A stretch of DNA of 64,000 bases from Caldilineales bacterium. Lineage in GTDB: Bacteria > Chloroflexota > Anaerolineae > Caldilineales > Caldilineaceae. The translations under genes were made by a program, and so were the position numbers. The notes beneath the pieces are model-generated. The model had not been told where the DNA came from. It saw only the letters and a list, made by a program, of their open reading frames with translations, and did no database searches. The DNA lies in assembly GCA_012271135.1 (NCBI GenBank), contig JAAXGZ010000097.1, forward strand, positions 62,001-126,000, in the 5' to 3' direction. This document shows, piece after piece, positions 1 through 64,000 of the stretch (position 1 is its first letter; each line of letters opens with the position of its first letter).

Positions 1-753
1 GGCAGTTGCAGTGCCTGCCGGCGTGACAGGTCCAACTGTTGCGTCCGGATGCAGGTCCTTGGTGTGCATACCGACGGCGGGATGCGGGAGGCGCTGAGTC
101 TGCCTCCCGACCTCCTGTTGCCGGCAGATGGGCTCAGCCTATCGCAGATGGCTCTCGTCGAAAACCAGTGCATCGGTGCCCACGCGGTCCAACGCGCTGC
201 CATTCATGGCCGAGACACGGTTGTGGTCGTGGGCACCGGACCCATCGGCCTGGGGGTCGTGCAGTTTGCCTGTATGGCCGACCCGGCCCGGGTCATTGTG
301 GCCGACATCGCTCAGGACAAGCTGGACTTCTGTTCCGAACACTTCCAGGAGGTTACGGATGTTTGTCTGGTGGACCAGGACTTCGAGGCCCGTCTGGCCG
401 ACCTGACGGACGGGGAGATGGCCCACGTGCTGTTCGACGCGACCGGCCATCCAGGCTCCATGGAGCGCGGCTTCGATCTGGTGGCCCACGGAGGCACCTA
501 TGTACTCGTGAGCCTGGTCCAGGCGGACATCACGTTCCATGATCCCGATTTCCACCGGCGGGAAGTGACGCTCAAGAGCAGCCGCAATGCCACCAGACAG
601 GACTTTGAGCAGGTGATTTCCGCCATGCAGGAGGATGTCCTGGTAACCGATCCGCTGCTAACCCACGAAGTCCCGTTCGACGACGTCACCGCCAGTTTCG
701 GCGGATGGCTTGATCCGGGGGCCGGAGTCATCAAGGCCATGGCCCACTTGTAA
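1..753 (+). CDS. Zinc-dependent medium-chain dehydrogenase, L-galactonate/L-fuconate type (5' truncated)
   Basis: The gene runs in from the left edge; its reading frame is open from base 1, so the ATG at 49 is internal. The first residues, with Cys spaced as in the structural-zinc lobe followed by LGVHTDGGMRE, match the middle of medium-chain zinc dehydrogenases of the L-galactonate-5-dehydrogenase (YjjN/LgoD) kind. A Rossmann motif GTGPIGLG (VVVVGTGPIGLGVVQ) follows. The catalytic zinc domain lies outside the window. The mutarotase gene starts 17 bases downstream, which suggests a deoxy-sugar (L-fucose/L-rhamnose) or hexonate oxidation operon extending to the left. The exact substrate cannot be read from the sequence. 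Confidence 0.85.
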   Translation, partial: GSCSACRRDRSNCCVRMQVLGVHTDGGMREALSLPPDLLLPADGLSLSQMALVENQCIGAHAVQRAAIHGRDTVVVVGTGPIGLGVVQFACMADPARVIVADIAQDKLDFCSEHFQEVTDVCLVDQDFEARLADLTDGEMAHVLFDATGHPGSMERGFDLVAHGGTYVLVSLVQADITFHDPDFHRREVTLKSSRNATRQDFEQVISAMQEDVLVTDPLLTHEVPFDDVTASFGGWLDPGAGVIKAMAHL

Positions 754-770
754 CCCCGAGGAACAGCCCC

Positions 771-1115
771 ATGCAGGAATTCGCGCTCACCATCGATCTC
801 GTGGACGATGAGCAGGCCATTGCCGAGTATGTCCGCCATCATGCCGAGGTTTGGCCGGAAGTGATCCGGGATCTCCGCTCGGTAGGCATCACCGACATGC
901 GCATTTGGCTGCTGGGACGCCGAATGTTCATGTTGATGCAGGCCCGCGACGACTTCGAACCGGACCGCGACTTTGCCAGGCTGGAAGCCAGCAGTCCGCG
1001 GTACAACGAGTGGCAGCGTCTGATGGACACCTTCCAATCGCGGGTGCCGGAAGCCCAGGCCGATGAACACTGGGCCACCATGTCCAAGGTGTTCGACCTG
1101 TCCGACTACCATTAG
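771..1115 (+). CDS. L-rhamnose mutarotase family protein
   Basis: A 114-residue protein of the usual size for the RhaM/YiiL family (DUF718), which interconverts alpha and beta anomers of L-rhamnose or L-fucose in the cytoplasm. Visible hallmarks are an early YVRHHAEVWPEV segment with the catalytic-type His, a central IWLLGRRMFM strand and a C-terminal WxxM region. It follows the zinc dehydrogenase by 17 bases and is probably cotranscribed with it. Family members of this length also serve L-fucose pathways, so the sugar is uncertain. Confidence 0.85.
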   Translation: MQEFALTIDLVDDEQAIAEYVRHHAEVWPEVIRDLRSVGITDMRIWLLGRRMFMLMQARDDFEPDRDFARLEASSPRYNEWQRLMDTFQSRVPEAQADEHWATMSKVFDLSDYH

Positions 1116-1169
1116 GCGTTGCTGCCACGCGCCGGAAGCTCCGCCATTCTTTCAGTTGGGAAGTCCATC

Positions 1170-2381
1170 ATGTTGCAGGAAGCCAGGAAAATCCAGTCCA
1201 AGGTCGTTGCCTACCGCAGGGATATCCACCGGAATCCGGAACTGGGATTCCAGGAGTTCAGGACCGCCGCCCTGGTGGCCGACGCCCTGGCCGAAATCGG
1301 CACGCAGGACATCCGGACCCAAGTCGGCCGGACCGGAGTAACCGCCACCATCGGACCCGCCGACGGGCCGGTCATTGGCATTCGGGCGGACATGGACGCG
1401 CTTCCCATCGAGGAGCAGGTTGGGCATTCCTTCAAGTCCGACAACCCCGGAGTCATGCATGCCTGCGGCCATGACGCCCACACGGCCATGCTGTTGGGAG
1501 CCGCCGAGATCCTCCAACAGAACTTCGCAACCCAACCGGATGCGTGGAAGGGCCGGATCAAGCTGCTGTTTCAGCCAGCCGAGGAAGGTTTTGACGAAAC
1601 GGGCACCAGCGGCGCCACCGCCATGATCGAGAACCAAGCGGTGGCGGAACTGGACCATGTCATCGCACTCCACGTCAATTCGACGCGGCCCTCGGGCGAG
1701 GTCGCCGTGTGCAGGGGCGATGCCTTGGCGGCGGTGGACAGTTTCGAGGCCTGGGTCCGCGGCGACGGCGGCCATGGAGCCATGCCCCATCAAGGAGTGG
1801 ATCCCCTGTATTTGCTCAGTGCCATCCTGCCCCAGCTGTACGGAATTCCTTCCCGCCGCATCAGCCCCAAGGACAAGTGCGTGGTCAGCCTGGGACAGAT
1901 TGCGGGCGGCGCGGCCTCCAACGTGATTCCGGCCGAGGTGTACCTGGAGGGGACCATTCGAAGCCTGTCCGACGAGGTGCGCCAACAGCTGTGGCATGAA
2001 ATCGAACAGTGCTTCAAGGTCGCGGAAACGCTGGGCGGGGCCTACGAATTTCGACTGCACAAGGGATATCCGGCCATGGTCAACGACGCCGATGTCACAG
2101 ATTGGCTGGAAGGCGCCGCGGCCGATCTGGCCGGTCCGGAGGCCATCTCCAGCCCGGAGGCTCCGTTCAGCATGGGGGCCGAGGACTTTGCCTACATGAC
2201 GCGTGCAGTTCCGGGATCCATGTTCATGCTCGGGGCGGCCGTGGAAAACGGCGGAGCCCACCACACGCCCCTGTTCGACATCGACGAGGACGTGTTCCCC
2301 CTGGGGGTTGCCGTGCTGGCGGAGACGGCCCGGCGCTATGTGACGGGCGAAGCCAACGGCCTGGCCACGGGCAACCTCTGA
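1170..2381 (+). CDS. M20D amidohydrolase (hippurate/IAA-amino-acid hydrolase-like)
   Basis: A metal-dependent amidohydrolase that would release an amino acid or amine from an N-acyl amide. The protein is 403 residues from the ATG at 1170, which is preferred over the upstream in-frame TTG at 1119. Metal-binding hallmarks are present: MHACGHDAHTAMLLG, an EEG segment (FQPAEEGFDETG), LHVNS, and the closing FSMGAEDFAYM and HHTPLFDID. A lid domain with GGHGAMPHQGVDP lies between the two catalytic halves. It lies 54 bases after the mutarotase and 38 bases before a second M20 hydrolase. Confidence 0.88.
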   Translation: MLQEARKIQSKVVAYRRDIHRNPELGFQEFRTAALVADALAEIGTQDIRTQVGRTGVTATIGPADGPVIGIRADMDALPIEEQVGHSFKSDNPGVMHACGHDAHTAMLLGAAEILQQNFATQPDAWKGRIKLLFQPAEEGFDETGTSGATAMIENQAVAELDHVIALHVNSTRPSGEVAVCRGDALAAVDSFEAWVRGDGGHGAMPHQGVDPLYLLSAILPQLYGIPSRRISPKDKCVVSLGQIAGGAASNVIPAEVYLEGTIRSLSDEVRQQLWHEIEQCFKVAETLGGAYEFRLHKGYPAMVNDADVTDWLEGAAADLAGPEAISSPEAPFSMGAEDFAYMTRAVPGSMFMLGAAVENGGAHHTPLFDIDEDVFPLGVAVLAETARRYVTGEANGLATGNL

Positions 2382-2419
2382 CCCGGGCTTAGGTACCTGA
2401 TCCAACCGCTGCCGCCACC

Positions 2420-3589
2420 ATGACTTCCGAGGTCCGTCCGGAACTGAACCGGGACTTTCTCAGGGAAGTCCTGTTCCGGCTGATTGCAATCGATTCGCGC
2501 AACCCGATTCTGACCCCGGACGCACCCGGGGAAGACGACTTGGCGAACTTCATCATGTCGGAGCTGGCTCGCACGGGCCTGGAACCATCCCGGCAGGAAA
2601 CAGCACAACCCAACCGCCCGAATGTTGTGGTCACCATGCCCGGGCGACGGTCCGGGGCACCTTCCCTGATGTTGCTGGCCCACATGGACACGGTCGGGGT
2701 TGACGGCATGTCGGCACCCTTCCTGCCGTGGGAACAGCATGGTCAGGTGTACGGGCGCGGAGCCCAGGACATGAAGGGCAGCATTGCGGCGATGCTCGCC
2801 GTCGCCGATGCGTTGGTTCAGGCCGGCCACGGACCTGTGGGCGACCTGACTCTGGCGTTTGTTTCGGATGAAGAGGCAGACAGCATTGGCGCCCAGCGGC
2901 TGGTCGAGGATCCGATTGCAGAGCAAACATTGGTCCTGGAACCGACCGGCATGGAGATCGCGGTCGCTCACCGCGGCTTTGCCTGGTACACCGTCACCGC
3001 CGAAGGGCGCGCCGCACACGGGAGCCGCTGGCAGGAGGGCATCGATGCCATCTCGTGCATGGGCGTGTTCCTGGCCGCCCTGCACGAACACGCCGCCGAT
3101 CTGGTGGCGCGGCCGTCGTCGACCTCCGCCGGCCCGCCATCGATCCATGCCTCCACCATCGCGGGCGGCACTGCCATCAGCATCTATCCGGCGACGTGCA
3201 CGGTGAGGGTGGAGCGCCGCACCGCTCCCGGCGAGGCGTTGGCTGACGTGACCGGTGAACTCAGGGACCTGATCGAAGCGGCAAACCGACACTTGGGTGC
3301 CGAGCGGTTGTCACTGTCCCTTGATCTCGTGCGCGAGCCATTCGAAAGCCGCGCCGACGGCACGTTGCTGGGCCGGCTGCGCACAGCGGCATCCAGTGCC
3401 ATGGGCGTTGAACCCGAAGTCGTGGGAGCACCTTATTGGACCGACGCAGCGATATTGGCGGCAGCCGGATCCGACTGCGTGATCTTCGGTCCCCTGGGAT
3501 ATGGGTTGCACACTACCGAGGAGTGGGTGGATCTTGCGTCGGTGCGCCAGACGGCTGAAGTCCTCATCGACTTGGTCTGTACCGGGTAA
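2420..3589 (+). CDS. M20 family peptidase/deacylase, ArgE-DapE type
   Basis: A 389-residue cytoplasmic dizinc hydrolase of the ArgE/DapE/CPG2 family, which cleaves N-acyl or peptide bonds. The metal-ligand motifs are seen in order: LLAHMDTV, RGAQDMKGS (Asp bridging the metals) and SDEEADSIGAQ (catalytic Glu pair), then the dimerisation-domain HRGFAWYTV...GRAAHGSR and the C-terminal GLHTTEEWVDL that supplies the last His. It is unrelated in detail to the preceding M20D protein, so this is two M20 subfamilies in tandem rather than a duplication. The substrate cannot be assigned. Confidence 0.88.
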   Translation: MTSEVRPELNRDFLREVLFRLIAIDSRNPILTPDAPGEDDLANFIMSELARTGLEPSRQETAQPNRPNVVVTMPGRRSGAPSLMLLAHMDTVGVDGMSAPFLPWEQHGQVYGRGAQDMKGSIAAMLAVADALVQAGHGPVGDLTLAFVSDEEADSIGAQRLVEDPIAEQTLVLEPTGMEIAVAHRGFAWYTVTAEGRAAHGSRWQEGIDAISCMGVFLAALHEHAADLVARPSSTSAGPPSIHASTIAGGTAISIYPATCTVRVERRTAPGEALADVTGELRDLIEAANRHLGAERLSLSLDLVREPFESRADGTLLGRLRTAASSAMGVEPEVVGAPYWTDAAILAAAGSDCVIFGPLGYGLHTTEEWVDLASVRQTAEVLIDLVCTG

Positions 3590-3630
3590 ACGACCTGATT
3601 CCAGTCGTCTTCGGACCTGTTCCCGATGGC

Positions 3631-5073
3631 TCAGGCATGTGACGGACCAGGGTCCTTGATCACGAAAGACAGGGCGAGCCCCGCGGCCGCCGCCACCGCG
3701 AACCCGCCAAAGGTCTGCCGATAGGCCATGATCGGCTCGACACCTGCGTCGGTGAACCCCTGGAAGATGACGCCGGCCACGGCAACGCCGATGGCCACAC
3801 CGATGAAGCGCACGAAGCTGTACATGCCTGCGGCCACCGTTGCGTTCGACTCGTTGACATCCAGGAGCGCAATCCTGTGGAGGGATGCGAGCATCAGTCC
3901 CATACCCAGACCGTGCACCGCCAACAGGAACCCCAGTCCCAAAAGGGTCAGGGGCAGCGGAGACCGGTAGATGGACAGCATGACGGCGATCTGCAGTGCG
4001 AAGCCCACCATCAGCGGCTTGCCGCTGCCGAACCGGTCGGCGGCCGTGCCGCCGAAACGGACCATCAACGACATCGCGGCCGGATTGATCATCAGCATCA
4101 GGCCAAGCGTTACGCCGTCCACTTGGAACATGTCCACCAGAAACAGCGGAACCAGCAGGCTGGTGCAACCCATCGTGACCATCCGCAGGGCCGCTCCCAG
4201 GGATGCCTGGCGAAACAACTTGCTGCGGTACAGGTTGAGGTCCAGGAAGGGGTTGTCGATGCGCCGTTCCCACCACAGAAGAGTCGCCAGGGGAACCACG
4301 GAAGCCAAACCCAGCCGCCAATCCTGCAAGGGTGCGACCCCGGTGATGGGCCTGCTGGACAGATAGGCGAAGAAGCAGATGATGAAAACGGCCAACAGGC
4401 CCACGCCGATCCAGTCGAACCGCCGCCACATGTGGGGCTGGATGTTGCTCATGCCTGGCGGTATGGCCCTGGCCACCACAATGAGGGACAGAATTCCCAT
4501 CACCATCGGCAGGATATAGGTGACACGCCAGTCCCACTGGCTGATTAAGATGCCGGCGAGCAATGGACCAATCCAAGCCACGGCCGGTCCCACGGAACTC
4601 CAGGTGCCAAGTGCCTTGCCGCGCTCGTGCCGCTCAAAGATGGCGGCGATGTAGGCCATGGCCAGAGGCATCAGACCGGCGGACCCGAACCCCTGCAGAG
4701 CCTGGCCCACCATGAGCACCCAAAGGCGGGGCGCCAACATGGCGACGCACGTTCCGACCAGGAAGACCGCAATCCCAGCCAGGATCAACCGGCGCCGGCC
4801 GACCATTTCGCTGAGACGGCTGTAGACCGGCATCAGCACCATGTAGGGGATGGTGAAGGACATCGACAGCCAGGCCAGGTTTTCGGTCGAAGCCTGGAAG
4901 GTGTCGCGAAAAAGCGGCGACGCCACCCGCACCACCGACGACGCCATCGGCATGATCGACGACGGAAACATCAGGGCGATGACAATCAGCCACGCCTGCT
5001 CGTTGGACAGTCGCCGGAAATAGGCGCGGGTCGAAAGCCAAGTGGTGAACGGCAGCAGCCTGTGGAAATCCAT
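3631..5073 (-). CDS. MFS transporter, DHA2 (EmrB/QacA-like) drug exporter type
   Basis: A 480-residue polytopic membrane protein with about 14 hydrophobic segments. The motif-A loop between the second and third helices reads YSRLSEMVGRRRLI, as in proton-coupled antiporters of the DHA2 family, and RHERGKALGTWSSVGPAVAWIGPLLAG resembles motif C of drug:H+ antiporters. It is convergent with the M20 gene, 41 bases away. A 2-hydroxyacid dehydrogenase on the same strand ends 102 bases upstream. The exported substrate is unknown. Confidence 0.85.
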   Translation of the reverse strand: MDFHRLLPFTTWLSTRAYFRRLSNEQAWLIVIALMFPSSIMPMASSVVRVASPLFRDTFQASTENLAWLSMSFTIPYMVLMPVYSRLSEMVGRRRLILAGIAVFLVGTCVAMLAPRLWVLMVGQALQGFGSAGLMPLAMAYIAAIFERHERGKALGTWSSVGPAVAWIGPLLAGILISQWDWRVTYILPMVMGILSLIVVARAIPPGMSNIQPHMWRRFDWIGVGLLAVFIICFFAYLSSRPITGVAPLQDWRLGLASVVPLATLLWWERRIDNPFLDLNLYRSKLFRQASLGAALRMVTMGCTSLLVPLFLVDMFQVDGVTLGLMLMINPAAMSLMVRFGGTAADRFGSGKPLMVGFALQIAVMLSIYRSPLPLTLLGLGFLLAVHGLGMGLMLASLHRIALLDVNESNATVAAGMYSFVRFIGVAIGVAVAGVIFQGFTDAGVEPIMAYRQTFGGFAVAAAAGLALSFVIKDPGPSHA

Positions 5074-5175
5074 CAGGGAAGACGCTCGCCGGGTTTGTGC
5101 GGGGCGAAACGATGGTATGCCGGCCCCCTGAGGACCGGCCCTGCCACCGCAAACCCAAGTCTGGTGCGCGCTGGG

Positions 5176-6210
5176 TTATTTGCGCCGGCCGCGTCTGGCG
5201 GCGTTGCGGGCGTACCGCCCCGTCAGTTGGGGAAGGGCCGGCTGCATGCGTCGTGCCGGCAGATCGTTCAGGACGGCTTCCAGATCGTCCACTACCATGC
5301 GGCCAATGTCCCACAGGGCTTCCGGCACGCTTCCGGCCCGGTGTGCGGAGAGGATGGCGTTGTCCACATTGCGGATGGGGTGATCGGATGCCAGCGGTTC
5401 TTCCGGAAATACGTCAATGCCGGCCCGGAAGCGGCCTTGCTGCAACAGGTCGGTCAGGGCATCGAAGTCCACAACGTGGGCTCGGCTCATCAAAAGGAAC
5501 ACGTCGTCCGGCCCCAACCGTTCCAACAACGACCGGTCAATCATGGCGGAGTTGTCCGAACTGGGTATCGCCAGCACGAACACAAAGCGGTTTTGCGACA
5601 TCAGTTCCGGCAGCGACACCGGAGTGCAGCCCTGACTGCGGATGTAACCGTCCGACAGCCAGGGGTCATAGACCTGAATGCGCGGCCGAAACGGCTGTAG
5701 AAGCCGCCTCAGGTTTTGGGCCAGCCCCCCAAAGCCGATGAAGCCTACAGGTTTGTCGAAGAGGGTGAACGTGTCCCGGTTGCTGGCCCAGAGGTAGGTT
5801 TCCTTTCCGGCCCTGAAGTCCCGGTCCGCCGTTACGATGGTCCGGGCCGCCGCAATGGCCAGCCCCAGCGCCATTTCCGCGACCTGCGGACCGAACGCCG
5901 GCGCACATGACAGGTACTGGATGTGGCGCTGGTGGCAATACTCGTAGTCGAAGTCGGTCTGGAAGCCTCCGGACACCGAGAAAATGGCCTTCAGCCTGCG
6001 TGCCTGATATATGGAGTCACCGTATCGCCATTGCGAGCAGACCACGGCCTCGGCATCCAGCACTGCCGTCCGGGCCTCCGACTCCGGCATCGGTTCGTCC
6101 TGTCCCCACACGATGGAGCACAGATCCTCCAGGCGTCTGCGATCGAGTTCACTGAAGATTTCTCCCATCTTGCGGAACGCCGGGTCCACCACAACCTTGT
6201 GTTGAGCCAT
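5176..6210 (-). CDS. D-isomer-specific 2-hydroxyacid dehydrogenase
   Basis: A 344-residue NAD(P)-dependent oxidoreductase that interconverts 2-keto and 2-hydroxy acids. The nucleotide-binding fold shows a GFGGLAQNL glycine loop. The catalytic triad positions of the family are visible as MSRAHVVD (Arg), FPEEPL (Glu) and SAHRAGSVPEAL (His). The start ATG at 6210 has a GAGG ribosome-binding site eight bases upstream. The catalytic domain is diverged (it begins with MAQHKVVVDP), so the substrate could be glyoxylate, phosphoglycerate-like or another keto acid. Confidence 0.87.
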   Translation of the reverse strand: MAQHKVVVDPAFRKMGEIFSELDRRRLEDLCSIVWGQDEPMPESEARTAVLDAEAVVCSQWRYGDSIYQARRLKAIFSVSGGFQTDFDYEYCHQRHIQYLSCAPAFGPQVAEMALGLAIAAARTIVTADRDFRAGKETYLWASNRDTFTLFDKPVGFIGFGGLAQNLRRLLQPFRPRIQVYDPWLSDGYIRSQGCTPVSLPELMSQNRFVFVLAIPSSDNSAMIDRSLLERLGPDDVFLLMSRAHVVDFDALTDLLQQGRFRAGIDVFPEEPLASDHPIRNVDNAILSAHRAGSVPEALWDIGRMVVDDLEAVLNDLPARRMQPALPQLTGRYARNAARRGRRK

Positions 6211-6561
6211 CGATAATCCTCAGGGACGGGTTGTACTTCGGGTCGCATCCAACATTCCCGGCGGACCCGTGTGCCGGACGGAGTTCATCGTATCAGACCA
6301 TGCCCGCATCCCTTCCTTCGCCCGATATCGTGTTCGCCGGAACCCGCGGCCGGTGCTTCCCATGGTGTGCATCCCCATGACTTGACATCCAATTACATGC
6401 GAAACTACATCCAGATGCACCATCTTGGGTAAGATTCAGGGTTGTGAACAAACACGTGTGACTGTGCCGGATGTTTCGCCGGACGCACGCCGGCAAGCGG
6501 CGTTTCCGGGCCCAAACCAGCCACAGCAAGTTGCAGCGTATCCGGGAAGTTTGCCCCTGCC
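6211..6561. other. Divergent intergenic region, no gene
   Basis: 351 bases separate the leftward hydroxyacid dehydrogenase from the rightward ABC system. No convincing coding frame is seen. The middle is AT-richer than its surroundings and contains a TTGACA box, so it probably carries promoters for both directions. Confidence 0.5.
6382..6411 (+). promoter_or_regulatory. Candidate promoter for the Gld-like ABC operon
   Basis: A perfect TTGACA at 6382-6387 is followed at 18 bases by TACATC (6406-6411). A second -10-like TAAGAT lies at 6430-6435 but without a good -35. The site is about 150 bases upstream of the ATPase start. The -10 match is weak (three of six), so this is tentative. Confidence 0.3.
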
Positions 6562-7482
6562 ATGATCGAAGTTTCGCAATTGACCAAGACCTACGGTGCC
6601 ATCACGGCATTGGATGCCGTGGAGTTCAGGATTGAACGGGGCGACATCGTGGGCCTGCTCGGCCCCAACGGTGCCGGCAAGACCACCCTGATTAAAATCA
6701 TGACCGGCTACCTGCACCCCGATGCCGGTACAGTCCGCATTGGCGATATCGACGTGATGGATGATCCCCTGGCGGTTCAGACCCGTATTGGATACCTGCC
6801 GGAAAACGCCCCCCTGTATCCGGAGTTGACGGTCCAGGGCTACCTGCTCCTGATGGCCGACCTCCACCGCATGGAACGCGACCGCCATGTGGAGGCCGTG
6901 CTCGAAGCAGCGGAAGCGACCGGTCTGACGGACCGCCTAACCCAGAAGATAGGCACGTTGAGCAAGGGCTACCGACAACGGGTAGGAATAGCGCAGGCCA
7001 TCATGCACAAGCCGGATTTGCTGATCTTCGACGAGCCGTCGGTGGGGCTCGATCCCACTCAGATCATTGAGACCAGAGCCCTGATTCGATCGCTGGCGGA
7101 GCACTCGACCATTATCTTCTCCACCCACATCCTGGCCGAGGTGGAGGCCCTGTGCGACCGGGTGTTAATCCTTCTCAACGGCAAGCTGCGCTCCAACGCT
7201 CGGTTGGACGAGCTGCAGGGCGCCACGGACGTGGTGCTGGTTCTTGACCGGGAGGAATCCGATCTCAAGCCGATACTGGCGCGTCATCCTGCCATCGGCG
7301 AAGTGCATCGACTGCCGGGAGCGAACGGCCAGGCCCGTTATCGGATTACCGCGGACGACGCCCAGGAGGTGAGCCCTCTTGTCTACCAGACTGCCGCCAA
7401 GGCCGGTTGGGCGGTACGCGAGCTATATTGCGAAACCGCGAGTCTAGAGTCCACCTTCAACGATCTGGCACTCCGGAACTGA
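6562..7482 (+). CDS. ABC transporter ATP-binding protein, Gld/CcmA-like
   Basis: A 306-residue cytoplasmic ATPase that would energise the permease encoded next. Walker A is GPNGAGKTT near residue 36, the signature is LSKGYRQRVGIAQA, and Walker B is LLIFDEPSVGLDP. The H-loop sits in FSTHILAEVEALCD. A C-terminal extension of about 90 residues follows, as in GldA/NatA-type ATPases of ABC-2 exporters. The permease starts 75 bases downstream, and ATPase, fused permease and DUF4340 protein form one likely operon. Confidence 0.93.
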   Translation: MIEVSQLTKTYGAITALDAVEFRIERGDIVGLLGPNGAGKTTLIKIMTGYLHPDAGTVRIGDIDVMDDPLAVQTRIGYLPENAPLYPELTVQGYLLLMADLHRMERDRHVEAVLEAAEATGLTDRLTQKIGTLSKGYRQRVGIAQAIMHKPDLLIFDEPSVGLDPTQIIETRALIRSLAEHSTIIFSTHILAEVEALCDRVLILLNGKLRSNARLDELQGATDVVLVLDREESDLKPILARHPAIGEVHRLPGANGQARYRITADDAQEVSPLVYQTAAKAGWAVRELYCETASLESTFNDLALRN

Positions 7483-7557
7483 GCCCCTGGCCGCCCTCGT
7501 CGAGACCGGCGGGGATCGTTTCGAGCCCTTTGTCCACACCCTTCGCCATCTCCTGCA

Positions 7558-10437
7558 ATGAAGCATTTGCGTTCGCTTGTCGGCAAGGAACTGGAGAGCT
7601 ACTTTGGCTCTCCCATGGCCCTGATCTTCCTCGGCGTGTTCCTGGTATTCACGCTGTACACCTTTTTCTGGGTGGAAGCCTTCTTTGCCGGAGGCCTGGC
7701 GGAACTGCGGGGTCTTTTCCGGTGGATGCCCATTCTGCTGATCTTCCTGATTTCCGCCCTGACCATGCGGCAGTGGAGCGAGGAACAGCGTTCGGGAACG
7801 CTGGAGACGCTGTTGACCCTGCCCGTGGGTTCGCTCACGCTGGTGGCCGCCAAGTTCGCGTCCGTGATGATCATGGTGGCACTGGCGCTGGCACTCACAC
7901 TCCCCCTGCCCGTCACCGTGGCCAACCTGGGAAACATCGACTGGGGTCCGGTTGCCGCCGGCTATCTGGCCACGCTGCTGTTGAGTGCGGCCTACGTGGG
8001 CTTGGGCTTGTTTGCCTCGTCCCGTACCGACAACCAGATCGTCGCCCTCATCATCACGGTGGTCGTAGGCGGCCTCCTCTATTTCGCCGGCAGTACCACG
8101 GCCACCGAATTCTTGCCGCCGGCCATGGCCGATTTCCTGCGCGCCATCGGCACCGACAGCCGCTTCCAAAGCATCCAGCGCGGTGTGCTGGACCTGCGCG
8201 ACCTGGTCTACTACCTGACCCTGACCGGCATGTTTCTGACCCTGAACGTACTGTCGGTACAGTCCATTCGCTGGAGCCGCGGCCACGACCGGGTCCGACA
8301 ACGCGAGATCTTGTTGTCATCCCTCCTGATCGCCAATCTGGTCCTGTCGAACATCTGGCTGCATCCCCTGCGCTTCCTGCGCGTGGACGTGACGGAACAG
8401 CAGGAATATTCCCTTTCGGAAACCACGAAGACCTTGCTGGATGGCCTGGTCGAACCGCTCAAAATCACCGGATTCTTCAGTGCCAAGACGCATCCGCAGT
8501 TGGCCCCGGTGGTATCCGGTATTGCCGACATGCTGGCCGAGTACGACATCGCGGGCGGCGCCAACGTGGAAGTCCAGGTCCTAGACCCGACCACCGATCC
8601 CGACCTGGAACTCGATGCCACCCAAACCTACGGCATCAATCCGATCCCGTTCCAAATCGAGGAACGGTACGAATCGGCGGTCCGCAATTCCTACTTCCAT
8701 GTGCTGATCCGCTATGCCGACCAGCACATCATCCTGCAGGTGGCCGATCTGGTGAAGGTGACCAACGACCGGGACGGCACGACCAACGTACAACTCGATA
8801 CCTTGGAATACACCCTGACGCGGGCCATCAAACAGGTGGTATATGGCTTCCAGAGCGTGGAGGCCGTGCTGGACAGTTTGGGCGAACCCGTGATGCTGTC
8901 GTTCCTCGTGACCCCCGGCCAACTAAACGAGCAGGCCAATACCGACATGGAACTCATCATTGCCACCGGTGAGGAGCTGGCAGCCAGCTCGGAGTACTTC
9001 GAGTTCGAAGTTGTCAACCCGGACGCGGAAGGTGCCCGGTTCCCGCGCGAGATGCTGATCAACTCCTGGGGCCTTGAGCCCTATCCCCCATCCATGGTGT
9101 CGCCCAGCGACTACTACTTCCACCTGGTCCTGGATCTGGCAGGGGAACTGCACCTGATATTCCCCAGGGGCGGAATCTCGCGATCCTCAATCAGAACCGT
9201 GATCGACGAGACCATTCAACGAACCCAGCCGGGATTCCTGCGCACGGTCGGCCTCTGGCTGCCCCCCAATATTCCCACGCAGTCGATCCTGGGCCAGCAG
9301 CTTGACCCGTTGGCTTCGTGGAACACGGTACAGAGTTCACTCTCGTCCGAGTTCGAAGTGGAAGTGGTCGACCTCGAATCAGGACCGGTTGGGGATCACA
9401 TCGACGTCCTGTTCCTGATCGCGCCCCAGTACATGTCGGAGTTCTCCCTGTTCGCCGTCGACCAGTTCCTCATGCGCGGCGGCTCCCTGATTGTGGCCGC
9501 CTCGAACTTCGGCATTGCACCCCATCCGCTGAGCGGAGACCTGTCACTGACCGGCACCCCGCTGAACCTCAACGAAATGCTGGCCCACCACGGCATCGTT
9601 GTTGAACCACTGCTGGTTCTCGACCTTCAAAACACACCTTTCCCGGTCAACATTCCGCGCCAGGTGGACAACCTTACGGTCAGTGAGTACCAGGCTCTCG
9701 ACTATCCCTTCTTCGTGGATATCCGCTCGGACGCCATGGAGGGCAACCATCCGGCCGTGTCCGGCCTGCCTGCCGTCACCCTCAACTACGCTTCGCCGAT
9801 TACCATCGACCCCGAACTCAACGCCGAGCGCGACGCGGTCACGCTCCTGTATTCCAGCGAGGACTCCTGGGTCACCGACGTGCCCGACATCCAACCCAAC
9901 TTCGAAGCCCATCCAGACTTTGGTTTCGACGTGGCGCCGGAAGATGTGCGCAAGCGCCATCCCCTGGCGGTGACGGTCCAGGGGCGCTTCGACAGCTTCT
10001 TCAAGGATCGTCCCAACCCGTGGCTGGAGGAGGGCGCGGAATCACCGGAAGGTACGGAAAGCCTCCTGACGGATTTCAACGTCATCGAATCGTCCCCGCC
10101 CGACACCCGGCTGGCGGTCATCGGCAGTGCAGAGTTCCTGGACGACCTGATCCTCGACCTGATGCGCATCCTGGTACAGGACCAGGTCACCAACAACCTC
10201 CTGTTCGTGCAAAACCTGGTCGACTGGAGCCAGGAGGATGTGGAACTGCTTTCGATTCGGGCGCGGGGCAACACCATTCGCCTTCTCAAGCCCCTAACCC
10301 AGCAGGAACAGATCCGGTTCGAGGTCCTGAACTACGTCGTTGCGCTGTTGGCTCTTGTCGTCATTGCCGCCATCTGGCGGTGGCGCTCAACCAATCAGAT
10401 CCCGCTTGACGCCGATCCCGGCGAGCGCATGCTGTAG
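7558..10437 (+). CDS. Fused ABC-2 permease and GldG-type auxiliary protein
   Basis: A 959-residue protein combining two normally separate parts. Residues 1 to about 245 are an ABC-2 permease with six hydrophobic segments, beginning with a conserved KELESYFGSPMALIF helix like GldF. From about 255 the GldG-type part begins with a membrane anchor, then DVTEQQEYSLSETTKTLL, and a long extracytoplasmic region ending in a C-terminal helix (VVALLALVVIAAIWRWR) followed by a short tail. In Bacteroidota GldA, GldF and GldG support gliding; elsewhere such triads are uncharacterised exporters. The neighbours (ATPase before, DUF4340 after) fit that organisation. The transported substrate is unknown. Confidence 0.9.
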   Translation: MKHLRSLVGKELESYFGSPMALIFLGVFLVFTLYTFFWVEAFFAGGLAELRGLFRWMPILLIFLISALTMRQWSEEQRSGTLETLLTLPVGSLTLVAAKFASVMIMVALALALTLPLPVTVANLGNIDWGPVAAGYLATLLLSAAYVGLGLFASSRTDNQIVALIITVVVGGLLYFAGSTTATEFLPPAMADFLRAIGTDSRFQSIQRGVLDLRDLVYYLTLTGMFLTLNVLSVQSIRWSRGHDRVRQREILLSSLLIANLVLSNIWLHPLRFLRVDVTEQQEYSLSETTKTLLDGLVEPLKITGFFSAKTHPQLAPVVSGIADMLAEYDIAGGANVEVQVLDPTTDPDLELDATQTYGINPIPFQIEERYESAVRNSYFHVLIRYADQHIILQVADLVKVTNDRDGTTNVQLDTLEYTLTRAIKQVVYGFQSVEAVLDSLGEPVMLSFLVTPGQLNEQANTDMELIIATGEELAASSEYFEFEVVNPDAEGARFPREMLINSWGLEPYPPSMVSPSDYYFHLVLDLAGELHLIFPRGGISRSSIRTVIDETIQRTQPGFLRTVGLWLPPNIPTQSILGQQLDPLASWNTVQSSLSSEFEVEVVDLESGPVGDHIDVLFLIAPQYMSEFSLFAVDQFLMRGGSLIVAASNFGIAPHPLSGDLSLTGTPLNLNEMLAHHGIVVEPLLVLDLQNTPFPVNIPRQVDNLTVSEYQALDYPFFVDIRSDAMEGNHPAVSGLPAVTLNYASPITIDPELNAERDAVTLLYSSEDSWVTDVPDIQPNFEAHPDFGFDVAPEDVRKRHPLAVTVQGRFDSFFKDRPNPWLEEGAESPEGTESLLTDFNVIESSPPDTRLAVIGSAEFLDDLILDLMRILVQDQVTNNLLFVQNLVDWSQEDVELLSIRARGNTIRLLKPLTQQEQIRFEVLNYVVALLALVVIAAIWRWRSTNQIPLDADPGERML

Positions 10438-10485
10438 CCTGCGCCCGTTTCCCGGTTGGCCGACACAATCCACCTTGATTCCGCG

Positions 10486-11562
10486 ATGCAGACCATCACC
10501 AGCCTGTTTGTCAACCGCTCCCAACGGGACCTGTTCAACGTACTGGCCGTCCTGTTGCTGCTGCAGATCGCGGCCGCGGTGGCCCTGGTGGTTCCCTGGG
10601 ATCTCCGCGCGCCCGAACGGGAACCCGTGCGCCTTCTGACTGGCATGCAGGATGCAACTGTCAGGGAACTGCAGATTGAGGACATGCAGGGCAACGTCAT
10701 CCATTTGATTCGCGAAGACGACGGGGAATGGCGGTTCAACGACTTCGACGGCTATCCCGCTTCCAACATCCTAGCCAATCAACTGATCGAGGACATGGTC
10801 GAGCTGGACGACGCGCGGCCGGTGACACAGACCGCCGGCAGCCATGACCGGTTGAGGGTCGGCGAGGAGAATTTCGAACGGCGGCTTACGGTCACCCTGG
10901 TTACGGATGAGGAAGTCGTGGCCTATGTGGGCACGGCACCCCTACCCCGGGCCACGCACGTACGGGCGGCGGACCAGCAGGCGGTATACATCTCCACCGA
11001 CCTGAAGCACCGGGAGGTTTCAACCCAAATCACGCGCTGGCTGGATACCATCTACTACTCGGAAGGACAGGGCGACATCCGAGAATTCAACCTGACCAAT
11101 CCCAACGGAACCTTCAGCTTCAAGCGCGGCGAGGACGATCAGTGGATGATGGAAGGGTTGGCCGAAGGCGAGGTCTTCAACCCGAACAACCTCATCTCCC
11201 TGGTCACCACCGTGTCCACCATCAGCCTGACCCGGCCCTTGGGCAAGCAGGAACTGCCCGAATACGGAATGCTCAACCCACAGGCAGTTGCCACGTTCCG
11301 CGTCCAGGACGACGATGAAGACGAGATGGTGTCCATCGTGATCGGCGCCAACACCGAACGAGCCAATCGGGTCGTGATCAAATCGACCGAATCGGAATGG
11401 TTCGTGGAGGCCAACCGCTTCACGATTGACCGCCTGATCGAACGGACCCGCGACGAATTCCTCGTCAAGCAGCCCGAACCGGAACCCGCGGGCGAACCCA
11501 TCCAAGAGGAAGTTCCGGCTCCTCCAGCGGAGCCGGAAGCAACCCCGGTAGAAAGCGAATAG
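10486..11562 (+). CDS. DUF4340 domain protein, membrane-anchored
   Basis: A 358-residue protein from the ATG at 10486 (an in-frame TTG at 10456 is less likely). One N-terminal transmembrane segment (FNVLAVLLLLQIAAAVALVV) anchors a large extracytoplasmic region containing repeated beta-rich units, as in DUF4340 proteins. Examples are the segments around VRELQIEDMQGN and IREFNLTNPNGTFSF. The C-terminus is a Pro/Glu-rich tail. DUF4340 proteins are found next to GldG-like ABC systems in many phyla, which matches its place 48 bases after the fused permease. Its biochemical role is not established. Confidence 0.82.
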   Translation: MQTITSLFVNRSQRDLFNVLAVLLLLQIAAAVALVVPWDLRAPEREPVRLLTGMQDATVRELQIEDMQGNVIHLIREDDGEWRFNDFDGYPASNILANQLIEDMVELDDARPVTQTAGSHDRLRVGEENFERRLTVTLVTDEEVVAYVGTAPLPRATHVRAADQQAVYISTDLKHREVSTQITRWLDTIYYSEGQGDIREFNLTNPNGTFSFKRGEDDQWMMEGLAEGEVFNPNNLISLVTTVSTISLTRPLGKQELPEYGMLNPQAVATFRVQDDDEDEMVSIVIGANTERANRVVIKSTESEWFVEANRFTIDRLIERTRDEFLVKQPEPEPAGEPIQEEVPAPPAEPEATPVESE

Positions 11563-11596
11563 CCTCCCAATCCGGACAGCTCCCTCCGCAGCTGCC

Positions 11597-12640
11597 ATGT
11601 CCCCAGCCCCTGAAACCGGGCCGGATCCGCTGGACATCGAGATCCCAAACCACCTGCTCCGCTGGTTGGAGGAGCAGGAACTGGCCGCCCCGGGTGAGAA
11701 GATTGAAACCTCGGTGCTGGCCGGTGGCGTCTCCAACCGGACTGTCCGCGTGCAAGCCAGTGACCGCGACCTGATCGTCAAGCAAGCCCTGTCAAGGTTG
11801 CGGGTGGAGGACGAGTGGTTCAGTCCAACCGACCGCATCCTCACCGAGTTTGCCGCATTGGGGGTGTACGGCTCGCTTTTACCAGGTCAGGTGCCGGAGC
11901 CGGTTCGACAGGACCGGGAACGAAACATCATCGCGATGGCCGCGGTGCCGGAACCCCATGCGAACTGGAAAGCACGCTTGCTGGAGGGAAATGTTGATCC
12001 CGGTTCGTGGCAGGAGTTCGGCCGCATGCTGGCTCACGTCCACGACAGGGCCAGACCGCAGGTCGACCGGCTGCCGGCGCGCTTTCAGTCCAAGATGCAC
12101 TTTCACTCGCTCCGGCTGGACCCGTACTATTTGGTGAGCGGCCTGCGGGTCCCACAAGCTGCCGACTTCATGCAGGAACTTGTGAACGCGGCAACGATCT
12201 CACGCAACACGCTTGTCCACGGCGACTATAGCCCCAAGAATGTCCTGCTGCAGGGCCGAAGGCTGTGGCTGCTGGACTTTGAAGTCAGCCACGTGGGCAC
12301 ACCCTGGTTCGATGTTGGTTTCGCACTTACTCATGCGCTGGCCAAGGCCCTGTGGTCGCCGCTGTGGCGTAGGCAGTTTCTGCAGGGAGCCAAGGCCTTC
12401 TGGAGTGGCTACCGGCAACGTTCCGGAAGGGCAGTTGCCCAGGATGGGGGTGAAGCCGCAGGGTGCAGGCACACTGTTGGTTGCCTGCTAGCCAGAGCGG
12501 TGGGCCGGTCCCGACTGGAATACTTGGACGATGCCCAGTTGGACCGCCAGTGTTCGCTGGCCCTGCGGCTGATGGCCAACCCTCCCTCCACCATCCCCGA
12601 CTTGATCCGCGAGTTTGCCGGGTTGCTCGGGGGGATTTGA
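11597..12640 (+). CDS. Aminoglycoside/choline-kinase-like phosphotransferase
   Basis: A 347-residue protein of the APH/choline kinase fold, which phosphorylates a hydroxyl on a small molecule using ATP or GTP. The catalytic loop is LVHGDYSPKNVLL near residue 210 (Asp as base, Asn for metal), and the following metal-binding segment is LLDFEVSHVGTPWFDVGF. An N-lobe lysine in DLIVKQAL and a preceding GGVSNRTVRV strand fit the nucleotide site. The altered enolase gene starts 28 bases downstream, so the kinase product could be the substrate of that enzyme; this is inference. Resistance is not implied by the family alone. Confidence 0.82.
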   Translation: MSPAPETGPDPLDIEIPNHLLRWLEEQELAAPGEKIETSVLAGGVSNRTVRVQASDRDLIVKQALSRLRVEDEWFSPTDRILTEFAALGVYGSLLPGQVPEPVRQDRERNIIAMAAVPEPHANWKARLLEGNVDPGSWQEFGRMLAHVHDRARPQVDRLPARFQSKMHFHSLRLDPYYLVSGLRVPQAADFMQELVNAATISRNTLVHGDYSPKNVLLQGRRLWLLDFEVSHVGTPWFDVGFALTHALAKALWSPLWRRQFLQGAKAFWSGYRQRSGRAVAQDGGEAAGCRHTVGCLLARAVGRSRLEYLDDAQLDRQCSLALRLMANPPSTIPDLIREFAGLLGGI

Positions 12641-12668
12641 TCTTCAACTTGCTGCAGGGAAGGTTCCG

Positions 12669-13946
12669 ATGTTTACCATAGACGACCTGGAAGCCCATGA
12701 AATCCTGGATAGCAGGGGCCGTCCAACCGTCAAGGCGTCACTGCTGCTGTCATCCGGGCATTCCGGTACGGTGTCCGTTCCCTCTGGCGCATCCACCGGC
12801 ATCCACGAAGCCCATGAACTACGAGACGGGGATCCGCACCGTTACCGGGGCAACGGCTGCCTGAAGGCCGTGAATTCGGTTCGGCACATCGGGGCGGAGA
12901 CAGCCAGTCGGCCCTGGCGTTCCCAGCAGGAATTGGACAACTTCCTGATCGATCTGGATGGCACCCCCAACAAGTCCCGGCTAGGCGCAAACGCAGTACT
13001 CGCCGTCTCGCTGGCGTTCGCACGCGCGGTTGCCGGAGCGAAAAGCCAAAGCCTTTGGCGACACTTCGCGTCGTTTCGCACCGACGGCGCATCCATGCCC
13101 GCGCAACTACCCTCGCCCACCATCAACCTGTTCAGCGGTGGGGTCCATGCCGGAAAGCAGGTCGCGCTGCAGGATGTACTTGTCCTGCCGTTGCCGGAGC
13201 GCCCGATTGACGAACAAATGGCGGCCATGGCCGAAGTGTATGCCTGCGCGGTTGACCTGATCGCCCGCGACTACGGCCAACGCAATCTGACCGCCGACGA
13301 AGGAGGCTTGGCCCCAACCTTCAAGAACACCCATGAAATGTTGGCCCAGGCCGACGATTGCTGTCGCGCCGCAGGTTTGGAACCGGGGATCGACTACAAA
13401 CTGGCAATCGATGCTGCCGCCAGCCATTTCCATGAGGACGGCCGTTATTACGTGGACGGCAAGGACCTGTCCACCGGGGAGTTAATCTCTCTGTATCGAA
13501 CCTGGTGTCGGGCCTACCCAATGCACAGCATCGAGGATGGGTTGGCCGAAGACGACTGGACTGGCTGGCAGGAGCTGTGCGCGGAACTCGGCGATTCCAC
13601 CATCGTCCTGGGCGACGATCTGCTGTGCACGAACCCGAACCGAATCAGGCGTGCGGCGGGGTCGGCCTGTGCCAACGCCCTTTTGCTGAAAGTCAACCAA
13701 ATCGGGACGCTCAGCGAAGCGCGGGATGCCCTCGAACTGGCGCGCGGCTACGGTTGGCACGTGGTTGTGTCAGCCCGCAGCGGCGAGACCGAGGACGACT
13801 GGCTGGCCGATCTGGCGGTAGGTTGGCAGGCGGACAACATCAAGGTCGGTTCCATTACCCAGTCGGAACGACTGGCCAAGTACAACCGGTTGCTTTACTT
13901 GGGCAACCGCAAACCGTTTGATCCCGAAGCTGGACGTTTGGCCTGA
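12669..13946 (+). CDS. Enolase paralogue with altered active-site residues
   Basis: A 425-residue full-length enolase-fold protein. The start ATG at 12669 has an AGGGAAGG site just upstream and follows the kinase by 28 bases. The capping loop SVPSGASTG, the metal ligands (Asp248, Glu289, Asp317), the general base Lys341 (LLKVNQIGTLSE), Glu211 (TADEGGLAP), Arg370-Ser371 and Lys392 are all present. Two canonical positions differ. The active-site His of SHRSGETED is Ala369 (SARSGETED), and the Glu of the IQEF segment is Asp169 (LQDVLVLP). NGGxHA has become SGGVHA, keeping the His. It may act on a different phospho-hydroxyacid or be a weak enolase; whether the genome has a canonical enolase is not visible here. 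Confidence 0.85.
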   Translation: MFTIDDLEAHEILDSRGRPTVKASLLLSSGHSGTVSVPSGASTGIHEAHELRDGDPHRYRGNGCLKAVNSVRHIGAETASRPWRSQQELDNFLIDLDGTPNKSRLGANAVLAVSLAFARAVAGAKSQSLWRHFASFRTDGASMPAQLPSPTINLFSGGVHAGKQVALQDVLVLPLPERPIDEQMAAMAEVYACAVDLIARDYGQRNLTADEGGLAPTFKNTHEMLAQADDCCRAAGLEPGIDYKLAIDAAASHFHEDGRYYVDGKDLSTGELISLYRTWCRAYPMHSIEDGLAEDDWTGWQELCAELGDSTIVLGDDLLCTNPNRIRRAAGSACANALLLKVNQIGTLSEARDALELARGYGWHVVVSARSGETEDDWLADLAVGWQADNIKVGSITQSERLAKYNRLLYLGNRKPFDPEAGRLA

Positions 13947-13991
13947 CAAAGGCAGTTGCGGCCCGGTGGCCGGAAGCCCCGGGGACAGGCG

Positions 13992-13997
13992 TATAAT
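13992..13997 (+). promoter_or_regulatory. Perfect TATAAT -10 box ahead of the LDH2-type gene
   Basis: A consensus TATAAT stands about 97 bases before the dehydrogenase start, in the 147-base gap after the enolase paralogue. No recognisable -35 lies at 16-18 bases. It may give the dehydrogenase and propeller genes their own promoter. Confidence 0.4.
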
Positions 13998-14093
13998 CCC
14001 ACGCACCTTTACCCGCGCGATACGATCGATTTTGGCGCAGTGGCTTGACGCGTCGGACGATACTGCCATCCACCAACCCATGGACCCTTGCCC

Positions 14094-15134
14094 ATGCCTG
14101 CCATTGCCCCTTCGGACCTCAACGACCTTGTAACCGGAATTCTGCATGGCTCGGGGCTGCCCGAGGATCAGGCCCGGCGCACGGCCGACCATCTGGTTGA
14201 ATCGAACTTGATGGGGCACGACTCGCACGGGGTGCTGCGAGTCCCCGGATATGCCGAACAAATTGAAAAGGGCAGCATCAAGGCTCTTGGTTCCCAGATT
14301 GTGGAACGGGATTCGTCGGCGACGGCGGTCGTGGATGCCGACGGCAGCATCGGCATTCTCATGGCCTACGAAGCGATGGAAATGGCAACCCGGAAGGCCC
14401 AAGCGGTCGGCGTCGGGGTTGTGACCGTGCGCAGGGCCAGCCACATTGGACGGTTGGGTGCATTTCCCCCATTGGCCGCCGCCCAGAACTGCATTGGCAT
14501 CATCATGCTTAATGGAGGAGCCCGTTTCGCGGCCCCCTTTGGAGGCACGGACCGTCGGCTTCCTCCAAATCCCTTGGCCATCAGTGCCCCCACCGATACG
14601 GACGCTCCCATGATGCTGGACATCACCACCAGCATGGTTGCCGGTGGCAAGCTGGAAGTTCTAACGGCGCGCAATCAGGAGGCACCGGAGGGTTGGCTCG
14701 TGGACGGCGAGGGCAACACCGTCACCGACCCCGCGCTGTTGCGCACGCCCCACGCTGCCATGCTTCCACTGGGCGGTGCCCTGGGACACAAGGGATACGG
14801 CCTGTCCATGATGATCGACGTTATGGCAGGAGCATTGTCCAGGGCGGGATGCAGCCGGGAAAACCCCACCCGGGGCGCCAGCGGGTTCCTGTGCATGGCC
14901 TTGCAAATTGAAGCCTTCGTCGACATGGACGAATACCGCACCGAAGTGCGTCATCTGATTGACTGGATCAAATCCTCCCGCTTGATGCCGGGAACGGATC
15001 AAATCTACCTCCCTGGCGAGATCGAGCAGCAGCGCATCAGGGAGCGGACTGCCAGCGGAATCCCGATCGAGGACGCGACCTGGAATCGCATCGTCGAGTC
15101 GGCATCGAAGTACGGAATACCGGTTCCCGCCTAA
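14094..15134 (+). CDS. LDH2-family malate/L-lactate/ureidoglycolate dehydrogenase
   Basis: A 346-residue NAD(P)-dependent 2-hydroxyacid oxidoreductase of the LDH2/MDH2 family, which is structurally unrelated to ordinary LDH. Characteristic segments are MGHDSHGVLRVPGY near residue 45, the catalytic-type His in RASHIGRLG, an APFGG/PNPLAIS nucleotide loop and GHKGYGLSMMIDV in the last third. The ATG at 14094 is used rather than an in-frame TTG six bases earlier. The beta-propeller gene begins 21 bases downstream. Family members act on malate, sulfolactate, ureidoglycolate or keto-gulonate; the substrate here is unknown. Confidence 0.88.
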   Translation: MPAIAPSDLNDLVTGILHGSGLPEDQARRTADHLVESNLMGHDSHGVLRVPGYAEQIEKGSIKALGSQIVERDSSATAVVDADGSIGILMAYEAMEMATRKAQAVGVGVVTVRRASHIGRLGAFPPLAAAQNCIGIIMLNGGARFAAPFGGTDRRLPPNPLAISAPTDTDAPMMLDITTSMVAGGKLEVLTARNQEAPEGWLVDGEGNTVTDPALLRTPHAAMLPLGGALGHKGYGLSMMIDVMAGALSRAGCSRENPTRGASGFLCMALQIEAFVDMDEYRTEVRHLIDWIKSSRLMPGTDQIYLPGEIEQQRIRERTASGIPIEDATWNRIVESASKYGIPVPA

Positions 15135-15155
15135 ATCCAGTGCCCGGAGGCAAAC

Positions 15156-15875
15156 ATGGACGGCAACGGTCGTTTTGAACGGATTTTCAGGTCCCCCTAC
15201 GCTGTGCCCAACGGCATCGCAGCCTGTCCGGACGGCGTTTGGGTTGTGGATCAGATCACGGACCGGGTGGCCCTGGTCAGCCTGGACGAACCCAACGAAT
15301 ACCAGGTAACCCATTTCCTGAAGGACTACCCCAGCGATTCGTCGAACACCAGCGGCATGTGCTGGCACGACGGGGATCTCTGGCTGGCAGCCAACGGGAG
15401 TTCGGACCTATGGCGGCCATCCCGTGAACAGGATGCGCGGAAAGGGGCCGGCGAGGTGTTGAGGATGGATACCGACACCGGCGCACTGAAGGAACGGCGT
15501 CTCCTACCCGGTGGCGGCGGCACGCACGGCATCGAGGTTGACTGCCGGGATCCGGACTACATCTGGCTGAGCACCTTGTCCAGGCAGACTCTCAGCCGGG
15601 TTCGCATAGCGGACTGGTCCGTTACCGCAACCATTCCGCTCCAGCACGATCGATCCCACGGTCTGGTCAGCACCGACAAGGCACTGTGGATCGTCTACAC
15701 CAACGAACGGACCATCGTCGAGACGGATCCGGATACCGGCGAGCCCGGTCGGACCATCAACATTCCCGACAACATGCCGCAACCGCACGGAATGACGCGG
15801 CAAGGCGCCGACTTTCTGTACTGCGACGCGACCAGCGGTTGGATTGTGAGAGTCCACGACGTTATCGACGGCTGA
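15156..15875 (+). CDS. Beta-propeller (YncE/SMP-30-like) protein
   Basis: A 239-residue protein made of repeated WVVD, LWLAAN, IWLSTL and LWIVYT blades, typical of NHL/YncE/SMP-30 propellers, with GGGTHGIEVD and DRSHGLVSTD loops. The start at 15156 has a GGAGG site six bases upstream. No signal peptide is evident, so it is predicted to be cytoplasmic. SMP-30 relatives are lactonases, but the metal-ligand set cannot be confirmed here. It follows the LDH2-type gene closely and may act on a related sugar acid or lactone. Confidence 0.7.
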   Translation: MDGNGRFERIFRSPYAVPNGIAACPDGVWVVDQITDRVALVSLDEPNEYQVTHFLKDYPSDSSNTSGMCWHDGDLWLAANGSSDLWRPSREQDARKGAGEVLRMDTDTGALKERRLLPGGGGTHGIEVDCRDPDYIWLSTLSRQTLSRVRIADWSVTATIPLQHDRSHGLVSTDKALWIVYTNERTIVETDPDTGEPGRTINIPDNMPQPHGMTRQGADFLYCDATSGWIVRVHDVIDG

Positions 15876-15938
15876 CGCCAACGGTACGTCGCGCGCTGCC
15901 CTACGATATCCGGTAGTTCGGCCCGGGAGGAATTTCCG

Positions 15939-16043
15939 ATGTGCCGTGTCGGCACGGGAACTGTCGGCAGGCCAGAAACGTTCCTGACTTTCGTGACCCC
16001 ATGGCAACGCCCTCAAAGGGAATCGGGTCCGCCAACTCCATGA
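15939..16043 (+). CDS. Possible 34-residue leader peptide
   Basis: A short frame begins with ATG at 15939, eight bases after a strong GGGAGG site, and ends with TGA overlapping the ATG of the cysteine-cluster gene (ATGA at 16040-16043). The peptide starts MCRVGTG and ends SGPPTP and resembles nothing known. The combination of a good ribosome-binding site with a four-base stop/start overlap suggests translational coupling. It is short enough to have arisen by chance. Confidence 0.4.
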   Translation: MCRVGTGTVGRPETFLTFVTPWQRPQRESGPPTP

Positions 16044-16339
16044 CCCAACAACTATCGCCATCCGGGCGGAATGCGGGTTTCGGGAACCAGTGTCGCGTCG
16101 GGTGTGGGGCATGCTGCGTCGCCATCAGCATTAGCACCACAATTCCCGGTATGTCCGGACCCAAACCGGCAGGGGTGCGTTGCATCCAACTGACCAGCGA
16201 CAACCGCTGCCGGTTGTACGGCAAACCCGAACGGCCCGACGTGTGCCGCGCGTTCCAGCCGTCTGCCGAGATTTGTGGCAGCACCAACGACGAGGCGATG
16301 CGCAACCTGATTGAACTGGAAGCACTAACCTCCTCGTGA
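16040..16339 (+). CDS. YkgJ-family cysteine-cluster (Fe/Zn-binding) protein
   Basis: A 99-residue protein with the YkgJ-type cysteine pattern: CRVGCGACC, then GVRCIQL, RCRLYG, ERPDVCRAFQPSAEICG. Such proteins are predicted to chelate iron or zinc; their role is not established. The start at 16040 is chosen because the motif begins normally about 16 residues later and because it overlaps the stop of the short upstream frame. Alternatives in frame are ATG at 16001 and GTG at 15941. A hairpin follows immediately after the stop. Confidence 0.78.
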   Translation: MTQQLSPSGRNAGFGNQCRVGCGACCVAISISTTIPGMSGPKPAGVRCIQLTSDNRCRLYGKPERPDVCRAFQPSAEICGSTNDEAMRNLIELEALTSS

Positions 16340-16340
16340 C

Positions 16341-16364
16341 ACGCCTTCGGCATTGCGAAGGCGT
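16341..16364 (+). terminator. Hairpin after the cysteine-cluster gene
   Basis: ACGCCTTCG and its exact complement CGAAGGCGT form a nine-base-pair stem with a six-base loop, two bases after the stop codon. No U-tract follows (TGGCCAGG), so it may be a transcript-stabilising end rather than a strong intrinsic terminator. Confidence 0.45.
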
Positions 16365-16673
16365 TGGCCAGGCTACCGAGCAAGCAACCACTTCCCACCC
16401 GATTTGTCGGCATGGCATCAGGCCAAGGGCAGCAACGATTCGGCCGACCGCGGCCGAGATCAATACTGGATCAGGCCTTTATGTCAACCATGTGGGCGGT
16501 TTTTCCTTGTAACCTTCACCTTGGGTTTGGGCCCTGCACCGCGGTGCGGTGTTGTCGATAACTGCCGATGTCGTTTTGCCTTCCATCGAAGACCGAACCA
16601 TAGCTGAACCAAATTGGACCAACCAAACCATCTGGACCGGTGACGGCTACCAACAACTCTCGCCCAAACCACA
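16365..16673. other. Convergent intergenic region, no gene seen
   Basis: About 310 bases between the cysteine-cluster gene and the end of the AbiEii toxin gene. It holds a 12-base palindrome GCACCGCGGTGC at 16536-16547 and no convincing frame or RNA gene. It is the left boundary of the toxin-antitoxin/transposase island. Confidence 0.45.
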
Positions 16674-17552
16674 CTATGTGCTATCTGTAGGAACCAGTTT
16701 CTCCACCCGCGGACGCAACGCACCAATCACGGTCTCGAAAGCTGGCAGGTCTGACACCAACGGGCCAAGCCATTGCTCCCAGGTCTCTTCGACATTCACA
16801 AGCATGCGCTCATCGAAGAAATCGTTCGGGCCTGTAAACGAAACGTCCCGGACCGCGCATTTCTCTCGGAGCAACAAGTCGAAGTCTGCCAATTCCATCC
16901 GGTCCCCATAGGTATCGAGCACACACCAGAGGTCGTAGTAGTCGCGGGCGCGTGAACGGCTCCAGCCGCGCGCCCTGAATAGGGCCGCCTGCTGGAGCAG
17001 CGCCCGTAGCTTCTCGGCAACGGTCTCCTCAAGGGAATACACTGGGACCTTGACGTTCAAGGGTTCTCCATACGCGTGGATGACCCGCCTGTTCTTCGGG
17101 GTCCACAGGATGCTTTCGTCCACGGTGATCTCGATCATGACGCGGGTCTGGATGCGGCTGTGCCAGGGAAACCGCGCTCGAAGAATGAAAGCCTCCTGAC
17201 CTCCTGGATGCGGCTCCCTCTCCGTGTAACGCTCGCAGAGGATCTCTACAGGCGCGTATTCGTCCAGTAGCCGAACCGCAGTCTCGCACGATTCCCCTAC
17301 CAGCCTCTCCATCTCATCGCCTGTAGGAACCTCCTCCAGCGCAGAGAAATCCAAGTCTTCGGAGAAGCGGTAGTCGCCGAAGTAACACTTCCTTAGAGCC
17401 GTTCCGCCTTTGAACACCAGCGTGTCACGGAGCGCAGGCACTTGGGTGAGACCAGCCAGCACCCAAGACTGCAGATAATCCCTTTCGAGCGCTTCCCAAG
17501 GAATGCCCAGATGCTGCCGCGCTTCCTGTAGCCGTGTACGAAGGGGTCTCAC
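16674..17552 (-). CDS. AbiEii/AbiGii-type nucleotidyltransferase toxin
   Basis: A 292-residue toxin component of a type IV (AbiE) system, a DNA-polymerase-beta-fold nucleotidyltransferase. Motif I is FKGGTALRKCYF (Gly49-Gly50) with the metal-binding FSEDLDFS (Asp66, Asp68). Further motifs are YSLEETVAEKLRAL and the conserved RARDYYDLW near residue 200. The start is the GTG at 17552, which overlaps the antitoxin stop as GTGA, the usual AbiE arrangement. A longer in-frame start at 17603 would overlap the antitoxin by 55 bases and is unlikely. AbiE systems act in phage abortive infection and in stabilising mobile DNA. Confidence 0.88.
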   Translation of the reverse strand: MRPLRTRLQEARQHLGIPWEALERDYLQSWVLAGLTQVPALRDTLVFKGGTALRKCYFGDYRFSEDLDFSALEEVPTGDEMERLVGESCETAVRLLDEYAPVEILCERYTEREPHPGGQEAFILRARFPWHSRIQTRVMIEITVDESILWTPKNRRVIHAYGEPLNVKVPVYSLEETVAEKLRALLQQAALFRARGWSRSRARDYYDLWCVLDTYGDRMELADFDLLLREKCAVRDVSFTGPNDFFDERMLVNVEETWEQWLGPLVSDLPAFETVIGALRPRVEKLVPTDST

Positions 17553-18409
17553 GCCTCTACCATTCCCGGCAAGTTCTCCTGGACCATCCAGCGGCTGTTG
17601 CACGATCCCTTCCGGGGTCCTGTGGGATCGAGCCTGCAGTAACCCTTGATGGGCAGCTCCGTCAACACCGCCAATTCAGACTTGGGAACGCCCTGGGATT
17701 CCAGTACCCATCCCAGACGCTTGGCAGTCGTCACTCCCAGTCTGACGGCATATTCCGAGATGAGTTCGGTATTCAACCGATCCATGCCGACTTGTACTGC
17801 GTGCAGCACTTCGGCGAATCCCCCACAGTACCGGGGCATGGAAAGGCCATCCAACAATGTGCGCTCCAGATCCGTTATGGGTACGCGAACCTCGCCGATC
17901 CACTGCTGCCCGCCGCCAAAGAAGCGGTCGGGTTTGACCTGGATGAACCTGTACAACGTATCTCCTGCCTGGAAACCGCTTCCGGGCTTCTCCGCCCTGT
18001 CCTTCCTCGGACGGGGAATCCAGGCGTCCGTGGTGGTAAGAACGAACACGTCCCTCGGTATCTGCTCTGTCAACCCGTGATAGTGCAGAGCCGACCAGTG
18101 GGAGATCATGGCTGGAGAGACGAGGGCCGCGGCGACTTCGAATTCATGGGCGGCTACAACCCCGGGCACCATGGAAGAGAGCGCGTAGAGTCCTCGGCGA
18201 AGCGACACGATCCAGTTGTTCCTACGGAGGTGGTGCAAGGCTTCGACAAGGTAGGCGTCCTGCAGGCCGACGCGGGGTGCCAGCTTCCTGGCCCTGTCAG
18301 TTGTAAAGATGCGGTCTCCCTCATAAGCAAGGAGCCGGACCAACTCGATGCCGACAAGGGATTGCTTGGGCTTTGTACCGACTGCCATTGAAGCTTCCAA
18401 GGATTGCAT
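17549..18409 (-). CDS. AbiEi-type antitoxin with winged-helix domain
   Basis: A 286-residue antitoxin and probable autorepressor. The N-terminal part (IFTTDRARKLAPRVGL, then ALHHLRRNNWIVSLRRGLYAL) is the AbiEi winged helix-turn-helix, followed by the conserved SHWSALHYHGLTEQIPRDVFV and the segment ITDLERTLLDGLSMPRYCGG. It is longer than the roughly 200-residue lactococcal form, as in many chromosomal relatives. ATG 18409 is used; ATG 18388, preceded by a GGAAG, is a close alternative. A good promoter lies 27 bases upstream, and the stop overlaps the toxin start by four bases. Confidence 0.87.
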   Translation of the reverse strand: MQSLEASMAVGTKPKQSLVGIELVRLLAYEGDRIFTTDRARKLAPRVGLQDAYLVEALHHLRRNNWIVSLRRGLYALSSMVPGVVAAHEFEVAAALVSPAMISHWSALHYHGLTEQIPRDVFVLTTTDAWIPRPRKDRAEKPGSGFQAGDTLYRFIQVKPDRFFGGGQQWIGEVRVPITDLERTLLDGLSMPRYCGGFAEVLHAVQVGMDRLNTELISEYAVRLGVTTAKRLGWVLESQGVPKSELAVLTELPIKGYCRLDPTGPRKGSCNSRWMVQENLPGMVEA

Positions 18410-18781
18410 CTGGACGAACAAGCGGCTGGTTTGAAAATTTACAGCAAAAGTTGGACAGTATCAAAGGATCTGTGACCTTTGGGGGAAGATAAGAAGTTAG
18501 GGAATAGATAGCATCATCTTCTGCGGCTGTGTTGGGATGAATGACAAAACCGGCTAGGGTCCGCAGGACCAACTCCAGGTTGTTGCCAACCATACCCCCA
18601 CGCCGTGAGGCCATCCGCATTCAAGACCACGGCCGTACAGGCGAAAGCATCGGCCCGATCGGACGATGGAGGAAGTGTGCCTACGTCGCATACCCTGTGG
18701 CACCTGCGCCTGAAGAACCAGTTCACCAGCAGGGGTATAGACAATCCCTCTCCCGGACCCAGGTCTAGTTACAGTGGTAAT
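18410..18781. other. Gap between AbiE and the transposase remnants
   Basis: Apart from the AbiE promoter, this 370-base stretch has no frame that resembles a protein. It is locally AT-rich near 18430-18530 and then returns to the high GC of the transposase remnant. No terminal inverted repeat or target duplication could be recognised by eye. Confidence 0.4.
18436..18464 (-). promoter_or_regulatory. Promoter of the AbiE operon with a possible operator
   Basis: Reading leftward, TTGATA (18464-18459) and TAAATT (18441-18436) are separated by 17 bases and stand 27 bases before the antitoxin ATG. The inverted repeat CAAAGG-N8-CCTTTG at 18462-18481 overlaps the -35 edge. That is where an autorepressing AbiEi would be expected to bind. 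Confidence 0.5.
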
Positions 18782-19395
18782 TCACAGGGTGGTGGCCGGC
18801 CGCCGCCGGTAGTGGCAGCACAGGCCACCCACTGGTGCCGGCGGTGCCAGTCGGACCAGACCAGCACCTGCTCGAGGTCCGCGATCACGGGCAGCAGCAG
18901 ACGCCGCCACAGCCGCCGGATTTCGGGCACGGTCAGCCCCCGGCCAGGCCGCAGGCCCGTCGGAAAGCCGGCAGGCGGCCGGCAACCCGGACCAGGGTGG
19001 GCACGTCGCAAGCTGGGGGCCCCACACGAGATAGGCCGGCCACTGCTGCGGCTGCGCGCAGGCGCGCCGGAACAGCAGGCAGTGGCCCCTGTCCGCGTCC
19101 GCCGCTTCGGCCGGCACCCGACACTGCCCGTCGTACCCGCGTGCGCCCTTGCGGCCTGGCCCCGCGCGGAGCCGCTGCCAGTCCGCCTCGGCCAGGGCCG
19201 CATACCCCCCCCACCTCGTGCCAGCCAACCCGGAACGTTTCGTGCACCGGCACCACCAGCAGGTAGGCCTGGCCCCGGACACGCCCTTCGCGACCAAGCC
19301 GCAGCTGGCCCGGCGGCGGCTGGCGCGGGCCCTGGCAGCCGGGCCGCCCCTTGGCCTGGAAGCGGAGCCACGCCTGGGACGGCTCTGTGCTGCCA
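18782..19395 (-). pseudogene. Decayed IS701-like transposase with central deletion
   Basis: Fragments of one IS701-type DDE transposase are spread over all three leftward frames. In order they are LLVVPVHETFRVGWHEVGG; ALAEADWQRLRAGPG and ARGYDGQCRVPAEA with GHCLLFRRA; TLVRVAGR; then LTVPEIRRLWRRLLLPV, VLVWSDWHRRHQW and finally HYRRR. The pieces keep the family order but require several frameshifts. The stretch between LVRVAGR and LTVPEIRRL is only about 13 codons, whereas intact relatives have many tens of residues there including the catalytic Glu region. The element is therefore inactive. Exact ends are not determinable by eye. Confidence 0.7.
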
Positions 19396-19447
19396 TTACC
19401 GCCAGCGCGCGCAGACGAATACTTTACAACTGTAGTGCTAGCAAAAG

Positions 19448-19949
19448 AGGGTTCCGAATCCAGCTGGCTACCGCCATCGATCCGATGACCGGTCACCTTT
19501 GGTGGCAGTGGCAGAACAACATGCCCGGTGCGAAGATAGTCCGCCTCCGCGGGGCTTGGATGGCCGCCCCCGCATTGACGGCTGGATCTGGGACGGAGCC
19601 GCCGACCGTCTGAGTGCGAACCCGCAGCTAGACCGGCCCCGAGTGGTGCAACTGTCCTACACACCCCAGTTGAAGTCCGGTGGAACGGTTCTCCCAGGAG
19701 CTTTGTCAGGGAGCGTATGCATCGCTGGCGGCCAGGCAGAAGGCTTTGGAGGCAGTGCCGCAGAACCCGGCAGGCCGATTGGCCCGGGTGTGCCGCCTGT
19801 ACGGCTGGGACTGGATCCGGGAGGCCCAGACAGCCTTGCCCGCGGATACTCAAGTCGCATTGCAAAGCGTTACTAACTTCAAAACGTATCAGGCCTGCGA
19901 GCGCCCAAGACTCCTCGGACTATTCCTGAGGAATCTGAACAAGGGCTGA
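19448..19949 (+). pseudogene. Decayed IS630-like transposase, C-terminal part
   Basis: Rightward fragments match the end of an IS630-type transposase: AIDPMTGHLWWQWQ, then in another frame GLDGRPRIDGWIWDGAADRLS and VVQLSYTPQLKS, then in a third frame ERFSQELCQGAYASL, ARVCRLYGWDWIREA and a final stop at 19949. The WDGA and the Tyr-Thr-Pro-Gln-Leu/ERF segments correspond to the second Asp and the Glu of the DDE triad. At least two frameshifts are needed. It lies head-to-head with the IS701-like remnant, with about 50 bases between them. The N-terminal half is absent. Confidence 0.65.
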
Positions 19950-19962
19950 GCGGGAGCGAACG

Positions 19963-20742
19963 TCAGCCCTTTTGCACCCAGCCGCCGTCCACGTTCAGCA
20001 CCTGGCCCGTCACATTGACGGCCCGGCACAGGTACAAGGCAGCCTCTGCAATGTCTTCCACCGTTTGCGGTCTACGTAGCGGCACATTGGCATCCAGTTT
20101 CTCCTGTATCCAAGTGGCATAGTCCGGACGCTGCGCGGCACCGAAGCGGGCCACGTTGGCCCGATAAACCCGTTCCTGCATGGGTGTGTCCACGATTCCG
20201 GGAGCGATCAGGTTGCAGCGAACCCCGAATTCGGCCATATCCAGGGCCATGACCTGCCCGAAATTGATCAGCGCGGCCTTGGCGGCGCTGTAGGGAGGAT
20301 CGTTGCGGGCGCCAAACTGCCCGGACACCGAGGCCAGCAGCACGAAGCTCCCGTCGCCTCGTTGGACCATGGGTTCGACGAAGGCGTGGGCCACATGAAC
20401 TGCACCCAGGGTATTGACCTCGAATATCCCCTTCCAGTCCGACGGGGCCAACCGCCAGAAAGGGAACCCCGACTTGCCGGAACCCAGCCCCACGGCATAG
20501 AGCACATGGTGGACAGGGGCCTGCACCTCGCACTTCTTGGCCACGGCTTGCACCGCGTCCCAGTCCGTGACATCGGCCCTCAGGCTGTAGCCGTGCAGTT
20601 CCGCAGCCACAGTTTCGACCTGCTGATCCCGGTCCACCAGGGTCAACTTCGCTCCGACGTCGTACAGGGCCCTGGCAATGGCTGCGCCGATACCCCTCCC
20701 CGCCCCGAACACCACCGCATGACGGTTGGCTATCTGCGACAT
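19963..20742 (-). CDS. SDR family oxidoreductase
   Basis: A 259-residue short-chain dehydrogenase that reduces or oxidises a carbonyl/hydroxyl with NAD(P). The dinucleotide motif is GAGRGIGAA near residue 13, and the active site shows LLASVSGQFGARNDPPYSAAKAALI (Ser, Tyr, Lys), with the C-terminal TGQVLNVDGGW. The start is the ATG at 20742; an upstream in-frame extension lacks homology. Note that the usual NNAG is replaced by VLYAVGLGSG, a variant seen in some SDRs. The neighbour upstream is an enolase-superfamily enzyme, so a sugar acid substrate is plausible. Confidence 0.85.
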   Translation of the reverse strand: MSQIANRHAVVFGAGRGIGAAIARALYDVGAKLTLVDRDQQVETVAAELHGYSLRADVTDWDAVQAVAKKCEVQAPVHHVLYAVGLGSGKSGFPFWRLAPSDWKGIFEVNTLGAVHVAHAFVEPMVQRGDGSFVLLASVSGQFGARNDPPYSAAKAALINFGQVMALDMAEFGVRCNLIAPGIVDTPMQERVYRANVARFGAAQRPDYATWIQEKLDANVPLRRPQTVEDIAEAALYLCRAVNVTGQVLNVDGGWVQKG

Positions 20743-20776
20743 AGTTGCGCTGTCCCGTAGTGTCCTGGTACTGACT

Positions 20777-22042
20777 TCAGCCGGATGCGATGAGGTAGCC
20801 GGTGGCGGAAACCCGTCGGTGGAGTTCAACCAGCTCCGGGTCGTCCCCGACATCGATTATGGTGGTGGTCACCCCCGGCATGAGAACGGGCAGAGTTCCC
20901 CTGCGGAAGAACGCCCAAACTGCCGACGAGTTGTGGGAATTGTTCGCGAAATGCACCGTGAGGCCATCCGGTTGACGATAGGTAACGATGCGCGGCGGAA
21001 GGTCAATTTCGTCGCCGCGTGCCTTGAATCTGGATAGCGCTTCTCGGTCAAGATCCACACCAAGTCCCGGTCCGTCCGGCACGGTCACGAGTCCGTGTCG
21101 CACTTCAAGCGGATCCGTCAAGAGATCGTGTTCGTATATGCCGGTGCACGTGATGGCGGGCCACTGGGCGTGGGAAAGCACCGAGCCGATGTGCGCCGCC
21201 AAGGCAGCGGTTAGACCGGTGCCCACCATTTGCAGGAAGAAGGGCTGTCCATATGCCGCAGCCGCGTGTCCGCCGCGCATGACAGCGGAAACCCCGCCCG
21301 CCATGACGTACCCGTCACATCCGCCGTGGTCAATGCGGAGCGCAAGTTCGTCCGAGTAGTGATGGGCTACCGGACAGGTAATGGCGTCGCGAATGGCCTT
21401 GTTGCCGCTGGAGTCAGCAGCCGGGATTGGCCCCTCCACAAGCGCCATTTTCGGAAACCGGTCCTCCAAATGCCTCAGCACCGGGATGGCGCGGGGCGCG
21501 GATAACAGGAAGTCGTTCCAGTCCGTATCGATTTCAAACGTGTCCGGCGTGGCATCGCTGATCAGGTCAAGGGTCTCGACCACATCGAACCAAGGCCGCG
21601 TCTTGATCTTCATGCTGGTGTAGCCGTGTTCGATCGCCCACAACGCCTCCTGTCGATACAGACCAGGAGGCATGTCGTGGCCCCAGTGGGACACGGGACA
21701 ATGGGTTCTGCAGGGTTCGCCCAGCAAACGGGAGACTGGCACACCCGCTTCCTTGCCTGCGGCATCCAACAACGCCATCTGCAGTCCAGCACCCAGCCGG
21801 TCCTGCCACATGAGTTCGAACGGGTTGCCGCCGACTACGGCCTGATGGTCAACGGAACGGCCCCACGTGTAGTTCTGGATTGTCTCGCCCGTGCCGATGG
21901 CCCCGGACTCCAGTTCAACGATCGTCACTTCGACTTCGGACCAGGCATGGATCAACGCCCTCTCCATCTCTCGGCGGATGGCTTGCCGGGTGGGTACCCA
22001 CAACAGGTGAGTCTCAACGGAGACGATGCGCGATTGGCTCAT
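20777..22042 (-). CDS. Enolase-superfamily enzyme, mandelate racemase/muconate lactonizing type
   Basis: A 421-residue member of the MR/MLE group, whose members abstract an alpha proton from a carboxylate to racemise, dehydrate or cycloisomerise it. The C-terminal barrel shows the KxK catalytic pair (Lys145, Lys147 in MKIKTRPW) and metal ligands in EIDTDWND (Asp172), ALVEGPIP (Glu203) and HYSDEL (Asp231). The capping domain is N-terminal and includes NPFELMWQDRLGAGLQMALLDAAGK. Start is ATG 22042. It stands 34 bases upstream of the SDR, so the pair may process one sugar acid. The precise reaction cannot be assigned. Confidence 0.85.
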   Translation of the reverse strand: MSQSRIVSVETHLLWVPTRQAIRREMERALIHAWSEVEVTIVELESGAIGTGETIQNYTWGRSVDHQAVVGGNPFELMWQDRLGAGLQMALLDAAGKEAGVPVSRLLGEPCRTHCPVSHWGHDMPPGLYRQEALWAIEHGYTSMKIKTRPWFDVVETLDLISDATPDTFEIDTDWNDFLLSAPRAIPVLRHLEDRFPKMALVEGPIPAADSSGNKAIRDAITCPVAHHYSDELALRIDHGGCDGYVMAGGVSAVMRGGHAAAAYGQPFFLQMVGTGLTAALAAHIGSVLSHAQWPAITCTGIYEHDLLTDPLEVRHGLVTVPDGPGLGVDLDREALSRFKARGDEIDLPPRIVTYRQPDGLTVHFANNSHNSSAVWAFFRRGTLPVLMPGVTTTIIDVGDDPELVELHRRVSATGYLIASG

Positions 22043-22194
22043 GGGAAAATGCCAGCGTGGACGTAAGGTGCAGGCGGGGGCGGCCGGACCTTCGGCAAGG
22101 CCGGTACGCAACGGTGCAGTGAGTTGCCTGGCACCGCGATTCTACTCAAACCAGGACGGCTTCCGACTGCAGCACTTCCGTTCGCAGTCGAACG

Positions 22195-22959
22195 TCACCT
22201 GGCGGTCCAGCCGCCATCCATGACCTGCGTGGATCCTGTGATGGATCGCGCATCCGGTCCCACCAGGAACAGTGCCATCTGGGCCACTTCCTTCGATTCC
22301 ACCAAGCGTTTGACCGCGGCCGGTTCCAGTATGACGCGTTCGACCACCTCCGACTCCGGCATGCCGCGGATACGCGCCTGATCCGCGATCTGGTTCCGTA
22401 CCAGGGCCGTGTTGACGTATCCGGGACAAATGGCATTGACCGTGACACCGTAGGCGGCCACTTCCAACGCCGCCGTCTTGGTCAAACCCACCAGACCATG
22501 CTTGGCCGCGATGTACGCACCCTTGAACGGACTGGCAATGAGGCCGTGGACAGAGGCAATGTTGATGATGCGGCCCCATCCCTGTTGCTTCATGCCCGGG
22601 AGAACCGTTTTCATCAACTGAAAGGGGGCCGTAAGCATGACTTGGATGAGCCTGGACCACATGTCGTCGGAAAACTCATCAATGGCACTCACGTGTTGCA
22701 GACCGGCGTTGTTGACCAGGATGTCGATTGGGCCGAAATCCGCAACCACCCGGGAGCTCAGGTTGCGCACCGCTTCCATGTCGGACAAGTCGGCCTCGAC
22801 AAACGAAGCACCGATGGCCTCCGCCACTGCCTCCGCTGCGGGATCGATGTCGGTCACGATGACCCTTCCGGACTTGGCGGCGAATGCCGTAGCCACCGCT
22901 TCGCCGATTCCTCGGGCCGCACCGGTCACCAGCACGGTGGTGTCGTTCGCAATGGTCAT
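22195..22959 (-). CDS. 3-hydroxybutyrate dehydrogenase-like SDR
   Basis: A 254-residue NAD-dependent SDR closely resembling D-3-hydroxybutyrate dehydrogenase, which oxidises 3-hydroxybutyrate to acetoacetate. Seen are GAARGIGEA, ILVNNAGLQHV, the active-site run IINIASVHGLIASPFKGAYIAAKHG (Ser, Tyr, Lys) and NAICPGYVNT, all characteristic of that group. The ATG at 22959 has an AGGAG about 12 bases upstream. An ATG ten codons earlier (22989) overlaps the P450 stop as ATGA and is an equally serious start. The coupling with a P450 is unusual. Confidence 0.82.
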   Translation of the reverse strand: MTIANDTTVLVTGAARGIGEAVATAFAAKSGRVIVTDIDPAAEAVAEAIGASFVEADLSDMEAVRNLSSRVVADFGPIDILVNNAGLQHVSAIDEFSDDMWSRLIQVMLTAPFQLMKTVLPGMKQQGWGRIINIASVHGLIASPFKGAYIAAKHGLVGLTKTAALEVAAYGVTVNAICPGYVNTALVRNQIADQARIRGMPESEVVERVILEPAAVKRLVESKEVAQMALFLVGPDARSITGSTQVMDGGWTAR

Positions 22960-22985
22960 GGATTCCGGATTCTCCTGCCTGGCGC

Positions 22986-24377
22986 TCATGGGGAACCGGG
23001 ATTCACAGTCGACACGGGGCAAGTACCCGAGTGCGTCGGGCGACCGGACATCCTGATTGGGCCGTGTGGTTGCCAAGTCAGCAAAACGGGCCGGGCAGGC
23101 CGCATGGTTCCACGCGAAAAGATGGCAACGGGTTCGCGGGCGGATACGCTCCATGTACCCGCCTGCAGGCAGGCCAGCAGCACCGTCAACACCTCCATGT
23201 AGGCAAGGTTCATGCCGGGGCAGCGACGGGGACCGCCGCCAAACGGAATGAAGGCGTACCCTGCGTCCTTGGCTGCAGCCGGATCCAGGAAGCGCTCCGG
23301 ATCGAACACATCCGGGTTGGACCAGTGTTGAGGGTTCCTGTGAATCAGAAATGGCGAGATGTTGAGCAGATCCCCTTCGCGCACCACCAGGCCGGACGGC
23401 AAGGTATCCGACTCCAGGGCCACGCGCCGAATGGCCCAGCCGGCAGGGAACAACCTCAGGGCCTCATCAACGACGGCACGGCCGTAGCGAAACTTGGCCA
23501 GATCCTGAAGGGTCCAACTTCCGTCCGCAGGGAATGCCAAACTGGCTTCCTGCAACCGCCGCGCCACATCCGGATGTTGTCCAACCAGCAACAGAATCCA
23601 GCAGATGGTGGCCGACGTGGTTTCGTAGCCGGCCAAGAGCAGCGTTACCAGGTCGTCGCGCACCTCCTGTCTGGTGAACTTCGCCTCGCCGGATTCTTCA
23701 TCGTGCGCCAGACAGTAGCCAAGCACCGTCTGGTCATCCATGGTCCCTGCATCGATCCGGTCGTACACGAACCGGTCAATGGCGGCCAGATTCGAGTGAT
23801 AGGTGCGGGTCCACGGCCACGCCCGGGAGGTCAGGATTGATGGCAGTGCGGACTGCCAAACCTGCTGGGACACAAGATTGTCGAAGGATTCCAGAAACCT
23901 CCTCCATCCCTCCGGCCGTTCCGCTCCGAACAGAGCGGTGTAGATCACCCAGCGGGTAAGGGCGACGGCCGCTTCCTCGACCGTGGACGACGAACCCTCC
24001 ACCAGCCTGCGCACGGCTTCCCGGGTGCGGGCCTGAACCAAAGGGAAGTATCGGGCCAACTGCCGATGGTTGAACGCCTGCTTCAGTTCACGCCGATGGT
24101 GACGCCAAGCCGGACCTTCGGAGTTGGAAATCCCCTCCCCCAGAAGCCTTTCCGTTGTGTCCAGTCGCTTGCCATAGGCCTTCGCCCGGTCCTGCATGAC
24201 ATGCTTGACATCCGCCAGGTCGCTGATGACCGTAATCCGAACGGACCCGATCCGGAACCGTGCAATGTCTCCCTGGAGATGCCACTCCTGCTGAAAGAGG
24301 TTGTGCAGGTTTCCCCGCACCAGATACCTGATCGCCTGGAGGGGGTTGATCAGACGATACGGCGGATCCCTTGTCAT
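22986..24377 (-). CDS. Cytochrome P450
   Basis: A 463-residue haem monooxygenase. The oxygen-binding I-helix motif LLAGYETTSA is near residue 250, the ExxR pair is in DEALRLFP near residue 303, and the haem-binding loop is FGGGPRRCPGMNLA with Cys at about 386. PERFLDP precedes it. The N-terminus has no clear membrane anchor, so a soluble bacterial enzyme is likely, needing separate redox partners not present here. The C-terminus runs about 35 residues past the usual end, up to an ATGA overlap with a possible start of the following SDR. Start ATG 24377; substrate unknown. Confidence 0.9.
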   Translation of the reverse strand: MTRDPPYRLINPLQAIRYLVRGNLHNLFQQEWHLQGDIARFRIGSVRITVISDLADVKHVMQDRAKAYGKRLDTTERLLGEGISNSEGPAWRHHRRELKQAFNHRQLARYFPLVQARTREAVRRLVEGSSSTVEEAAVALTRWVIYTALFGAERPEGWRRFLESFDNLVSQQVWQSALPSILTSRAWPWTRTYHSNLAAIDRFVYDRIDAGTMDDQTVLGYCLAHDEESGEAKFTRQEVRDDLVTLLLAGYETTSATICWILLLVGQHPDVARRLQEASLAFPADGSWTLQDLAKFRYGRAVVDEALRLFPAGWAIRRVALESDTLPSGLVVREGDLLNISPFLIHRNPQHWSNPDVFDPERFLDPAAAKDAGYAFIPFGGGPRRCPGMNLAYMEVLTVLLACLQAGTWSVSAREPVAIFSRGTMRPARPVLLTWQPHGPIRMSGRPTHSGTCPVSTVNPGSP

Positions 24378-24482
24378 GGCCGGACTCAACTGACCTGCCC
24401 GTTGGTCACGGCCACCACACCGTCGCCTGCAGACCGGGATGCCCAAGGCGCGGCAATGCTGGCCGTGAACTCGCCTCCCGGA

Positions 24483-25076
24483 TCAGGACGGGGCAAACAC
24501 CAGATCGCAGGCCTCGGCAGGCATCCAGTGCGCGTCCTGGCCGATCCACTTCACGTTGCATCCAATGGGATTGGTTAACGGCTGCGAGACAGGTTGGCCC
24601 GAAGTATGTTCCGCCAGCGCCCTTTGCAGGTCGTTTACGGTGGCCTTGTCGCCTTCGCGTGGATTGTCGATGCCGCGCCCGGTATAGACCAGCTTGCGCT
24701 CGCCGGTGAAGACATAGAAGTGGGGAGTGCGCAGGGCACCATAGGCCAGCGCGGCCGATTGTTCCTCGTCCCTGAGGTAGACCCACGGAAAGCGATGTTC
24801 GGACATGCGCTGCACCATGCCGTCGAACCCGTCGTCGGCCGCGACGTGCACGCTGTTGGAGTTGATGCCGACGAAGCGGACGCCCTGATCCTTGAATTCA
24901 TCGGCCGTGGCACGGGTATTTTCGTCGGACCCGATTACAAAGGGACAGTGATTGCAAGTGAAGAAAACGACCAGCGTGTCGACACCGTCGAAGTCGGCGA
25001 GCGAGTATTCCTGGCCGTCCGTGGCCGGCAGCTTGAAGTCGGGGGCCGTTTGGCCCAGTTCCAGTGTGAACGCCAT
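24483..25076 (-). CDS. Thioredoxin-like peroxiredoxin-family protein
   Basis: A 197-residue AhpC/TSA-type thioredoxin-fold protein. The active-site motif is CNHCPF following VVFFT, as in the redoxin subgroup annotated as thiol-disulphide isomerase-like, and the N-terminal [22 protein letters not shown] is typical. A GGAG site precedes the ATG at 25076. A conserved C-terminal segment [11 protein letters not shown] adds a third Cys. It lacks a signal peptide, so it should act in the cytoplasm. It stands upstream of the P450 on the same strand, 105 bases away. Confidence 0.85.
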
Positions 25077-25172
25077 GATGTGGCTCCGTGTCCAGTGTGA
25101 TACGGGTGGATTATAGGCCGCGGCGCCAACGGGTTCGTCCGTTCCGGACCGGGTGCCCGGGAAGGTGTTCTG

Positions 25173-28100
25173 CTATTCGTAGCGCAGGGCTTCCGCCGGA
25201 TAGATCCGGGTGGCCTGCCAAGCCGGAAATGCCGTAACTGCGACAGAAAACAGATAAGTGCCCCCGGCCAGCAACAGGATGGACTGCCACGGGATCCCAA
25301 GTGGTTCGTCAGTCGCAAACGTGTAGAACGCGCCAATCAACTCGCTTCCGGTGACCATGCCGATGGCCGTACCCACCAGAATCCCGGACAGGGCCACGAA
25401 ACTGGACTCCAGGATGAACATCCAGGCAATGGCGGCCGTGGGCATGCCGATGGCCCGCAGCATGCCTACCTGTTGCCGCCGCTCCACGACAGTGCGGGCA
25501 CTGATCACGGCCAGTCCGGCCAATCCCGTGATCAGTCCCAAGGCCAGGAACCCCTGGAACAGCTGCAGCATGCCGCGCAGGATGGCCTGGGTGACGGTAA
25601 AACGATCCGACATGAGCGAGGCGTTGAGACCGCCACTGAGCAGGGAACGCTCGGCGGCTTGGGCTACGGCCCGGGCTTCGTCTTCGGTGAGTCCCTCCCG
25701 AACCTTAATGTAATGCGCATCCGGAGTTGGCGGACGGGAGGTCAAGACCGGAAACACACCGCGATTGACCAGAATGTCGGAATGGGCCAGCATGGGTCCG
25801 TCCTCCAAGGCACCGATCACCTCCAGTTCAACCGGTCCCAATGCATCCGCGTCGGTCAAGGACAACTTGACGGTCAGGGGCGGGAGTGTGTTCCCGTCCA
25901 AGGCGTTGGCCAACGGAGTCGTGGCCGAGTCGGATTCCAAGTCATCGCCTTGCCACAGTTCTTCCACCAGCCAGTGTTCCATGATCGCGACATCGGTTCG
26001 GGCACCGAGAGCTGCCCACGCGTCCGCATCGGTTGCATACTTGGGGGCACGCCATCGCAACGAATACAGTTGAGCAGCCTGACCTGTATAGGCCGCGTCC
26101 ACACCGGAAACTGACGTGCCCCATTCTTCGCGACTGTGGGGAGCTTGCTGCAGGGGCTCGATCTCGGCGAAGTCGGCAACGATGGACGACATCAACGCCA
26201 CATCGGACAGAGGGAAGTCCTCCCGTTCTTTCGCCTCCGTTTCCAGATCGTGGATGGGATCGAAGAAACTCAGCGGCCCGGTTGTCAACTCGATGTCGAA
26301 ATTGGCGTTGAGTTCGGCCTCGGGCGCCGCGGCCGTATTGGTTGCCTTGATGACGTAGGCCATGACGATTACGGACAGGATCACGGTCGCAAACAGAAAC
26401 ATGACGGTCCCCGTGCGAAATCGATTGCCCAGGGAATAGGCGATGGCCAGGCGAACGGATGCCGCCACCTTGCGCAGAGGGGCCACAAGCCGGGTTGCCA
26501 GCATGGCCACGGGCGCCGCTCCGGCCTGGATGACGAAAATCGCGCCCAGCAGGGAAAACGGTGCAGACAGAATCTGATCCAATAGCATCCAGCCTGGATC
26601 GAGGTCGCCATCCATGACTTCGTCAAACCTCAGCCAGGGATAGGCCCAGATGGCCAGCCAACCCACACCCAGCAACGCGACCGGCGCGGTTTGCCTCAAT
26701 CGCCCGGGCACGCCGGTCCATACAAGAGGAAAGTAGATCGTCAGGGCCAAGCCGCCAGTCAGCAATGTCGCGCCCCACCGGACTGACATCCCGGTACCCT
26801 CAATCCACCAACGGCTCAAGAGCAACGCTGCTCCTCCAACCAGCAGCAGTACAGCCGCGGTTGTCAGGGCAACCCAACGGGTCGTCTGACCTCTTCGCCG
26901 CAGGGTTCCTTCCGGGAGATTGCGAATGGCCGTCACGATGGAAACCCGACTGACGCGTATCGACGAGGTCAGGATCACAGACAGGGTCAACAGAAGCCCC
27001 AGGCAAAAAGCCACCACCAGTGAAGACGCAGAGACGGACCACTCCAGATTGAACAGGAACTCCGGTCCCCTGAACTGTCTGCTGATGGTGGACAGCAATC
27101 CGGTCAGGAAATCGATCATCGCCCAGGAGACAAGCAGGCCCAGGCCCAAGCCCAGAACACAGGCGGCCAAGTCGTACACCAAGCCTTCGGTGACAAACAT
27201 CTGAACCATGGAGCTGCGGCGCATGCCCAGGGCCCTGACGATGCCCAGTTCCGATCGGCGTTCGGCCGCCAGCATCACGTAAATCAGGAAGATCAGGACC
27301 AGGCCGGCCAAGATGGAGAAGGTGCCGGACGCCGTGAACATGGACCCGAAGGCCACACCTGCGACACCGGCTCCCTGGACCGCCAGTTGCTTGCTCAACG
27401 GGGTGAGTACCTGGAACCTCTCAAGTTCCGCAAACCTTTTGACCAGAGCTGATCTGGAGGCGGAATCCAACTCCAGGTCCAATATCCACTCCCGCACGGC
27501 GGCGCTGGCCAAGGCGGTCCTCAGTTCCGAATCCGTCACGGTGGGAGCCGGGTCCGCATCGTCGCCCGAGCCCGAATCCTCAGAGTCCGCGGTCCAGGCT
27601 GCCAGCGTGCCAACGTGCTGTCGGAAGTCGGTCGACCCCGAGAAACTTTCGGCGATGTCCACCAGGAAATCAGGCGCCCCATCCATCTCCAAGAGTGGAT
27701 TGATTGCGGAAGTACTTGCCAATTGAATGGCGGCTTTCACCTCCGAACGAGCAAGTATCTGCATTACCCCTGCAAACTGTTCGTCGTCGAGGGACAGTTC
27801 CCGCAGCCGCTGATTGACCGTGTCCGTCAACGCCATGCCCTCTTCCTCGTCGCCGGCGAACGACACGAGGACGGCATTGTTCCGTTCAGGCATGAACAAC
27901 AACCGGCGCGCCTCTTCGAGGTCCATCATTACGACGGGTCCAAGCAAGCCCAAGGGTCCCGACTCCTGCACAATGCCTCGGACACGGTAGGGAACCGGAA
28001 TCGGCCCGACAAACACTTCCAGCAGATCGCCCGGCCGGGCGTTCAACTGCTGCGCTCCCAGCTGGTTCAGGTACACGTCGCCCTGCCGGACTTGCAATCC

Positions 28101-29195
28101 CACCTGGTTCAGCTGCTCGTCCGTTCGCCCGAGCAGCGTGTTCAGGTTCAGGAACTGGAACAAGTTCAGATTCTCGGGAATCTCGATGCCCAAGGCCTCC
28201 AGGGTAGGCAGGTCCACGACTGCGTCCGGATCGATTCCCAAGGAGACCAGATCCTGGTCCGTAATCCCCAGACCCTCCAGGCTGAGTTCCGTAATCCCTT
28301 GTTCCGCCAGGAACGACGTGTCCAGTCCAAGATCCGCTAGGGTCTGAAGATCAATGCGGACATCCCGCAGGGATACCGATTCACCTTCCAACTCCGTTGC
28401 CAGGAACCAAAGGGCGGCCGCTCCGGCCAGTACGGGTGCCGCCGCACTGTCCCCAAGATCGCCCTCGACCACTTGCATTACAGTGGCGGCGGTATCGGCT
28501 ACCGTACCGACCACAGGCGACATGATGTTGCCGACACCAGGTTGCAGCAGGTCCATGCGCACGGGTGCTCCCGATATGTCGTGCAGACCGAACTCGGAAG
28601 TGTATTCGTCGTCAACGGCAAAGATGAACCCGATGGGCTCTCCTTGACCCGTAGTTGCATTGCGCACCACCGAAGGGAAAAAGATGGCCCCGGCCATCCC
28701 GTCAATCAACGGTTCGTCCTCGGATGCGGCGCGCAGGTTGCCGTAGTCCGCAAGGGTTATGCCCGGCAGACCTTCCTCGACCAGCTGGACAATACTGTCG
28801 GCATCACCGTCAGCCAGACCCTCCAGCAACTCCACGAGGTTCGTGTCCTGCTCGGAGGAGTCTTCGTCGGCTTCAAAGTCGTCGTCCTCCGCAAGCTCCA
28901 ACAATGTTCCCAGGAATGCCGGGGAAATCACCTGATCGACATGGCCGTAGGCCTCAACGACCTGGTTGCGCAGGGAATGGTTCAGGGTATCCCCAAGGCT
29001 CAAGGCGGCCGTGAAAATGGTGGTGCTGAGCGTCAGGCCGACCACGATCAGGAATGACTGCAAGGGACGCCGGGGAATGTTGCGCAGACCCAGCCGGGCC
29101 AGAATCGGACTTCGCACCGACAGCGCAACCATCAACAGCCCAACCAGAATCAGTGCGGCCGCCATCCACAGGGCGGCGGGTTGCATGAAGTTCAT
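25173..29195 (-). CDS. Giant FtsX-type ABC transporter permease
   Basis: A 1340-residue permease, far longer than the roughly 400 (MacB/LolC) or 800-850 residues usual for one- or two-module FtsX proteins. It starts with an N-terminal helix, then ARLGLRNIPRRPLQSFLIVVGL, a large ectodomain, a first FtsX core around ERRSELGIVRALGMRRSSMVQMF, and a second module with ARTVVERRQQVGMLRAIGMPTAAIAW near the C-terminus. The ectodomain contains acidic stretches (residues 100-140) and a leucine-rich insert at about 283-355 with repeated LGI/LGL steps. The start overlaps the ATPase stop by four bases (ATGA). It probably exports or extracts a lipid or lipoprotein-like substrate. Confidence 0.9.
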   Translation of the reverse strand: MNFMQPAALWMAAALILVGLLMVALSVRSPILARLGLRNIPRRPLQSFLIVVGLTLSTTIFTAALSLGDTLNHSLRNQVVEAYGHVDQVISPAFLGTLLELAEDDDFEADEDSSEQDTNLVELLEGLADGDADSIVQLVEEGLPGITLADYGNLRAASEDEPLIDGMAGAIFFPSVVRNATTGQGEPIGFIFAVDDEYTSEFGLHDISGAPVRMDLLQPGVGNIMSPVVGTVADTAATVMQVVEGDLGDSAAAPVLAGAAALWFLATELEGESVSLRDVRIDLQTLADLGLDTSFLAEQGITELSLEGLGITDQDLVSLGIDPDAVVDLPTLEALGIEIPENLNLFQFLNLNTLLGRTDEQLNQVGLQVRQGDVYLNQLGAQQLNARPGDLLEVFVGPIPVPYRVRGIVQESGPLGLLGPVVMMDLEEARRLLFMPERNNAVLVSFAGDEEEGMALTDTVNQRLRELSLDDEQFAGVMQILARSEVKAAIQLASTSAINPLLEMDGAPDFLVDIAESFSGSTDFRQHVGTLAAWTADSEDSGSGDDADPAPTVTDSELRTALASAAVREWILDLELDSASRSALVKRFAELERFQVLTPLSKQLAVQGAGVAGVAFGSMFTASGTFSILAGLVLIFLIYVMLAAERRSELGIVRALGMRRSSMVQMFVTEGLVYDLAACVLGLGLGLLVSWAMIDFLTGLLSTISRQFRGPEFLFNLEWSVSASSLVVAFCLGLLLTLSVILTSSIRVSRVSIVTAIRNLPEGTLRRRGQTTRWVALTTAAVLLLVGGAALLLSRWWIEGTGMSVRWGATLLTGGLALTIYFPLVWTGVPGRLRQTAPVALLGVGWLAIWAYPWLRFDEVMDGDLDPGWMLLDQILSAPFSLLGAIFVIQAGAAPVAMLATRLVAPLRKVAASVRLAIAYSLGNRFRTGTVMFLFATVILSVIVMAYVIKATNTAAAPEAELNANFDIELTTGPLSFFDPIHDLETEAKEREDFPLSDVALMSSIVADFAEIEPLQQAPHSREEWGTSVSGVDAAYTGQAAQLYSLRWRAPKYATDADAWAALGARTDVAIMEHWLVEELWQGDDLESDSATTPLANALDGNTLPPLTVKLSLTDADALGPVELEVIGALEDGPMLAHSDILVNRGVFPVLTSRPPTPDAHYIKVREGLTEDEARAVAQAAERSLLSGGLNASLMSDRFTVTQAILRGMLQLFQGFLALGLITGLAGLAVISARTVVERRQQVGMLRAIGMPTAAIAWMFILESSFVALSGILVGTAIGMVTGSELIGAFYTFATDEPLGIPWQSILLLAGGTYLFSVAVTAFPAWQATRIYPAEALRYE

Positions 29196-30043
29196 GTTGT
29201 GTCCGGTTCGTTCCCGGGTGTTGCACCGTCCTTCCAGCCGCCGTCAGCCGATGGGTCGTCTCCCACACTGGACATACCCGCGATGCCCGCGGCCTCCTCG
29301 GTCGCAGCGTCGGGTTCCGTGCCTGGATCATTGGAATCTTCCGCGGCGGTGGTCAAGCCGTTCCGGTCGGGCACCATCCGGCCGTTCGCCATGCGTACCA
29401 CCCGATCGCAGAAGTCCCCGACCTTGAAATCGTGCGTCACAATCACAAACGTCTGGGCGTGTTCCGCATTCAAGCGGCGCATCAGATGCAGGACCTCCAG
29501 CGATGTGTCGTCGTCCAGATTGCCGGTGGGTTCGTCCGCCCAGACAATGGCAGGCCGGTTCGCCAGTGCCCGGGCAATGGCTACCCGCTGTCTTTGGCCT
29601 CCAGACAGTTGTGCCGGCCGGTGGTGCTTCCAGTCCGACAGGCCAACCGCGTCCAGCATGCCTAGGGCCTTGTGGCGAGCCTCCCGGCCGTGGACACCAT
29701 TCACCAACAGGGCCAGTTCCACGTTCTCGGCGGCACTGATGACCGGCAGCAGGTTGTACGACTGAAAGATGAAACCCATGTGTTCGGCCCGGTACCGCGT
29801 CAGATTCCGATCGTCAATCTTCTCGAGCGACTGTCCCTCGATCACCACCGACCCGTGGTCGAAGGTGTCCAGTCCCGAAAGGCAGTTGAGCAGTGTTGTC
29901 TTCCCACAGCCCGAAGGCCCCATCACGGCTACCATTTCGCCGGCCTGGACCGAGAAATCCACCCCCCGCAGGGCTTCAACCTTGGAATCGCCAATGAAAT
30001 AGTCCTTGCGGACATCGGTTGCGTTGATGATGGGTGGGTTCAC
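29192..30043 (-). CDS. ABC transporter ATP-binding protein, MacB/LolD-like
   Basis: A 283-residue ATPase for the adjacent FtsX permease. Walker A is GPSGCGKTT, the Q-loop is FIFQSYNLLPVISAAENVE, the signature is LSGGQRQRVAIARAL and Walker B is AIVWADEPTGNLDDD, all of the LolD/MacB subgroup. The start is taken as the GTG at 30043, which has CCGGAG nine bases upstream and begins with VNPPIINATDV; the upstream frame shows no homology. A C-terminal acidic and alanine-rich tail of about 50 residues is not part of the fold. Confidence 0.9.
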   Translation of the reverse strand: MNPPIINATDVRKDYFIGDSKVEALRGVDFSVQAGEMVAVMGPSGCGKTTLLNCLSGLDTFDHGSVVIEGQSLEKIDDRNLTRYRAEHMGFIFQSYNLLPVISAAENVELALLVNGVHGREARHKALGMLDAVGLSDWKHHRPAQLSGGQRQRVAIARALANRPAIVWADEPTGNLDDDTSLEVLHLMRRLNAEHAQTFVIVTHDFKVGDFCDRVVRMANGRMVPDRNGLTTAAEDSNDPGTEPDAATEEAAGIAGMSSVGDDPSADGGWKDGATPGNEPDTT

Positions 30044-30334
30044 GAATGGACACTCCGGAAGTTGTTGGTGGACACTCGATGCAGTGCCAAGGGCACCAGC
30101 CCGTGTGCACCTGCACATGGCAGCTTGAAGGCGGCGTACCAACCCGCCGTCTTCCATGCCGGCCACGCCTTGTTGCGAAACCACGGGCACCATTGTGGCC
30201 CAAACCCTTGCCCGCGCATGTAGGTGTAGCCAACCCGGACACAGGAAGGCTGCGCCGGAACCGCGAGATTCCAACCCAAATGAATGCAGGTAAGATCTCC
30301 GAACACCACTACTCGCATGGAGGACAGACAGACC

Positions 30335-31945
30335 ATGGCATCGGTCAAGCGCAACGAAACCGTAGAACTAACGTTTGAAGCGGAGGTTCAGGTTGCGAAC
30401 CCCATGCGTGAAATCGAACTCAACGTCACGTTCCGCGAAGAAGGTGGCACCGAGGTCGTCCTGCCCGGTTTTTGGGACGGTGGGAGCACTTGGAAGGCCA
30501 GGTTTGCCTGGCCCCGGGACAGTGAGTGGCAATGGACCGCGTCCAGCAGCCCGGAAGTTGCCGGCCTGCACGGCCGGACCGGAGCATTTTCGGTCGAGGG
30601 GACCGATGACTCCACCGGCTTGTCGCTCAGGGGACCCATTTGCATTGCCGACGATGGCAGGCACTTCGCCCATGCCTCGGGCACCCCGTTCAACTGGCTA
30701 GGTGATACATGGTGGATGGGCCTGTCGCGGCGGCTGCCGCTTGAAGGTCTTGAATTCCTGCTTGAGGACCGCGTCGCAAAAGGGTTCACGGTAATCCAAA
30801 TCATTGCCGGCCTCTATCCCGACATGCACTGGTACGACGAGCGCGGGATGGGCGACGGCGGCTATCCGTGGGACCAGGACTTCAATTCGATCAACCCCGC
30901 GTACTTCCGTGAAATGGATCGGCGCATCGGCATGCTGGTCAACGCAGGGCTCTCCCCTTGCATCGTCGGATTCTGGGGATATTTCATGGACTTCGCCGGT
31001 CCGGACGTGTTGCGCCATCATTGGCGCAATCTCGTTGCGCGCTATGCCAGTCTGCCCGTCACGTGGTGTGTTGCCGGCGAAGGCCTCATGCCGTTCTATG
31101 TGGACGCCCATCGGATCGAGGACATGGATGGCTGGCGCAGGACACGCAGCGCCGCCTGGTCCGCCATGGCGACCTGGATTCGCTCCCAGGACGGCTTCAA
31201 GCGCCCCATCACGATTCATCCCACCGACTTTGGCCGGCAACAGGTGGACGATCCCTCCACCATCCACTTCGAAATGCTCCAGACCGGACACCAGGGGTTC
31301 CCGGCCCTCTCGAACACCATCAACATGCTCGAGTCTTCTCTGGCCAAAGAGCCCGAAATGCCCGTGATCATCAGCGAGGTGTGCTACGAAGGCATCCTGG
31401 AGTCGAGCGGTCCCGATATCCAACGGTTCCTGTACTGGTCGAGCGCCCTCTCCGGCAGTGCCGGGTTCACCTATGGCGCCAACGGACTGTGGCAGGTCAA
31501 CAGCGATGAAATGCCGTATGGCGCCTCTCCGCACGGCATGGCTTGGGGCGGTCCGTCGTGGCGCGACGCCAGCCAGTTGGGCGGTTCCGGCCAAATTGGC
31601 TTGGCCAAGCAGTTCCTCGATACGCTGGATTGGCCGTCGCTTACCCCTTCGCCCCATCTTGTGAGCGACCATGCATCCGAAGAAGACCGCATCCTGCCAT
31701 ACGCCGCGGCTGCGTCCGACGGGACGCGGATTGTATTCGTCCCCGCCCCCGCCATCTTCCTGCTGCGCCGCGGCGGCTTGCAACTGCTCGAACTTGAACC
31801 AGGGTCAAGGCGCGAGGGTTTCTACCTCAACCCCAAATCCGGTGAGGAACTGGAGTCCACAGACATCGTGGCCGCGCCGGATGGGACAAGCTATATGCCA
31901 ACGCCGCCCATCATCCAAGACTGGGTGTTCGTTCTGCGGCCTTGA
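30335..31945 (+). CDS. Glycoside hydrolase-like protein, DUF5060 and DUF4038 type
   Basis: A 536-residue protein with an N-terminal beta-sandwich (residues 1-95, DUF5060-like, WKARFAWPRDSEWQW) and a TIM-barrel of the DUF4038/GH140-like group starting FAHASGTPFNWLGDTWW. The likely acid/base and nucleophile regions are VTWCVAGEGLMPFY and PVIISEVCYEG. No signal peptide is seen, which suggests intracellular action on imported oligosaccharides. Start ATG 30335 has GGAGG 11 bases upstream; in-frame ATGs at 30284 and 30317 are alternatives. It is divergent from the MacB-like operon. Confidence 0.78.
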   Translation: MASVKRNETVELTFEAEVQVANPMREIELNVTFREEGGTEVVLPGFWDGGSTWKARFAWPRDSEWQWTASSSPEVAGLHGRTGAFSVEGTDDSTGLSLRGPICIADDGRHFAHASGTPFNWLGDTWWMGLSRRLPLEGLEFLLEDRVAKGFTVIQIIAGLYPDMHWYDERGMGDGGYPWDQDFNSINPAYFREMDRRIGMLVNAGLSPCIVGFWGYFMDFAGPDVLRHHWRNLVARYASLPVTWCVAGEGLMPFYVDAHRIEDMDGWRRTRSAAWSAMATWIRSQDGFKRPITIHPTDFGRQQVDDPSTIHFEMLQTGHQGFPALSNTINMLESSLAKEPEMPVIISEVCYEGILESSGPDIQRFLYWSSALSGSAGFTYGANGLWQVNSDEMPYGASPHGMAWGGPSWRDASQLGGSGQIGLAKQFLDTLDWPSLTPSPHLVSDHASEEDRILPYAAAASDGTRIVFVPAPAIFLLRRGGLQLLELEPGSRREGFYLNPKSGEELESTDIVAAPDGTSYMPTPPIIQDWVFVLRP

Positions 31946-31984
31946 ATCTGCCGCTCGGTTGGCCCCCGTCACGATGCGATTCAC

Positions 31985-33613
31985 ATGGACCAAGCAGTGC
32001 CTGCCGACGGCATCCTGACCAATGCCCGAATCCTCACGAACTGGCCGGCGATGCCGTGGGCGACCGAACTGGCTTGGTACGGAGGCCGCATCACACACGT
32101 CGGTGGTCCCGGCAATTCCAACGGGGCCGCGAGACCCGGCACGCCGACACTCGACTTGGGGGGACGGCTTGTGTTACCCGGACTATGCGACTCCCACATT
32201 CACTTCACCAACTGGTCGCTGTCCTTGCAGGAGGCGGACCTGTTTGAGGTCCCCTCCTTGGCGGCAATGCTTGACCGGTTGCGGAGTGCCGTTGCCAGCC
32301 TGAATGAAGGCAGTTGGCTGTTGGGCCGGGGCTGGAACCAGGCCATTTGGCCCGAAGGCCGGTTTCCAACCCGGCACGATCTTGACTCCGCTTGTGGTCA
32401 TCGGCCGGCTCTGCTGTATGCCAAGAGCGGACACGCCGCCGTCGCCAGCAGCTCGGCGCTGAGTCAAGCCGGCCTACACGCAGGCACCGTCGCGCCCGAC
32501 GGAGGCTTCGTCGAACTGGACGATGACAACGAACCCACCGGCCTATTGCTGGAAGGCCCGGCCATCGGGTTGGTCGCACAGGTTTGTCCGGCCCCTTCGG
32601 CATTGGCCATGGAAGCGGCCTGCCTGCAAGGACAAGCACGGCTTCATGCATGGGGAGTAACATCGGTCCACGACTTTGACGGCAGGCAGGGATTTGAGGC
32701 ATTCCAACAGTTGGACAGGTCGGGACAGCTGCGACTGCGCACCGTCAACCACGTGTCCCAGGACCAGTTTCCCCATGCCCTCGATTTTGGATTGACAGGA
32801 CCGATGCGCGGCCCTTGGCTCACCGTTGGAGGCCTGAAGCTGTTCGCCGATGGTGCCCTGGGGCCCCGGACCGCAGCCATGGCCGAGCCATACGCCGGCG
32901 AACCGGACAACTACGGCATGACGGTTGTGGACAAGGAAGAAATGCTGGAACTGGTGGCATTGGCCAGCAGCCGGGGAATCGCCAGTTGCATCCATGCCAT
33001 CGGCGACAGGGCCAATCGGGATGTCCTGGACGTCTTTCAGGAAGTGCGCAGGCAGGAGAGAAGGGCCGGAGTCGCACCCGATCAGCGCCGGCACCGGGTG
33101 GAGCATGCGCAACTCCTCCTGGAACAGGACATTCCCCGTTTCGCCGACTTGGACATCAATATTGCGGTGCAGCCCATTCATGCCACGCAGGACATGGCGA
33201 TGGTGGACCAGTACTGGGGCGACCGCGGCCGGTACGCCTATGCGTTCAGGTCGCTGCTGTCGCACGGAACCCGCATGGCATTCGGGTCGGATGCACCGGT
33301 GGAAACCCCCAATCCCTGGGTGGGCCTGCATGCTGCCGCCACCCGCCAACGAGCCGATGGCACCCCCGGACCCGACGGGTGGTATCCCGAGCAAAAAGTG
33401 GATCGCGTGTCGGCGTTGCGGGCCTACACTTCGGAAGCAGCTTTCCTGGAAGGACTCGAACGGGAAATCGGGATCCTGGCTCCCGGCATGCGAGCCGACC
33501 TGGCGGTCCCGGATCGGGACGTGCTGGCGTGCCCCCCGGGTGATTTGCCGGACACGACGGCGCTCCTGACCGTGGCGGGAGGGGACATCGTGCATCGGAC
33601 CGCGGCCGACTAA
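31985..33613 (+). CDS. YtcJ-like amidohydrolase
   Basis: A 542-residue metal-dependent hydrolase of the amidohydrolase_3 group. The first metal motif is LCDSHIHF near residue 70; further ligand regions are CIHAIGDRANRD and HRVEHAQLL, and FGSDAPVETPNPW supplies the late Asp. The small beta-sandwich domain is built from both ends of the chain, as in YtcJ. It follows the glycoside hydrolase by 39 bases on the same strand. Substrates in this group are amides or formamides and cannot be predicted from sequence alone. Confidence 0.87.
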   Translation: MDQAVPADGILTNARILTNWPAMPWATELAWYGGRITHVGGPGNSNGAARPGTPTLDLGGRLVLPGLCDSHIHFTNWSLSLQEADLFEVPSLAAMLDRLRSAVASLNEGSWLLGRGWNQAIWPEGRFPTRHDLDSACGHRPALLYAKSGHAAVASSSALSQAGLHAGTVAPDGGFVELDDDNEPTGLLLEGPAIGLVAQVCPAPSALAMEAACLQGQARLHAWGVTSVHDFDGRQGFEAFQQLDRSGQLRLRTVNHVSQDQFPHALDFGLTGPMRGPWLTVGGLKLFADGALGPRTAAMAEPYAGEPDNYGMTVVDKEEMLELVALASSRGIASCIHAIGDRANRDVLDVFQEVRRQERRAGVAPDQRRHRVEHAQLLLEQDIPRFADLDINIAVQPIHATQDMAMVDQYWGDRGRYAYAFRSLLSHGTRMAFGSDAPVETPNPWVGLHAAATRQRADGTPGPDGWYPEQKVDRVSALRAYTSEAAFLEGLEREIGILAPGMRADLAVPDRDVLACPPGDLPDTTALLTVAGGDIVHRTAAD

Positions 33614-33676
33614 CCGGCCGGGCTGATTCCCGCCGCACTGCATTGTGGCCGACGGCTGCAATGCGAACAGGGTGCG

Positions 33677-34609
33677 TTATCCCGATTGCTCCCGTCCCTG
33701 CGAGGCAAGCCGCGCCCCGGCGATGCCCATTTCCCCCGCAATTGAGTAGAACAGATAATTCCGACCGCCGGACGTGTAGATGCACGGGTCCCGGAGTTGA
33801 CGCGCCGGTCCATGGATGGCCCCTCGTGCGGAGGGTTCCAGAACCTGATCGACACCTTCATAGGGGGTTTTGGGTTCAACCACGTCGAATTCGGAACCGG
33901 CCTGCCATTCCGTCCAAGGACCATCGGTGATCAGGGGCGCAGCCTGGATGCGCTCGGGGCAGTCGCCGGCCTTGCTGAAGAACACGATGGGCTGGTCCTC
34001 TCCGACCAGGACAGCGAAGTGACGGTGCGCTTCGCTGAACAGGTGCGGTCCTTGCTCGAAGCTGTCCCAGGCAGCGCCGGCTTGCCGATACAAGATACCG
34101 GGCATCGCGATGGCATACCTGCGTCCCCGCCACCCGAAGACCCGAAAGTAACTCGGTCCCAGAATACGGTTCCCGGACACGAAGTCGATGCCGTTGGGGG
34201 ATGTGGCCAGCAATGAACGCTGACCTCCCAGGTACGGAAACTGCAGGTACAGCGGATCGTTGGCGAACTGGGCCTGCTTCAACACCGGACCGTGAAAGTA
34301 CAGGAGGAATTGCCGGCGCGCATCATCCACGTGAACGTCCGGCGAGGCGATATGGTGATGGCAAGGGGTCTGTGCCAGCTGCAGTGTTCCCGGTTCGTAC
34401 ACCTGCCAGGGACCGTCCAGTCGATCCGCATGGGCCAGACGGATGCTCTTTCCCTGGTGATGGGCAAAGTACATGTAGTACCGGCCCAGGCGATCGGGAA
34501 GCCATGCAGGCGCTTCAATCACCGAAGCACCGTTGACATTGCCTTCAAGAGATGGATTGTGGTCGGCGTGGACCAGGGGGTTGGTTGCGAACCGTGCGAC
34601 CGTGAACAT
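33677..34609 (-). CDS. GH43/GH32-like five-bladed propeller protein
   Basis: A 310-residue protein with the repeating blade pattern of clan GH-F/J-like glycosidases: VIEAPAWLPDRLGRYYMYFA (early acidic residue), HIASPDVHVDDARRQFLLYFHG, and LRDPCIYTSGGRNYLFYSIAGE with the late Asp. The start at 34609 has a GGAAAGG site a few bases upstream. No signal peptide is present. It is convergent with the amidohydrolase. The catalytic triad is not certain enough to claim activity, so it may be a GH43-related protein of unknown substrate. Confidence 0.68.
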   Translation of the reverse strand: MFTVARFATNPLVHADHNPSLEGNVNGASVIEAPAWLPDRLGRYYMYFAHHQGKSIRLAHADRLDGPWQVYEPGTLQLAQTPCHHHIASPDVHVDDARRQFLLYFHGPVLKQAQFANDPLYLQFPYLGGQRSLLATSPNGIDFVSGNRILGPSYFRVFGWRGRRYAIAMPGILYRQAGAAWDSFEQGPHLFSEAHRHFAVLVGEDQPIVFFSKAGDCPERIQAAPLITDGPWTEWQAGSEFDVVEPKTPYEGVDQVLEPSARGAIHGPARQLRDPCIYTSGGRNYLFYSIAGEMGIAGARLASQGREQSG

Positions 34610-34874
34610 CCGAACCTTTCCGTGCGGAAGGAAGCTGGGGCACCGCCACGGCCGCCGGCTGTCGGTTCCGTGCCGGATGCGAAGTCCGGCAATCCTAATC
34701 GCTGACCAACTCCCTGTACAGACAAGGCGGCGGGTCCGGGAGGCCGCATAATGGCTGGGACTGGGTCATGGGCCAACCAAGTTCGCTTGCCATTGAGGCG
34801 CGCGTTTGCCCAGTACCGTGCGTCAGCACTCGCTCGCCCTCTCCATTTGACACCAAGCAACAGGAATCGAACCG

Positions 34875-35714
34875 ATGTACCTGTCCCTGTCCGTGCGTGT
34901 GGCCGAAAGCTTCACCAACAAACGAATCTCCACCGTGCCGCTGGCCGATATTGCGAATACGGCCAACCACGCCGGCTACCGGGCTCTCTGCATGCGCGCC
35001 TCGGTTGTGGCGGCCGACGCCGACGCAGCCCGCCAGGCCGCAGTTCTGGCCACGGTGAAACGGCGAGGCCTGAGCATTTCCATGGTGACCCCTGATTTTG
35101 CCGTGCCCGAGAACAGCCCAGAGGGACCGGCCGTGTTGCGGAACATCGAGCCGGCCCTGGACCTGTGCGAACAGTTGGAGTGCGACCTCATCCGGGTCTG
35201 CCTCAAAGCCGAACCGGACATCGAGGCCGCGCAACGGGCCTCGGACCAGGCCCGCGAGCGCGGCATCCGCCTGGCCCACCAGTGCCACACCCAGAGCCTG
35301 TTCGAAACCATTGAGGGATGCCTGAACGTGTGCCGCCGGATTGGTCGACCCAACTTCGGGCTGATTTACGAACCGGCCAATCTGGCGTTGTGCGGACAGC
35401 CATACGGGCGCGAAGCCATCGAGCGGTTGGCCGATGTGATTTTCAACGTGTACTTGCAAAATCACACGCCGGATCCCCAAGGCACGCTGATGATGGACAC
35501 GTGGAGCCAGGGTCGCATACCAACCACGCTCCACCGCTTCACGGACCCGGGCGGCATTGACATGGCGGCGGTTATACTGGGCCTCAAGGACATCGACTAC
35601 ACCGGCAGCGTCACCCTTCACCATACCCAACTCGACGTTGTGTCCCCGTTGGAAGCGGCGGCCAACAGCGCGGGCTTCCTTCTGGAGCTGATGGCATCGG
35701 GCCAACCCTGCTGA
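34875..35714 (+). CDS. Sugar phosphate isomerase/epimerase-type TIM barrel
   Basis: A 279-residue AP-endonuclease-2-like TIM barrel (the family of IolE, IolI and xylose isomerase). Metal-site segments resemble LAHQCHTQSLFETIEG, FGLIYEPANLAL and VYLQNHTPD. It begins with ATG at 34875 after an AGGAAT site. The phytanoyl-CoA dioxygenase gene follows by 29 bases on the same strand. It is one of three genes of this family in the window and is not obviously an inositol enzyme. Confidence 0.8.
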   Translation: MYLSLSVRVAESFTNKRISTVPLADIANTANHAGYRALCMRASVVAADADAARQAAVLATVKRRGLSISMVTPDFAVPENSPEGPAVLRNIEPALDLCEQLECDLIRVCLKAEPDIEAAQRASDQARERGIRLAHQCHTQSLFETIEGCLNVCRRIGRPNFGLIYEPANLALCGQPYGREAIERLADVIFNVYLQNHTPDPQGTLMMDTWSQGRIPTTLHRFTDPGGIDMAAVILGLKDIDYTGSVTLHHTQLDVVSPLEAAANSAGFLLELMASGQPC

Positions 35715-35743
35715 GGGCTGCAACCAAGTTTCCGAGCCGACCC

Positions 35744-36514
35744 ATGACCCATGTAACGCCACAACAACGAGCACAGTACCGCTCCCAGGGCTATTTCATC
35801 CTGGAGAATGTCATTCCGCGGGACCAGCTCGATGGCCTGCGCCGCGAGTGCGACCGGCTGGTGTTGGAAACCGATCGAGAGATGGAAACCAAGGGGATCA
35901 CTTCCTACGGTATCAGCCACTACAAACAGCGCTATTTCATCGCCAATCGGGGCAAGGAGAGCGATGTCATCGCCGCGTTCCTCTTCAGCGACCTGATGGC
36001 AGATGTCGCCAGGGCCACCCTGGGCGACGACGTATGGCTGTTCCATGAGCAGTACGTGGTCAAGGCGCCGGAGGTAGGCACCAAGTTTGCCTGGCACCAG
36101 GATTCCGGATACATCGGGCACTATCACACGCCGTACCTGTCGTGCTGGTGCGCCCTGGACGACATGACACTGGAGAACGGCACCATCTACGTGCTGCCGT
36201 ACGACCGGGCAGGCATGACCCCGGACGACCTGTTCGACCACACGGTGGAAGCGAAAACCAACGACAAAATCGGCTACAAGGGAGACGATCCGGGCATTCC
36301 CGCCATCGTTCCGGCCGGTAGCATCGTGGTGTTTTCAAGTCGCACCTTCCACCGGTCGGGCACCAACGTCTCCAGGAACGTTCGGCGCAGCTTCCTGGCC
36401 CAGTACTCCAGGGAGGTCATCATGAACAAGGAAGGCACGGCACCCTGGGGCCAGGATGTTCCCTTCATCCAGGATGGTCGACAGGTCAGGCGCGGTCTGA
36501 CGGAACTCGCCTGA
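35744..36514 (+). CDS. Phytanoyl-CoA dioxygenase family protein
   Basis: A 256-residue Fe(II)/2-oxoglutarate oxygenase. The double-stranded beta-helix iron triad is visible as FAWHQDSGYIGH (His-x-Asp) and SSRTFHRSGTN (distal His), with the 2-oxoglutarate Arg expected in NVSRNVRRSFLAQYS. The N-terminus YRSQGYFILENVIPRDQLDGL is typical. Such enzymes hydroxylate varied small molecules and are often expanded in Chloroflexota; the substrate is not known. It is cotranscribed with the TIM-barrel gene. Confidence 0.87.
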   Translation: MTHVTPQQRAQYRSQGYFILENVIPRDQLDGLRRECDRLVLETDREMETKGITSYGISHYKQRYFIANRGKESDVIAAFLFSDLMADVARATLGDDVWLFHEQYVVKAPEVGTKFAWHQDSGYIGHYHTPYLSCWCALDDMTLENGTIYVLPYDRAGMTPDDLFDHTVEAKTNDKIGYKGDDPGIPAIVPAGSIVVFSSRTFHRSGTNVSRNVRRSFLAQYSREVIMNKEGTAPWGQDVPFIQDGRQVRRGLTELA

Positions 36515-36824
36515 GGCTGGAGCAGAGAGACGGTTTCCGGACACAAGATCGGCACGGTCCTGCTCGGTCCGGTTGCGCCAATCGACACAGTGCCGCACCC
36601 TCCGGTGTGTAGGTGCAACTTGGGCCAAGCCCCCTACAATGCAGGCAGGCCGCCGGCATCACCCCAACCGTGAGGGACTGGAACTGGACTGCCTCACCGA
36701 ACACGCGGGGCAGGACTTTCGAAACATCAGGTCCGGCAGGTCGGTGGCCCCACAGCCAATCGGGCGCGGTACAGCCGTCCCGCCCCCCGGAAACATCCTT
36801 GCGTTCGCGACAGAGGCAACATCC
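36515..36824 (+). other. Gap upstream of the aminotransferase
   Basis: About 310 bases. The aminotransferase frame stays open through most of it but without recognisable protein. A TACAAT -10-like box lies at 36635-36640, without a good -35, so the transcript may start there. Confidence 0.35.
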
Positions 36825-38177
36825 ATGACCATCGCTGTCGACTCCACCACCGACTGGAACCACCTGGTTCGGCACACCTTCATCGACTTCACCCAGACCA
36901 CGGAATTCCTGAAACAGCCGGTCGTCATCAGCAAGGCGGACCGGATCACCTACACCGACATTCACGGCAAGGAGTACCTGGATGGCCTAAGCGGAGTGTA
37001 CGCCGTATCGCTGGGGCACAACCACCCCAGGCTCAACCAAGCGGTTGCAAGGCAGTTGGCGAGAGTTACGCTGGCCCCGCCGATGCACGGCATTGCCGAC
37101 GTCTCCCTGCAGCTTGTGGCCGCGCTGGGTGCCGTAGCGCCGCCGGGCATGACCTTCGTCAAGAGCTTCAGTGGCGGTTCCGAGGCCAATGAAGCCGCCT
37201 TCAAATTCGCGCGCCAGTACCACAGGCTGACCGGCAATCCGGGCAAGTACAAGATCCTCTCGTGCTACGACAGCTACCATGGCGCTACCGCGGGTGCCAT
37301 GGCGGCCAGTGGTACCGGTGCGCGCAAGACCGCATTCGAACCGCAGATGGGTGGTTTCCTGAAGTTTCTTCCTCCCGCCTATCTGACGCAGGTGGCGGGG
37401 TCTCCCGGGGCGGCCACGGATCTGGCCCTCCACCTCCTGGAACGCCAGATCGAGGGTGAAGACGCCTCCACGATTGCGGCCCTGATCATTGAGCCCATCA
37501 TTCACCTGGCCGGGATTGCGGTGCCTCCTGCCGGTTGGCTGCAAGGGGTGTTGGATCTGTGCCGGACAAACGGAATCCTGCTGGTCTACGACGAGATCAT
37601 CACCGGCATTGGCCGGACGGGCCAGATGTTCGGTGCCCAAACGTTTGGTGTGGCTCCTGACATCCTGACCTGCGGCAAGGGCCTGTCCAGCGGGGTCTTG
37701 CCGGTTAGCGCCATGGTCACGCGGCCCGATTTGGCTGAAGCGTTTATCGGTGCCGAAGTGGACCAGCGCCACTTCAACCACGGTCACACATTTGCTTCCA
37801 ACGCGCTGACGAGCGCTGTCGGAGTCGAGGTCCTCGCCATCATGGAGGAAGAAGATGTGTGCGCCAACAGCCAGACTCGGGGCCAACTGGTCAAGGAGAC
37901 ACTTACGGAATGGCAAACCGAGCTTCCGATCACCAATGTGCGCGGGGAAGGACTGCTTGTAGGGTTCGACCTGGTTTCGGAACCTGGTTCGTCGGACGCC
38001 AATGCGATGTTGGGGCCGACCTTGCGCCGCAAGGCAATAGAGCACGGCTTGATCATGCGCATCCAGCCTACCTGGGGTGCCTTGGCACCGCCCCTGGTTT
38101 GCACCGAAAAGGAAACCTGGCAAGTCCTGGAACGCTTCAGGGAAGCCTTGCTGGATGCATGGGATGCTGCCGCGTGA
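36825..38177 (+). CDS. Class III aminotransferase (aspartate aminotransferase family)
   Basis: A 450-residue PLP-dependent transaminase of fold type I, class III (beta-alanine/taurine/GABA-type amine donors). Visible are the phosphate-binding FSGGSEANEAAFKFAR, SYHGATAGAMAASG, the Asp contact in LLVYDEIITGIGRTG and the Schiff-base lysine in LTCGKGLSSGVLPVSA. The start is ATG 36825 with AGAGG upstream; earlier in-frame starts extend into non-homologous sequence. Substrates cannot be assigned; omega-aminotransferase activity is the family default. Confidence 0.9.
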   Translation: MTIAVDSTTDWNHLVRHTFIDFTQTTEFLKQPVVISKADRITYTDIHGKEYLDGLSGVYAVSLGHNHPRLNQAVARQLARVTLAPPMHGIADVSLQLVAALGAVAPPGMTFVKSFSGGSEANEAAFKFARQYHRLTGNPGKYKILSCYDSYHGATAGAMAASGTGARKTAFEPQMGGFLKFLPPAYLTQVAGSPGAATDLALHLLERQIEGEDASTIAALIIEPIIHLAGIAVPPAGWLQGVLDLCRTNGILLVYDEIITGIGRTGQMFGAQTFGVAPDILTCGKGLSSGVLPVSAMVTRPDLAEAFIGAEVDQRHFNHGHTFASNALTSAVGVEVLAIMEEEDVCANSQTRGQLVKETLTEWQTELPITNVRGEGLLVGFDLVSEPGSSDANAMLGPTLRRKAIEHGLIMRIQPTWGALAPPLVCTEKETWQVLERFREALLDAWDAAA

Positions 38178-39053
38178 CGGAAGTACCGGGAAGGATGGAA
38201 CTGGCACCGTGCCGAATGCGCATCACCAAGTCGCAGCCCTCCTCGAAGCACAAGGGTTACATGGACCCACCCGTGTCGTATCTCGCGTTCCGCCTTGTTG
38301 CCGGTACCGAGCCGTTCCCAGCCCCCCAGCACAGGGTTGAACACACCTCCTCCGTACACCACCCGGTCGCCCCCTGCCCTCCACGTCTCACCCTCCCACT
38401 TCCAAAATCAGAACAAATGATGCGATAGGGGAATGTAACATTATTCACACGAGCCTGACCGTGATGTTGTACCAGTCCCCCATGTGGTCCGCAGCGTTTG
38501 AGCCGGTTGCAATGAAATTCCACGTTACTCCACCGTACAGTTCCCGTTATCAACAGTTGTGTCCCGTGTACAAGCCGGTGCGCGGCTGCTGGCAGTTCAA
38601 GCGCAATGTACCCGATGACCACCGACAGAACGTGAGCATCCTGTTTCGTCGCCAAACCCTGCAAAGTGCAGGGTTTTCTGTTGGGAGAGGCGCAACCATT
38701 CAGGCGGGGCAAGGAGGTTGTGGTCCGCGGCGGTGCGATGCCGGTCCAGACAGGGAAGCCGTCCGACATGGCCATCCCCAAACTTGGTCATGCTCACGGC
38801 TGGTCCTGTCACGACACGCAGCCTCTCCCTCCGATGTTTCCGCAGCACGAGGACCGGAATGTGGGTACGGCAGCGGTCGCATTCCAACTGTTTACCTCTC
38901 TGAACACTCCGCGCCAATGCCAGGTGCCTTTGGCAATCAAGACTTGATCATCGATACAGCCGACAAACAGTTCAATTGGGTCGGGATGTCCACAGCTCAT
39001 TGCTCGCTTTGGACATCAGGACAGAGCCAATTCGTTGCCACAAGAGGGACTTC
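38178..39053. other. Long intergenic region at the edge of an AT-rich island
   Basis: 876 bases with no gene I can support. Short frames exist in both directions but none shows a ribosome-binding site, conserved motif or normal composition. From about 38400 the sequence becomes less GC-rich than the flanks. It contains one clear terminator-like hairpin, listed separately. This could be a former gene or the left flank of transferred DNA. Confidence 0.5.
38654..38677 (+). terminator. Terminator-like hairpin
   Basis: AAACCCTGCA and its exact complement TGCAGGGTTT form a ten-base-pair stem with loop AAG, and the rightward strand continues TCTGTT, giving a run of four T at the base of the stem. 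It could end transcription from the aminotransferase, about 480 bases upstream. Confidence 0.5.
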
Positions 39054-39724
39054 ATGAAGATTTACCAGCGCGCCATCCTGGGGCTTGCCATCAGTATCAT
39101 GTTGCTGGATGCTCTATGGACCACTGCAGTCTATGCGAGTTCTCCTGAAACCGAGACTGAAAGCATTTCCCAAGAGGAGCAGAAACTGACTCCAGAAGAG
39201 GTCAAGGCATGGATGGATGAGAATCAGATAGAATACACGATAAGTTCCGAGTATGTCAACTCGTACAGGCCTACACGCGCAGAACTTACTGCATTGTTCT
39301 TGAACGATGAATTCAATCCCAAAACCCAACACTTTCATCTTGGGATGGAGAACATTTTTCCGAACCATTGTCAGATTTCGCTTTGGCAGATGGTGACCGA
39401 TGGCAACGCCACTCCTGTCACCCTCGTGGCAATGCATTTTTGGAATTGGGCGGGCAAACGCTTACCGGCATTCGAGACGGAGGCCTTTACTACTTTGATC
39501 ATCGCCGTGAATACTTCCAGGCACTCGATCCGACGCCACTGACATACACAGTCACCGAAAGCCCCAAAGGTGAGTTGTCTGATGCCCAGCTGCTGTCGGG
39601 AGACCGACTAGGATACGCACTTTACAAGATTTCTGTTGTATATGACATAAAATTTTGCGCCGGACCACTCTGTGTGATTAAGGAAGCTGATGTAAAAGCA
39701 GAATGTGAATTTGAGGCTAACTGA
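39054..39724 (+). pseudogene. Exported protein of unknown function, apparently frameshifted
   Basis: The ATG at 39054 follows an AGAGGG site and opens a frame with a signal peptide (MKIYQRAILGLAISIMLLDA, cleavage probably near VYA-SS) and a Gln/Glu-rich helix. This frame looks protein-like up to a run of five T at 39437-39441. Thereafter the frame ending at 39724 looks better (FLELGGQTLTGIRDGGLYYF, then YALYKISVVYDI). One extra T in that run would join the two into a 223-residue exported protein. The final stop overlaps the next start (TGATG), supporting the joined reading. The base composition is AT-richer than the neighbours. It may be a true pseudogene or a sequencing error in a homopolymer. 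Function unknown. Confidence 0.6.
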
Positions 39725-40674
39725 TGAAGACAATCACTCAATATTTTCGAGCCATCCCACTGCCATGGTCCCGATTTGGCCGCACCATGCTGTTTTCACT
39801 GGCACTGTTTGTGTCACCTTATCTACCTCTTGGACTAGCGGGGCCGCAGGGAAGTGGAATCTGGCTGACGGCCGCATACTTCTATCCTGCATTGGTGGTG
39901 GTTTGGGGCCTGTGGAAGTCACACAGTGTAATTGGTTGGTCTGTGATGGGGATCCATGGATTCAACATGGTCATCTTCATGGCCATTGCACTCCTGCTAG
40001 ATCAATCCGCCCAGAATCCTGCACATGAAGGTCTAATTTGGCAGACTTATTACTGGCAACACATTGCTCTAATTCCTTTCACCGCAACAGGGCTTGTCTA
40101 TGTTCTTAGTTTCTGGGGACTGATTGCAATTATATTTTTTTGGCGATGGGATCGCGGATTGCCTCCACCAGTGGCAATCCGGCAGGACAACCGGAATATA
40201 TTGGGCCACAGGTCCCAACCACGGGCTGGCAAGCAACGGAGTACGTTGTTGCTTGTGAGTACGGTTGTTGGAGTAATTCTTGGCTGTCTGCTAACCATTT
40301 GGTTTTCCTTAATCTTCCTGGAAGGTCGTGACATTGTATTTTTCAACTTTGTGACTAGCACACATTGGTTGATTTGGCCCGTCGCTATGTTGGAAGATTT
40401 TTATCCTATTTTCCACATGGTATCTGTAACAGTTCTAGGTTTGCTGATCGTGCTTGGCCTGGTGAAGCGACGCAGCGATATCGTGGAGGCGGCCTGTTGG
40501 TTGTTGTTGCCTGGACAATTGCTGACCATCGTGTCACTACCGATGATGCCTCTTCTGGCGATTGCCAGTACGTTGGTCATGTTGACACTTGGCTTGCTTG
40601 CCCAGTGGCACTACGGCTTTCCTCTGACCTTGTTGCAGTCTCGCAGGGAAAGTCCGTCCCCTGTAATCGGTTAG
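39724..40674 (+). CDS. Polytopic membrane protein of unknown function
   Basis: A 316-residue protein with about eight hydrophobic segments (for example FSLALFVSPYLPLGLAG, MVIFMAIALLLDQ, LLLVSTVVGVILGCLLTIWF and LLAIASTLVMLTLGLLAQW) separated by a basic cytoplasmic loop near residues 145-172. No family is recognised. It overlaps the exported-protein stop by one base (TGATG), which implies translational coupling and a joint role at the envelope. Codon choice is AT-richer than in flanking metabolic genes, and a 15-base-pair hairpin follows 32 bases after the stop. Confidence 0.72.
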   Translation: MKTITQYFRAIPLPWSRFGRTMLFSLALFVSPYLPLGLAGPQGSGIWLTAAYFYPALVVVWGLWKSHSVIGWSVMGIHGFNMVIFMAIALLLDQSAQNPAHEGLIWQTYYWQHIALIPFTATGLVYVLSFWGLIAIIFFWRWDRGLPPPVAIRQDNRNILGHRSQPRAGKQRSTLLLVSTVVGVILGCLLTIWFSLIFLEGRDIVFFNFVTSTHWLIWPVAMLEDFYPIFHMVSVTVLGLLIVLGLVKRRSDIVEAACWLLLPGQLLTIVSLPMMPLLAIASTLVMLTLGLLAQWHYGFPLTLLQSRRESPSPVIG

Positions 40675-40706
40675 AACTTCGATAACTGGTGCTGAAAGTG
40701 TGACGA

Positions 40707-40751
40707 GAGAAGGGCAACCGACTGCATCATTTTGGTTCGGTTGCCCTTCTC
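40707..40751 (+). terminator. Strong hairpin after the membrane-protein gene
   Basis: GAGAAGGGCAACCGA (40707-40721) and its exact complement TCGGTTGCCCTTCTC (40737-40751) make a perfect 15-base-pair stem with a 15-base loop. There is no T-run, so it may be a bidirectional transcript end between this gene and the convergent glucosidase gene. Confidence 0.55.
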
Positions 40752-41058
40752 GCACCGCCGGACAACATTGAACAGGCACGTGCGCATACGTTCATGGACC
40801 AAGTCGTAGTGCTGGCAACAACATTGTGACGACACATGCATGCTTGCTTCCACCGTGATGCTGTCATTGCCCACCGGGCAAGCGAAAGTCAGACTCGCAT
40901 CGTACGCACAACCCTTTCAATGCTATGGGGATGGTGGAAAACCAGGTGCATGGCTGTAGTGAAACTGTATTGCACCAACTCCAGGGCGGTGACAAAGTCG
41001 CGTTCAGCCAGGTTTGTAAGCAGAATCTCTGCTGCGCAAGCGGTCAAGCAATAAAGAT
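40752..41058. other. Gap between the AT-rich pair and the glucosidase gene
   Basis: About 307 bases. No frame with a ribosome-binding site or recognisable product is seen. It marks the right edge of the AT-rich stretch, after which GC content rises again. Confidence 0.4.
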
Positions 41059-43683
41059 TCATGCCCTCCGCACGACAAGGGATTGTGTAGTTCCAATGGT
41101 GACACCGGTTTCCAGGATTAACTGGTCATCCGTTCGCACAAAAGGAACCGGTTCGCAGTCGAACCACACCTGCGGATTTTCCAGGCTGCCGAAAATAGGA
41201 GCCTGCAGACGACGCAGGCGAAGCTCCCCGTAGAGCACACGCAACCTGCAACCGTCGGCATCTAGTTCAACCGTACCCCATCCCTGATCCAAGGACCAGA
41301 AGCATCGGAACAATCCTGTGCCACCTTCCGCCGGGTTGAACCCAATGAAGCCCTTGGACATGTCGAAGCCGAACCCCGAGTAGGCATTAAGCAGGGCATA
41401 GGACGCCATGCTGCGGGCGTAATTGTTTCCGCACTCGAACTCGTTCCACGGATTGCGCTTGGCACCGTCGTACCGGTCCCGGATGGCTTGTACGCACTCC
41501 AGGCCTTCATCAACCAGGCCCACCATGATCATGTGGGTCGCCGCGGCATATTCGAACCCGTTCATGGTTTCCTGCGAGTAGGGAGCGGGGATCAACGGCT
41601 TGTAGGTGCCCTCCGGCCAGGCGCAGATAACCAGGCCGCCTTCGTCGTTAAGGCAGTAGATACGGCACGGGTTGTATACCCGACTCATGTCCGGAATGAA
41701 GTTGTGACGATGGATGGCCGCACATGCCGACTTCACCTGCTCGGGCTCAAACAGGTCACCGAGGCCATACAGCGAGGCATGCCACTGGCCCAGTACCTGG
41801 TCGATACTGCTGCCCTCGCCAATTTGGTACTTGATTTCCTCGTGTTCGCTGTTCCAGTACGCTTCCAGCGCGGATCCGCCGCGCAGGGTGTCGTCGTCGC
41901 TGCCGAAATTCTCCAGCAGTGCCCTGTCCCCCAGATCAACCAGCTGGATGTAGAACTCGCCATTGAACAGGTGTTCGTCAACCCAGACCCGGCCCTGGTT
42001 GAACATGGCCGTACACTCATCCGCAAACCCGTGCTCGCCGAGATGGCGCGCCATTTCGGACGCAGCCTTGAGGGCACCCAGATAGATCCCGGTCAGCCAG
42101 GCGTTCGGCCCGAACAGCTCCATGTCGAGCGTATGGTGCTGACGACCGGTCAGCACCCCGGACCGGTCCGGATCCCAGCGATCCGGATTGTGTTCGCTCC
42201 AGGTGTACTCGAGCGAGCGCCGCACCGACGGCCACAACTCGCGCAGCCAGTCGTCGTCGCCGCAGATCTTCCAGTCGCGATAGGTTTTCATGACCCCACC
42301 CAGCTGGCCGTCGCTACAGGGACGGAAATGCCAAGGGGCCGCTCCGAGCGGGAGTTGGAGCCTAAAGGGCATGCCGCCGTCCGGCTGCAGGTTGTACCGG
42401 TAGTCGGCAGTCCGCATGGACCGTTCCAGCTCGGGAAACAGGAACGCAAGTGCCTGTTGGTAGTTCCACACGTGCGTGCAACTGCCTTCGCAGCATCCCT
42501 CGTCCGGGTGCAGTCCCTCCCAACCGTAGAACGTGCCGTCCTCGAGACGCAGGGCAGTGGGCGACTTCAGAATGGCCAGGTTGGCTGAAACGGCATCCAG
42601 GGCAACGGGGGGCAGCGTTGAGCCAAACAAGGCACTCCTGAACGTGTCCGTGGCCAAGTGGAGCCGCGGCCAGTCCTCCAGGGCGTAGCGCGCCGTGTCA
42701 ACGGCACTGGACCATCGCGTGGCGTAGTGGTTCTTCCAGGCACCGCGGTTTTCTTCCGGATGCCAATAGTCCTCGCAATTGGGGAAGTTCCAGCTGATGA
42801 CAAAGCGCACTCGGCGACTTGCCCCGGGTTGGACCGCGAAGCGGACAGCCAACAGGCCACTGTCCTGATCGTCCAGGCGGGCACCGCGGCCCCTGGCAGA
42901 CGCATCCGCGTACGTTCGGTTGGTGAACGGACCCGGAGTCTCCATGTCCTTCCAGTAGATTTCCAGATTGTCGAACCAGGTACCCCGAAACCAGTACTCC
43001 TGCCAGCTCACTTCCATGTCGTCGGCCTTGCCTGCATCCGTGGCCAAAGCCATGTCGCCGAAGGCCGGATCATCGGCTTGGACACCATCGCCCGCCAGCT
43101 TGAGTACGGTTCCCCACGGGGCGGATGCGACCTGATTGCGCGTCGGCTTGGCCAAGGGGTTGGACAGGACCCCGACCAGCGCATAGGTAAGGTCCGCGTC
43201 GGTCGGATTCTGAACTTCGATTTCGAAGAATGCCGCCGGCAACCCGGAGTCGTCGGCATTGGTGGGGATGAATGGATTGAACGCGGTCATCCGCACGTTG
43301 CCGGGAAAGGAATCGTCGCTGAACTCCAGTTCGGCAATCGGAAACTTTCCGGTGAAGTCCACCGCCGCAAAGTGCGGCAGCCCGGTCAGGTACTCGCGGC
43401 GGGGGCCCCATCCGAACGTACCAAACTTGCCACCGTGCAGTTCACCCTGATAGGGAGCCGCCAGATTGCCATGCAGGATCCGGGCATCCACCACTGCGTC
43501 CCGGTTTTCCGCCCTGATCGCGAAATGGGAGAAGCCGTTGACGCTGCCTTTGTTGGGCCGGTTGAAAATTTCCCAGTCAATCAGGCGGCCGTTTCCCGCC
43601 AGTCCGATGCAGCCGGCACCAATGCCGCCAAGCGGAAAGCTGATCTGGTTGGTGTGCTCGCCGCGGTACACGAACGGATCCAT
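41059..43683 (-). CDS. GH116-type beta-glucosidase/glucosylceramidase (GBA2-like)
   Basis: An 874-residue protein of the non-lysosomal glucosylceramidase/GH116 group, retaining enzymes that hydrolyse beta-glucosides or glucosylceramide. The N-terminal beta-sandwich starts with [19 protein letters not shown]. The (alpha/alpha)6 barrel contains the nucleophile-region motif [15 protein letters not shown] near residue 520 and a late [19 protein letters not shown] near 745. There is no signal peptide, so it should act on imported material. Start ATG 43683 has AAGGA ten bases upstream. It is the last gene of a sugar ABC importer operon. Confidence 0.85.
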
Positions 43684-43772
43684 GTTGACGGTGTCCTTGG
43701 TTGTTGATCTGCGACTACGTTGAAGAATCGGTCCCGGTCCGGCCGCCGGTACAGCACCCACTCCGGGAACCT

Positions 43773-44456
43773 TCAGGCTCGCTCGAATTCAGCCTCCACC
43801 ACCGCCAGGCCATTGCCGGCGATGAACAGACCGTACACGGTGGGCAGGAGCAGGACCAAGCCCAGGCTCACATAGGCAATACCCATGCCAAACAGTACCC
43901 CCATGGCCAACAGGCCCACACTGTTGGCCGGATTGCGGCTTGACAGAATCAGGGCATCGCGGATGCAGGCGACCGTTCCCAGGTCGCGCTGAACCAGGTT
44001 GGGAAAGGCATAGAGGGCCAGAGTGGCCGCCACCGCCAGCGCAAACAGGTTTGCAGAGACCCCCAACCAAACGCTTACGGGCACCGCGACCTGCATCTCC
44101 AGCGCGGGCAGCAATACCAGCAGGAGGCCGGCGGGCACGGCCGGCAACAAACCCAGGAGGCAACTCCCAACCCAGTGGCGACGAAAGGCCTGCCAAAACC
44201 ACGCGCCGTCAGCCGACCGGTGCTGCAGCAACCGAGTCTCATACGCAAGCAGTGCACTCCAGCCCGGCCCCACTGTTACAACGGCTGCCGCCAAGGCCGG
44301 TACCAGCCACCCCAAGGCAAAAAACGTGAATGCAGGCAGGCTGGCAAGGTTGAACCACAGGGCTCCCCGCAACAGTTGCGGCAGGCTCTCCCACAACGTG
44401 CGAATCGTTAGGCCAAGAAAGGTGTTGAGATTGATGCCGGGGTCCAGCGAGGTCAT
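43773..44456 (-). CDS. YesL/DUF624-like membrane protein
   Basis: A 227-residue protein with about six hydrophobic segments, resembling the small YesL-type membrane proteins often encoded beside sugar ABC importers (a role in sugar uptake is suspected but not proven). The start overlaps the permease stop by four bases (ATGA), and the glucosidase starts 89 bases further on. The match to YesL is judged from size, topology and context rather than a diagnostic motif. Confidence 0.6.
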
Positions 44457-45346
44457 CCCTTCACACCGGTGATGGAAGCTCCTTGGACAATCCAGCGCTG
44501 GGCGAACAGGAAGAACACAAGAATCGGGAAAATGGAAATCATGATGCCAGCCAGGACCTCCGACTGGTTGCCGGAGCCCATGTATCCGCGCAAGGTGGCG
44601 ATGGCGATCGGAAACGTGTACAGATCCCAGTCCCGCAGGAACAGCAGCGGCCCTACGAAGTTGTTCCAGGAGCCCAGGAAGGTGAATATGCCCAAGGCAG
44701 AAAGGGCTGGGCCGGTCAGCGGCAGAAGGATTTGCCAGTAGATCCTGAAGTAGGTGGCACCGTCGATTTTCGCGGCGTTGATGAGTTCCTCCGGCAGCGA
44801 CTTGAAGTGCTGACGCAGCAGGAACACCCCGAACGCACTGGTGATGCTGGGCAGAATCAGTGCCCAGTGGGTATTGATAAGTTCCATCTCCTTGATGAGG
44901 ATGAACGATGGAATCAGGGTCACGGTGGCCGGTACCATCAGGGATGCCAGAAACAGGCCAAAGAGGAAATCGCGGCCCTTGAACTGGAGTCGGCCGAAGG
45001 CGAAGCCGGCCATGGAACAGGTGAGCAGTTGCGCTCCCGTGACGATCAGGGCAATCTTAAGGCTGTTCCAGAAGAACAGCAGGAACTGAATGTCGGGCGA
45101 GGTGATGACCGTCAGGTAGTTCTGCCAGTGAAACGCAGTGGGCCAGAAGTCGGGCGGCAGATCGAACGAATTCTTGGGATCGCGCAACGAGGTCGAAAAC
45201 ATCCAGGTAAGAGGCGCGATTTCGATCAGGGCGATACCCACCAGCAGAACCCACAGAACCGACTCGCGCAGGTAGTACCATGGCGAGTGTCCTGCCCGCC
45301 GCCCGGCCGGCGCAGACTCGCCGTTGTTGCTCAAGGTCGCTGCCAC
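44453..45346 (-). CDS. Carbohydrate ABC transporter permease, MalG type
   Basis: A 297-residue inner-membrane permease with six predicted helices. The cytoplasmic EAA loop that docks the ATPase reads ELINAAKIDGATYFRIYWQI. It starts with a GTG at 45346, 24 bases after the companion permease. No ATPase gene lies in this operon, so it probably uses a shared MsmK-like ATPase encoded elsewhere. Confidence 0.92.
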   Translation of the reverse strand: MAATLSNNGESAPAGRRAGHSPWYYLRESVLWVLLVGIALIEIAPLTWMFSTSLRDPKNSFDLPPDFWPTAFHWQNYLTVITSPDIQFLLFFWNSLKIALIVTGAQLLTCSMAGFAFGRLQFKGRDFLFGLFLASLMVPATVTLIPSFILIKEMELINTHWALILPSITSAFGVFLLRQHFKSLPEELINAAKIDGATYFRIYWQILLPLTGPALSALGIFTFLGSWNNFVGPLLFLRDWDLYTFPIAIATLRGYMGSGNQSEVLAGIMISIFPILVFFLFAQRWIVQGASITGVKG

Positions 45347-45370
45347 GTCCGGAAACCCAAAGCCTGGCGG

Positions 45371-46312
45371 CTACTCGTAGTGAACCCAGCGGCGGGCAAC
45401 CCAAAACTGGAGCAGCGTGAGGGAGATGAGGACCATGAACAAGGTAAACGACACGGCGGACGCGTACCCCATTTCAAAGCCCCGAAATGCCTTCTCGTAT
45501 ATGTACATTGCAATCGTGCGCGAGGCATCGCCGGGACCTCCCGATGTCAGCACCCACACATTGTCGAAGATCTGGAACGCTCCGATCAGTGAAATGACAA
45601 TGGCGAAGAATGCAGTCGGGGAAATGAGCGGCAGGGTCACGTTGCGGAACTGCTGAAACCGGCCCGCCCCGTCGATGCGTGCCGCTTCGTAGTAGACGGC
45701 CGGAATGCCCTGCAGGCCCGCCAGATAGATGACCATCAGGAAACCGCAACTCTTCCAGACATCGTAAATCATGGCGGAAATCAGCGCCCACCGGGAACTG
45801 CTGAGCCAGGGGACCGGATCCATGCCAATCTGGCCCAACAGGAAATTCACCACGCCGCGGTCTTGTGTCAAGAGGTACCGCCACACAACAGCCAAGGACG
45901 CCGTGGTGGTGAGTACGGGAAAGAAGATGGATGTACGGAGGAGGTAACGGAGGATCCAGGGCATCGACCGGTTGAGGCCGACTGCCAGGAGCAACCCCAG
46001 CACATTGTTCAGAAACGTGGCGCCTACAACCAGTTGCACCGTGTTCCGGTAGACGACCAGCAGTCTGGCATCGCCGAACAGCCGGCCGATGTTGGACTCG
46101 CTTGCCCATGTGGGCGGGGTCAACAGATCGTAGTTCAGAAAGATCAAAACCAGCGACGCGATGATCGGCAGCGCCGTGAAGCCGAGCAGGCCGACCAGGG
46201 CCGGTACTGTAAACAGGTAACCCGCCAGCGCTTCGCGGCTGGCGATGCCCCAGTGGACGATGGAAACGCGCTGTCTCAAACCTCGCGGTGCCGACAGGTC
46301 TACCGTCGCCAT
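45371..46312 (-). CDS. Carbohydrate ABC transporter permease, MalF type
   Basis: A 313-residue inner-membrane permease of the MalF/UgpA group, with six helices and the EAA loop YYEAARIDGAGRFQQFRNVT followed by WVLTSGGPGDASRTIAMYIY, a signature end of this family. It pairs with the MalG-type permease downstream and takes substrate from the binding lipoprotein encoded 102 bases upstream. Confidence 0.93.
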   Translation of the reverse strand: MATVDLSAPRGLRQRVSIVHWGIASREALAGYLFTVPALVGLLGFTALPIIASLVLIFLNYDLLTPPTWASESNIGRLFGDARLLVVYRNTVQLVVGATFLNNVLGLLLAVGLNRSMPWILRYLLRTSIFFPVLTTTASLAVVWRYLLTQDRGVVNFLLGQIGMDPVPWLSSSRWALISAMIYDVWKSCGFLMVIYLAGLQGIPAVYYEAARIDGAGRFQQFRNVTLPLISPTAFFAIVISLIGAFQIFDNVWVLTSGGPGDASRTIAMYIYEKAFRGFEMGYASAVSFTLFMVLISLTLLQFWVARRWVHYE

Positions 46313-46414
46313 GGGACTGTAAGGCAGGGTTACTCGACGGGACGCGGAGTCCCGGGGACGGACTGCAAGCCGTCCCCGGAGTTCCGGATTCCGAACCGAA
46401 TTTGCGGCAAAAGC

Positions 46415-47752
46415 CTAGCTCTGCAGCTTGGCCATTTCGGGGACCAGTTCGTCGTGAGCTGCCTGCATGGCTTCCTCGACGCTCTTTTCTCCGTTCCAAA
46501 TGGTCGCGTAGTGCCGATTCAGAATCGGTTCGACAATGTTGAAGTTGGGCGGGGAAGGTACCGTTGCCGCGAAGTCCAACGTCTCGTAGAACAGCGAGGT
46601 GTTGGCCGGACCGTAGTCGGCAAACAACGGCATCTCCGCCACCGACCGGAGGGCGGGGATGTTGCCGCCCAGCTGCACCATGTCCATCGAGGCTTCTGTG
46701 CCGGACAGGAGCTTGACTACTTCCCAAGCCTCATCCGGGTTCTCGCTGGACGTGGAGATGCCCCAGCCATCGGTGCCGGCCACGGTGCGGATGGGCCCCG
46801 CCTGGTGTGGCTGATACTGAATGTCGTAGGTGGTGAAATCGGCTTCCAGGGAGCCCCCAATGCACCATCGGCCGCAGGTACGCATCACCAGGTTGCCGGC
46901 ATGGAACTGGGCCCATTCGTCCCAGCCTTCCGGATTGGGAGCCACCTTGTGCACCAGAATCAGGTCAGCCAGGAACTGCAGCGTCTCGAGCACCTTGGGC
47001 TCCAGGAGGTTCGATTCGAGCCAATCCTCGCTCAGGGGCGACGTATCGTTGTTGAAGTACCAGGCTGCCATGCCGAACATGCCGCCACCCCAGAAGGAAT
47101 AGGCAAACCGGTCGTCGGCCCCGCCGCTGACCCTGGCGACCGCCAGGCAAGTTTCCAAGAAGTCATTCCAGTTCCAGTCGTTGGCAGGTGGTTCCAGGCC
47201 CACCTCCTCGAACACGGCCGTGTTGTAGTACATGACCATGTTGTTCCACGAGAACGGATATTCCATCTGCTGCCCGTCGACCTGAAGCATTTCGCGCAGC
47301 GTGACGTGCACGTCGTTCATGAGAATTTCTTCGGCAGCGGGATCCGCCTGGACGAATCCGTCCAGCGGAACCAGGACGTTCTTGGCCGCCAAGAGGCCAA
47401 GGCCCTCGATCGCAATCATGATCACATCGATCTGTTCACCGCCCGCGATTCTGGTCAGCAGCGTATCGGAATAGCCGTCCCAGCCGCCTTCACCCCAGCC
47501 ATTGGCGTTGACCTCCAAGGCGATGTTGGGAAGGTGTTCCAGCGATCGCTCAATCGAATTGTCGAACGTATTCACGGGCATCGATGTGGTGGCAATGATG
47601 TCAACCGGTTCCGGTGCAGCCGCCCCGTCATCACCGGACGATGCTCCGTCGGGCGCGACACAAGCAGCCAAGGCGGCCCCCATGACACCCAGGCCGGATA
47701 AGCGCAGCATATCCCTTCTGGATACGCCGTGTGTTGAATGATGCGAAGACAT
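46415..47752 (-). CDS. Tat-exported sugar-binding lipoprotein of an ABC importer
   Basis: A 445-residue solute-binding protein of family 1 (MalE-like). The leader has the twin-arginine motif SRRDMLRLSG (Arg12-Arg13) and a lipobox ALAAC with Cys31, so the mature protein should be a lipid-anchored extracytoplasmic receptor exported by Tat. Start is ATG 47752 with AGGAG 11 bases upstream. Later motifs such as NWNDFLETCLAV and GTDGWGISTSSENPDEAWEVVKLL are typical. It heads the operon that continues with two permeases, a YesL-like protein and a GH116-type glucosidase, which points to a glucoside ligand (inference). Confidence 0.92.
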   Translation of the reverse strand: MSSHHSTHGVSRRDMLRLSGLGVMGAALAACVAPDGASSGDDGAAAPEPVDIIATTSMPVNTFDNSIERSLEHLPNIALEVNANGWGEGGWDGYSDTLLTRIAGGEQIDVIMIAIEGLGLLAAKNVLVPLDGFVQADPAAEEILMNDVHVTLREMLQVDGQQMEYPFSWNNMVMYYNTAVFEEVGLEPPANDWNWNDFLETCLAVARVSGGADDRFAYSFWGGGMFGMAAWYFNNDTSPLSEDWLESNLLEPKVLETLQFLADLILVHKVAPNPEGWDEWAQFHAGNLVMRTCGRWCIGGSLEADFTTYDIQYQPHQAGPIRTVAGTDGWGISTSSENPDEAWEVVKLLSGTEASMDMVQLGGNIPALRSVAEMPLFADYGPANTSLFYETLDFAATVPSPPNFNIVEPILNRHYATIWNGEKSVEEAMQAAHDELVPEMAKLQS

Positions 47753-47817
47753 GTTTCTGGCAGAACTCCTCATCCGAATTCGGACTCCGAACCAACCGGA
47801 GCGGTTGGCCTTGGCTG

Positions 47818-47823
47818 ATTATA
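47818..47823 (-). promoter_or_regulatory. Perfect TATAAT -10 box of the sugar importer operon
   Basis: Read leftward, a consensus TATAAT stands 66 bases before the binding-protein ATG. No clear -35 lies 16-18 bases further upstream, so an activator may be needed. It is the best promoter candidate for the operon. Confidence 0.45.
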
Positions 47824-48612
47824 GTCGGGCACGCAACCGACAGGGGCATGGCAAAGGCGCTGGAGCGCGGTTGGAAGTCCCGGAGCGTGGCCGACGGCGC
47901 AACGAAATCTGTCTTGACCTGTCCCGGTGAACGTCAAGGGCGATTGCTCACACGTGAGCATCCACTTTCGACTGCCGTTCCCCCGTCAGTGCGGTGATGA
48001 AACCAACCGTCTCCGATACTGGACGTGCCACAACCCCATTCTCACCATGGCATTCAAGGGGAGATGCAGGTCGACACATGCATGGTGCTACCGGAATTGC
48101 GTCGCCCGGCAGAATGATCTGGTGATGTTCCACGTGCGGACCTGACCCGGGCTCAAAACCACGATGCCCCTGCCGATGAACCGGTCGGAAACCTACACAC
48201 GGCAGTGGCATCGGCTCCCATCCACGATTGATCAAAGCTGCCGACGCGGATCCATATTGGCGGGGGAGTTAAATCCAGCAAGACGGGCAGATGACGGAGG
48301 ATGCACACCGACTCCACGGACACCGTAACCGAACGGGCCGCGAGCCCAACTCCGCAGGATAGTGTGCGAATCGGGCGTTGGGATGGTTCACGATGCCACT
48401 GGTCGTCTCGTCCCAGCAGTGTGGCAGGGGCTCCACGGCCCACTCGCGGGATGTACGTCCGTTGGTCGAATGGGCGAATGGGTTCGGGGCTCAGCGGGAA
48501 GGCCACGCAGTGACACACATGTAGGGAGTGACAGGCAATACCGATCCATGCGGTGCCTTTCGTGTCCCAACCCCATGCATGGTTCCGTTCAGTTGCCAAG
48601 TGACTGGGCCAT

Positions 48613-48640
48613 CATCCCTCTGGCTGCCTCCAGAGGGATG
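48613..48640. repeat. Perfect hairpin CATCCCTCTGG/CCAGAGGGATG
   Basis: An 11-base-pair inverted repeat with a six-base loop, about 170 bases past the end of the exported-protein gene. No T-run follows on either strand. Confidence 0.45.
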
Positions 48641-48711
48641 TATCGATTGTCATTTGGTCAGCCAGCTGCTCCGGAAACCGCGTTGCCGTGGTGGGATGAC
48701 GGCCCCCATAG

Positions 48712-48746
48712 GCAAGACAGCCACCCGTTGCGGGTGGCTGTCTTGC
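48712..48746 (-). terminator. Sixteen-base-pair hairpin after the exported-protein gene
   Basis: GCAAGACAGCCACCCG (48712-48727) and its exact complement (48731-48746) are separated by only TTG. This very stable stem stands 64 bases past the stop of the leftward gene and is probably its transcription end, although no T-run follows. Confidence 0.65.
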
Positions 48747-48810
48747 ACTTGCGTGTGTGTCGGGGGAGCCCGGGAGGCTTCCGGGGGCGGACGCGTACCC
48801 GTCCCGCTGC

Positions 48811-50028
48811 CTACTTGAGTACCGTGAACTCGGTCACGACCAGGGGCACCGACACCGCCGTGGTGTTCTTGTAGTCGGTGACGTTGACTGTGCCCCGGTC
48901 TTCGTCAAGCGGCCGCACCATGAGCGAGGCCACCGGACTGATGACTTCGCCATCCTCGTTGACGGCCCACGCCTCGAACGTGTAGGTCTCATCACTGGCG
49001 AGGATGTCGATGGGGAAATCCCGGTGCTCGTCCGGCGGCTCAGCGTAGTAGTTATTGACCACAAGTTCTTCCTTAACCCCGATGAAGGATAGGCCTTGGG
49101 GAGCGACATCCGTCGGCGCCTCGAACGGCAGGCCACTGGAATCGGCGTTCTGCATCGCCACCAGAATGTCACCGCCGTCGTTGATCCGGACGTTGCGGAA
49201 CGCATCGTCACCGCCATTCGTTTTCGTCCCGGCCACCAGCTTGCCGGCGTAGCTCGATGCCACGGTCGCCACGTCGTCGCCCTCGGGCACCACATCGCCA
49301 CCCTCGTCCGTGACGCGCACGATGTAGGCATCAAAGTCCACATCGTCCCGCGCATCTGCATTCTCGCCGCCATGCACCAGGCCGATGCGCAGCCGCGGCG
49401 TGCTCGGGCTGGTCGTCAAGTCGGAGGATGAGGACTTGTAGTTGCCGAAGTTCTCGTTGTAGCCCACGTAGTACAGGGTGCCGCCGTCCATCGCATCCGC
49501 CGCGAATTCGTCCGCATCAGTGTCGGGATCATCCACCGCCGTCACCCGCATCCAGTCGGTGGTCATGAAGGCCGGCTCGGTCAGGCTCTGGTTGATGCTG
49601 GCCTCCAAGATGTCGCTGATCAGGTAGTCTCCGTCCGCCGTGTCGACCACGATCGCCAGCTGCACCGTCACCTCGGTACCGGTCGCAACCCCCTCGAAGG
49701 TGGTCTTGCGCGCGCCCAGCGACAGGGTCTGGGTGTGGCTGTCGCCGTCGTCCAGGATCACCACCAGGGACGTGTTGTAGGCGTTGGAGCCCAAATTCCA
49801 GCTGTCCGGATCGGTGGCCGCCCACGAGACGTTGACATGGTCCTCGTCGTCGGCATCGCGGGCCACGGCCAGGTCGGAAATCTCGCCTCCGCGCAGGCGC
49901 GTCTTGGTGGGGCAATCCGCGTAGTCGTCGTCGAACAGGTCGCCGGCCGCCAAGCTGCCGCCGCTGATTACGGCCAATGCCAACAGCGCCAGTAAGGCGC
50001 TCCTGAGTAGGTGCGTTCCTTTGGTCAC
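48811..50028 (-). CDS. Exported protein of unknown function with a fibronectin-like segment
   Basis: A 405-residue protein. The start is a GTG at 50028, set by an AGGAG six to eight bases upstream; earlier in-frame starts are not supported. A signal peptide (THLLRSALLALLALAVISG, cleavage near LAA-GD) directs it across the membrane. The mature part is acidic and beta-rich; the first domain (LAVARDADDEDHVNVSWAAT...) is spaced like a fibronectin type III or related sandwich. No catalytic motif, lipobox or cell-wall anchor is visible. It stands alone between two intergenic gaps. Function cannot be assigned. Confidence 0.75.
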   Translation of the reverse strand: MTKGTHLLRSALLALLALAVISGGSLAAGDLFDDDYADCPTKTRLRGGEISDLAVARDADDEDHVNVSWAATDPDSWNLGSNAYNTSLVVILDDGDSHTQTLSLGARKTTFEGVATGTEVTVQLAIVVDTADGDYLISDILEASINQSLTEPAFMTTDWMRVTAVDDPDTDADEFAADAMDGGTLYYVGYNENFGNYKSSSSDLTTSPSTPRLRIGLVHGGENADARDDVDFDAYIVRVTDEGGDVVPEGDDVATVASSYAGKLVAGTKTNGGDDAFRNVRINDGGDILVAMQNADSSGLPFEAPTDVAPQGLSFIGVKEELVVNNYYAEPPDEHRDFPIDILASDETYTFEAWAVNEDGEVISPVASLMVRPLDEDRGTVNVTDYKNTTAVSVPLVVTEFTVLK

Positions 50029-50678
50029 AGTGCGTCTCCTCGTATCGCTACAGGACATGCGGACGCGTCTCGACGCCTTCTTCAAAGTAGTAGCAGCGCG
50101 TTGGGGAAGGCAATTGTAGCGCATTGGCCCTTCTCCCTGCCAACCGTGCCGGCCGGGATGGGGCACGGTTTCGGTTTCGCTGATGTTGGTCTACAGACAG
50201 CATTCGGACTGTGAAGAAAGTCCGTGACGAACAGACCAGCCGGTCCCCGCACCAGTAGGAAGGGACGCGAACACGGGTTTTAGCCCTCTGGACGAAACGC
50301 GCAGCGACATGCGGTATCGATCGGGAACCACTCCGGCAGACTGAGCCCTCGATGTCCCTCCGCAGTGATATGGACAGGCAACGTACCCGTCCCGGATCGC
50401 GGCGATCGTGCACCGTCCGGAATGTCGTCAAGGTCGACGCGCACACCGCAATCCGACTTTAGACGCGGGCTATGACAGGCACAGCCCAACGCGGCTCGTT
50501 GTTTGGCGACCTGCTGCCAGCAACCCATTCACCCAGGCGGCGACCCGGTTGCGCAAGCGCTTGCGATGCCCGCGCGAACCCCTAGCCTCCGGCCAAAGGA
50601 CGTTCAAGCCCGGATAGCATGCTGAGACCGCGTGCGTGCACCACTCGAAACTCTGCCGGATTGGGTTGAGTTTGGCGG
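50029..50678. other. 650-base region with palindromes, no gene
   Basis: Upstream of the exported-protein gene and downstream of the inositol operon. It holds a nine-base-pair hairpin (AACCGTGCC at 50142-50150 with its complement at 50162-50170), a leftward TACAAT at 50118-50113, and a 14-base palindrome listed separately. No frame looks like protein. Confidence 0.45.
50552..50565. promoter_or_regulatory. Palindrome resembling a LacI-family operator
   Basis: CGCAAGCGCTTGCG is a perfect 14-base palindrome with the central AAGCGCTT pattern typical of LacI/GalR-family operators. It stands between the end of the inositol operon and the exported-protein gene. No LacI regulator is encoded in the window, so this is a suggestion from pattern only. 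Confidence 0.35.
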
Positions 50679-51758
50679 TCAGGTCCCTGACACGTCGCCC
50701 GAGGTCGAGATGCCGGTTACCCTTTCAAGGCCGGCATAGGCTACGGCCCCGAACCGAATGTCCAGCACTTCGCCCGGTTCCATCGTGCGCGTTGCGGAGT
50801 GCGCCTGGGCCTCGGCAAGGTGGTGGTACGGTGCCGTCCACGGTTCCAGGGCAATGTTGTAGGTACGGCCGTACCAGGGATGGACCATGCTGCCCAGATA
50901 CACCTGCCAAAACCAGATCGAGTTGAAGACTTCGGTCGGCCAATACATGCCAAAGCCCACCTTCCGCGCCTGGTTCGTCAACCCGTACCATCCCGCCTCG
51001 AGATCAAACAGGAACGCCAGGTCGTGGGATTGGGTTTCCGGACCGGGTATGCGGCTGAGATCGATCATGCTGCCGTCCCTGCCCATTACGAACGGCCAGG
51101 TGTAGTCCTCTCCCGACTCCAGACGCGTGGTGGATTCCGCCTCGACCACGCGGACCTTGGCACCCGGCACGTCGATCACGCAGCTGTTGTCGAGAAACGG
51201 CGCACCGAACGCCGGGTGATGGCCCCAAACTATCTCGAAGGGAACGTCGCCTTCGTTCGTCACGATTTCGTGAAACTGCAGGTTGGCCTGCCACCGGTGC
51301 AGTGTGACCACCTTCTCAATGCGCAACGGCGAACGATAGGTGCGGACATCAAACTTCACTGAGATGCACTCGGGCGTGTCCAGCAGAATCTGCATGTTCC
51401 ACGGCATCAGCGGAGTTTCCCCGTGCAGTCCGAACTCGCCGTCCGCAAACGTGGTGGGATACCCGCCCACCGGAAAGCACTCCTGCCAACCGCCGAAGTA
51501 ATAGTCCAGGAAGGGGCCGTCCGCCCTCGGGTTCGTGGGGACGAAGTTCCGTGTGCCGCGCACGCCCAAGGGCGACCGCCACATGAAGTCCGTGTCGGTG
51601 GGCTTGTGCAGGAATTCGAAGATATCGGTGCCCTTGTCCACCAGAATGGTGACGCGCAGGAGTTCGTTCTCCATGACCAGGGACTTCAGGCCCCGGTAGG
51701 TCATCTCGGTCAGGCGGCAACCGAAGTTGCGCTCATGCGTGTAGACGGGTTCCAGCAC
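50679..51758 (-). CDS. DUF4432 aldose-epimerase-like protein
   Basis: A 359-residue protein with the galactose-mutarotase-like beta-sandwich fold, DUF4432 group. It includes the segments FLHKPTDTDFMWRSP, ECFPVGGYPT and EIVWGHHPAFGAPFLD, with the His pair of the fold. The start is the GTG at 51758, because an AAGGAG lies exactly six bases upstream; the in-frame TTG two codons earlier touches that site. It is the last gene of the inositol operon, 27 bases after the iolE-like gene. Such proteins are often found beside inositol and sugar-acid genes; the reaction is unproven. Confidence 0.8.
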   Translation of the reverse strand: MLEPVYTHERNFGCRLTEMTYRGLKSLVMENELLRVTILVDKGTDIFEFLHKPTDTDFMWRSPLGVRGTRNFVPTNPRADGPFLDYYFGGWQECFPVGGYPTTFADGEFGLHGETPLMPWNMQILLDTPECISVKFDVRTYRSPLRIEKVVTLHRWQANLQFHEIVTNEGDVPFEIVWGHHPAFGAPFLDNSCVIDVPGAKVRVVEAESTTRLESGEDYTWPFVMGRDGSMIDLSRIPGPETQSHDLAFLFDLEAGWYGLTNQARKVGFGMYWPTEVFNSIWFWQVYLGSMVHPWYGRTYNIALEPWTAPYHHLAEAQAHSATRTMEPGEVLDIRFGAVAYAGLERVTGISTSGDVSGT

Positions 51759-51785
51759 GGCCAACTCCTTGACTCAGGGGGTGCA

Positions 51786-52745
51786 TTAGTTCCGTAGTTC
51801 GTTGACAAAGCCGATGTCGGCCAGATACCTGCGATTCCGCTGTGCACTTTCGAACGGCGAGCCCAGTCCGGCTACGACATCCTGCTCAACTGTGACGTAG
51901 CTCGTGTACCCGGTACGGAGCAGCCAGTCGCGCACTGCCGGGAAGTCCACGTCGCCTTGGCCCAATTCGCAAAACACACCCTTGGCGACGGCTTCGAAGT
52001 AGTCCAGCCCCTCCTCGGCCACCTCGGAGGCGATCCGTGAACTCCAGTCCTTGAAGTGGACATAGCCGATGCGGGCAGCCAGCCGGTCCATGGTCGCCAG
52101 GACCGTGTCGGCGCGGCCGGCACCCAGCGCGAAGTGCCCGGTGTCAAACACGAGGTTCACATGGTCTCCCACGTGTTCCAGCAGCCGCTCAATTTCACGC
52201 GGCGTCTCGAGCCAGCCGGCGGCATGGAAGTGCACCACCGACGCGATGCCGGCCTCGTCCCGCGCCGCGCCGGCGATCCGGTTGATCGTCTCGCCCAGTA
52301 CCGGCCAGAGCGCGCCCTCCAGTTCCATGGCGGGAGTGATGCGGCCGGCATATCGAATCCTCACCGGATCTGTTCCATTGTCGGCGGCCACCACCAGGAA
52401 CGGCACGTGGTCCTGGTGATTCAAATCCGCCACGGCGCGCAGTTGTCGGGCAATCATCAGGTTGTGTTCGACTATTTCGTCCCGTTGCGCCGCGTCTTCA
52501 AGCCGACTGCCAACGTAGGCACCGGTCAAGTCGAGGGAGCGCTCGGCCAACGCGGCAGCCAGGTGGTGTGCATCCGTGGGAAAAAACCCCCAGTCTCCCA
52601 GTTCCGTGCCCGTGTAACCGGCTTCCGCCAGTTCGTCCAGCATGGTGGCCCACGCAATGCGCTCGTCCTTCAGGGGACCAAACTCCAAGGTCCCCCAACT
52701 GCACGGGGCGTTGCCAATTCTGATTCGATCCAGGGATGATTCCAT
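51786..52745 (-). CDS. iolE: Inosose dehydratase-like TIM barrel (IolE type)
   Basis: A 319-residue TIM barrel. The opening GNAPCSWGTLEFG is characteristic of myo-inosose-2 dehydratases, which convert 2-keto-myo-inositol to the diketone used by IolD. Metal-site segments include VVHFHAAGWLETP, NLVFDTGHFALG and YVHFKDWSS. It sits between the Gfo/Idh/MocA dehydrogenase and the DUF4432 gene in an operon that also has iolB, iolC and iolD, which supports the assignment. A related isomerase role (IolI/IolH) is the main alternative. Confidence 0.82.
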   Translation of the reverse strand: MESSLDRIRIGNAPCSWGTLEFGPLKDERIAWATMLDELAEAGYTGTELGDWGFFPTDAHHLAAALAERSLDLTGAYVGSRLEDAAQRDEIVEHNLMIARQLRAVADLNHQDHVPFLVVAADNGTDPVRIRYAGRITPAMELEGALWPVLGETINRIAGAARDEAGIASVVHFHAAGWLETPREIERLLEHVGDHVNLVFDTGHFALGAGRADTVLATMDRLAARIGYVHFKDWSSRIASEVAEEGLDYFEAVAKGVFCELGQGDVDFPAVRDWLLRTGYTSYVTVEQDVVAGLGSPFESAQRNRRYLADIGFVNELRN

Positions 52746-52777
52746 GGCTGATCCTGGGTATGGTCGGCAGAGCTTCC

Positions 52778-53965
52778 CTAGACTTGGGGAACGTCCACCC
52801 AGCCACCGGTTGCCCAGGATTGGGACGCGGCATGTTGGGCTTCCGCCACCCGCAAGGCATCCTGCACCGACGGGGTGTGCGGAATGCCCTTGTGGATGTT
52901 CCGCACAAAGTGGAACGCCTCCAGCGCCTTCAGGTCGTCGTACCCCAGGGCAATGCCGGTCCCCGGCTGGAACCAGGCGAAGTCGGGGTGCTCGGGTCCT
53001 GCCAGTACGCGTGCGTACCCGTCGTGCGGGTCCGGTTCCCGGCCGATGGCGTTCTTGTCTGCAGGCCGGTAGATCTCCAGTTCGTTCATCCGTTCAAAGT
53101 CCCAGCGGACGGCACCGCGATCCCCGTGGAGATCGAATGCGAACTCGCACTTGGGGCCGTAGATCACGCGACAGGCTTCGAGCACGCCGCGTGCACCTGA
53201 CGCGTACTCCGCCATGACCGCAACGAAGTCCTCGTTGGTTACGGGACCGGCCGCGTCCTCCGCCGAGCCCAGCGTGAAGTGCGTCCCCTTGCCCGGAACC
53301 GGTAACGGTCGGCTGGGAACGAACGTATGCCGCATGGAACACAGGCGCACCACCGGACCCGCGAGGAAATTGGACATGTCCAGCACATGCGACATCAGAT
53401 CGCCCAATGAACCATACCCCGCTTTGTCGCGCTCGAACCGCCAGCTCAACTGGCTTAGGGGATTGTGGCCGTACATCGAGAAGAACCGGCCCCTGAAATG
53501 CGTGAGCCGGCCCAGTACGCCCGACTGTTGCAGTTGACGCGCGTATTGCACGAGTGGAGCCCAGCGGTAGTTGAACCCGACACAGGACTGTACGGAGGCC
53601 TGGCTAACGGCCGTCGCGATTGCCCGCGTGTCCTCGACTCCGAGACCCACCGGCTTTTCGCACAGAAGGTGCTTGCCGGCCGCCGCCACCGCCTCGGCTA
53701 CGGTTCGATGCAGTTGATTCGGCACGGCGATGGTGACGATGTCCACCTCCGGATGGGCCGCGACCTCGCTCCAATCTGTCGCACAGGCCGCGAAGCCAAA
53801 TCGTTGGCGGGACTGTTCGGCACGGTCCGCGTCTTCATCCGCACAAACCACCAGACGAACATCGAGCCCGGACCGCCAAAACCGTTCGGGTATCTGCCTG
53901 AAGGCCCGGCTGTGGGTTTCCCCCATCCAGCCCATGCCGATGACCCCGATGCCGTAGGACGTCAT
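52778..53965 (-). CDS. Gfo/Idh/MocA oxidoreductase, candidate inositol dehydrogenase
   Basis: A 395-residue NAD(P)-dependent dehydrogenase with the N-terminal GVIGMGWMGETHSRAF Rossmann motif, the conserved CEKPVGLG (catalytic-type Lys) and a C-terminal beta-sheet domain. In inositol operons this family (IolG, IolX) oxidises myo- or scyllo-inositol to inosose. No other IolG is in the operon, so it or the zinc dehydrogenase next to it should perform that step. Spacing is 36 bases to the upstream gene and 32 to iolE. Confidence 0.85.
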   Translation of the reverse strand: MTSYGIGVIGMGWMGETHSRAFRQIPERFWRSGLDVRLVVCADEDADRAEQSRQRFGFAACATDWSEVAAHPEVDIVTIAVPNQLHRTVAEAVAAAGKHLLCEKPVGLGVEDTRAIATAVSQASVQSCVGFNYRWAPLVQYARQLQQSGVLGRLTHFRGRFFSMYGHNPLSQLSWRFERDKAGYGSLGDLMSHVLDMSNFLAGPVVRLCSMRHTFVPSRPLPVPGKGTHFTLGSAEDAAGPVTNEDFVAVMAEYASGARGVLEACRVIYGPKCEFAFDLHGDRGAVRWDFERMNELEIYRPADKNAIGREPDPHDGYARVLAGPEHPDFAWFQPGTGIALGYDDLKALEAFHFVRNIHKGIPHTPSVQDALRVAEAQHAASQSWATGGWVDVPQV

Positions 53966-54001
53966 GCTTGAACGGGTTGCCTGTGCGGATACCGGCCGGG
54001 T

Positions 54002-55042
54002 TTAGGATGCAGAGGGGCCGGGTGTTGCCACAACCTTGACCGCGGCTCCAGTACGGCACAGATCCAGACCCTCCGCGAGGTCGGCCAAGGGTACCGTCAG
54101 GTTGAGGCCCGACGGTTGCAGCACGCCGTCCTCCAGCAGTTGAATGGCCTGTGGGAACGTGCCTACACCCACAAACGTGCCAAAGATACGGAGTTCACGC
54201 TCGGTCAAACGACTCTGATTGACCGCCGGGGTCAGCGCGTTTAGTCCAAAACAGCAGATCTGGCCCATCATGGCTGCCAGGTCCACAGCCGTTCCAAGCT
54301 GCCCGCCCACGGCGTCCACGATCAGATCGACCCCGTGGCCGTCGGTCACTTCGTCGACCGCCTCCGCCAAGTTGTCCGCGTCGACGTTCACGGTCCTGTC
54401 GACTCCGGCCATGCGGGCTTGCTCCAACCTGGTGTCCGCCAGGTCGGCGACCATCACGTGCAGATTCCGGGACTTGAGCATTAGGGCATGCAGGACCCCG
54501 ATGGGCCCGGCTCCGATTACCAAAGCCGTGTCCGAGTGGGCAACATCAAACTGGTTGAAGCCTCCCAGGACGCAGGACAGCGGCTCAATCCACACCGCGT
54601 CGCCCAGGGACAAATCCGGCGTTATGGGCAGCAGGGCCTTTTCCGGAGCCAGTACGTACCTTGCAAAGCCGCCGTCCCGGTGAATCCCGATGGTATGGAA
54701 GTTCGCGCAGTGATTGGCCCGACCCCTGAGACATTGCGGACACGGCTCCAGATTCTGTTCGCGGCAGTACAGGTTGGGAGCCAATACCACCCGGTCCCCG
54801 GTCTGCACAGCGGTGGCCGCCGTTCCCCGTTCCACCACATGGGCAGCCAACTCGTGGCCCAGCACCACGCCGGGCATGGCCGGATGGCCGGGAGGATCCT
54901 TCACAATTTGGAGGTCGGTGCCGCAAACCCCGCAGGCCTCGACCTCAAGCTTGACCCAGTCCGGCGGAACGGTGTCCAGGGACGGTTCGGAACGGTCCTC
55001 GACGATAAACCGCCCGGGACCGGCGAATACTCCTACCTGCAT
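54002..55042 (-). CDS. Zinc-dependent alcohol dehydrogenase in the inositol operon
   Basis: A 346-residue medium-chain dehydrogenase. Catalytic-zinc residues appear in EACGVCGTDLQ and LGHELAAHV, the structural-zinc cluster in EPCPQCLRGRANHC, and the NAD motif in VIGAGPIGVLHA. ATG 55042 has AAGGAG eight bases upstream, 20 bases after mmsA. A role as a polyol or inositol dehydrogenase is suggested by context only. The operon therefore has two candidate oxidoreductases for its first step. Confidence 0.87.
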   Translation of the reverse strand: MQVGVFAGPGRFIVEDRSEPSLDTVPPDWVKLEVEACGVCGTDLQIVKDPPGHPAMPGVVLGHELAAHVVERGTAATAVQTGDRVVLAPNLYCREQNLEPCPQCLRGRANHCANFHTIGIHRDGGFARYVLAPEKALLPITPDLSLGDAVWIEPLSCVLGGFNQFDVAHSDTALVIGAGPIGVLHALMLKSRNLHVMVADLADTRLEQARMAGVDRTVNVDADNLAEAVDEVTDGHGVDLIVDAVGGQLGTAVDLAAMMGQICCFGLNALTPAVNQSRLTERELRIFGTFVGVGTFPQAIQLLEDGVLQPSGLNLTVPLADLAEGLDLCRTGAAVKVVATPGPSAS

Positions 55043-55062
55043 GATGTCTCCTTGTGGGTCGG

Positions 55063-56502
55063 CTACCAGCGTTCGACCACGACCTTGGTCTGCGTGTAGA
55101 ACTCCACACCGTGCCGCGACTGCGCATGGAGATCGCCGAAGAAGCTCTCGTTCCAACCGCTGAACGGGAAGAATGCCATGGGCGCGGCCACGCCGATGTT
55201 GATGCCGATGTTCCCGGCATCGGCACGGTGGCGGAACTCGCGGGCTGCCTTGCCGTCCCGCGTGAACAGGCAGGCCATGTTGCCGAAGGCCCGATCGTTG
55301 ACCCAATCGATGGCCTGATCCAGATCATCGGCCTGCATCAGGCTGAGGACGGGGCCAAAAATCTCCTCCCGGGCCACGGGCATGCCGGGTTCCGCGTTGA
55401 GAATGGTCGGATGGATCCAGTGTCCGGCCGGGTGTCCGTCCACGCTGCGGCCGCGGCCGTCCACCACGAAGCGGCCGCTCCCGTCGTCGGCCTGTGCCAG
55501 GATCCCTTCTATGCGTTGGCGGCTCGCGTCGGTGATCACCGGTCCCATTTCGGTGTCGTCGTCCAATCCGTTGCCCACACGCCTGGAAGTTGCCAAGTCG
55601 GCCATGGCATCCGCAAACGGAGCATGCATCTCGCCCACCGTGATCGCGGTCGACAGGGCCAGGCACCGCTGGCCGGCACAACCGAAGGCGCTTTCGGCCA
55701 TGGCATTGGCCGCGGCTTCCACATCGACGCCCGGCATGATGACAACGGGATTCTTGGCTCCCCCTTGGCACTGTGCGCGTTTGCCGTTGGCGGTCGCGCG
55801 GGCGTAGACCAGTTTGGCCACCGGCGTGGACCCGACAAACGAAACGGCGCGCACCAGGGGATGATCGATGAGCGTATTTACGACGTCGGCACCGCCGTTG
55901 ACCAGTTGCACAACCCCGGAGGGGAAACCCGCCTGCTCGATCAGACCGAACAGCTTCTGGCTGGTCAGCGGTACCTTTTCACTGGGCTTGAGGATGAATG
56001 CATTGCCGGTGGCCACGCCATAAGGCAGGAACCACAGCGGGATCATAGCCGGGAAGTTGAAGGGGGTGATGGCCGCCACCACGCCCAACGGCTGGCGAAT
56101 CATGTGTTCGTCGATGCCATGGGCGATGTCCTCGTTGTTCCACCCTTGAATCAGGGATGGCATGCCACAGGCCACTTCGACGTTTTCGATACCCCTCCGG
56201 ACCTCGCCCCGTGCCTCGACCAGAGTCTTGCCGCACTCAAGGGTCACTGTGCGGGAAATGTCCTCGAAGTACTCCTCCAGCAGGGCCTTGAGCCTGAACA
56301 TCGGCTGAACCCGATCCACGACCGGGGTGCGGCGCCATGCCGGATAGGCGGCCTGGGCAGTCTGCACAGCCATGTCCACTTCAGCGGCAGTCGTCAGCGG
56401 CAGTGTCGCCAATCGTTCATTGGAGGCCGGATTGCGCACCGGCATGGTGTCTTCGGATTGGCTGGCCGCAAACGATCCGTTGACGAAGTTCTTGACAATC
56501 AT
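55063..56502 (-). CDS. iolA: CoA-acylating methylmalonate-semialdehyde dehydrogenase
   Basis: A 479-residue aldehyde dehydrogenase of the MmsA/IolA type, which converts malonate or methylmalonate semialdehyde with CoA and NAD into acetyl- or propionyl-CoA. The nucleotide-binding and active-site segments are present, including SFVGSTPVAKLVY, AQCQGGAKNPVVIMP and the catalytic Cys in FGCAGQRCLALSTAI. The start is ATG 56502. It supplies the final step of inositol breakdown and could also serve valine catabolism. Confidence 0.92.
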   Translation of the reverse strand: MIVKNFVNGSFAASQSEDTMPVRNPASNERLATLPLTTAAEVDMAVQTAQAAYPAWRRTPVVDRVQPMFRLKALLEEYFEDISRTVTLECGKTLVEARGEVRRGIENVEVACGMPSLIQGWNNEDIAHGIDEHMIRQPLGVVAAITPFNFPAMIPLWFLPYGVATGNAFILKPSEKVPLTSQKLFGLIEQAGFPSGVVQLVNGGADVVNTLIDHPLVRAVSFVGSTPVAKLVYARATANGKRAQCQGGAKNPVVIMPGVDVEAAANAMAESAFGCAGQRCLALSTAITVGEMHAPFADAMADLATSRRVGNGLDDDTEMGPVITDASRQRIEGILAQADDGSGRFVVDGRGRSVDGHPAGHWIHPTILNAEPGMPVAREEIFGPVLSLMQADDLDQAIDWVNDRAFGNMACLFTRDGKAAREFRHRADAGNIGINIGVAAPMAFFPFSGWNESFFGDLHAQSRHGVEFYTQTKVVVERW

Positions 56503-56570
56503 GGCATGCAATTCTCCCCTGCATTTCAACGCCGGCGCACCGCCAACAGTGCTCCGGACCCGGATCGTGG

Positions 56571-58460
56571 CTAGCGGTAGAAGCGCTCCTTGGACCGCAT
56601 CTGCTCCCATTCCTCGCGCGCCGCGTTGACTGTGTCGATTTCACTGACCTCTGCCACGGGCACGTCCCACCAGGACTCGTAGGCATCCACACCGAGATAG
56701 CGGTCGTTAGTGACGTGGATGACGACCGTGCGGTCAATGTCCTTGGCGCGTGCCAGTGCCCCCATAACATCATCCACCGAATTGCAGCCAATGACCACGG
56801 CACCCAGACTGGCGGCGTTGGCAGCCAGGTCCACTGGTAGGGGCCGCTTGTGGCCACCGGCCTCATCCGTCGGCAACGCACCGTTCTCGGGAAACAGGTA
56901 TCGCGTGCCGAATCCGCTTTGGCCCAGGGAGCGGCTTAGGCCTCCGATGCTCTTGAAACCACTGTTGTCCATCAGCACGATTGTCAGCTTGTAGCCCTCC
57001 TGGACCGATGTGACAATCTCCGAGGCCATCATCAGATAGGAACCGTCTCCCACCAGGATATACACCTCTCGGTCCGGTTCCGCCATCTTTACGCCGAGGG
57101 CGCCGGCGATTTCGTATCCCATGCAGGAATACCCGTATTCCATGTGGTACTGCAGCGGATGGCGGCTGCGCCACAACTTGTGGGAGTCGCCCGGCAGGCT
57201 GCCGGCAGCACCGACCATCACAGCGTCCGGATCGCCCTGTTCATTCACGGCGCCTATGAGCGCACCCTGCGCGGCTACTCCGCTGTCCGACTCGTGCAAG
57301 GCATAAATCCGGTCCACCTCCGATTCCCACTCCTCCTTGAGCGCCGCGATGCGGGTATCAAGGTCGGCGTCGGTGACTTTTTCTGACAGCATCGCGTCCA
57401 GTTCCTCCAGGCAGACCCTGGCATCGCCCGTAACCGACACCCCTTGGTGCTTGCCGGCATCAAATTCGGACACGTTCAAGTTGATGAAGCGGACTTCCGA
57501 ATCCTGAAAGGCGGTCTTGCTGGCGGTGGTGAAGTCGCTCCAACGGGTGCCAACCCCCATGACCACATCCGCGTCCCGGGCATAGATGTTGGCAGCGGAC
57601 GTTCCAGTTAACCCCATTGCCCCCAAGCATCTGGCATCATCGAAGTCCAGACTGCCTTTGCCCGCCATGGTCTCGGCGACGGGGATGCCGGTTCGGCCCG
57701 CAAACGCGCGCAATGCGTCTTCGGCTTCACTGTATTGGACACCACCGCCCGCCACGATGAGCGGCCGCTGGGCTCCGCGCAGCAACTCCGCAGCCCGTTG
57801 CAGGCTGGCCAGATCTGCGCGCGGGCGCGGCACGTGCCACACCCATTTCTCGAACAGTGCTGCGGGATAGTCGAACGCTTCCGTCTGCACATCCTGCGGG
57901 ATGGAAATCGTAACGGCACCGGTGTCCGCGGGGCTGGTCAGGACGCGCAGGGCCTCCGGCAGACTGTAAACCAACTGGTCCGGGCGATTGATGCGGTCCC
58001 AATAGCGGCTGACCGGACGAAACGTGTCGTTGACCGAGAAGTCTTGACTGTGTTCGGACTCCAGTTGTTGCAGGACCGGTGCCACATTGCGCCGGGCAAA
58101 GATGTCGCCCGGCAACAGCAGCACCGGAAGGCGGTTGATGGTGGCCGTGGCAGCCCCCGTCACCATGTTGCTGGCGCCGGGACCGATGGAGGAGGTACAA
58201 GCCAGCGTCCGCAACCTGCGGCTGTGCTTGGCAAAGCCAATGGCGGTATGCACCATGGCCTGTTCGTTGCGGGTTTGGTAATAGCGGAGCGCAGGGTATT
58301 GTTGCAGGGCCTGGCCCATTCCAGACACATTGCCGTGACCAAAGATGCCGAAGCATCCGGCAAAGAAGGCTTGGCGCCGGCCGTCGCGTTCCGTGTACTG
58401 GGCACACAGGAAGCGTACAATGGCCTGGGCCATGGTGAGACGCACAGTTGGTTCGGTCAT
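56571..58460 (-). CDS. iolD: 3D-(3,5/4)-trihydroxycyclohexane-1,2-dione hydrolase
   Basis: A 629-residue thiamine-diphosphate enzyme that opens the inositol-derived ring to 5-deoxy-glucuronate. It has the three-domain pattern of the family: an N-terminal PYR domain with GIFGHGNVSGMGQAL, a central Rossmann-like domain, and a C-terminal PP domain with the metal/ThDP motif GDGSYLMMASEI...MDNSGF. Start ATG 58460, with an ATG four codons earlier as an alternative. It is 27 bases after iolC and 68 before mmsA. Confidence 0.94.
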   Translation of the reverse strand: MTEPTVRLTMAQAIVRFLCAQYTERDGRRQAFFAGCFGIFGHGNVSGMGQALQQYPALRYYQTRNEQAMVHTAIGFAKHSRRLRTLACTSSIGPGASNMVTGAATATINRLPVLLLPGDIFARRNVAPVLQQLESEHSQDFSVNDTFRPVSRYWDRINRPDQLVYSLPEALRVLTSPADTGAVTISIPQDVQTEAFDYPAALFEKWVWHVPRPRADLASLQRAAELLRGAQRPLIVAGGGVQYSEAEDALRAFAGRTGIPVAETMAGKGSLDFDDARCLGAMGLTGTSAANIYARDADVVMGVGTRWSDFTTASKTAFQDSEVRFINLNVSEFDAGKHQGVSVTGDARVCLEELDAMLSEKVTDADLDTRIAALKEEWESEVDRIYALHESDSGVAAQGALIGAVNEQGDPDAVMVGAAGSLPGDSHKLWRSRHPLQYHMEYGYSCMGYEIAGALGVKMAEPDREVYILVGDGSYLMMASEIVTSVQEGYKLTIVLMDNSGFKSIGGLSRSLGQSGFGTRYLFPENGALPTDEAGGHKRPLPVDLAANAASLGAVVIGCNSVDDVMGALARAKDIDRTVVIHVTNDRYLGVDAYESWWDVPVAEVSEIDTVNAAREEWEQMRSKERFYR

Positions 58461-58487
58461 TGTGGTTCCCATCCCCTTTCTTGGTTG

Positions 58488-59507
58488 CTACCAGCCGCCA
58501 TGGCTGTCGATGAATTCGTTCACCTGGTCCCAGGTGGGCATGAAGTTGGCACAGCCGTGCCGCGTCACCACCATGGCTCCACAGGCGTTGCCCAGCCGGG
58601 CGGACCGCTCCAGCGTCCAGCCGCTGACCAGCCCAAAGATGAAACCGGCGCCAAAGGCATCCCCGGCACCCAGAATGTTGTAGATGTCCACCGGGAACCC
58701 GGGCACGTCGCGGGGAGCTTCGCCGCAGGTGTGGACACGGGCCCCCAAGGCTCCGACTTTCTCAATTACGTGGCGCGGTCCCAGGCTCTGGATCCTCTCA
58801 ATCGCAGCCAGAACATCCCCTTCGACCTGGGTGTCCGACACCTGCGAGTCCGTCACGGTCATCTGAGCCGGATCGGCCAGCAAGGCGGCGTTGACCTCGT
58901 CATGCGTACCGACCACGATGTCCACCTGCTGCATGACAGACCGGGCTACGACCCCGAACGCCCTGGCGTCGTGCCACTGGTCGGGACGGAAGTCCAGGTC
59001 GAACACCACGGTCGCACCATGGCTGCGCGCCGACTCGGCCGCAAACATTGTTGCCGATCGGCTTGGTTCGCGGGAGAGGTTCGTGCCGGCAAACTGGAAC
59101 ACTTGGCAGTCGTCGTAGGGCGAGGCCAGCACGTCGTCAATCGTGACGTTGATATCGGCGCAATTCTCGCGGTAGAACACCAACGGGAACCGGTCCGGCG
59201 GTTCTATTCCCAGGACTACGGCGCTGGTGCGCAAACCGGGCTTGCGGACAATGTATCGGGTGTCCACCCCTTCGTTGACCAGGAACTCCAGCACGAAATC
59301 CCCAACCGGATCGTCCCCGATGCCGGTCAGGAGGGCGACCCGGCGCCCCAACCGGGTCATGCCCACGGAGATATTCGTGGGTGAACCGCCGACGTAGGCG
59401 GCGAACGACGTGATGTCGGGGAAGGGGGCGCCCACGTCGTTGCTGTAGAGGTCGATGCTGGATCGACCCATGTGCAGGGAGTCAAAGGACTTGGTGGAAT
59501 CTATCAT
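58488..59507 (-). CDS. iolC: 5-dehydro-2-deoxygluconokinase
   Basis: A 339-residue PfkB-family kinase that phosphorylates 2-deoxy-5-keto-gluconate in inositol catabolism. Seen are FAAYVGGSPTNISVGMTRLG, the substrate/ADP site around VGTHDEVNAALL, and the catalytic NILGAGDAFGAGFIFG with the Asp base. The order iolB, iolC, iolD and close spacing fix the assignment. Start ATG 59507. Confidence 0.92.
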   Translation of the reverse strand: MIDSTKSFDSLHMGRSSIDLYSNDVGAPFPDITSFAAYVGGSPTNISVGMTRLGRRVALLTGIGDDPVGDFVLEFLVNEGVDTRYIVRKPGLRTSAVVLGIEPPDRFPLVFYRENCADINVTIDDVLASPYDDCQVFQFAGTNLSREPSRSATMFAAESARSHGATVVFDLDFRPDQWHDARAFGVVARSVMQQVDIVVGTHDEVNAALLADPAQMTVTDSQVSDTQVEGDVLAAIERIQSLGPRHVIEKVGALGARVHTCGEAPRDVPGFPVDIYNILGAGDAFGAGFIFGLVSGWTLERSARLGNACGAMVVTRHGCANFMPTWDQVNEFIDSHGGW

Positions 59508-59540
59508 GGCCGAGTGGAGGAACGGGACGACCCTGCGGAT

Positions 59541-60476
59541 CTAGGCGGGCCGATACAGTGGAACGTCGGGATTGGTGGTTCGGTAGGTGTCCTTGACCCA
59601 TGCGTAGCGCGGATCGTCCTGATTCGCCAGACTTTGGGCGCTTCCCGCCAACACATTCAGATAGTAGGTCACGTAGCCGGGTGGGCTGACCACCGGGTGG
59701 TAGCCCTCGGGCACCAGCACCACGCTGTCGTTTCGTGGACGGACCAAGGCATCGATGGGCATTCCGTCCTGGTGGAGCGGGGAGGCTTCGTCAGTATAGA
59801 CGCGTTGATAGGCATACCCGTCGGGATCATAGGCTCCGAAGGGCTCGCTGCGCGTGGAAGTGATTTTGTAGTAGTAAATCTCCTCCAGGTCGGCCTCCAC
59901 CAACTTGCCCTGGCCATCCTCGATGTGGACGTCGTGCTTGTGGCCCGGATAGCTGCTCCAACCGCCGCTGGGGGTATACACCTCGACCAGGACAAGTTTG
60001 TCCACGGGAGAACCGGGTGGCAGCGGATCGTTGATCTGCCGGGTCGCGTTGTCGCCCCCGCGCAGGTTCATCTCCACCTGGCCCGGGAGCGTCAGGAATG
60101 GCGGGTGTTCCACTTGCGCCGGGGCCATGGCAACCGCAAACTCGCCGTCTTCGACACAAGCCACCGTCAGGTCGGACCCAGGTGGCAGGTACAGGGTATG
60201 GCACGCGCCAACGAAGACGTTGGGCCGGCCGCCGAACTCGCCGGGCAGGTCGATGCGGTTGGAAGTCAGTCGGTATCGGCCGCTGAGGTTTACCAGGGCC
60301 ATCTCCTGCCCGCCGGTGGACGTCTCCCAAGTCCGCCCGGCCTGGATACGGTGCACTTCGAAACTGATCCACTGCCAGCCGGCGCTTTCCGGCGTCACGC
60401 GCGTGACCAGCCCGGGTTCACCGGACCCGGCGGCGGTTTGGGGCAGGACCAGGATGTTCTCCGAAGTGTATTGCAT
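59541..60476 (-). CDS. iolB: 5-deoxy-glucuronate isomerase
   Basis: A 311-residue cupin enzyme that converts 5-deoxy-glucuronate to 2-deoxy-5-keto-gluconate. The C-terminal cupin contains metal-ligand segments SSYPGHKHDVH and EIYYYKI, with VLVPEGYHPVVSPPGY and YYLNVLAG near the end, all typical of IolB. The ATG at 60476 begins a sequence MQYTSENILVLPQ; the frame upstream has no homology. It is the first gene of the leftward inositol operon. Confidence 0.93.
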   Translation of the reverse strand: MQYTSENILVLPQTAAGSGEPGLVTRVTPESAGWQWISFEVHRIQAGRTWETSTGGQEMALVNLSGRYRLTSNRIDLPGEFGGRPNVFVGACHTLYLPPGSDLTVACVEDGEFAVAMAPAQVEHPPFLTLPGQVEMNLRGGDNATRQINDPLPPGSPVDKLVLVEVYTPSGGWSSYPGHKHDVHIEDGQGKLVEADLEEIYYYKITSTRSEPFGAYDPDGYAYQRVYTDEASPLHQDGMPIDALVRPRNDSVVLVPEGYHPVVSPPGYVTYYLNVLAGSAQSLANQDDPRYAWVKDTYRTTNPDVPLYRPA

Positions 60477-60787
60477 CTGTGAATCTCGTTTGCCGGGACG
60501 ATCGCGAACGTCGGCGTGGTTTGGGCCACGGGCGCGCCGAAATAGGTTGGAAACTGACGTGGCCCGTCGCCAATGCCCTGCTATTGTCCAACCAGGCCAC
60601 CGCGAATTCAAGCAGCACCCGGGCCCAGGCAGCAAATACAGCTCCCACTGCGACGGATTGGCCACGATGGGAGGCGGCAAACATTGAATCCGGGGCTGGC
60701 CTACAATCCAGGGTGTCGCGCGCTCCCCAATCCCTGGGTTTCCAGTTGTCGGGGGTGCAACCAGCCACGCTGAAGCGGAGCAAGGCC
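60477..60787. other. Divergent region between iolB and the TIM-barrel gene
   Basis: 311 bases that should hold promoters for both directions. Besides the leftward promoter, a rightward TACAAT lies at 60702-60707 without a matching -35. The frame of the rightward gene is open throughout but carries no recognisable protein before the ATG at 60788. Confidence 0.4.
60583..60611 (-). promoter_or_regulatory. Candidate promoter of the inositol operon
   Basis: Reading leftward, TTGAAT (60611-60606) and GACAAT (60588-60583) are separated by exactly 17 bases and lie 107 bases before iolB. Each hexamer matches consensus at four positions. No clear operator palindrome is seen beside it. Confidence 0.4.
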
Positions 60788-61594
60788 ATGACGTTCAAAC
60801 TGGGATTCGCCACGCTGCGATGGAACGAACCAGACCTCGAACCCTGCCTGGAAACACTCAAGGAAGCGGGATGGGACGGCTGGGAGGCCCGGTTTCCACT
60901 TGACTGGATGGGTACACCCAAGCGCCTGCGGGGCATTTGCGATCGGGTCGGTCTGCCCTTGGCGGTGCTGACCGCAATTGGCAGCCCCGACCACCAAGAC
61001 CCGAGGGTATTCGAAATCAACAAGCGCCGGATGGAATTCGCAGCCGAAATGGAGTGCGACTGCTTCATGTTCATGTGCGCCCAACAGCCCCCGGACAGGC
61101 TGGCCAACACCGACGAGGTGCACCGGGCTGCGGATGCGGCGGACGAATGGGCCGAATACGCAGGCACGCTTGGACTTGAGATCACCATGCACATTCACAC
61201 CAATCACACGGTGAACTCCCTGGAGACATGGTCTGCCTACATGCAGCGCCTGCGCCGGTCGGGTCTTTGCATCGATGTCTCCCATGCACACTTGTGGGGC
61301 ATCGATCCCGTGGATGCCCTCACCCTTTACCGCAGCCAGCTCAACTACGTGCACCTGCAGGAGTACACCTCGGTGGATATCCGGGACAATCGCTGGTATT
61401 ACCCGGATTGGGTCGATGTGCATGTGTCCGGTCACATGGATTTTCCCGCCATCAGGGCCAACCTGGAGGAATCCGGCTTCGACCGCTGGGTCACCGCCTG
61501 CCCGGGAGCACCGATCCCGGGATCCGATTCGCCCATGGACGAGGCCCGTCGCAGTGCCACCACGCTTGGCTACCTGCGGTCCATCGGATTCTGA
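60788..61594 (+). CDS. Sugar phosphate isomerase/epimerase-type TIM barrel
   Basis: A 268-residue AP-endonuclease-2-like TIM barrel. Metal-ligand candidates appear in EITMHIHTNHTVNSLETW, LCIDVSHAHLWG, NYVHLQEYTSVD and VDVHVSGHMDFPAI. The start ATG 60788 is preceded by GGAGCAAGG. It is divergent from the inositol operon and could be an inosose isomerase or dehydratase (IolI/IolE-like), but it lacks the diagnostic NAPCSWG opening. It is convergent with the ureide decarboxylase gene. Confidence 0.8.
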   Translation: MTFKLGFATLRWNEPDLEPCLETLKEAGWDGWEARFPLDWMGTPKRLRGICDRVGLPLAVLTAIGSPDHQDPRVFEINKRRMEFAAEMECDCFMFMCAQQPPDRLANTDEVHRAADAADEWAEYAGTLGLEITMHIHTNHTVNSLETWSAYMQRLRRSGLCIDVSHAHLWGIDPVDALTLYRSQLNYVHLQEYTSVDIRDNRWYYPDWVDVHVSGHMDFPAIRANLEESGFDRWVTACPGAPIPGSDSPMDEARRSATTLGYLRSIGF

Positions 61595-61601
61595 TTCCCG
61601 A

Positions 61602-61628
61602 CGGGATGCTTGTCGAGCATGCATCCCG
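61602..61628. terminator. Hairpin between convergent genes
   Basis: CGGGATGC (61602-61609) pairs exactly with GCATCCCG (61621-61628) over an 11-base loop, which can itself fold through ATGCT and AGCAT. It lies seven bases after the TIM-barrel stop and 50 bases past the stop of the convergent gene, so it may end both transcripts. Confidence 0.5.
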
Positions 61629-61678
61629 CCAAGCCGCGGCCATTTGCCGGGTATCCGCACCCGCCTGGCATCGGCGCT

Positions 61679-62206
61679 TCATGAGGGGGAGAGTTCGTCG
61701 CGCAACTTGTCGAGTCTGAGCTGCATGATTTGCCGTTGCTGCTCGGCAGCGACCAGCAGTTCCTCTTCGGGCGAGTTGTCCAGGCGCTCCTGCAGCAGCT
61801 TGAGCATGGCCGCGGCGCTCTTGCCGGTGGCGCACACGATGAAGATGTATCCGAAGCGCTCTTCGTAATGCCGGTTGCCCATCGCCAAGCCGGCCAACAC
61901 CTCCTCGCTGGCGGAGTCCACACCGGACTGTTCACCCTCGGACCAGCTCTTTGTTGTGGCAAATCTTGCCCGCAGCGAATCAATGTCCCCAATCCTGGGG
62001 TGGTGCGCAAACGCTTCCAGCCAGTCGTCCTGATCCAGCCCCAGCCAAATTTCGTCGGCCTCCGATCGCAGGGCCTGCCAATCCGCAAACGGAATCCGCT
62101 GCACCATGGATTGGACCCAACGCCCGGAACCACAGCATCGTTCCAACAGCTCCGCCTGCCGCGCCGCAGGCAGGCAGTTCAGGGCAACCGTTGCTTCGCT
62201 ATGCAT
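61679..62206 (-). CDS. OHCU decarboxylase (UraD-like)
   Basis: A 175-residue protein of the 2-oxo-4-hydroxy-4-carboxy-5-ureidoimidazoline decarboxylase family, which makes S-allantoin in urate degradation. The catalytic-type His lies in AFAHHPRIGD near residue 70. EERFGYIFIVCATGKSA and a C-terminal helix of the form QRQIMQLRLDKLRDEL complete the family pattern. No other purine gene is in the window, so the pathway context is missing. Start ATG 62206. Confidence 0.88.
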   Translation of the reverse strand: MHSEATVALNCLPAARQAELLERCCGSGRWVQSMVQRIPFADWQALRSEADEIWLGLDQDDWLEAFAHHPRIGDIDSLRARFATTKSWSEGEQSGVDSASEEVLAGLAMGNRHYEERFGYIFIVCATGKSAAAMLKLLQERLDNSPEEELLVAAEQQRQIMQLRLDKLRDELSPS

Positions 62207-62255
62207 GGATCATTCCACCACCGACACGGGTCAACCCAAATCGCACCCAGTAGAA

Positions 62256-63809
62256 CTATTGGTAGATGATGATGTCGGGTGGATGACGCAGCCCCTGCAC
62301 TTGTTCCGGAGTCATGAGCGGCGTGTCGTATTTGAAGAACAGCTTGAGGGCGGGCCGCTCGGACGGCGTGGGGAGCGCGAAGCGCCTGTAGCCGTTTAGT
62401 TTGGCACTGGTTCCCCCAAAACCATCCATGTCGAACGACAACTGGACGACATCATGATCCTCGATGCCGCCGCGATTGCGGAACATCCGTTCCGCGAACT
62501 GGTGCACCATCAGGAGTTTGGGCGGCAGCCCTTCCTCGTGCACGATTGTGGCCAGGAAACGCTGCACCTCATTTACCTCTTCGGCGGAAATAGAGCCAAG
62601 GGCCTGCCCCGGACGCACCCCCAGTTGCTCCGTCGCAAACTCGGGGTCCAGGGCGACGTGCACGAACGGTTCCCTGAGAAAGGGAGTGAGGAGCTTGACT
62701 TCCGCCAGTGGATCGCTCCACCCAATCTGCGTGTCCAAGAACAGCAGCAGGCCCTCCTCGCGGGCCGCCTCAACGTATTCGGCTATGCGATCGTGGGAGA
62801 GCCGCCTGATCCATGCGCCGTCGGGTGTGGCGCCAGCCTGCGCGACCCCCACAATCAAGTGAAAGGCGGGTTGAGTACTCCGGGGACCGTTGAGCTGATC
62901 GTAGCGTTCGGCCATGGCCGCGATCCGAGGAGCCACGTCGCGCGGTGTGCCGTCACCCAGCACTCCCATCACCGGCACCCCCGGAAAACCGTAGAACGAG
63001 ACGATTTGGGCCTCCGCCCAGGAAAAAGCGGTTTCCGACGAAGAAGCCGACAAGGCCTCGCCTTGCTCAACGACATGGACAACACTGTCCGGGTCCTGTG
63101 GCCCCGCCTGGTTCGGTACCGGATCGGTCGCGGGCACCGGCGGCTCCTGGACCGCGGGTGGCTGTGGTGCCGGCGTCACGATGGGAGGCCCGGACCCATC
63201 GACATGCTTGGGCAACTCAAGGACTTGGCCTGCGAGCAGCAGATCAGGGTTCTGCAGGCGGTTATGCGCGATCAGTTTCCGCATGTCCACACCGTAGGCG
63301 CGCGCAATTACATGGAGTGTGTCCCCCGGCCGCACCCGGTGCGATGTTGCGTCGGGATCAACCTTAATCGGCTCTGGTGCGATCACCGAAGCCTGGGACA
63401 TGCGAGTTGGGGGAACGGGAACCTGCATCGACTGACCGACCCAAATCGCAGACGACGAGTCGATGCGGTTGAGAAACAGGATCATTTCCAGCGGCACACC
63501 GTAGAGGGTTGCAATGTCAGGCAGGGAGTTGCCCACACGGACCACATGGGTACCCAGGGAATGGACCGGGATGGACTTGACGGCAGGGATCACTACCCGT
63601 TGGCCGACAAAGATGCGGTCTCGGTTTTCGATACTGTTCCGGGAGACCAGAACGGAAATGGGGACATTGTAGTGGCGGGCGATAACCGCCAGCGTTTCCC
63701 CTCTCTGGACTATGTGAACCCGGTTCAAGGCCATCGCTGGCGCTGCCATCGCCGCCAACAGCAGGACGCCCGCGCATAACACGATACCCAACCGATGCAA
63801 TCTGTACAT
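62256..63809 (-). CDS. Exported LysM-repeat protein with an uncharacterised C-terminal domain
   Basis: A 517-residue protein. The ATG at 63809 has GAGGG six bases upstream. A signal peptide (IVLCAGVLLLAAMAAPAMA) is followed by three LysM modules at about 31-75, 87-131 and 157-201 (for example VHIVQRGETLAVIARHYNVP and HRVRPGDTLHVIARAYGVD), which bind peptidoglycan or chitin-like glycans. A Pro-rich linker near 205-245 leads to a 270-residue domain starting IVSFYGFPGVPVMGVLG, TIM-barrel-like by secondary pattern, but without a catalytic motif I can name. It may remodel the cell wall or sheath. Confidence 0.82.
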   Translation of the reverse strand: MYRLHRLGIVLCAGVLLLAAMAAPAMALNRVHIVQRGETLAVIARHYNVPISVLVSRNSIENRDRIFVGQRVVIPAVKSIPVHSLGTHVVRVGNSLPDIATLYGVPLEMILFLNRIDSSSAIWVGQSMQVPVPPTRMSQASVIAPEPIKVDPDATSHRVRPGDTLHVIARAYGVDMRKLIAHNRLQNPDLLLAGQVLELPKHVDGSGPPIVTPAPQPPAVQEPPVPATDPVPNQAGPQDPDSVVHVVEQGEALSASSSETAFSWAEAQIVSFYGFPGVPVMGVLGDGTPRDVAPRIAAMAERYDQLNGPRSTQPAFHLIVGVAQAGATPDGAWIRRLSHDRIAEYVEAAREEGLLLFLDTQIGWSDPLAEVKLLTPFLREPFVHVALDPEFATEQLGVRPGQALGSISAEEVNEVQRFLATIVHEEGLPPKLLMVHQFAERMFRNRGGIEDHDVVQLSFDMDGFGGTSAKLNGYRRFALPTPSERPALKLFFKYDTPLMTPEQVQGLRHPPDIIIYQ

Positions 63810-63944
63810 GACTTCCCTCACGACCCGATCAACAGGTCCCGAATGTCAGTCGCAGGGGAGTGGAGCGCAGATTTACAACGACGGTGCGGGTGCACCGGCC
63901 TGCAACAGAAACTATTAAGATGACCAATTCAAAGGATATACCAA

Positions 63945-64000
63945 ATGGACCGCCCTTGCCGACGACCCGGCAAACTCCAGGATAAAAGCATCTGGATTGG
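63945..64000 (+). CDS. Possible start of a gene cut by the right edge
   Basis: ATG 63945 stands eight bases after AAAGGA and opens a frame (MDRPCRRPGKLQDK...) that runs off the window without a stop. Only 18 codons are visible and no family can be named. The preceding 135 bases after the LysM gene start are AT-richer and may hold divergent promoters. Confidence 0.3.
   Translation, partial: MDRPCRRPGKLQDKSIWI

Follow-up and report, generated by a model that had tools for sequence, protein, structure and literature searches.

An enolase subfamily with coupled active-site substitutions, present in at least 13 bacterial phyla and co-inherited with an APH-fold kinase

A 64,000-nucleotide stretch of a Caldilineales genome (contig JAAXGZ010000097.1, positions 62,001 to 126,000; here, the window) encodes an enolase paralog, termed ENO', that belongs to a distinct and widespread enolase subfamily of single origin, which is marked by coupled changes at residues invariant in canonical enolases. 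The ENO' gene and that of an adjacent APH-fold kinase form a module whose co-inheritance is well supported. On balance, we favor the view that ENO' is a non-glycolytic enolase that, with the upstream kinase, dehydrates a 2-phospho acid distinct from 2-PG on its C3 side. Enolase serves in textbooks to illustrate an invariant enzyme, and a single function is usually assumed for its subgroup. The relevant features of the window are as follows.

6562 to 7482, plus strand: GldA-like ABC ATPase, upstream, common to the genus only
7558 to 10437, plus strand: GldF/GldG-type fused ABC permease/substrate protein, a genus-level neighbor
10456 to 11562, plus strand: DUF4340 protein, a genus-level neighbor, 34 bp before the kinase
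11597 to 12640, plus strand: APH-family small-molecule kinase, the conserved partner (PF01636, 74 bits; Lys62, Asp210, Asn215, Asp227, and Glu229 intact)
12669 to 13946, plus strand: ENO', enolase paralog with Glu168 to Asp169 and His373 to Ala369 changes (yeast numbers first), assigned from profiles, alignment, and fold
13173 to 13175, plus strand: Asp169 codon (yeast enolase Glu168); Asp in 110 of 110 subfamily members
13773 to 13775, plus strand: Ala369 codon (yeast His373); Ala in 110 of 110 members, 96 of them found via the motif itself
14088 to 15134, plus strand: Ldh_2-type 2-hydroxyacid dehydrogenase (malate/lactate/sulfolactate-like), the next gene (PF02615, 344 bits; order kept in genomes G001 to G003)
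15156 to 15875, plus strand: beta-propeller protein with a weak Vgb_lyase match, beside the Ldh_2 gene across the genus, of uncertain membership in the module

The ENO' reading frame is uninterrupted and full length (425 amino acids), with an ATG start preceded by a good ribosome-binding site. Its product scores 419 bits against the TIGR01060 enolase equivalog model (cutoff, 300) and exceeds the Pfam cutoffs for both Enolase_N and Enolase_C, bearing out the complete enolase gene claimed in an earlier note on this DNA; the match to MR_MLE_C (24.4 bits) lies below the threshold of 29.4. Alignment to canonical enolases revealed that ENO' keeps Ser39, His160 (yeast His159), Glu211, the metal ligands Asp248/Glu289/Asp316, the base Lys341 (yeast Lys345), and Arg370 (Arg374), Ser371 (Ser375), and Lys392 (Lys396), and that Asp169 and Ala369 take the places of yeast Glu168 and His373. 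The list of retained and changed residues in the earlier note is thus exact, and its description of the protein as lacking the active-site histidine holds for His373 but not for the other active-site histidine, His159, which is kept. The AlphaFold model of ENO', derived from a 24-sequence alignment, has a mean pLDDT of 90 and matches solved enolases, including 2-PG complexes, with TM scores of 0.91 to 0.94. The best-matching solved structure is the Chloroflexus enolase, and the tree neighbors are Anaerolineales. Both residue changes occur in the orthologs of three congeners (91 to 95% identity) and in ENO' proteins from ten more genomes of the same family (57 to 61% identity); their recurrence there and in relatives from other phyla rules out a sequencing artifact. 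Within the genus, the dN/dS ratio of 0.12 to 0.19 indicates purifying selection, which, together with fixation of both changes in 110 of 110 full-length sequences, agrees with the prior claim that the gene is not decaying.

A motif search ([x]-S-A-R-S-G-E-T-E-D) of a public genome collection, with counts that describe a sample, retrieved at least 115 loci, and all 115 among the matches listed encode enolases. Asp in place of Glu168 was not among the search criteria, yet 96 of the 96 full-length proteins among the matches listed have it. These loci cover at least 13 phyla: Pseudomonadota, Acidobacteriota, Actinomycetota, Verrucomicrobiota, Planctomycetota, Chloroflexota, Bacteroidota, Bacillota, Armatimonadota, Deinococcota, Balneolota, Myxococcota, and Spirochaetota. 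Within the phylum of the window the distribution is patchy (9 of 301 genomes, the window genome included). A maximum-likelihood tree built from 171 sequences separates 110 SARSGETED proteins from 54 canonical enolases by a single branch (SH-aLRT support, 100), which confirms a placement outside ordinary enolases. Glu168 and His373 are invariant in the 54 sampled canonical sequences, whereas Asp and Ala occupy these sites in all 110 ENO' proteins. The two groups share no or almost no residues at positions 152, 156, 169, 187, 369, 393, 194, 209, and 396, the fully disjoint ones including 156, 169, 187, and 369. Conversely, 59 positions are common to both at >97%, among them the metal ligands, Lys341, Glu211, Arg370, Ser371, and Lys392. 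Arg370 and Ser371, the canonical 2-phosphate ligands, are invariant in ENO', as is His160; Ser39, which corresponds to a metal II ligand in yeast enolase, is replaced by Ala in approximately half of the subfamily. Our structure search found no solved member of the subfamily, the best PDB match of a proteobacterial member, 9no2, having SHRSGE. The kinase-ENO' pair of Enterobacter had no match in E. coli, and apparent phage matches to ENO' were all below 60% identity, the one inspected being an ordinary bacterial enolase. We found no description of such a subfamily in the open-access literature; an earlier account elsewhere is possible.

ENO' coexists with an ordinary enolase. The earlier note had advised looking for a second, canonical copy in the host genome, and it is indeed present, split over two contig ends: two further enolase fragments, one running up to the end of contig C125 and the other starting from an end of contig C55, together carry the canonical QEF and SHRSGETED motifs and thus most likely represent one ordinary enolase broken by assembly. 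This rules out ENO' as the housekeeping enolase. Two of the three outcomes that the earlier note named as refuting, a position inside ordinary enolases in the tree and the lack of a second enolase in the genome, were thus checked and did not arise. Each of the three congeners has one intact canonical enolase in addition to the ENO' ortholog, and a canonical enolase (SHRSGE, QE) was also present in 24 of 24 ENO' host genomes examined.

The kinase gene precedes ENO' by a 28-bp gap that contains the ribosome-binding site. Upstream sequence of at least 700 bp was available for 85 related loci; an APH kinase lies directly upstream on the same strand in 70 of these and elsewhere within the 8-kb locus in 4 more. 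The starts assigned in the related loci are approximate, and neighbor calls by reading frame length are imperfect in GC-rich DNA. The residues Lys62, Asp210, Asn215, Asp227, and Glu229, which make up the Lys, HGDxxxxN, and DxE motifs, are invariant in 75 of 75 kinases. The window kinase scores under every NCBIfam equivalog cutoff, and its best PDB match has an E value of about 4e-6. Pairwise distances of kinase and ENO' correlate strongly (r = 0.89; maximum of 1,000 permutations, 0.20), and the partial correlation is 0.90 given the distances of canonical enolases, a proxy for organism history (n = 16 genomes), which themselves correlate with the pair at only 0.35 to 0.49. The association thus extends beyond the species signal, indicating that the two genes travel together. 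On Rhizobium plasmids, the kinase is found inside the ENO' cluster at a distance of ~5 kb. A strictly obligate partnership is ruled out by several genomes of the window's family, in which seven ENO' clade members lack any APH homolog at an E value of ≤1e-12. A DUF1537 acid-sugar kinase adjoins ENO' in two genomes (G020 and G024) and might simply stand in for APH there, but another genome (G017) has both DUF1537 and APH kinases beside ENO'.

Beyond the kinase, the commonest neighbors of ENO' are genes for D-2-hydroxyacid dehydrogenases (29 loci), SDRs (14 loci), and FAH hydrolases (12 loci), with HpcH/HpaI aldolases, 2-keto-4-pentenoate hydratase, and sugar or tricarboxylate transporters also recurring. 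In the window, the Ldh_2 dehydrogenase is possibly the third enzyme of the module; it is a 2-hydroxyacid oxidoreductase, although of a fold differing from that of the D-2-hydroxyacid dehydrogenases of other loci. Roseibium and Paracoccus carry LacI, APH, ENO', FAH hydrolase, SDR, and sugar ABC transporter genes in one run, and in Pelagimonas the FAH hydrolase most resembles 2,4-didehydro-3-deoxy-L-rhamnonate hydrolase (LRA6-like), albeit below the cutoff of that model. To judge from sequence, the neighborhood layout is that of a putative diketo-hydrolase sugar-acid pathway, with the kinase and ENO' in the slot of the dehydratase. On a plasmid of Rhizobium sp. N324 (loci L219 and L221), the operon that holds ENO' also encodes an HpaD-like extradiol dioxygenase along with an ABC transporter of the branched-chain type, and the kinase and dehydrogenase of the cluster have as a neighbor an additional PEP carboxylase whose motifs are intact. 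A dedicated enzyme acting on an enol phosphate was not found in most ENO' loci, and no phosphonate biosynthesis genes (PEP mutase) were noticed among the neighbors. Upstream in the window, the GldA-like, fused GldF/GldG, and DUF4340 genes make up an ABC-transporter operon (6562 to 11562, plus strand) that runs into the kinase-ENO' pair in this genus only; the GldA-like ATPase is probably not a functional part of the module.

In yeast enolase, Glu168 and Glu211 hold a water molecule close to His373, and substitutions at the Glu168 and His373 positions lower 2-PG activity. ENO' retains the means for proton abstraction, metal and phosphate binding, and general acid catalysis, has altered C3 walls, and is paired with a dedicated kinase, which together point to a 2-phospho acid with a different C3 side. 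The kinase would phosphorylate a 2,3-dihydroxy acid at its 2-hydroxyl, the probable substrate being a sugar acid with at least four carbons. ENO' would then bind the resulting 2-phospho acid through its metal site and Arg370/Ser371; Lys341 would take the C2 proton and Glu211 would assist loss of the C3 hydroxyl to yield an enol phosphate. The roles proposed for these retained residues parallel those in solved enolases, where an Arg and a Ser hold the phosphate of 2-PG, the substrate touches the equivalents of Glu168 and Glu211, and Glu211 acts as general acid when hydroxide leaves (PMC4450660, PMC4667285). The Glu168-to-Asp and His373-to-Ala changes may reshape the C3 pocket so that a substituted C3 fits. 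The enol phosphate, which might next be handled by pyruvate kinase, a phosphatase, or an enzyme akin to PEP carboxylase, would give a 2-keto-3-deoxy acid, which in some lineages may pass to an HpaI-type aldolase or to an SDR and an FAH hydrolase, as the neighboring genes suggest. The weakest step is the substrate class, for which these neighbors would indicate sugar acids of C4 or longer. Counted against the proposed mechanism are the missing enol-phosphate enzyme at most loci, the Ser39-to-Ala replacement in about half of the subfamily, the seven members without APH, and the Rhizobium PEP carboxylase, which would suit PEP as the product. Neighbors beyond the kinase vary, so a single substrate for the whole subfamily is unlikely. 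The shifted substrate suggested in the earlier note gains indirect support from the fixed, coupled C3-pocket changes, the kinase partner, and the 2-hydroxyacid and sugar-acid neighborhoods; neither the upstream kinase nor the breadth of the subfamily figures in that note. More tentatively, the kinase-ENO' pair could be how bacteria of at least 13 phyla dehydrate sugar or hydroxy acids at the expense of ATP, by a route not previously described.

The best rival explanation is a glycerate-to-PEP branch, in which the APH protein would be a new D-glycerate 2-kinase and ENO' a true 2-PG enolase isozyme, leading from hydroxypyruvate via glycerate and 2-PG to PEP. In its favor are the commonest third partner, i.e., dehydrogenases resembling hydroxypyruvate/glyoxylate reductases, and the Rhizobium plasmids, where the genes for kinase and dehydrogenase neighbor one for a PEP carboxylase whose catalytic motifs are intact; PEP itself as the product would fit this cluster. 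We nonetheless consider it unlikely, given that a known glycerate 2-kinase family (PF02595 or PF13660) already occurs in 18 of 18 ENO' genomes checked and a canonical enolase in all genomes tested. It also leaves the fixation of Asp and Ala without a reason, as a normal 2-PG enolase would need neither and such substitutions in the yeast enzyme reduce 2-PG activity.

Other explanations reassign the chemistry or deny it. The kinase might act on the 3-hydroxyl, with ENO' taking the C2 proton and expelling phosphate to form a 2-keto-3-deoxy acid directly; this would place the changed residues at the leaving-group site and dispense with the enol-phosphate enzyme that most loci lack, but Arg370 and Ser371, which hold the 2-phosphate in canonical enolase, are invariant, as is His160, and this makes it improbable. 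Confinement of the ENO' changes to the C3 side and the PEP carboxylase neighbor in Rhizobium would also suit a 3-substituted 2-phospholactate (amine, sulfonate, or ether) that is converted to PEP and the free substituent. That reaction is quite improbable, since ENO' retains Glu211, the general acid for hydroxide loss, and amine or sulfonate genes are not consistently nearby. Finally, the absence from ENO' of a residue that canonical enolase keeps invariant could signal a decaying or moonlighting copy devoid of a catalytic role, which is hardly credible in light of the purifying selection on ENO', the single origin with both changes fixed in 110 sequences from at least 13 phyla, and the co-inheritance with an intact kinase.

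Compared with known systems, ENO' resembles canonical enolase (TIGR01060/PF00113) in fold, length, the three metal ligands, the Lys base, Glu211, the Arg/Ser phosphate ligands, and Lys392, and scores above the equivalog cutoff. It differs in the Glu168-to-Asp and His373-to-Ala changes, in Asn155 being Gly or Ser, in a Thr-to-Val/Ile change after Lys392, and at the other disjoint positions, as well as in being always an extra copy in the tested genomes, paired with a kinase and probably not serving glycolysis. The partner kinase shares the fold family and the catalytic Lys, Asp, Asn, and Asp/Glu motif of PF01636 members such as methylthioribose kinase and corramycin phosphotransferase, but its similarity to characterized or solved members is weak. 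Mandelate-racemase-type sugar-acid dehydratases and the LRA5/LRA6 pathway likewise make a 2-keto-3-deoxy acid ahead of an SDR and an FAH hydrolase, as proposed for ENO', which in contrast belongs to the two-metal enolase subgroup and is accompanied by a kinase. The succession of 2-hydroxyacid dehydrogenase, 2-kinase, and enolase, sometimes with PEP carboxylase, is reminiscent of glycerate 2-kinase plus enolase in the serine cycle and glucarate routes, from which the module departs in its kinase fold and altered enolase active site, and in its coexistence with known glycerate kinases.

If the favored reading of ENO' as a non-glycolytic enolase is true, a single-origin, widespread branch with a fixed pocket change and its own kinase would represent a new function inside the enolase subgroup, many duplicate eno genes would be explained, and a systematic misannotation would be corrected. 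The Rhizobium and Roseibium ENO' copies are annotated as phosphopyruvate hydratase, and since ENO' passes the curated threshold for the glycolytic enzyme, the pair would be hidden in databases. With only two genes involved, the substrate is open to direct testing in vitro.

At about 30% identity, a distant and independent enolase-like clade still has the metal ligands and Lys345 but has lost Ser39, His159, Glu168, Glu211, and His373 (L047:5845-7104, L048:5693-6955, L049:2897-4222, L050:5363-6703, L051:5427-6719, L052:2854-4128, and L053:5851-7116); in 6 of these 7 loci, the gene is directly downstream of a DUF4147/MOFRL (glycerate 2-kinase-type) gene, a pairing that counts in favor of the kinase-enolase scheme proposed for ENO'. 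Elsewhere in the window, an AbiEii-type nucleotidyltransferase gene and a likely partner overlapping it upstream (16677 to 18421, minus strand) resemble a type IV toxin-antitoxin pair; two SDRs, a mandelate-racemase-like dehydratase, and a cytochrome P450 are clustered at 19966 to 24446 (minus strand); and an apiosidase-like glycoside hydrolase bearing a DUF5060 domain is encoded at 30284 to 31945 (plus strand).
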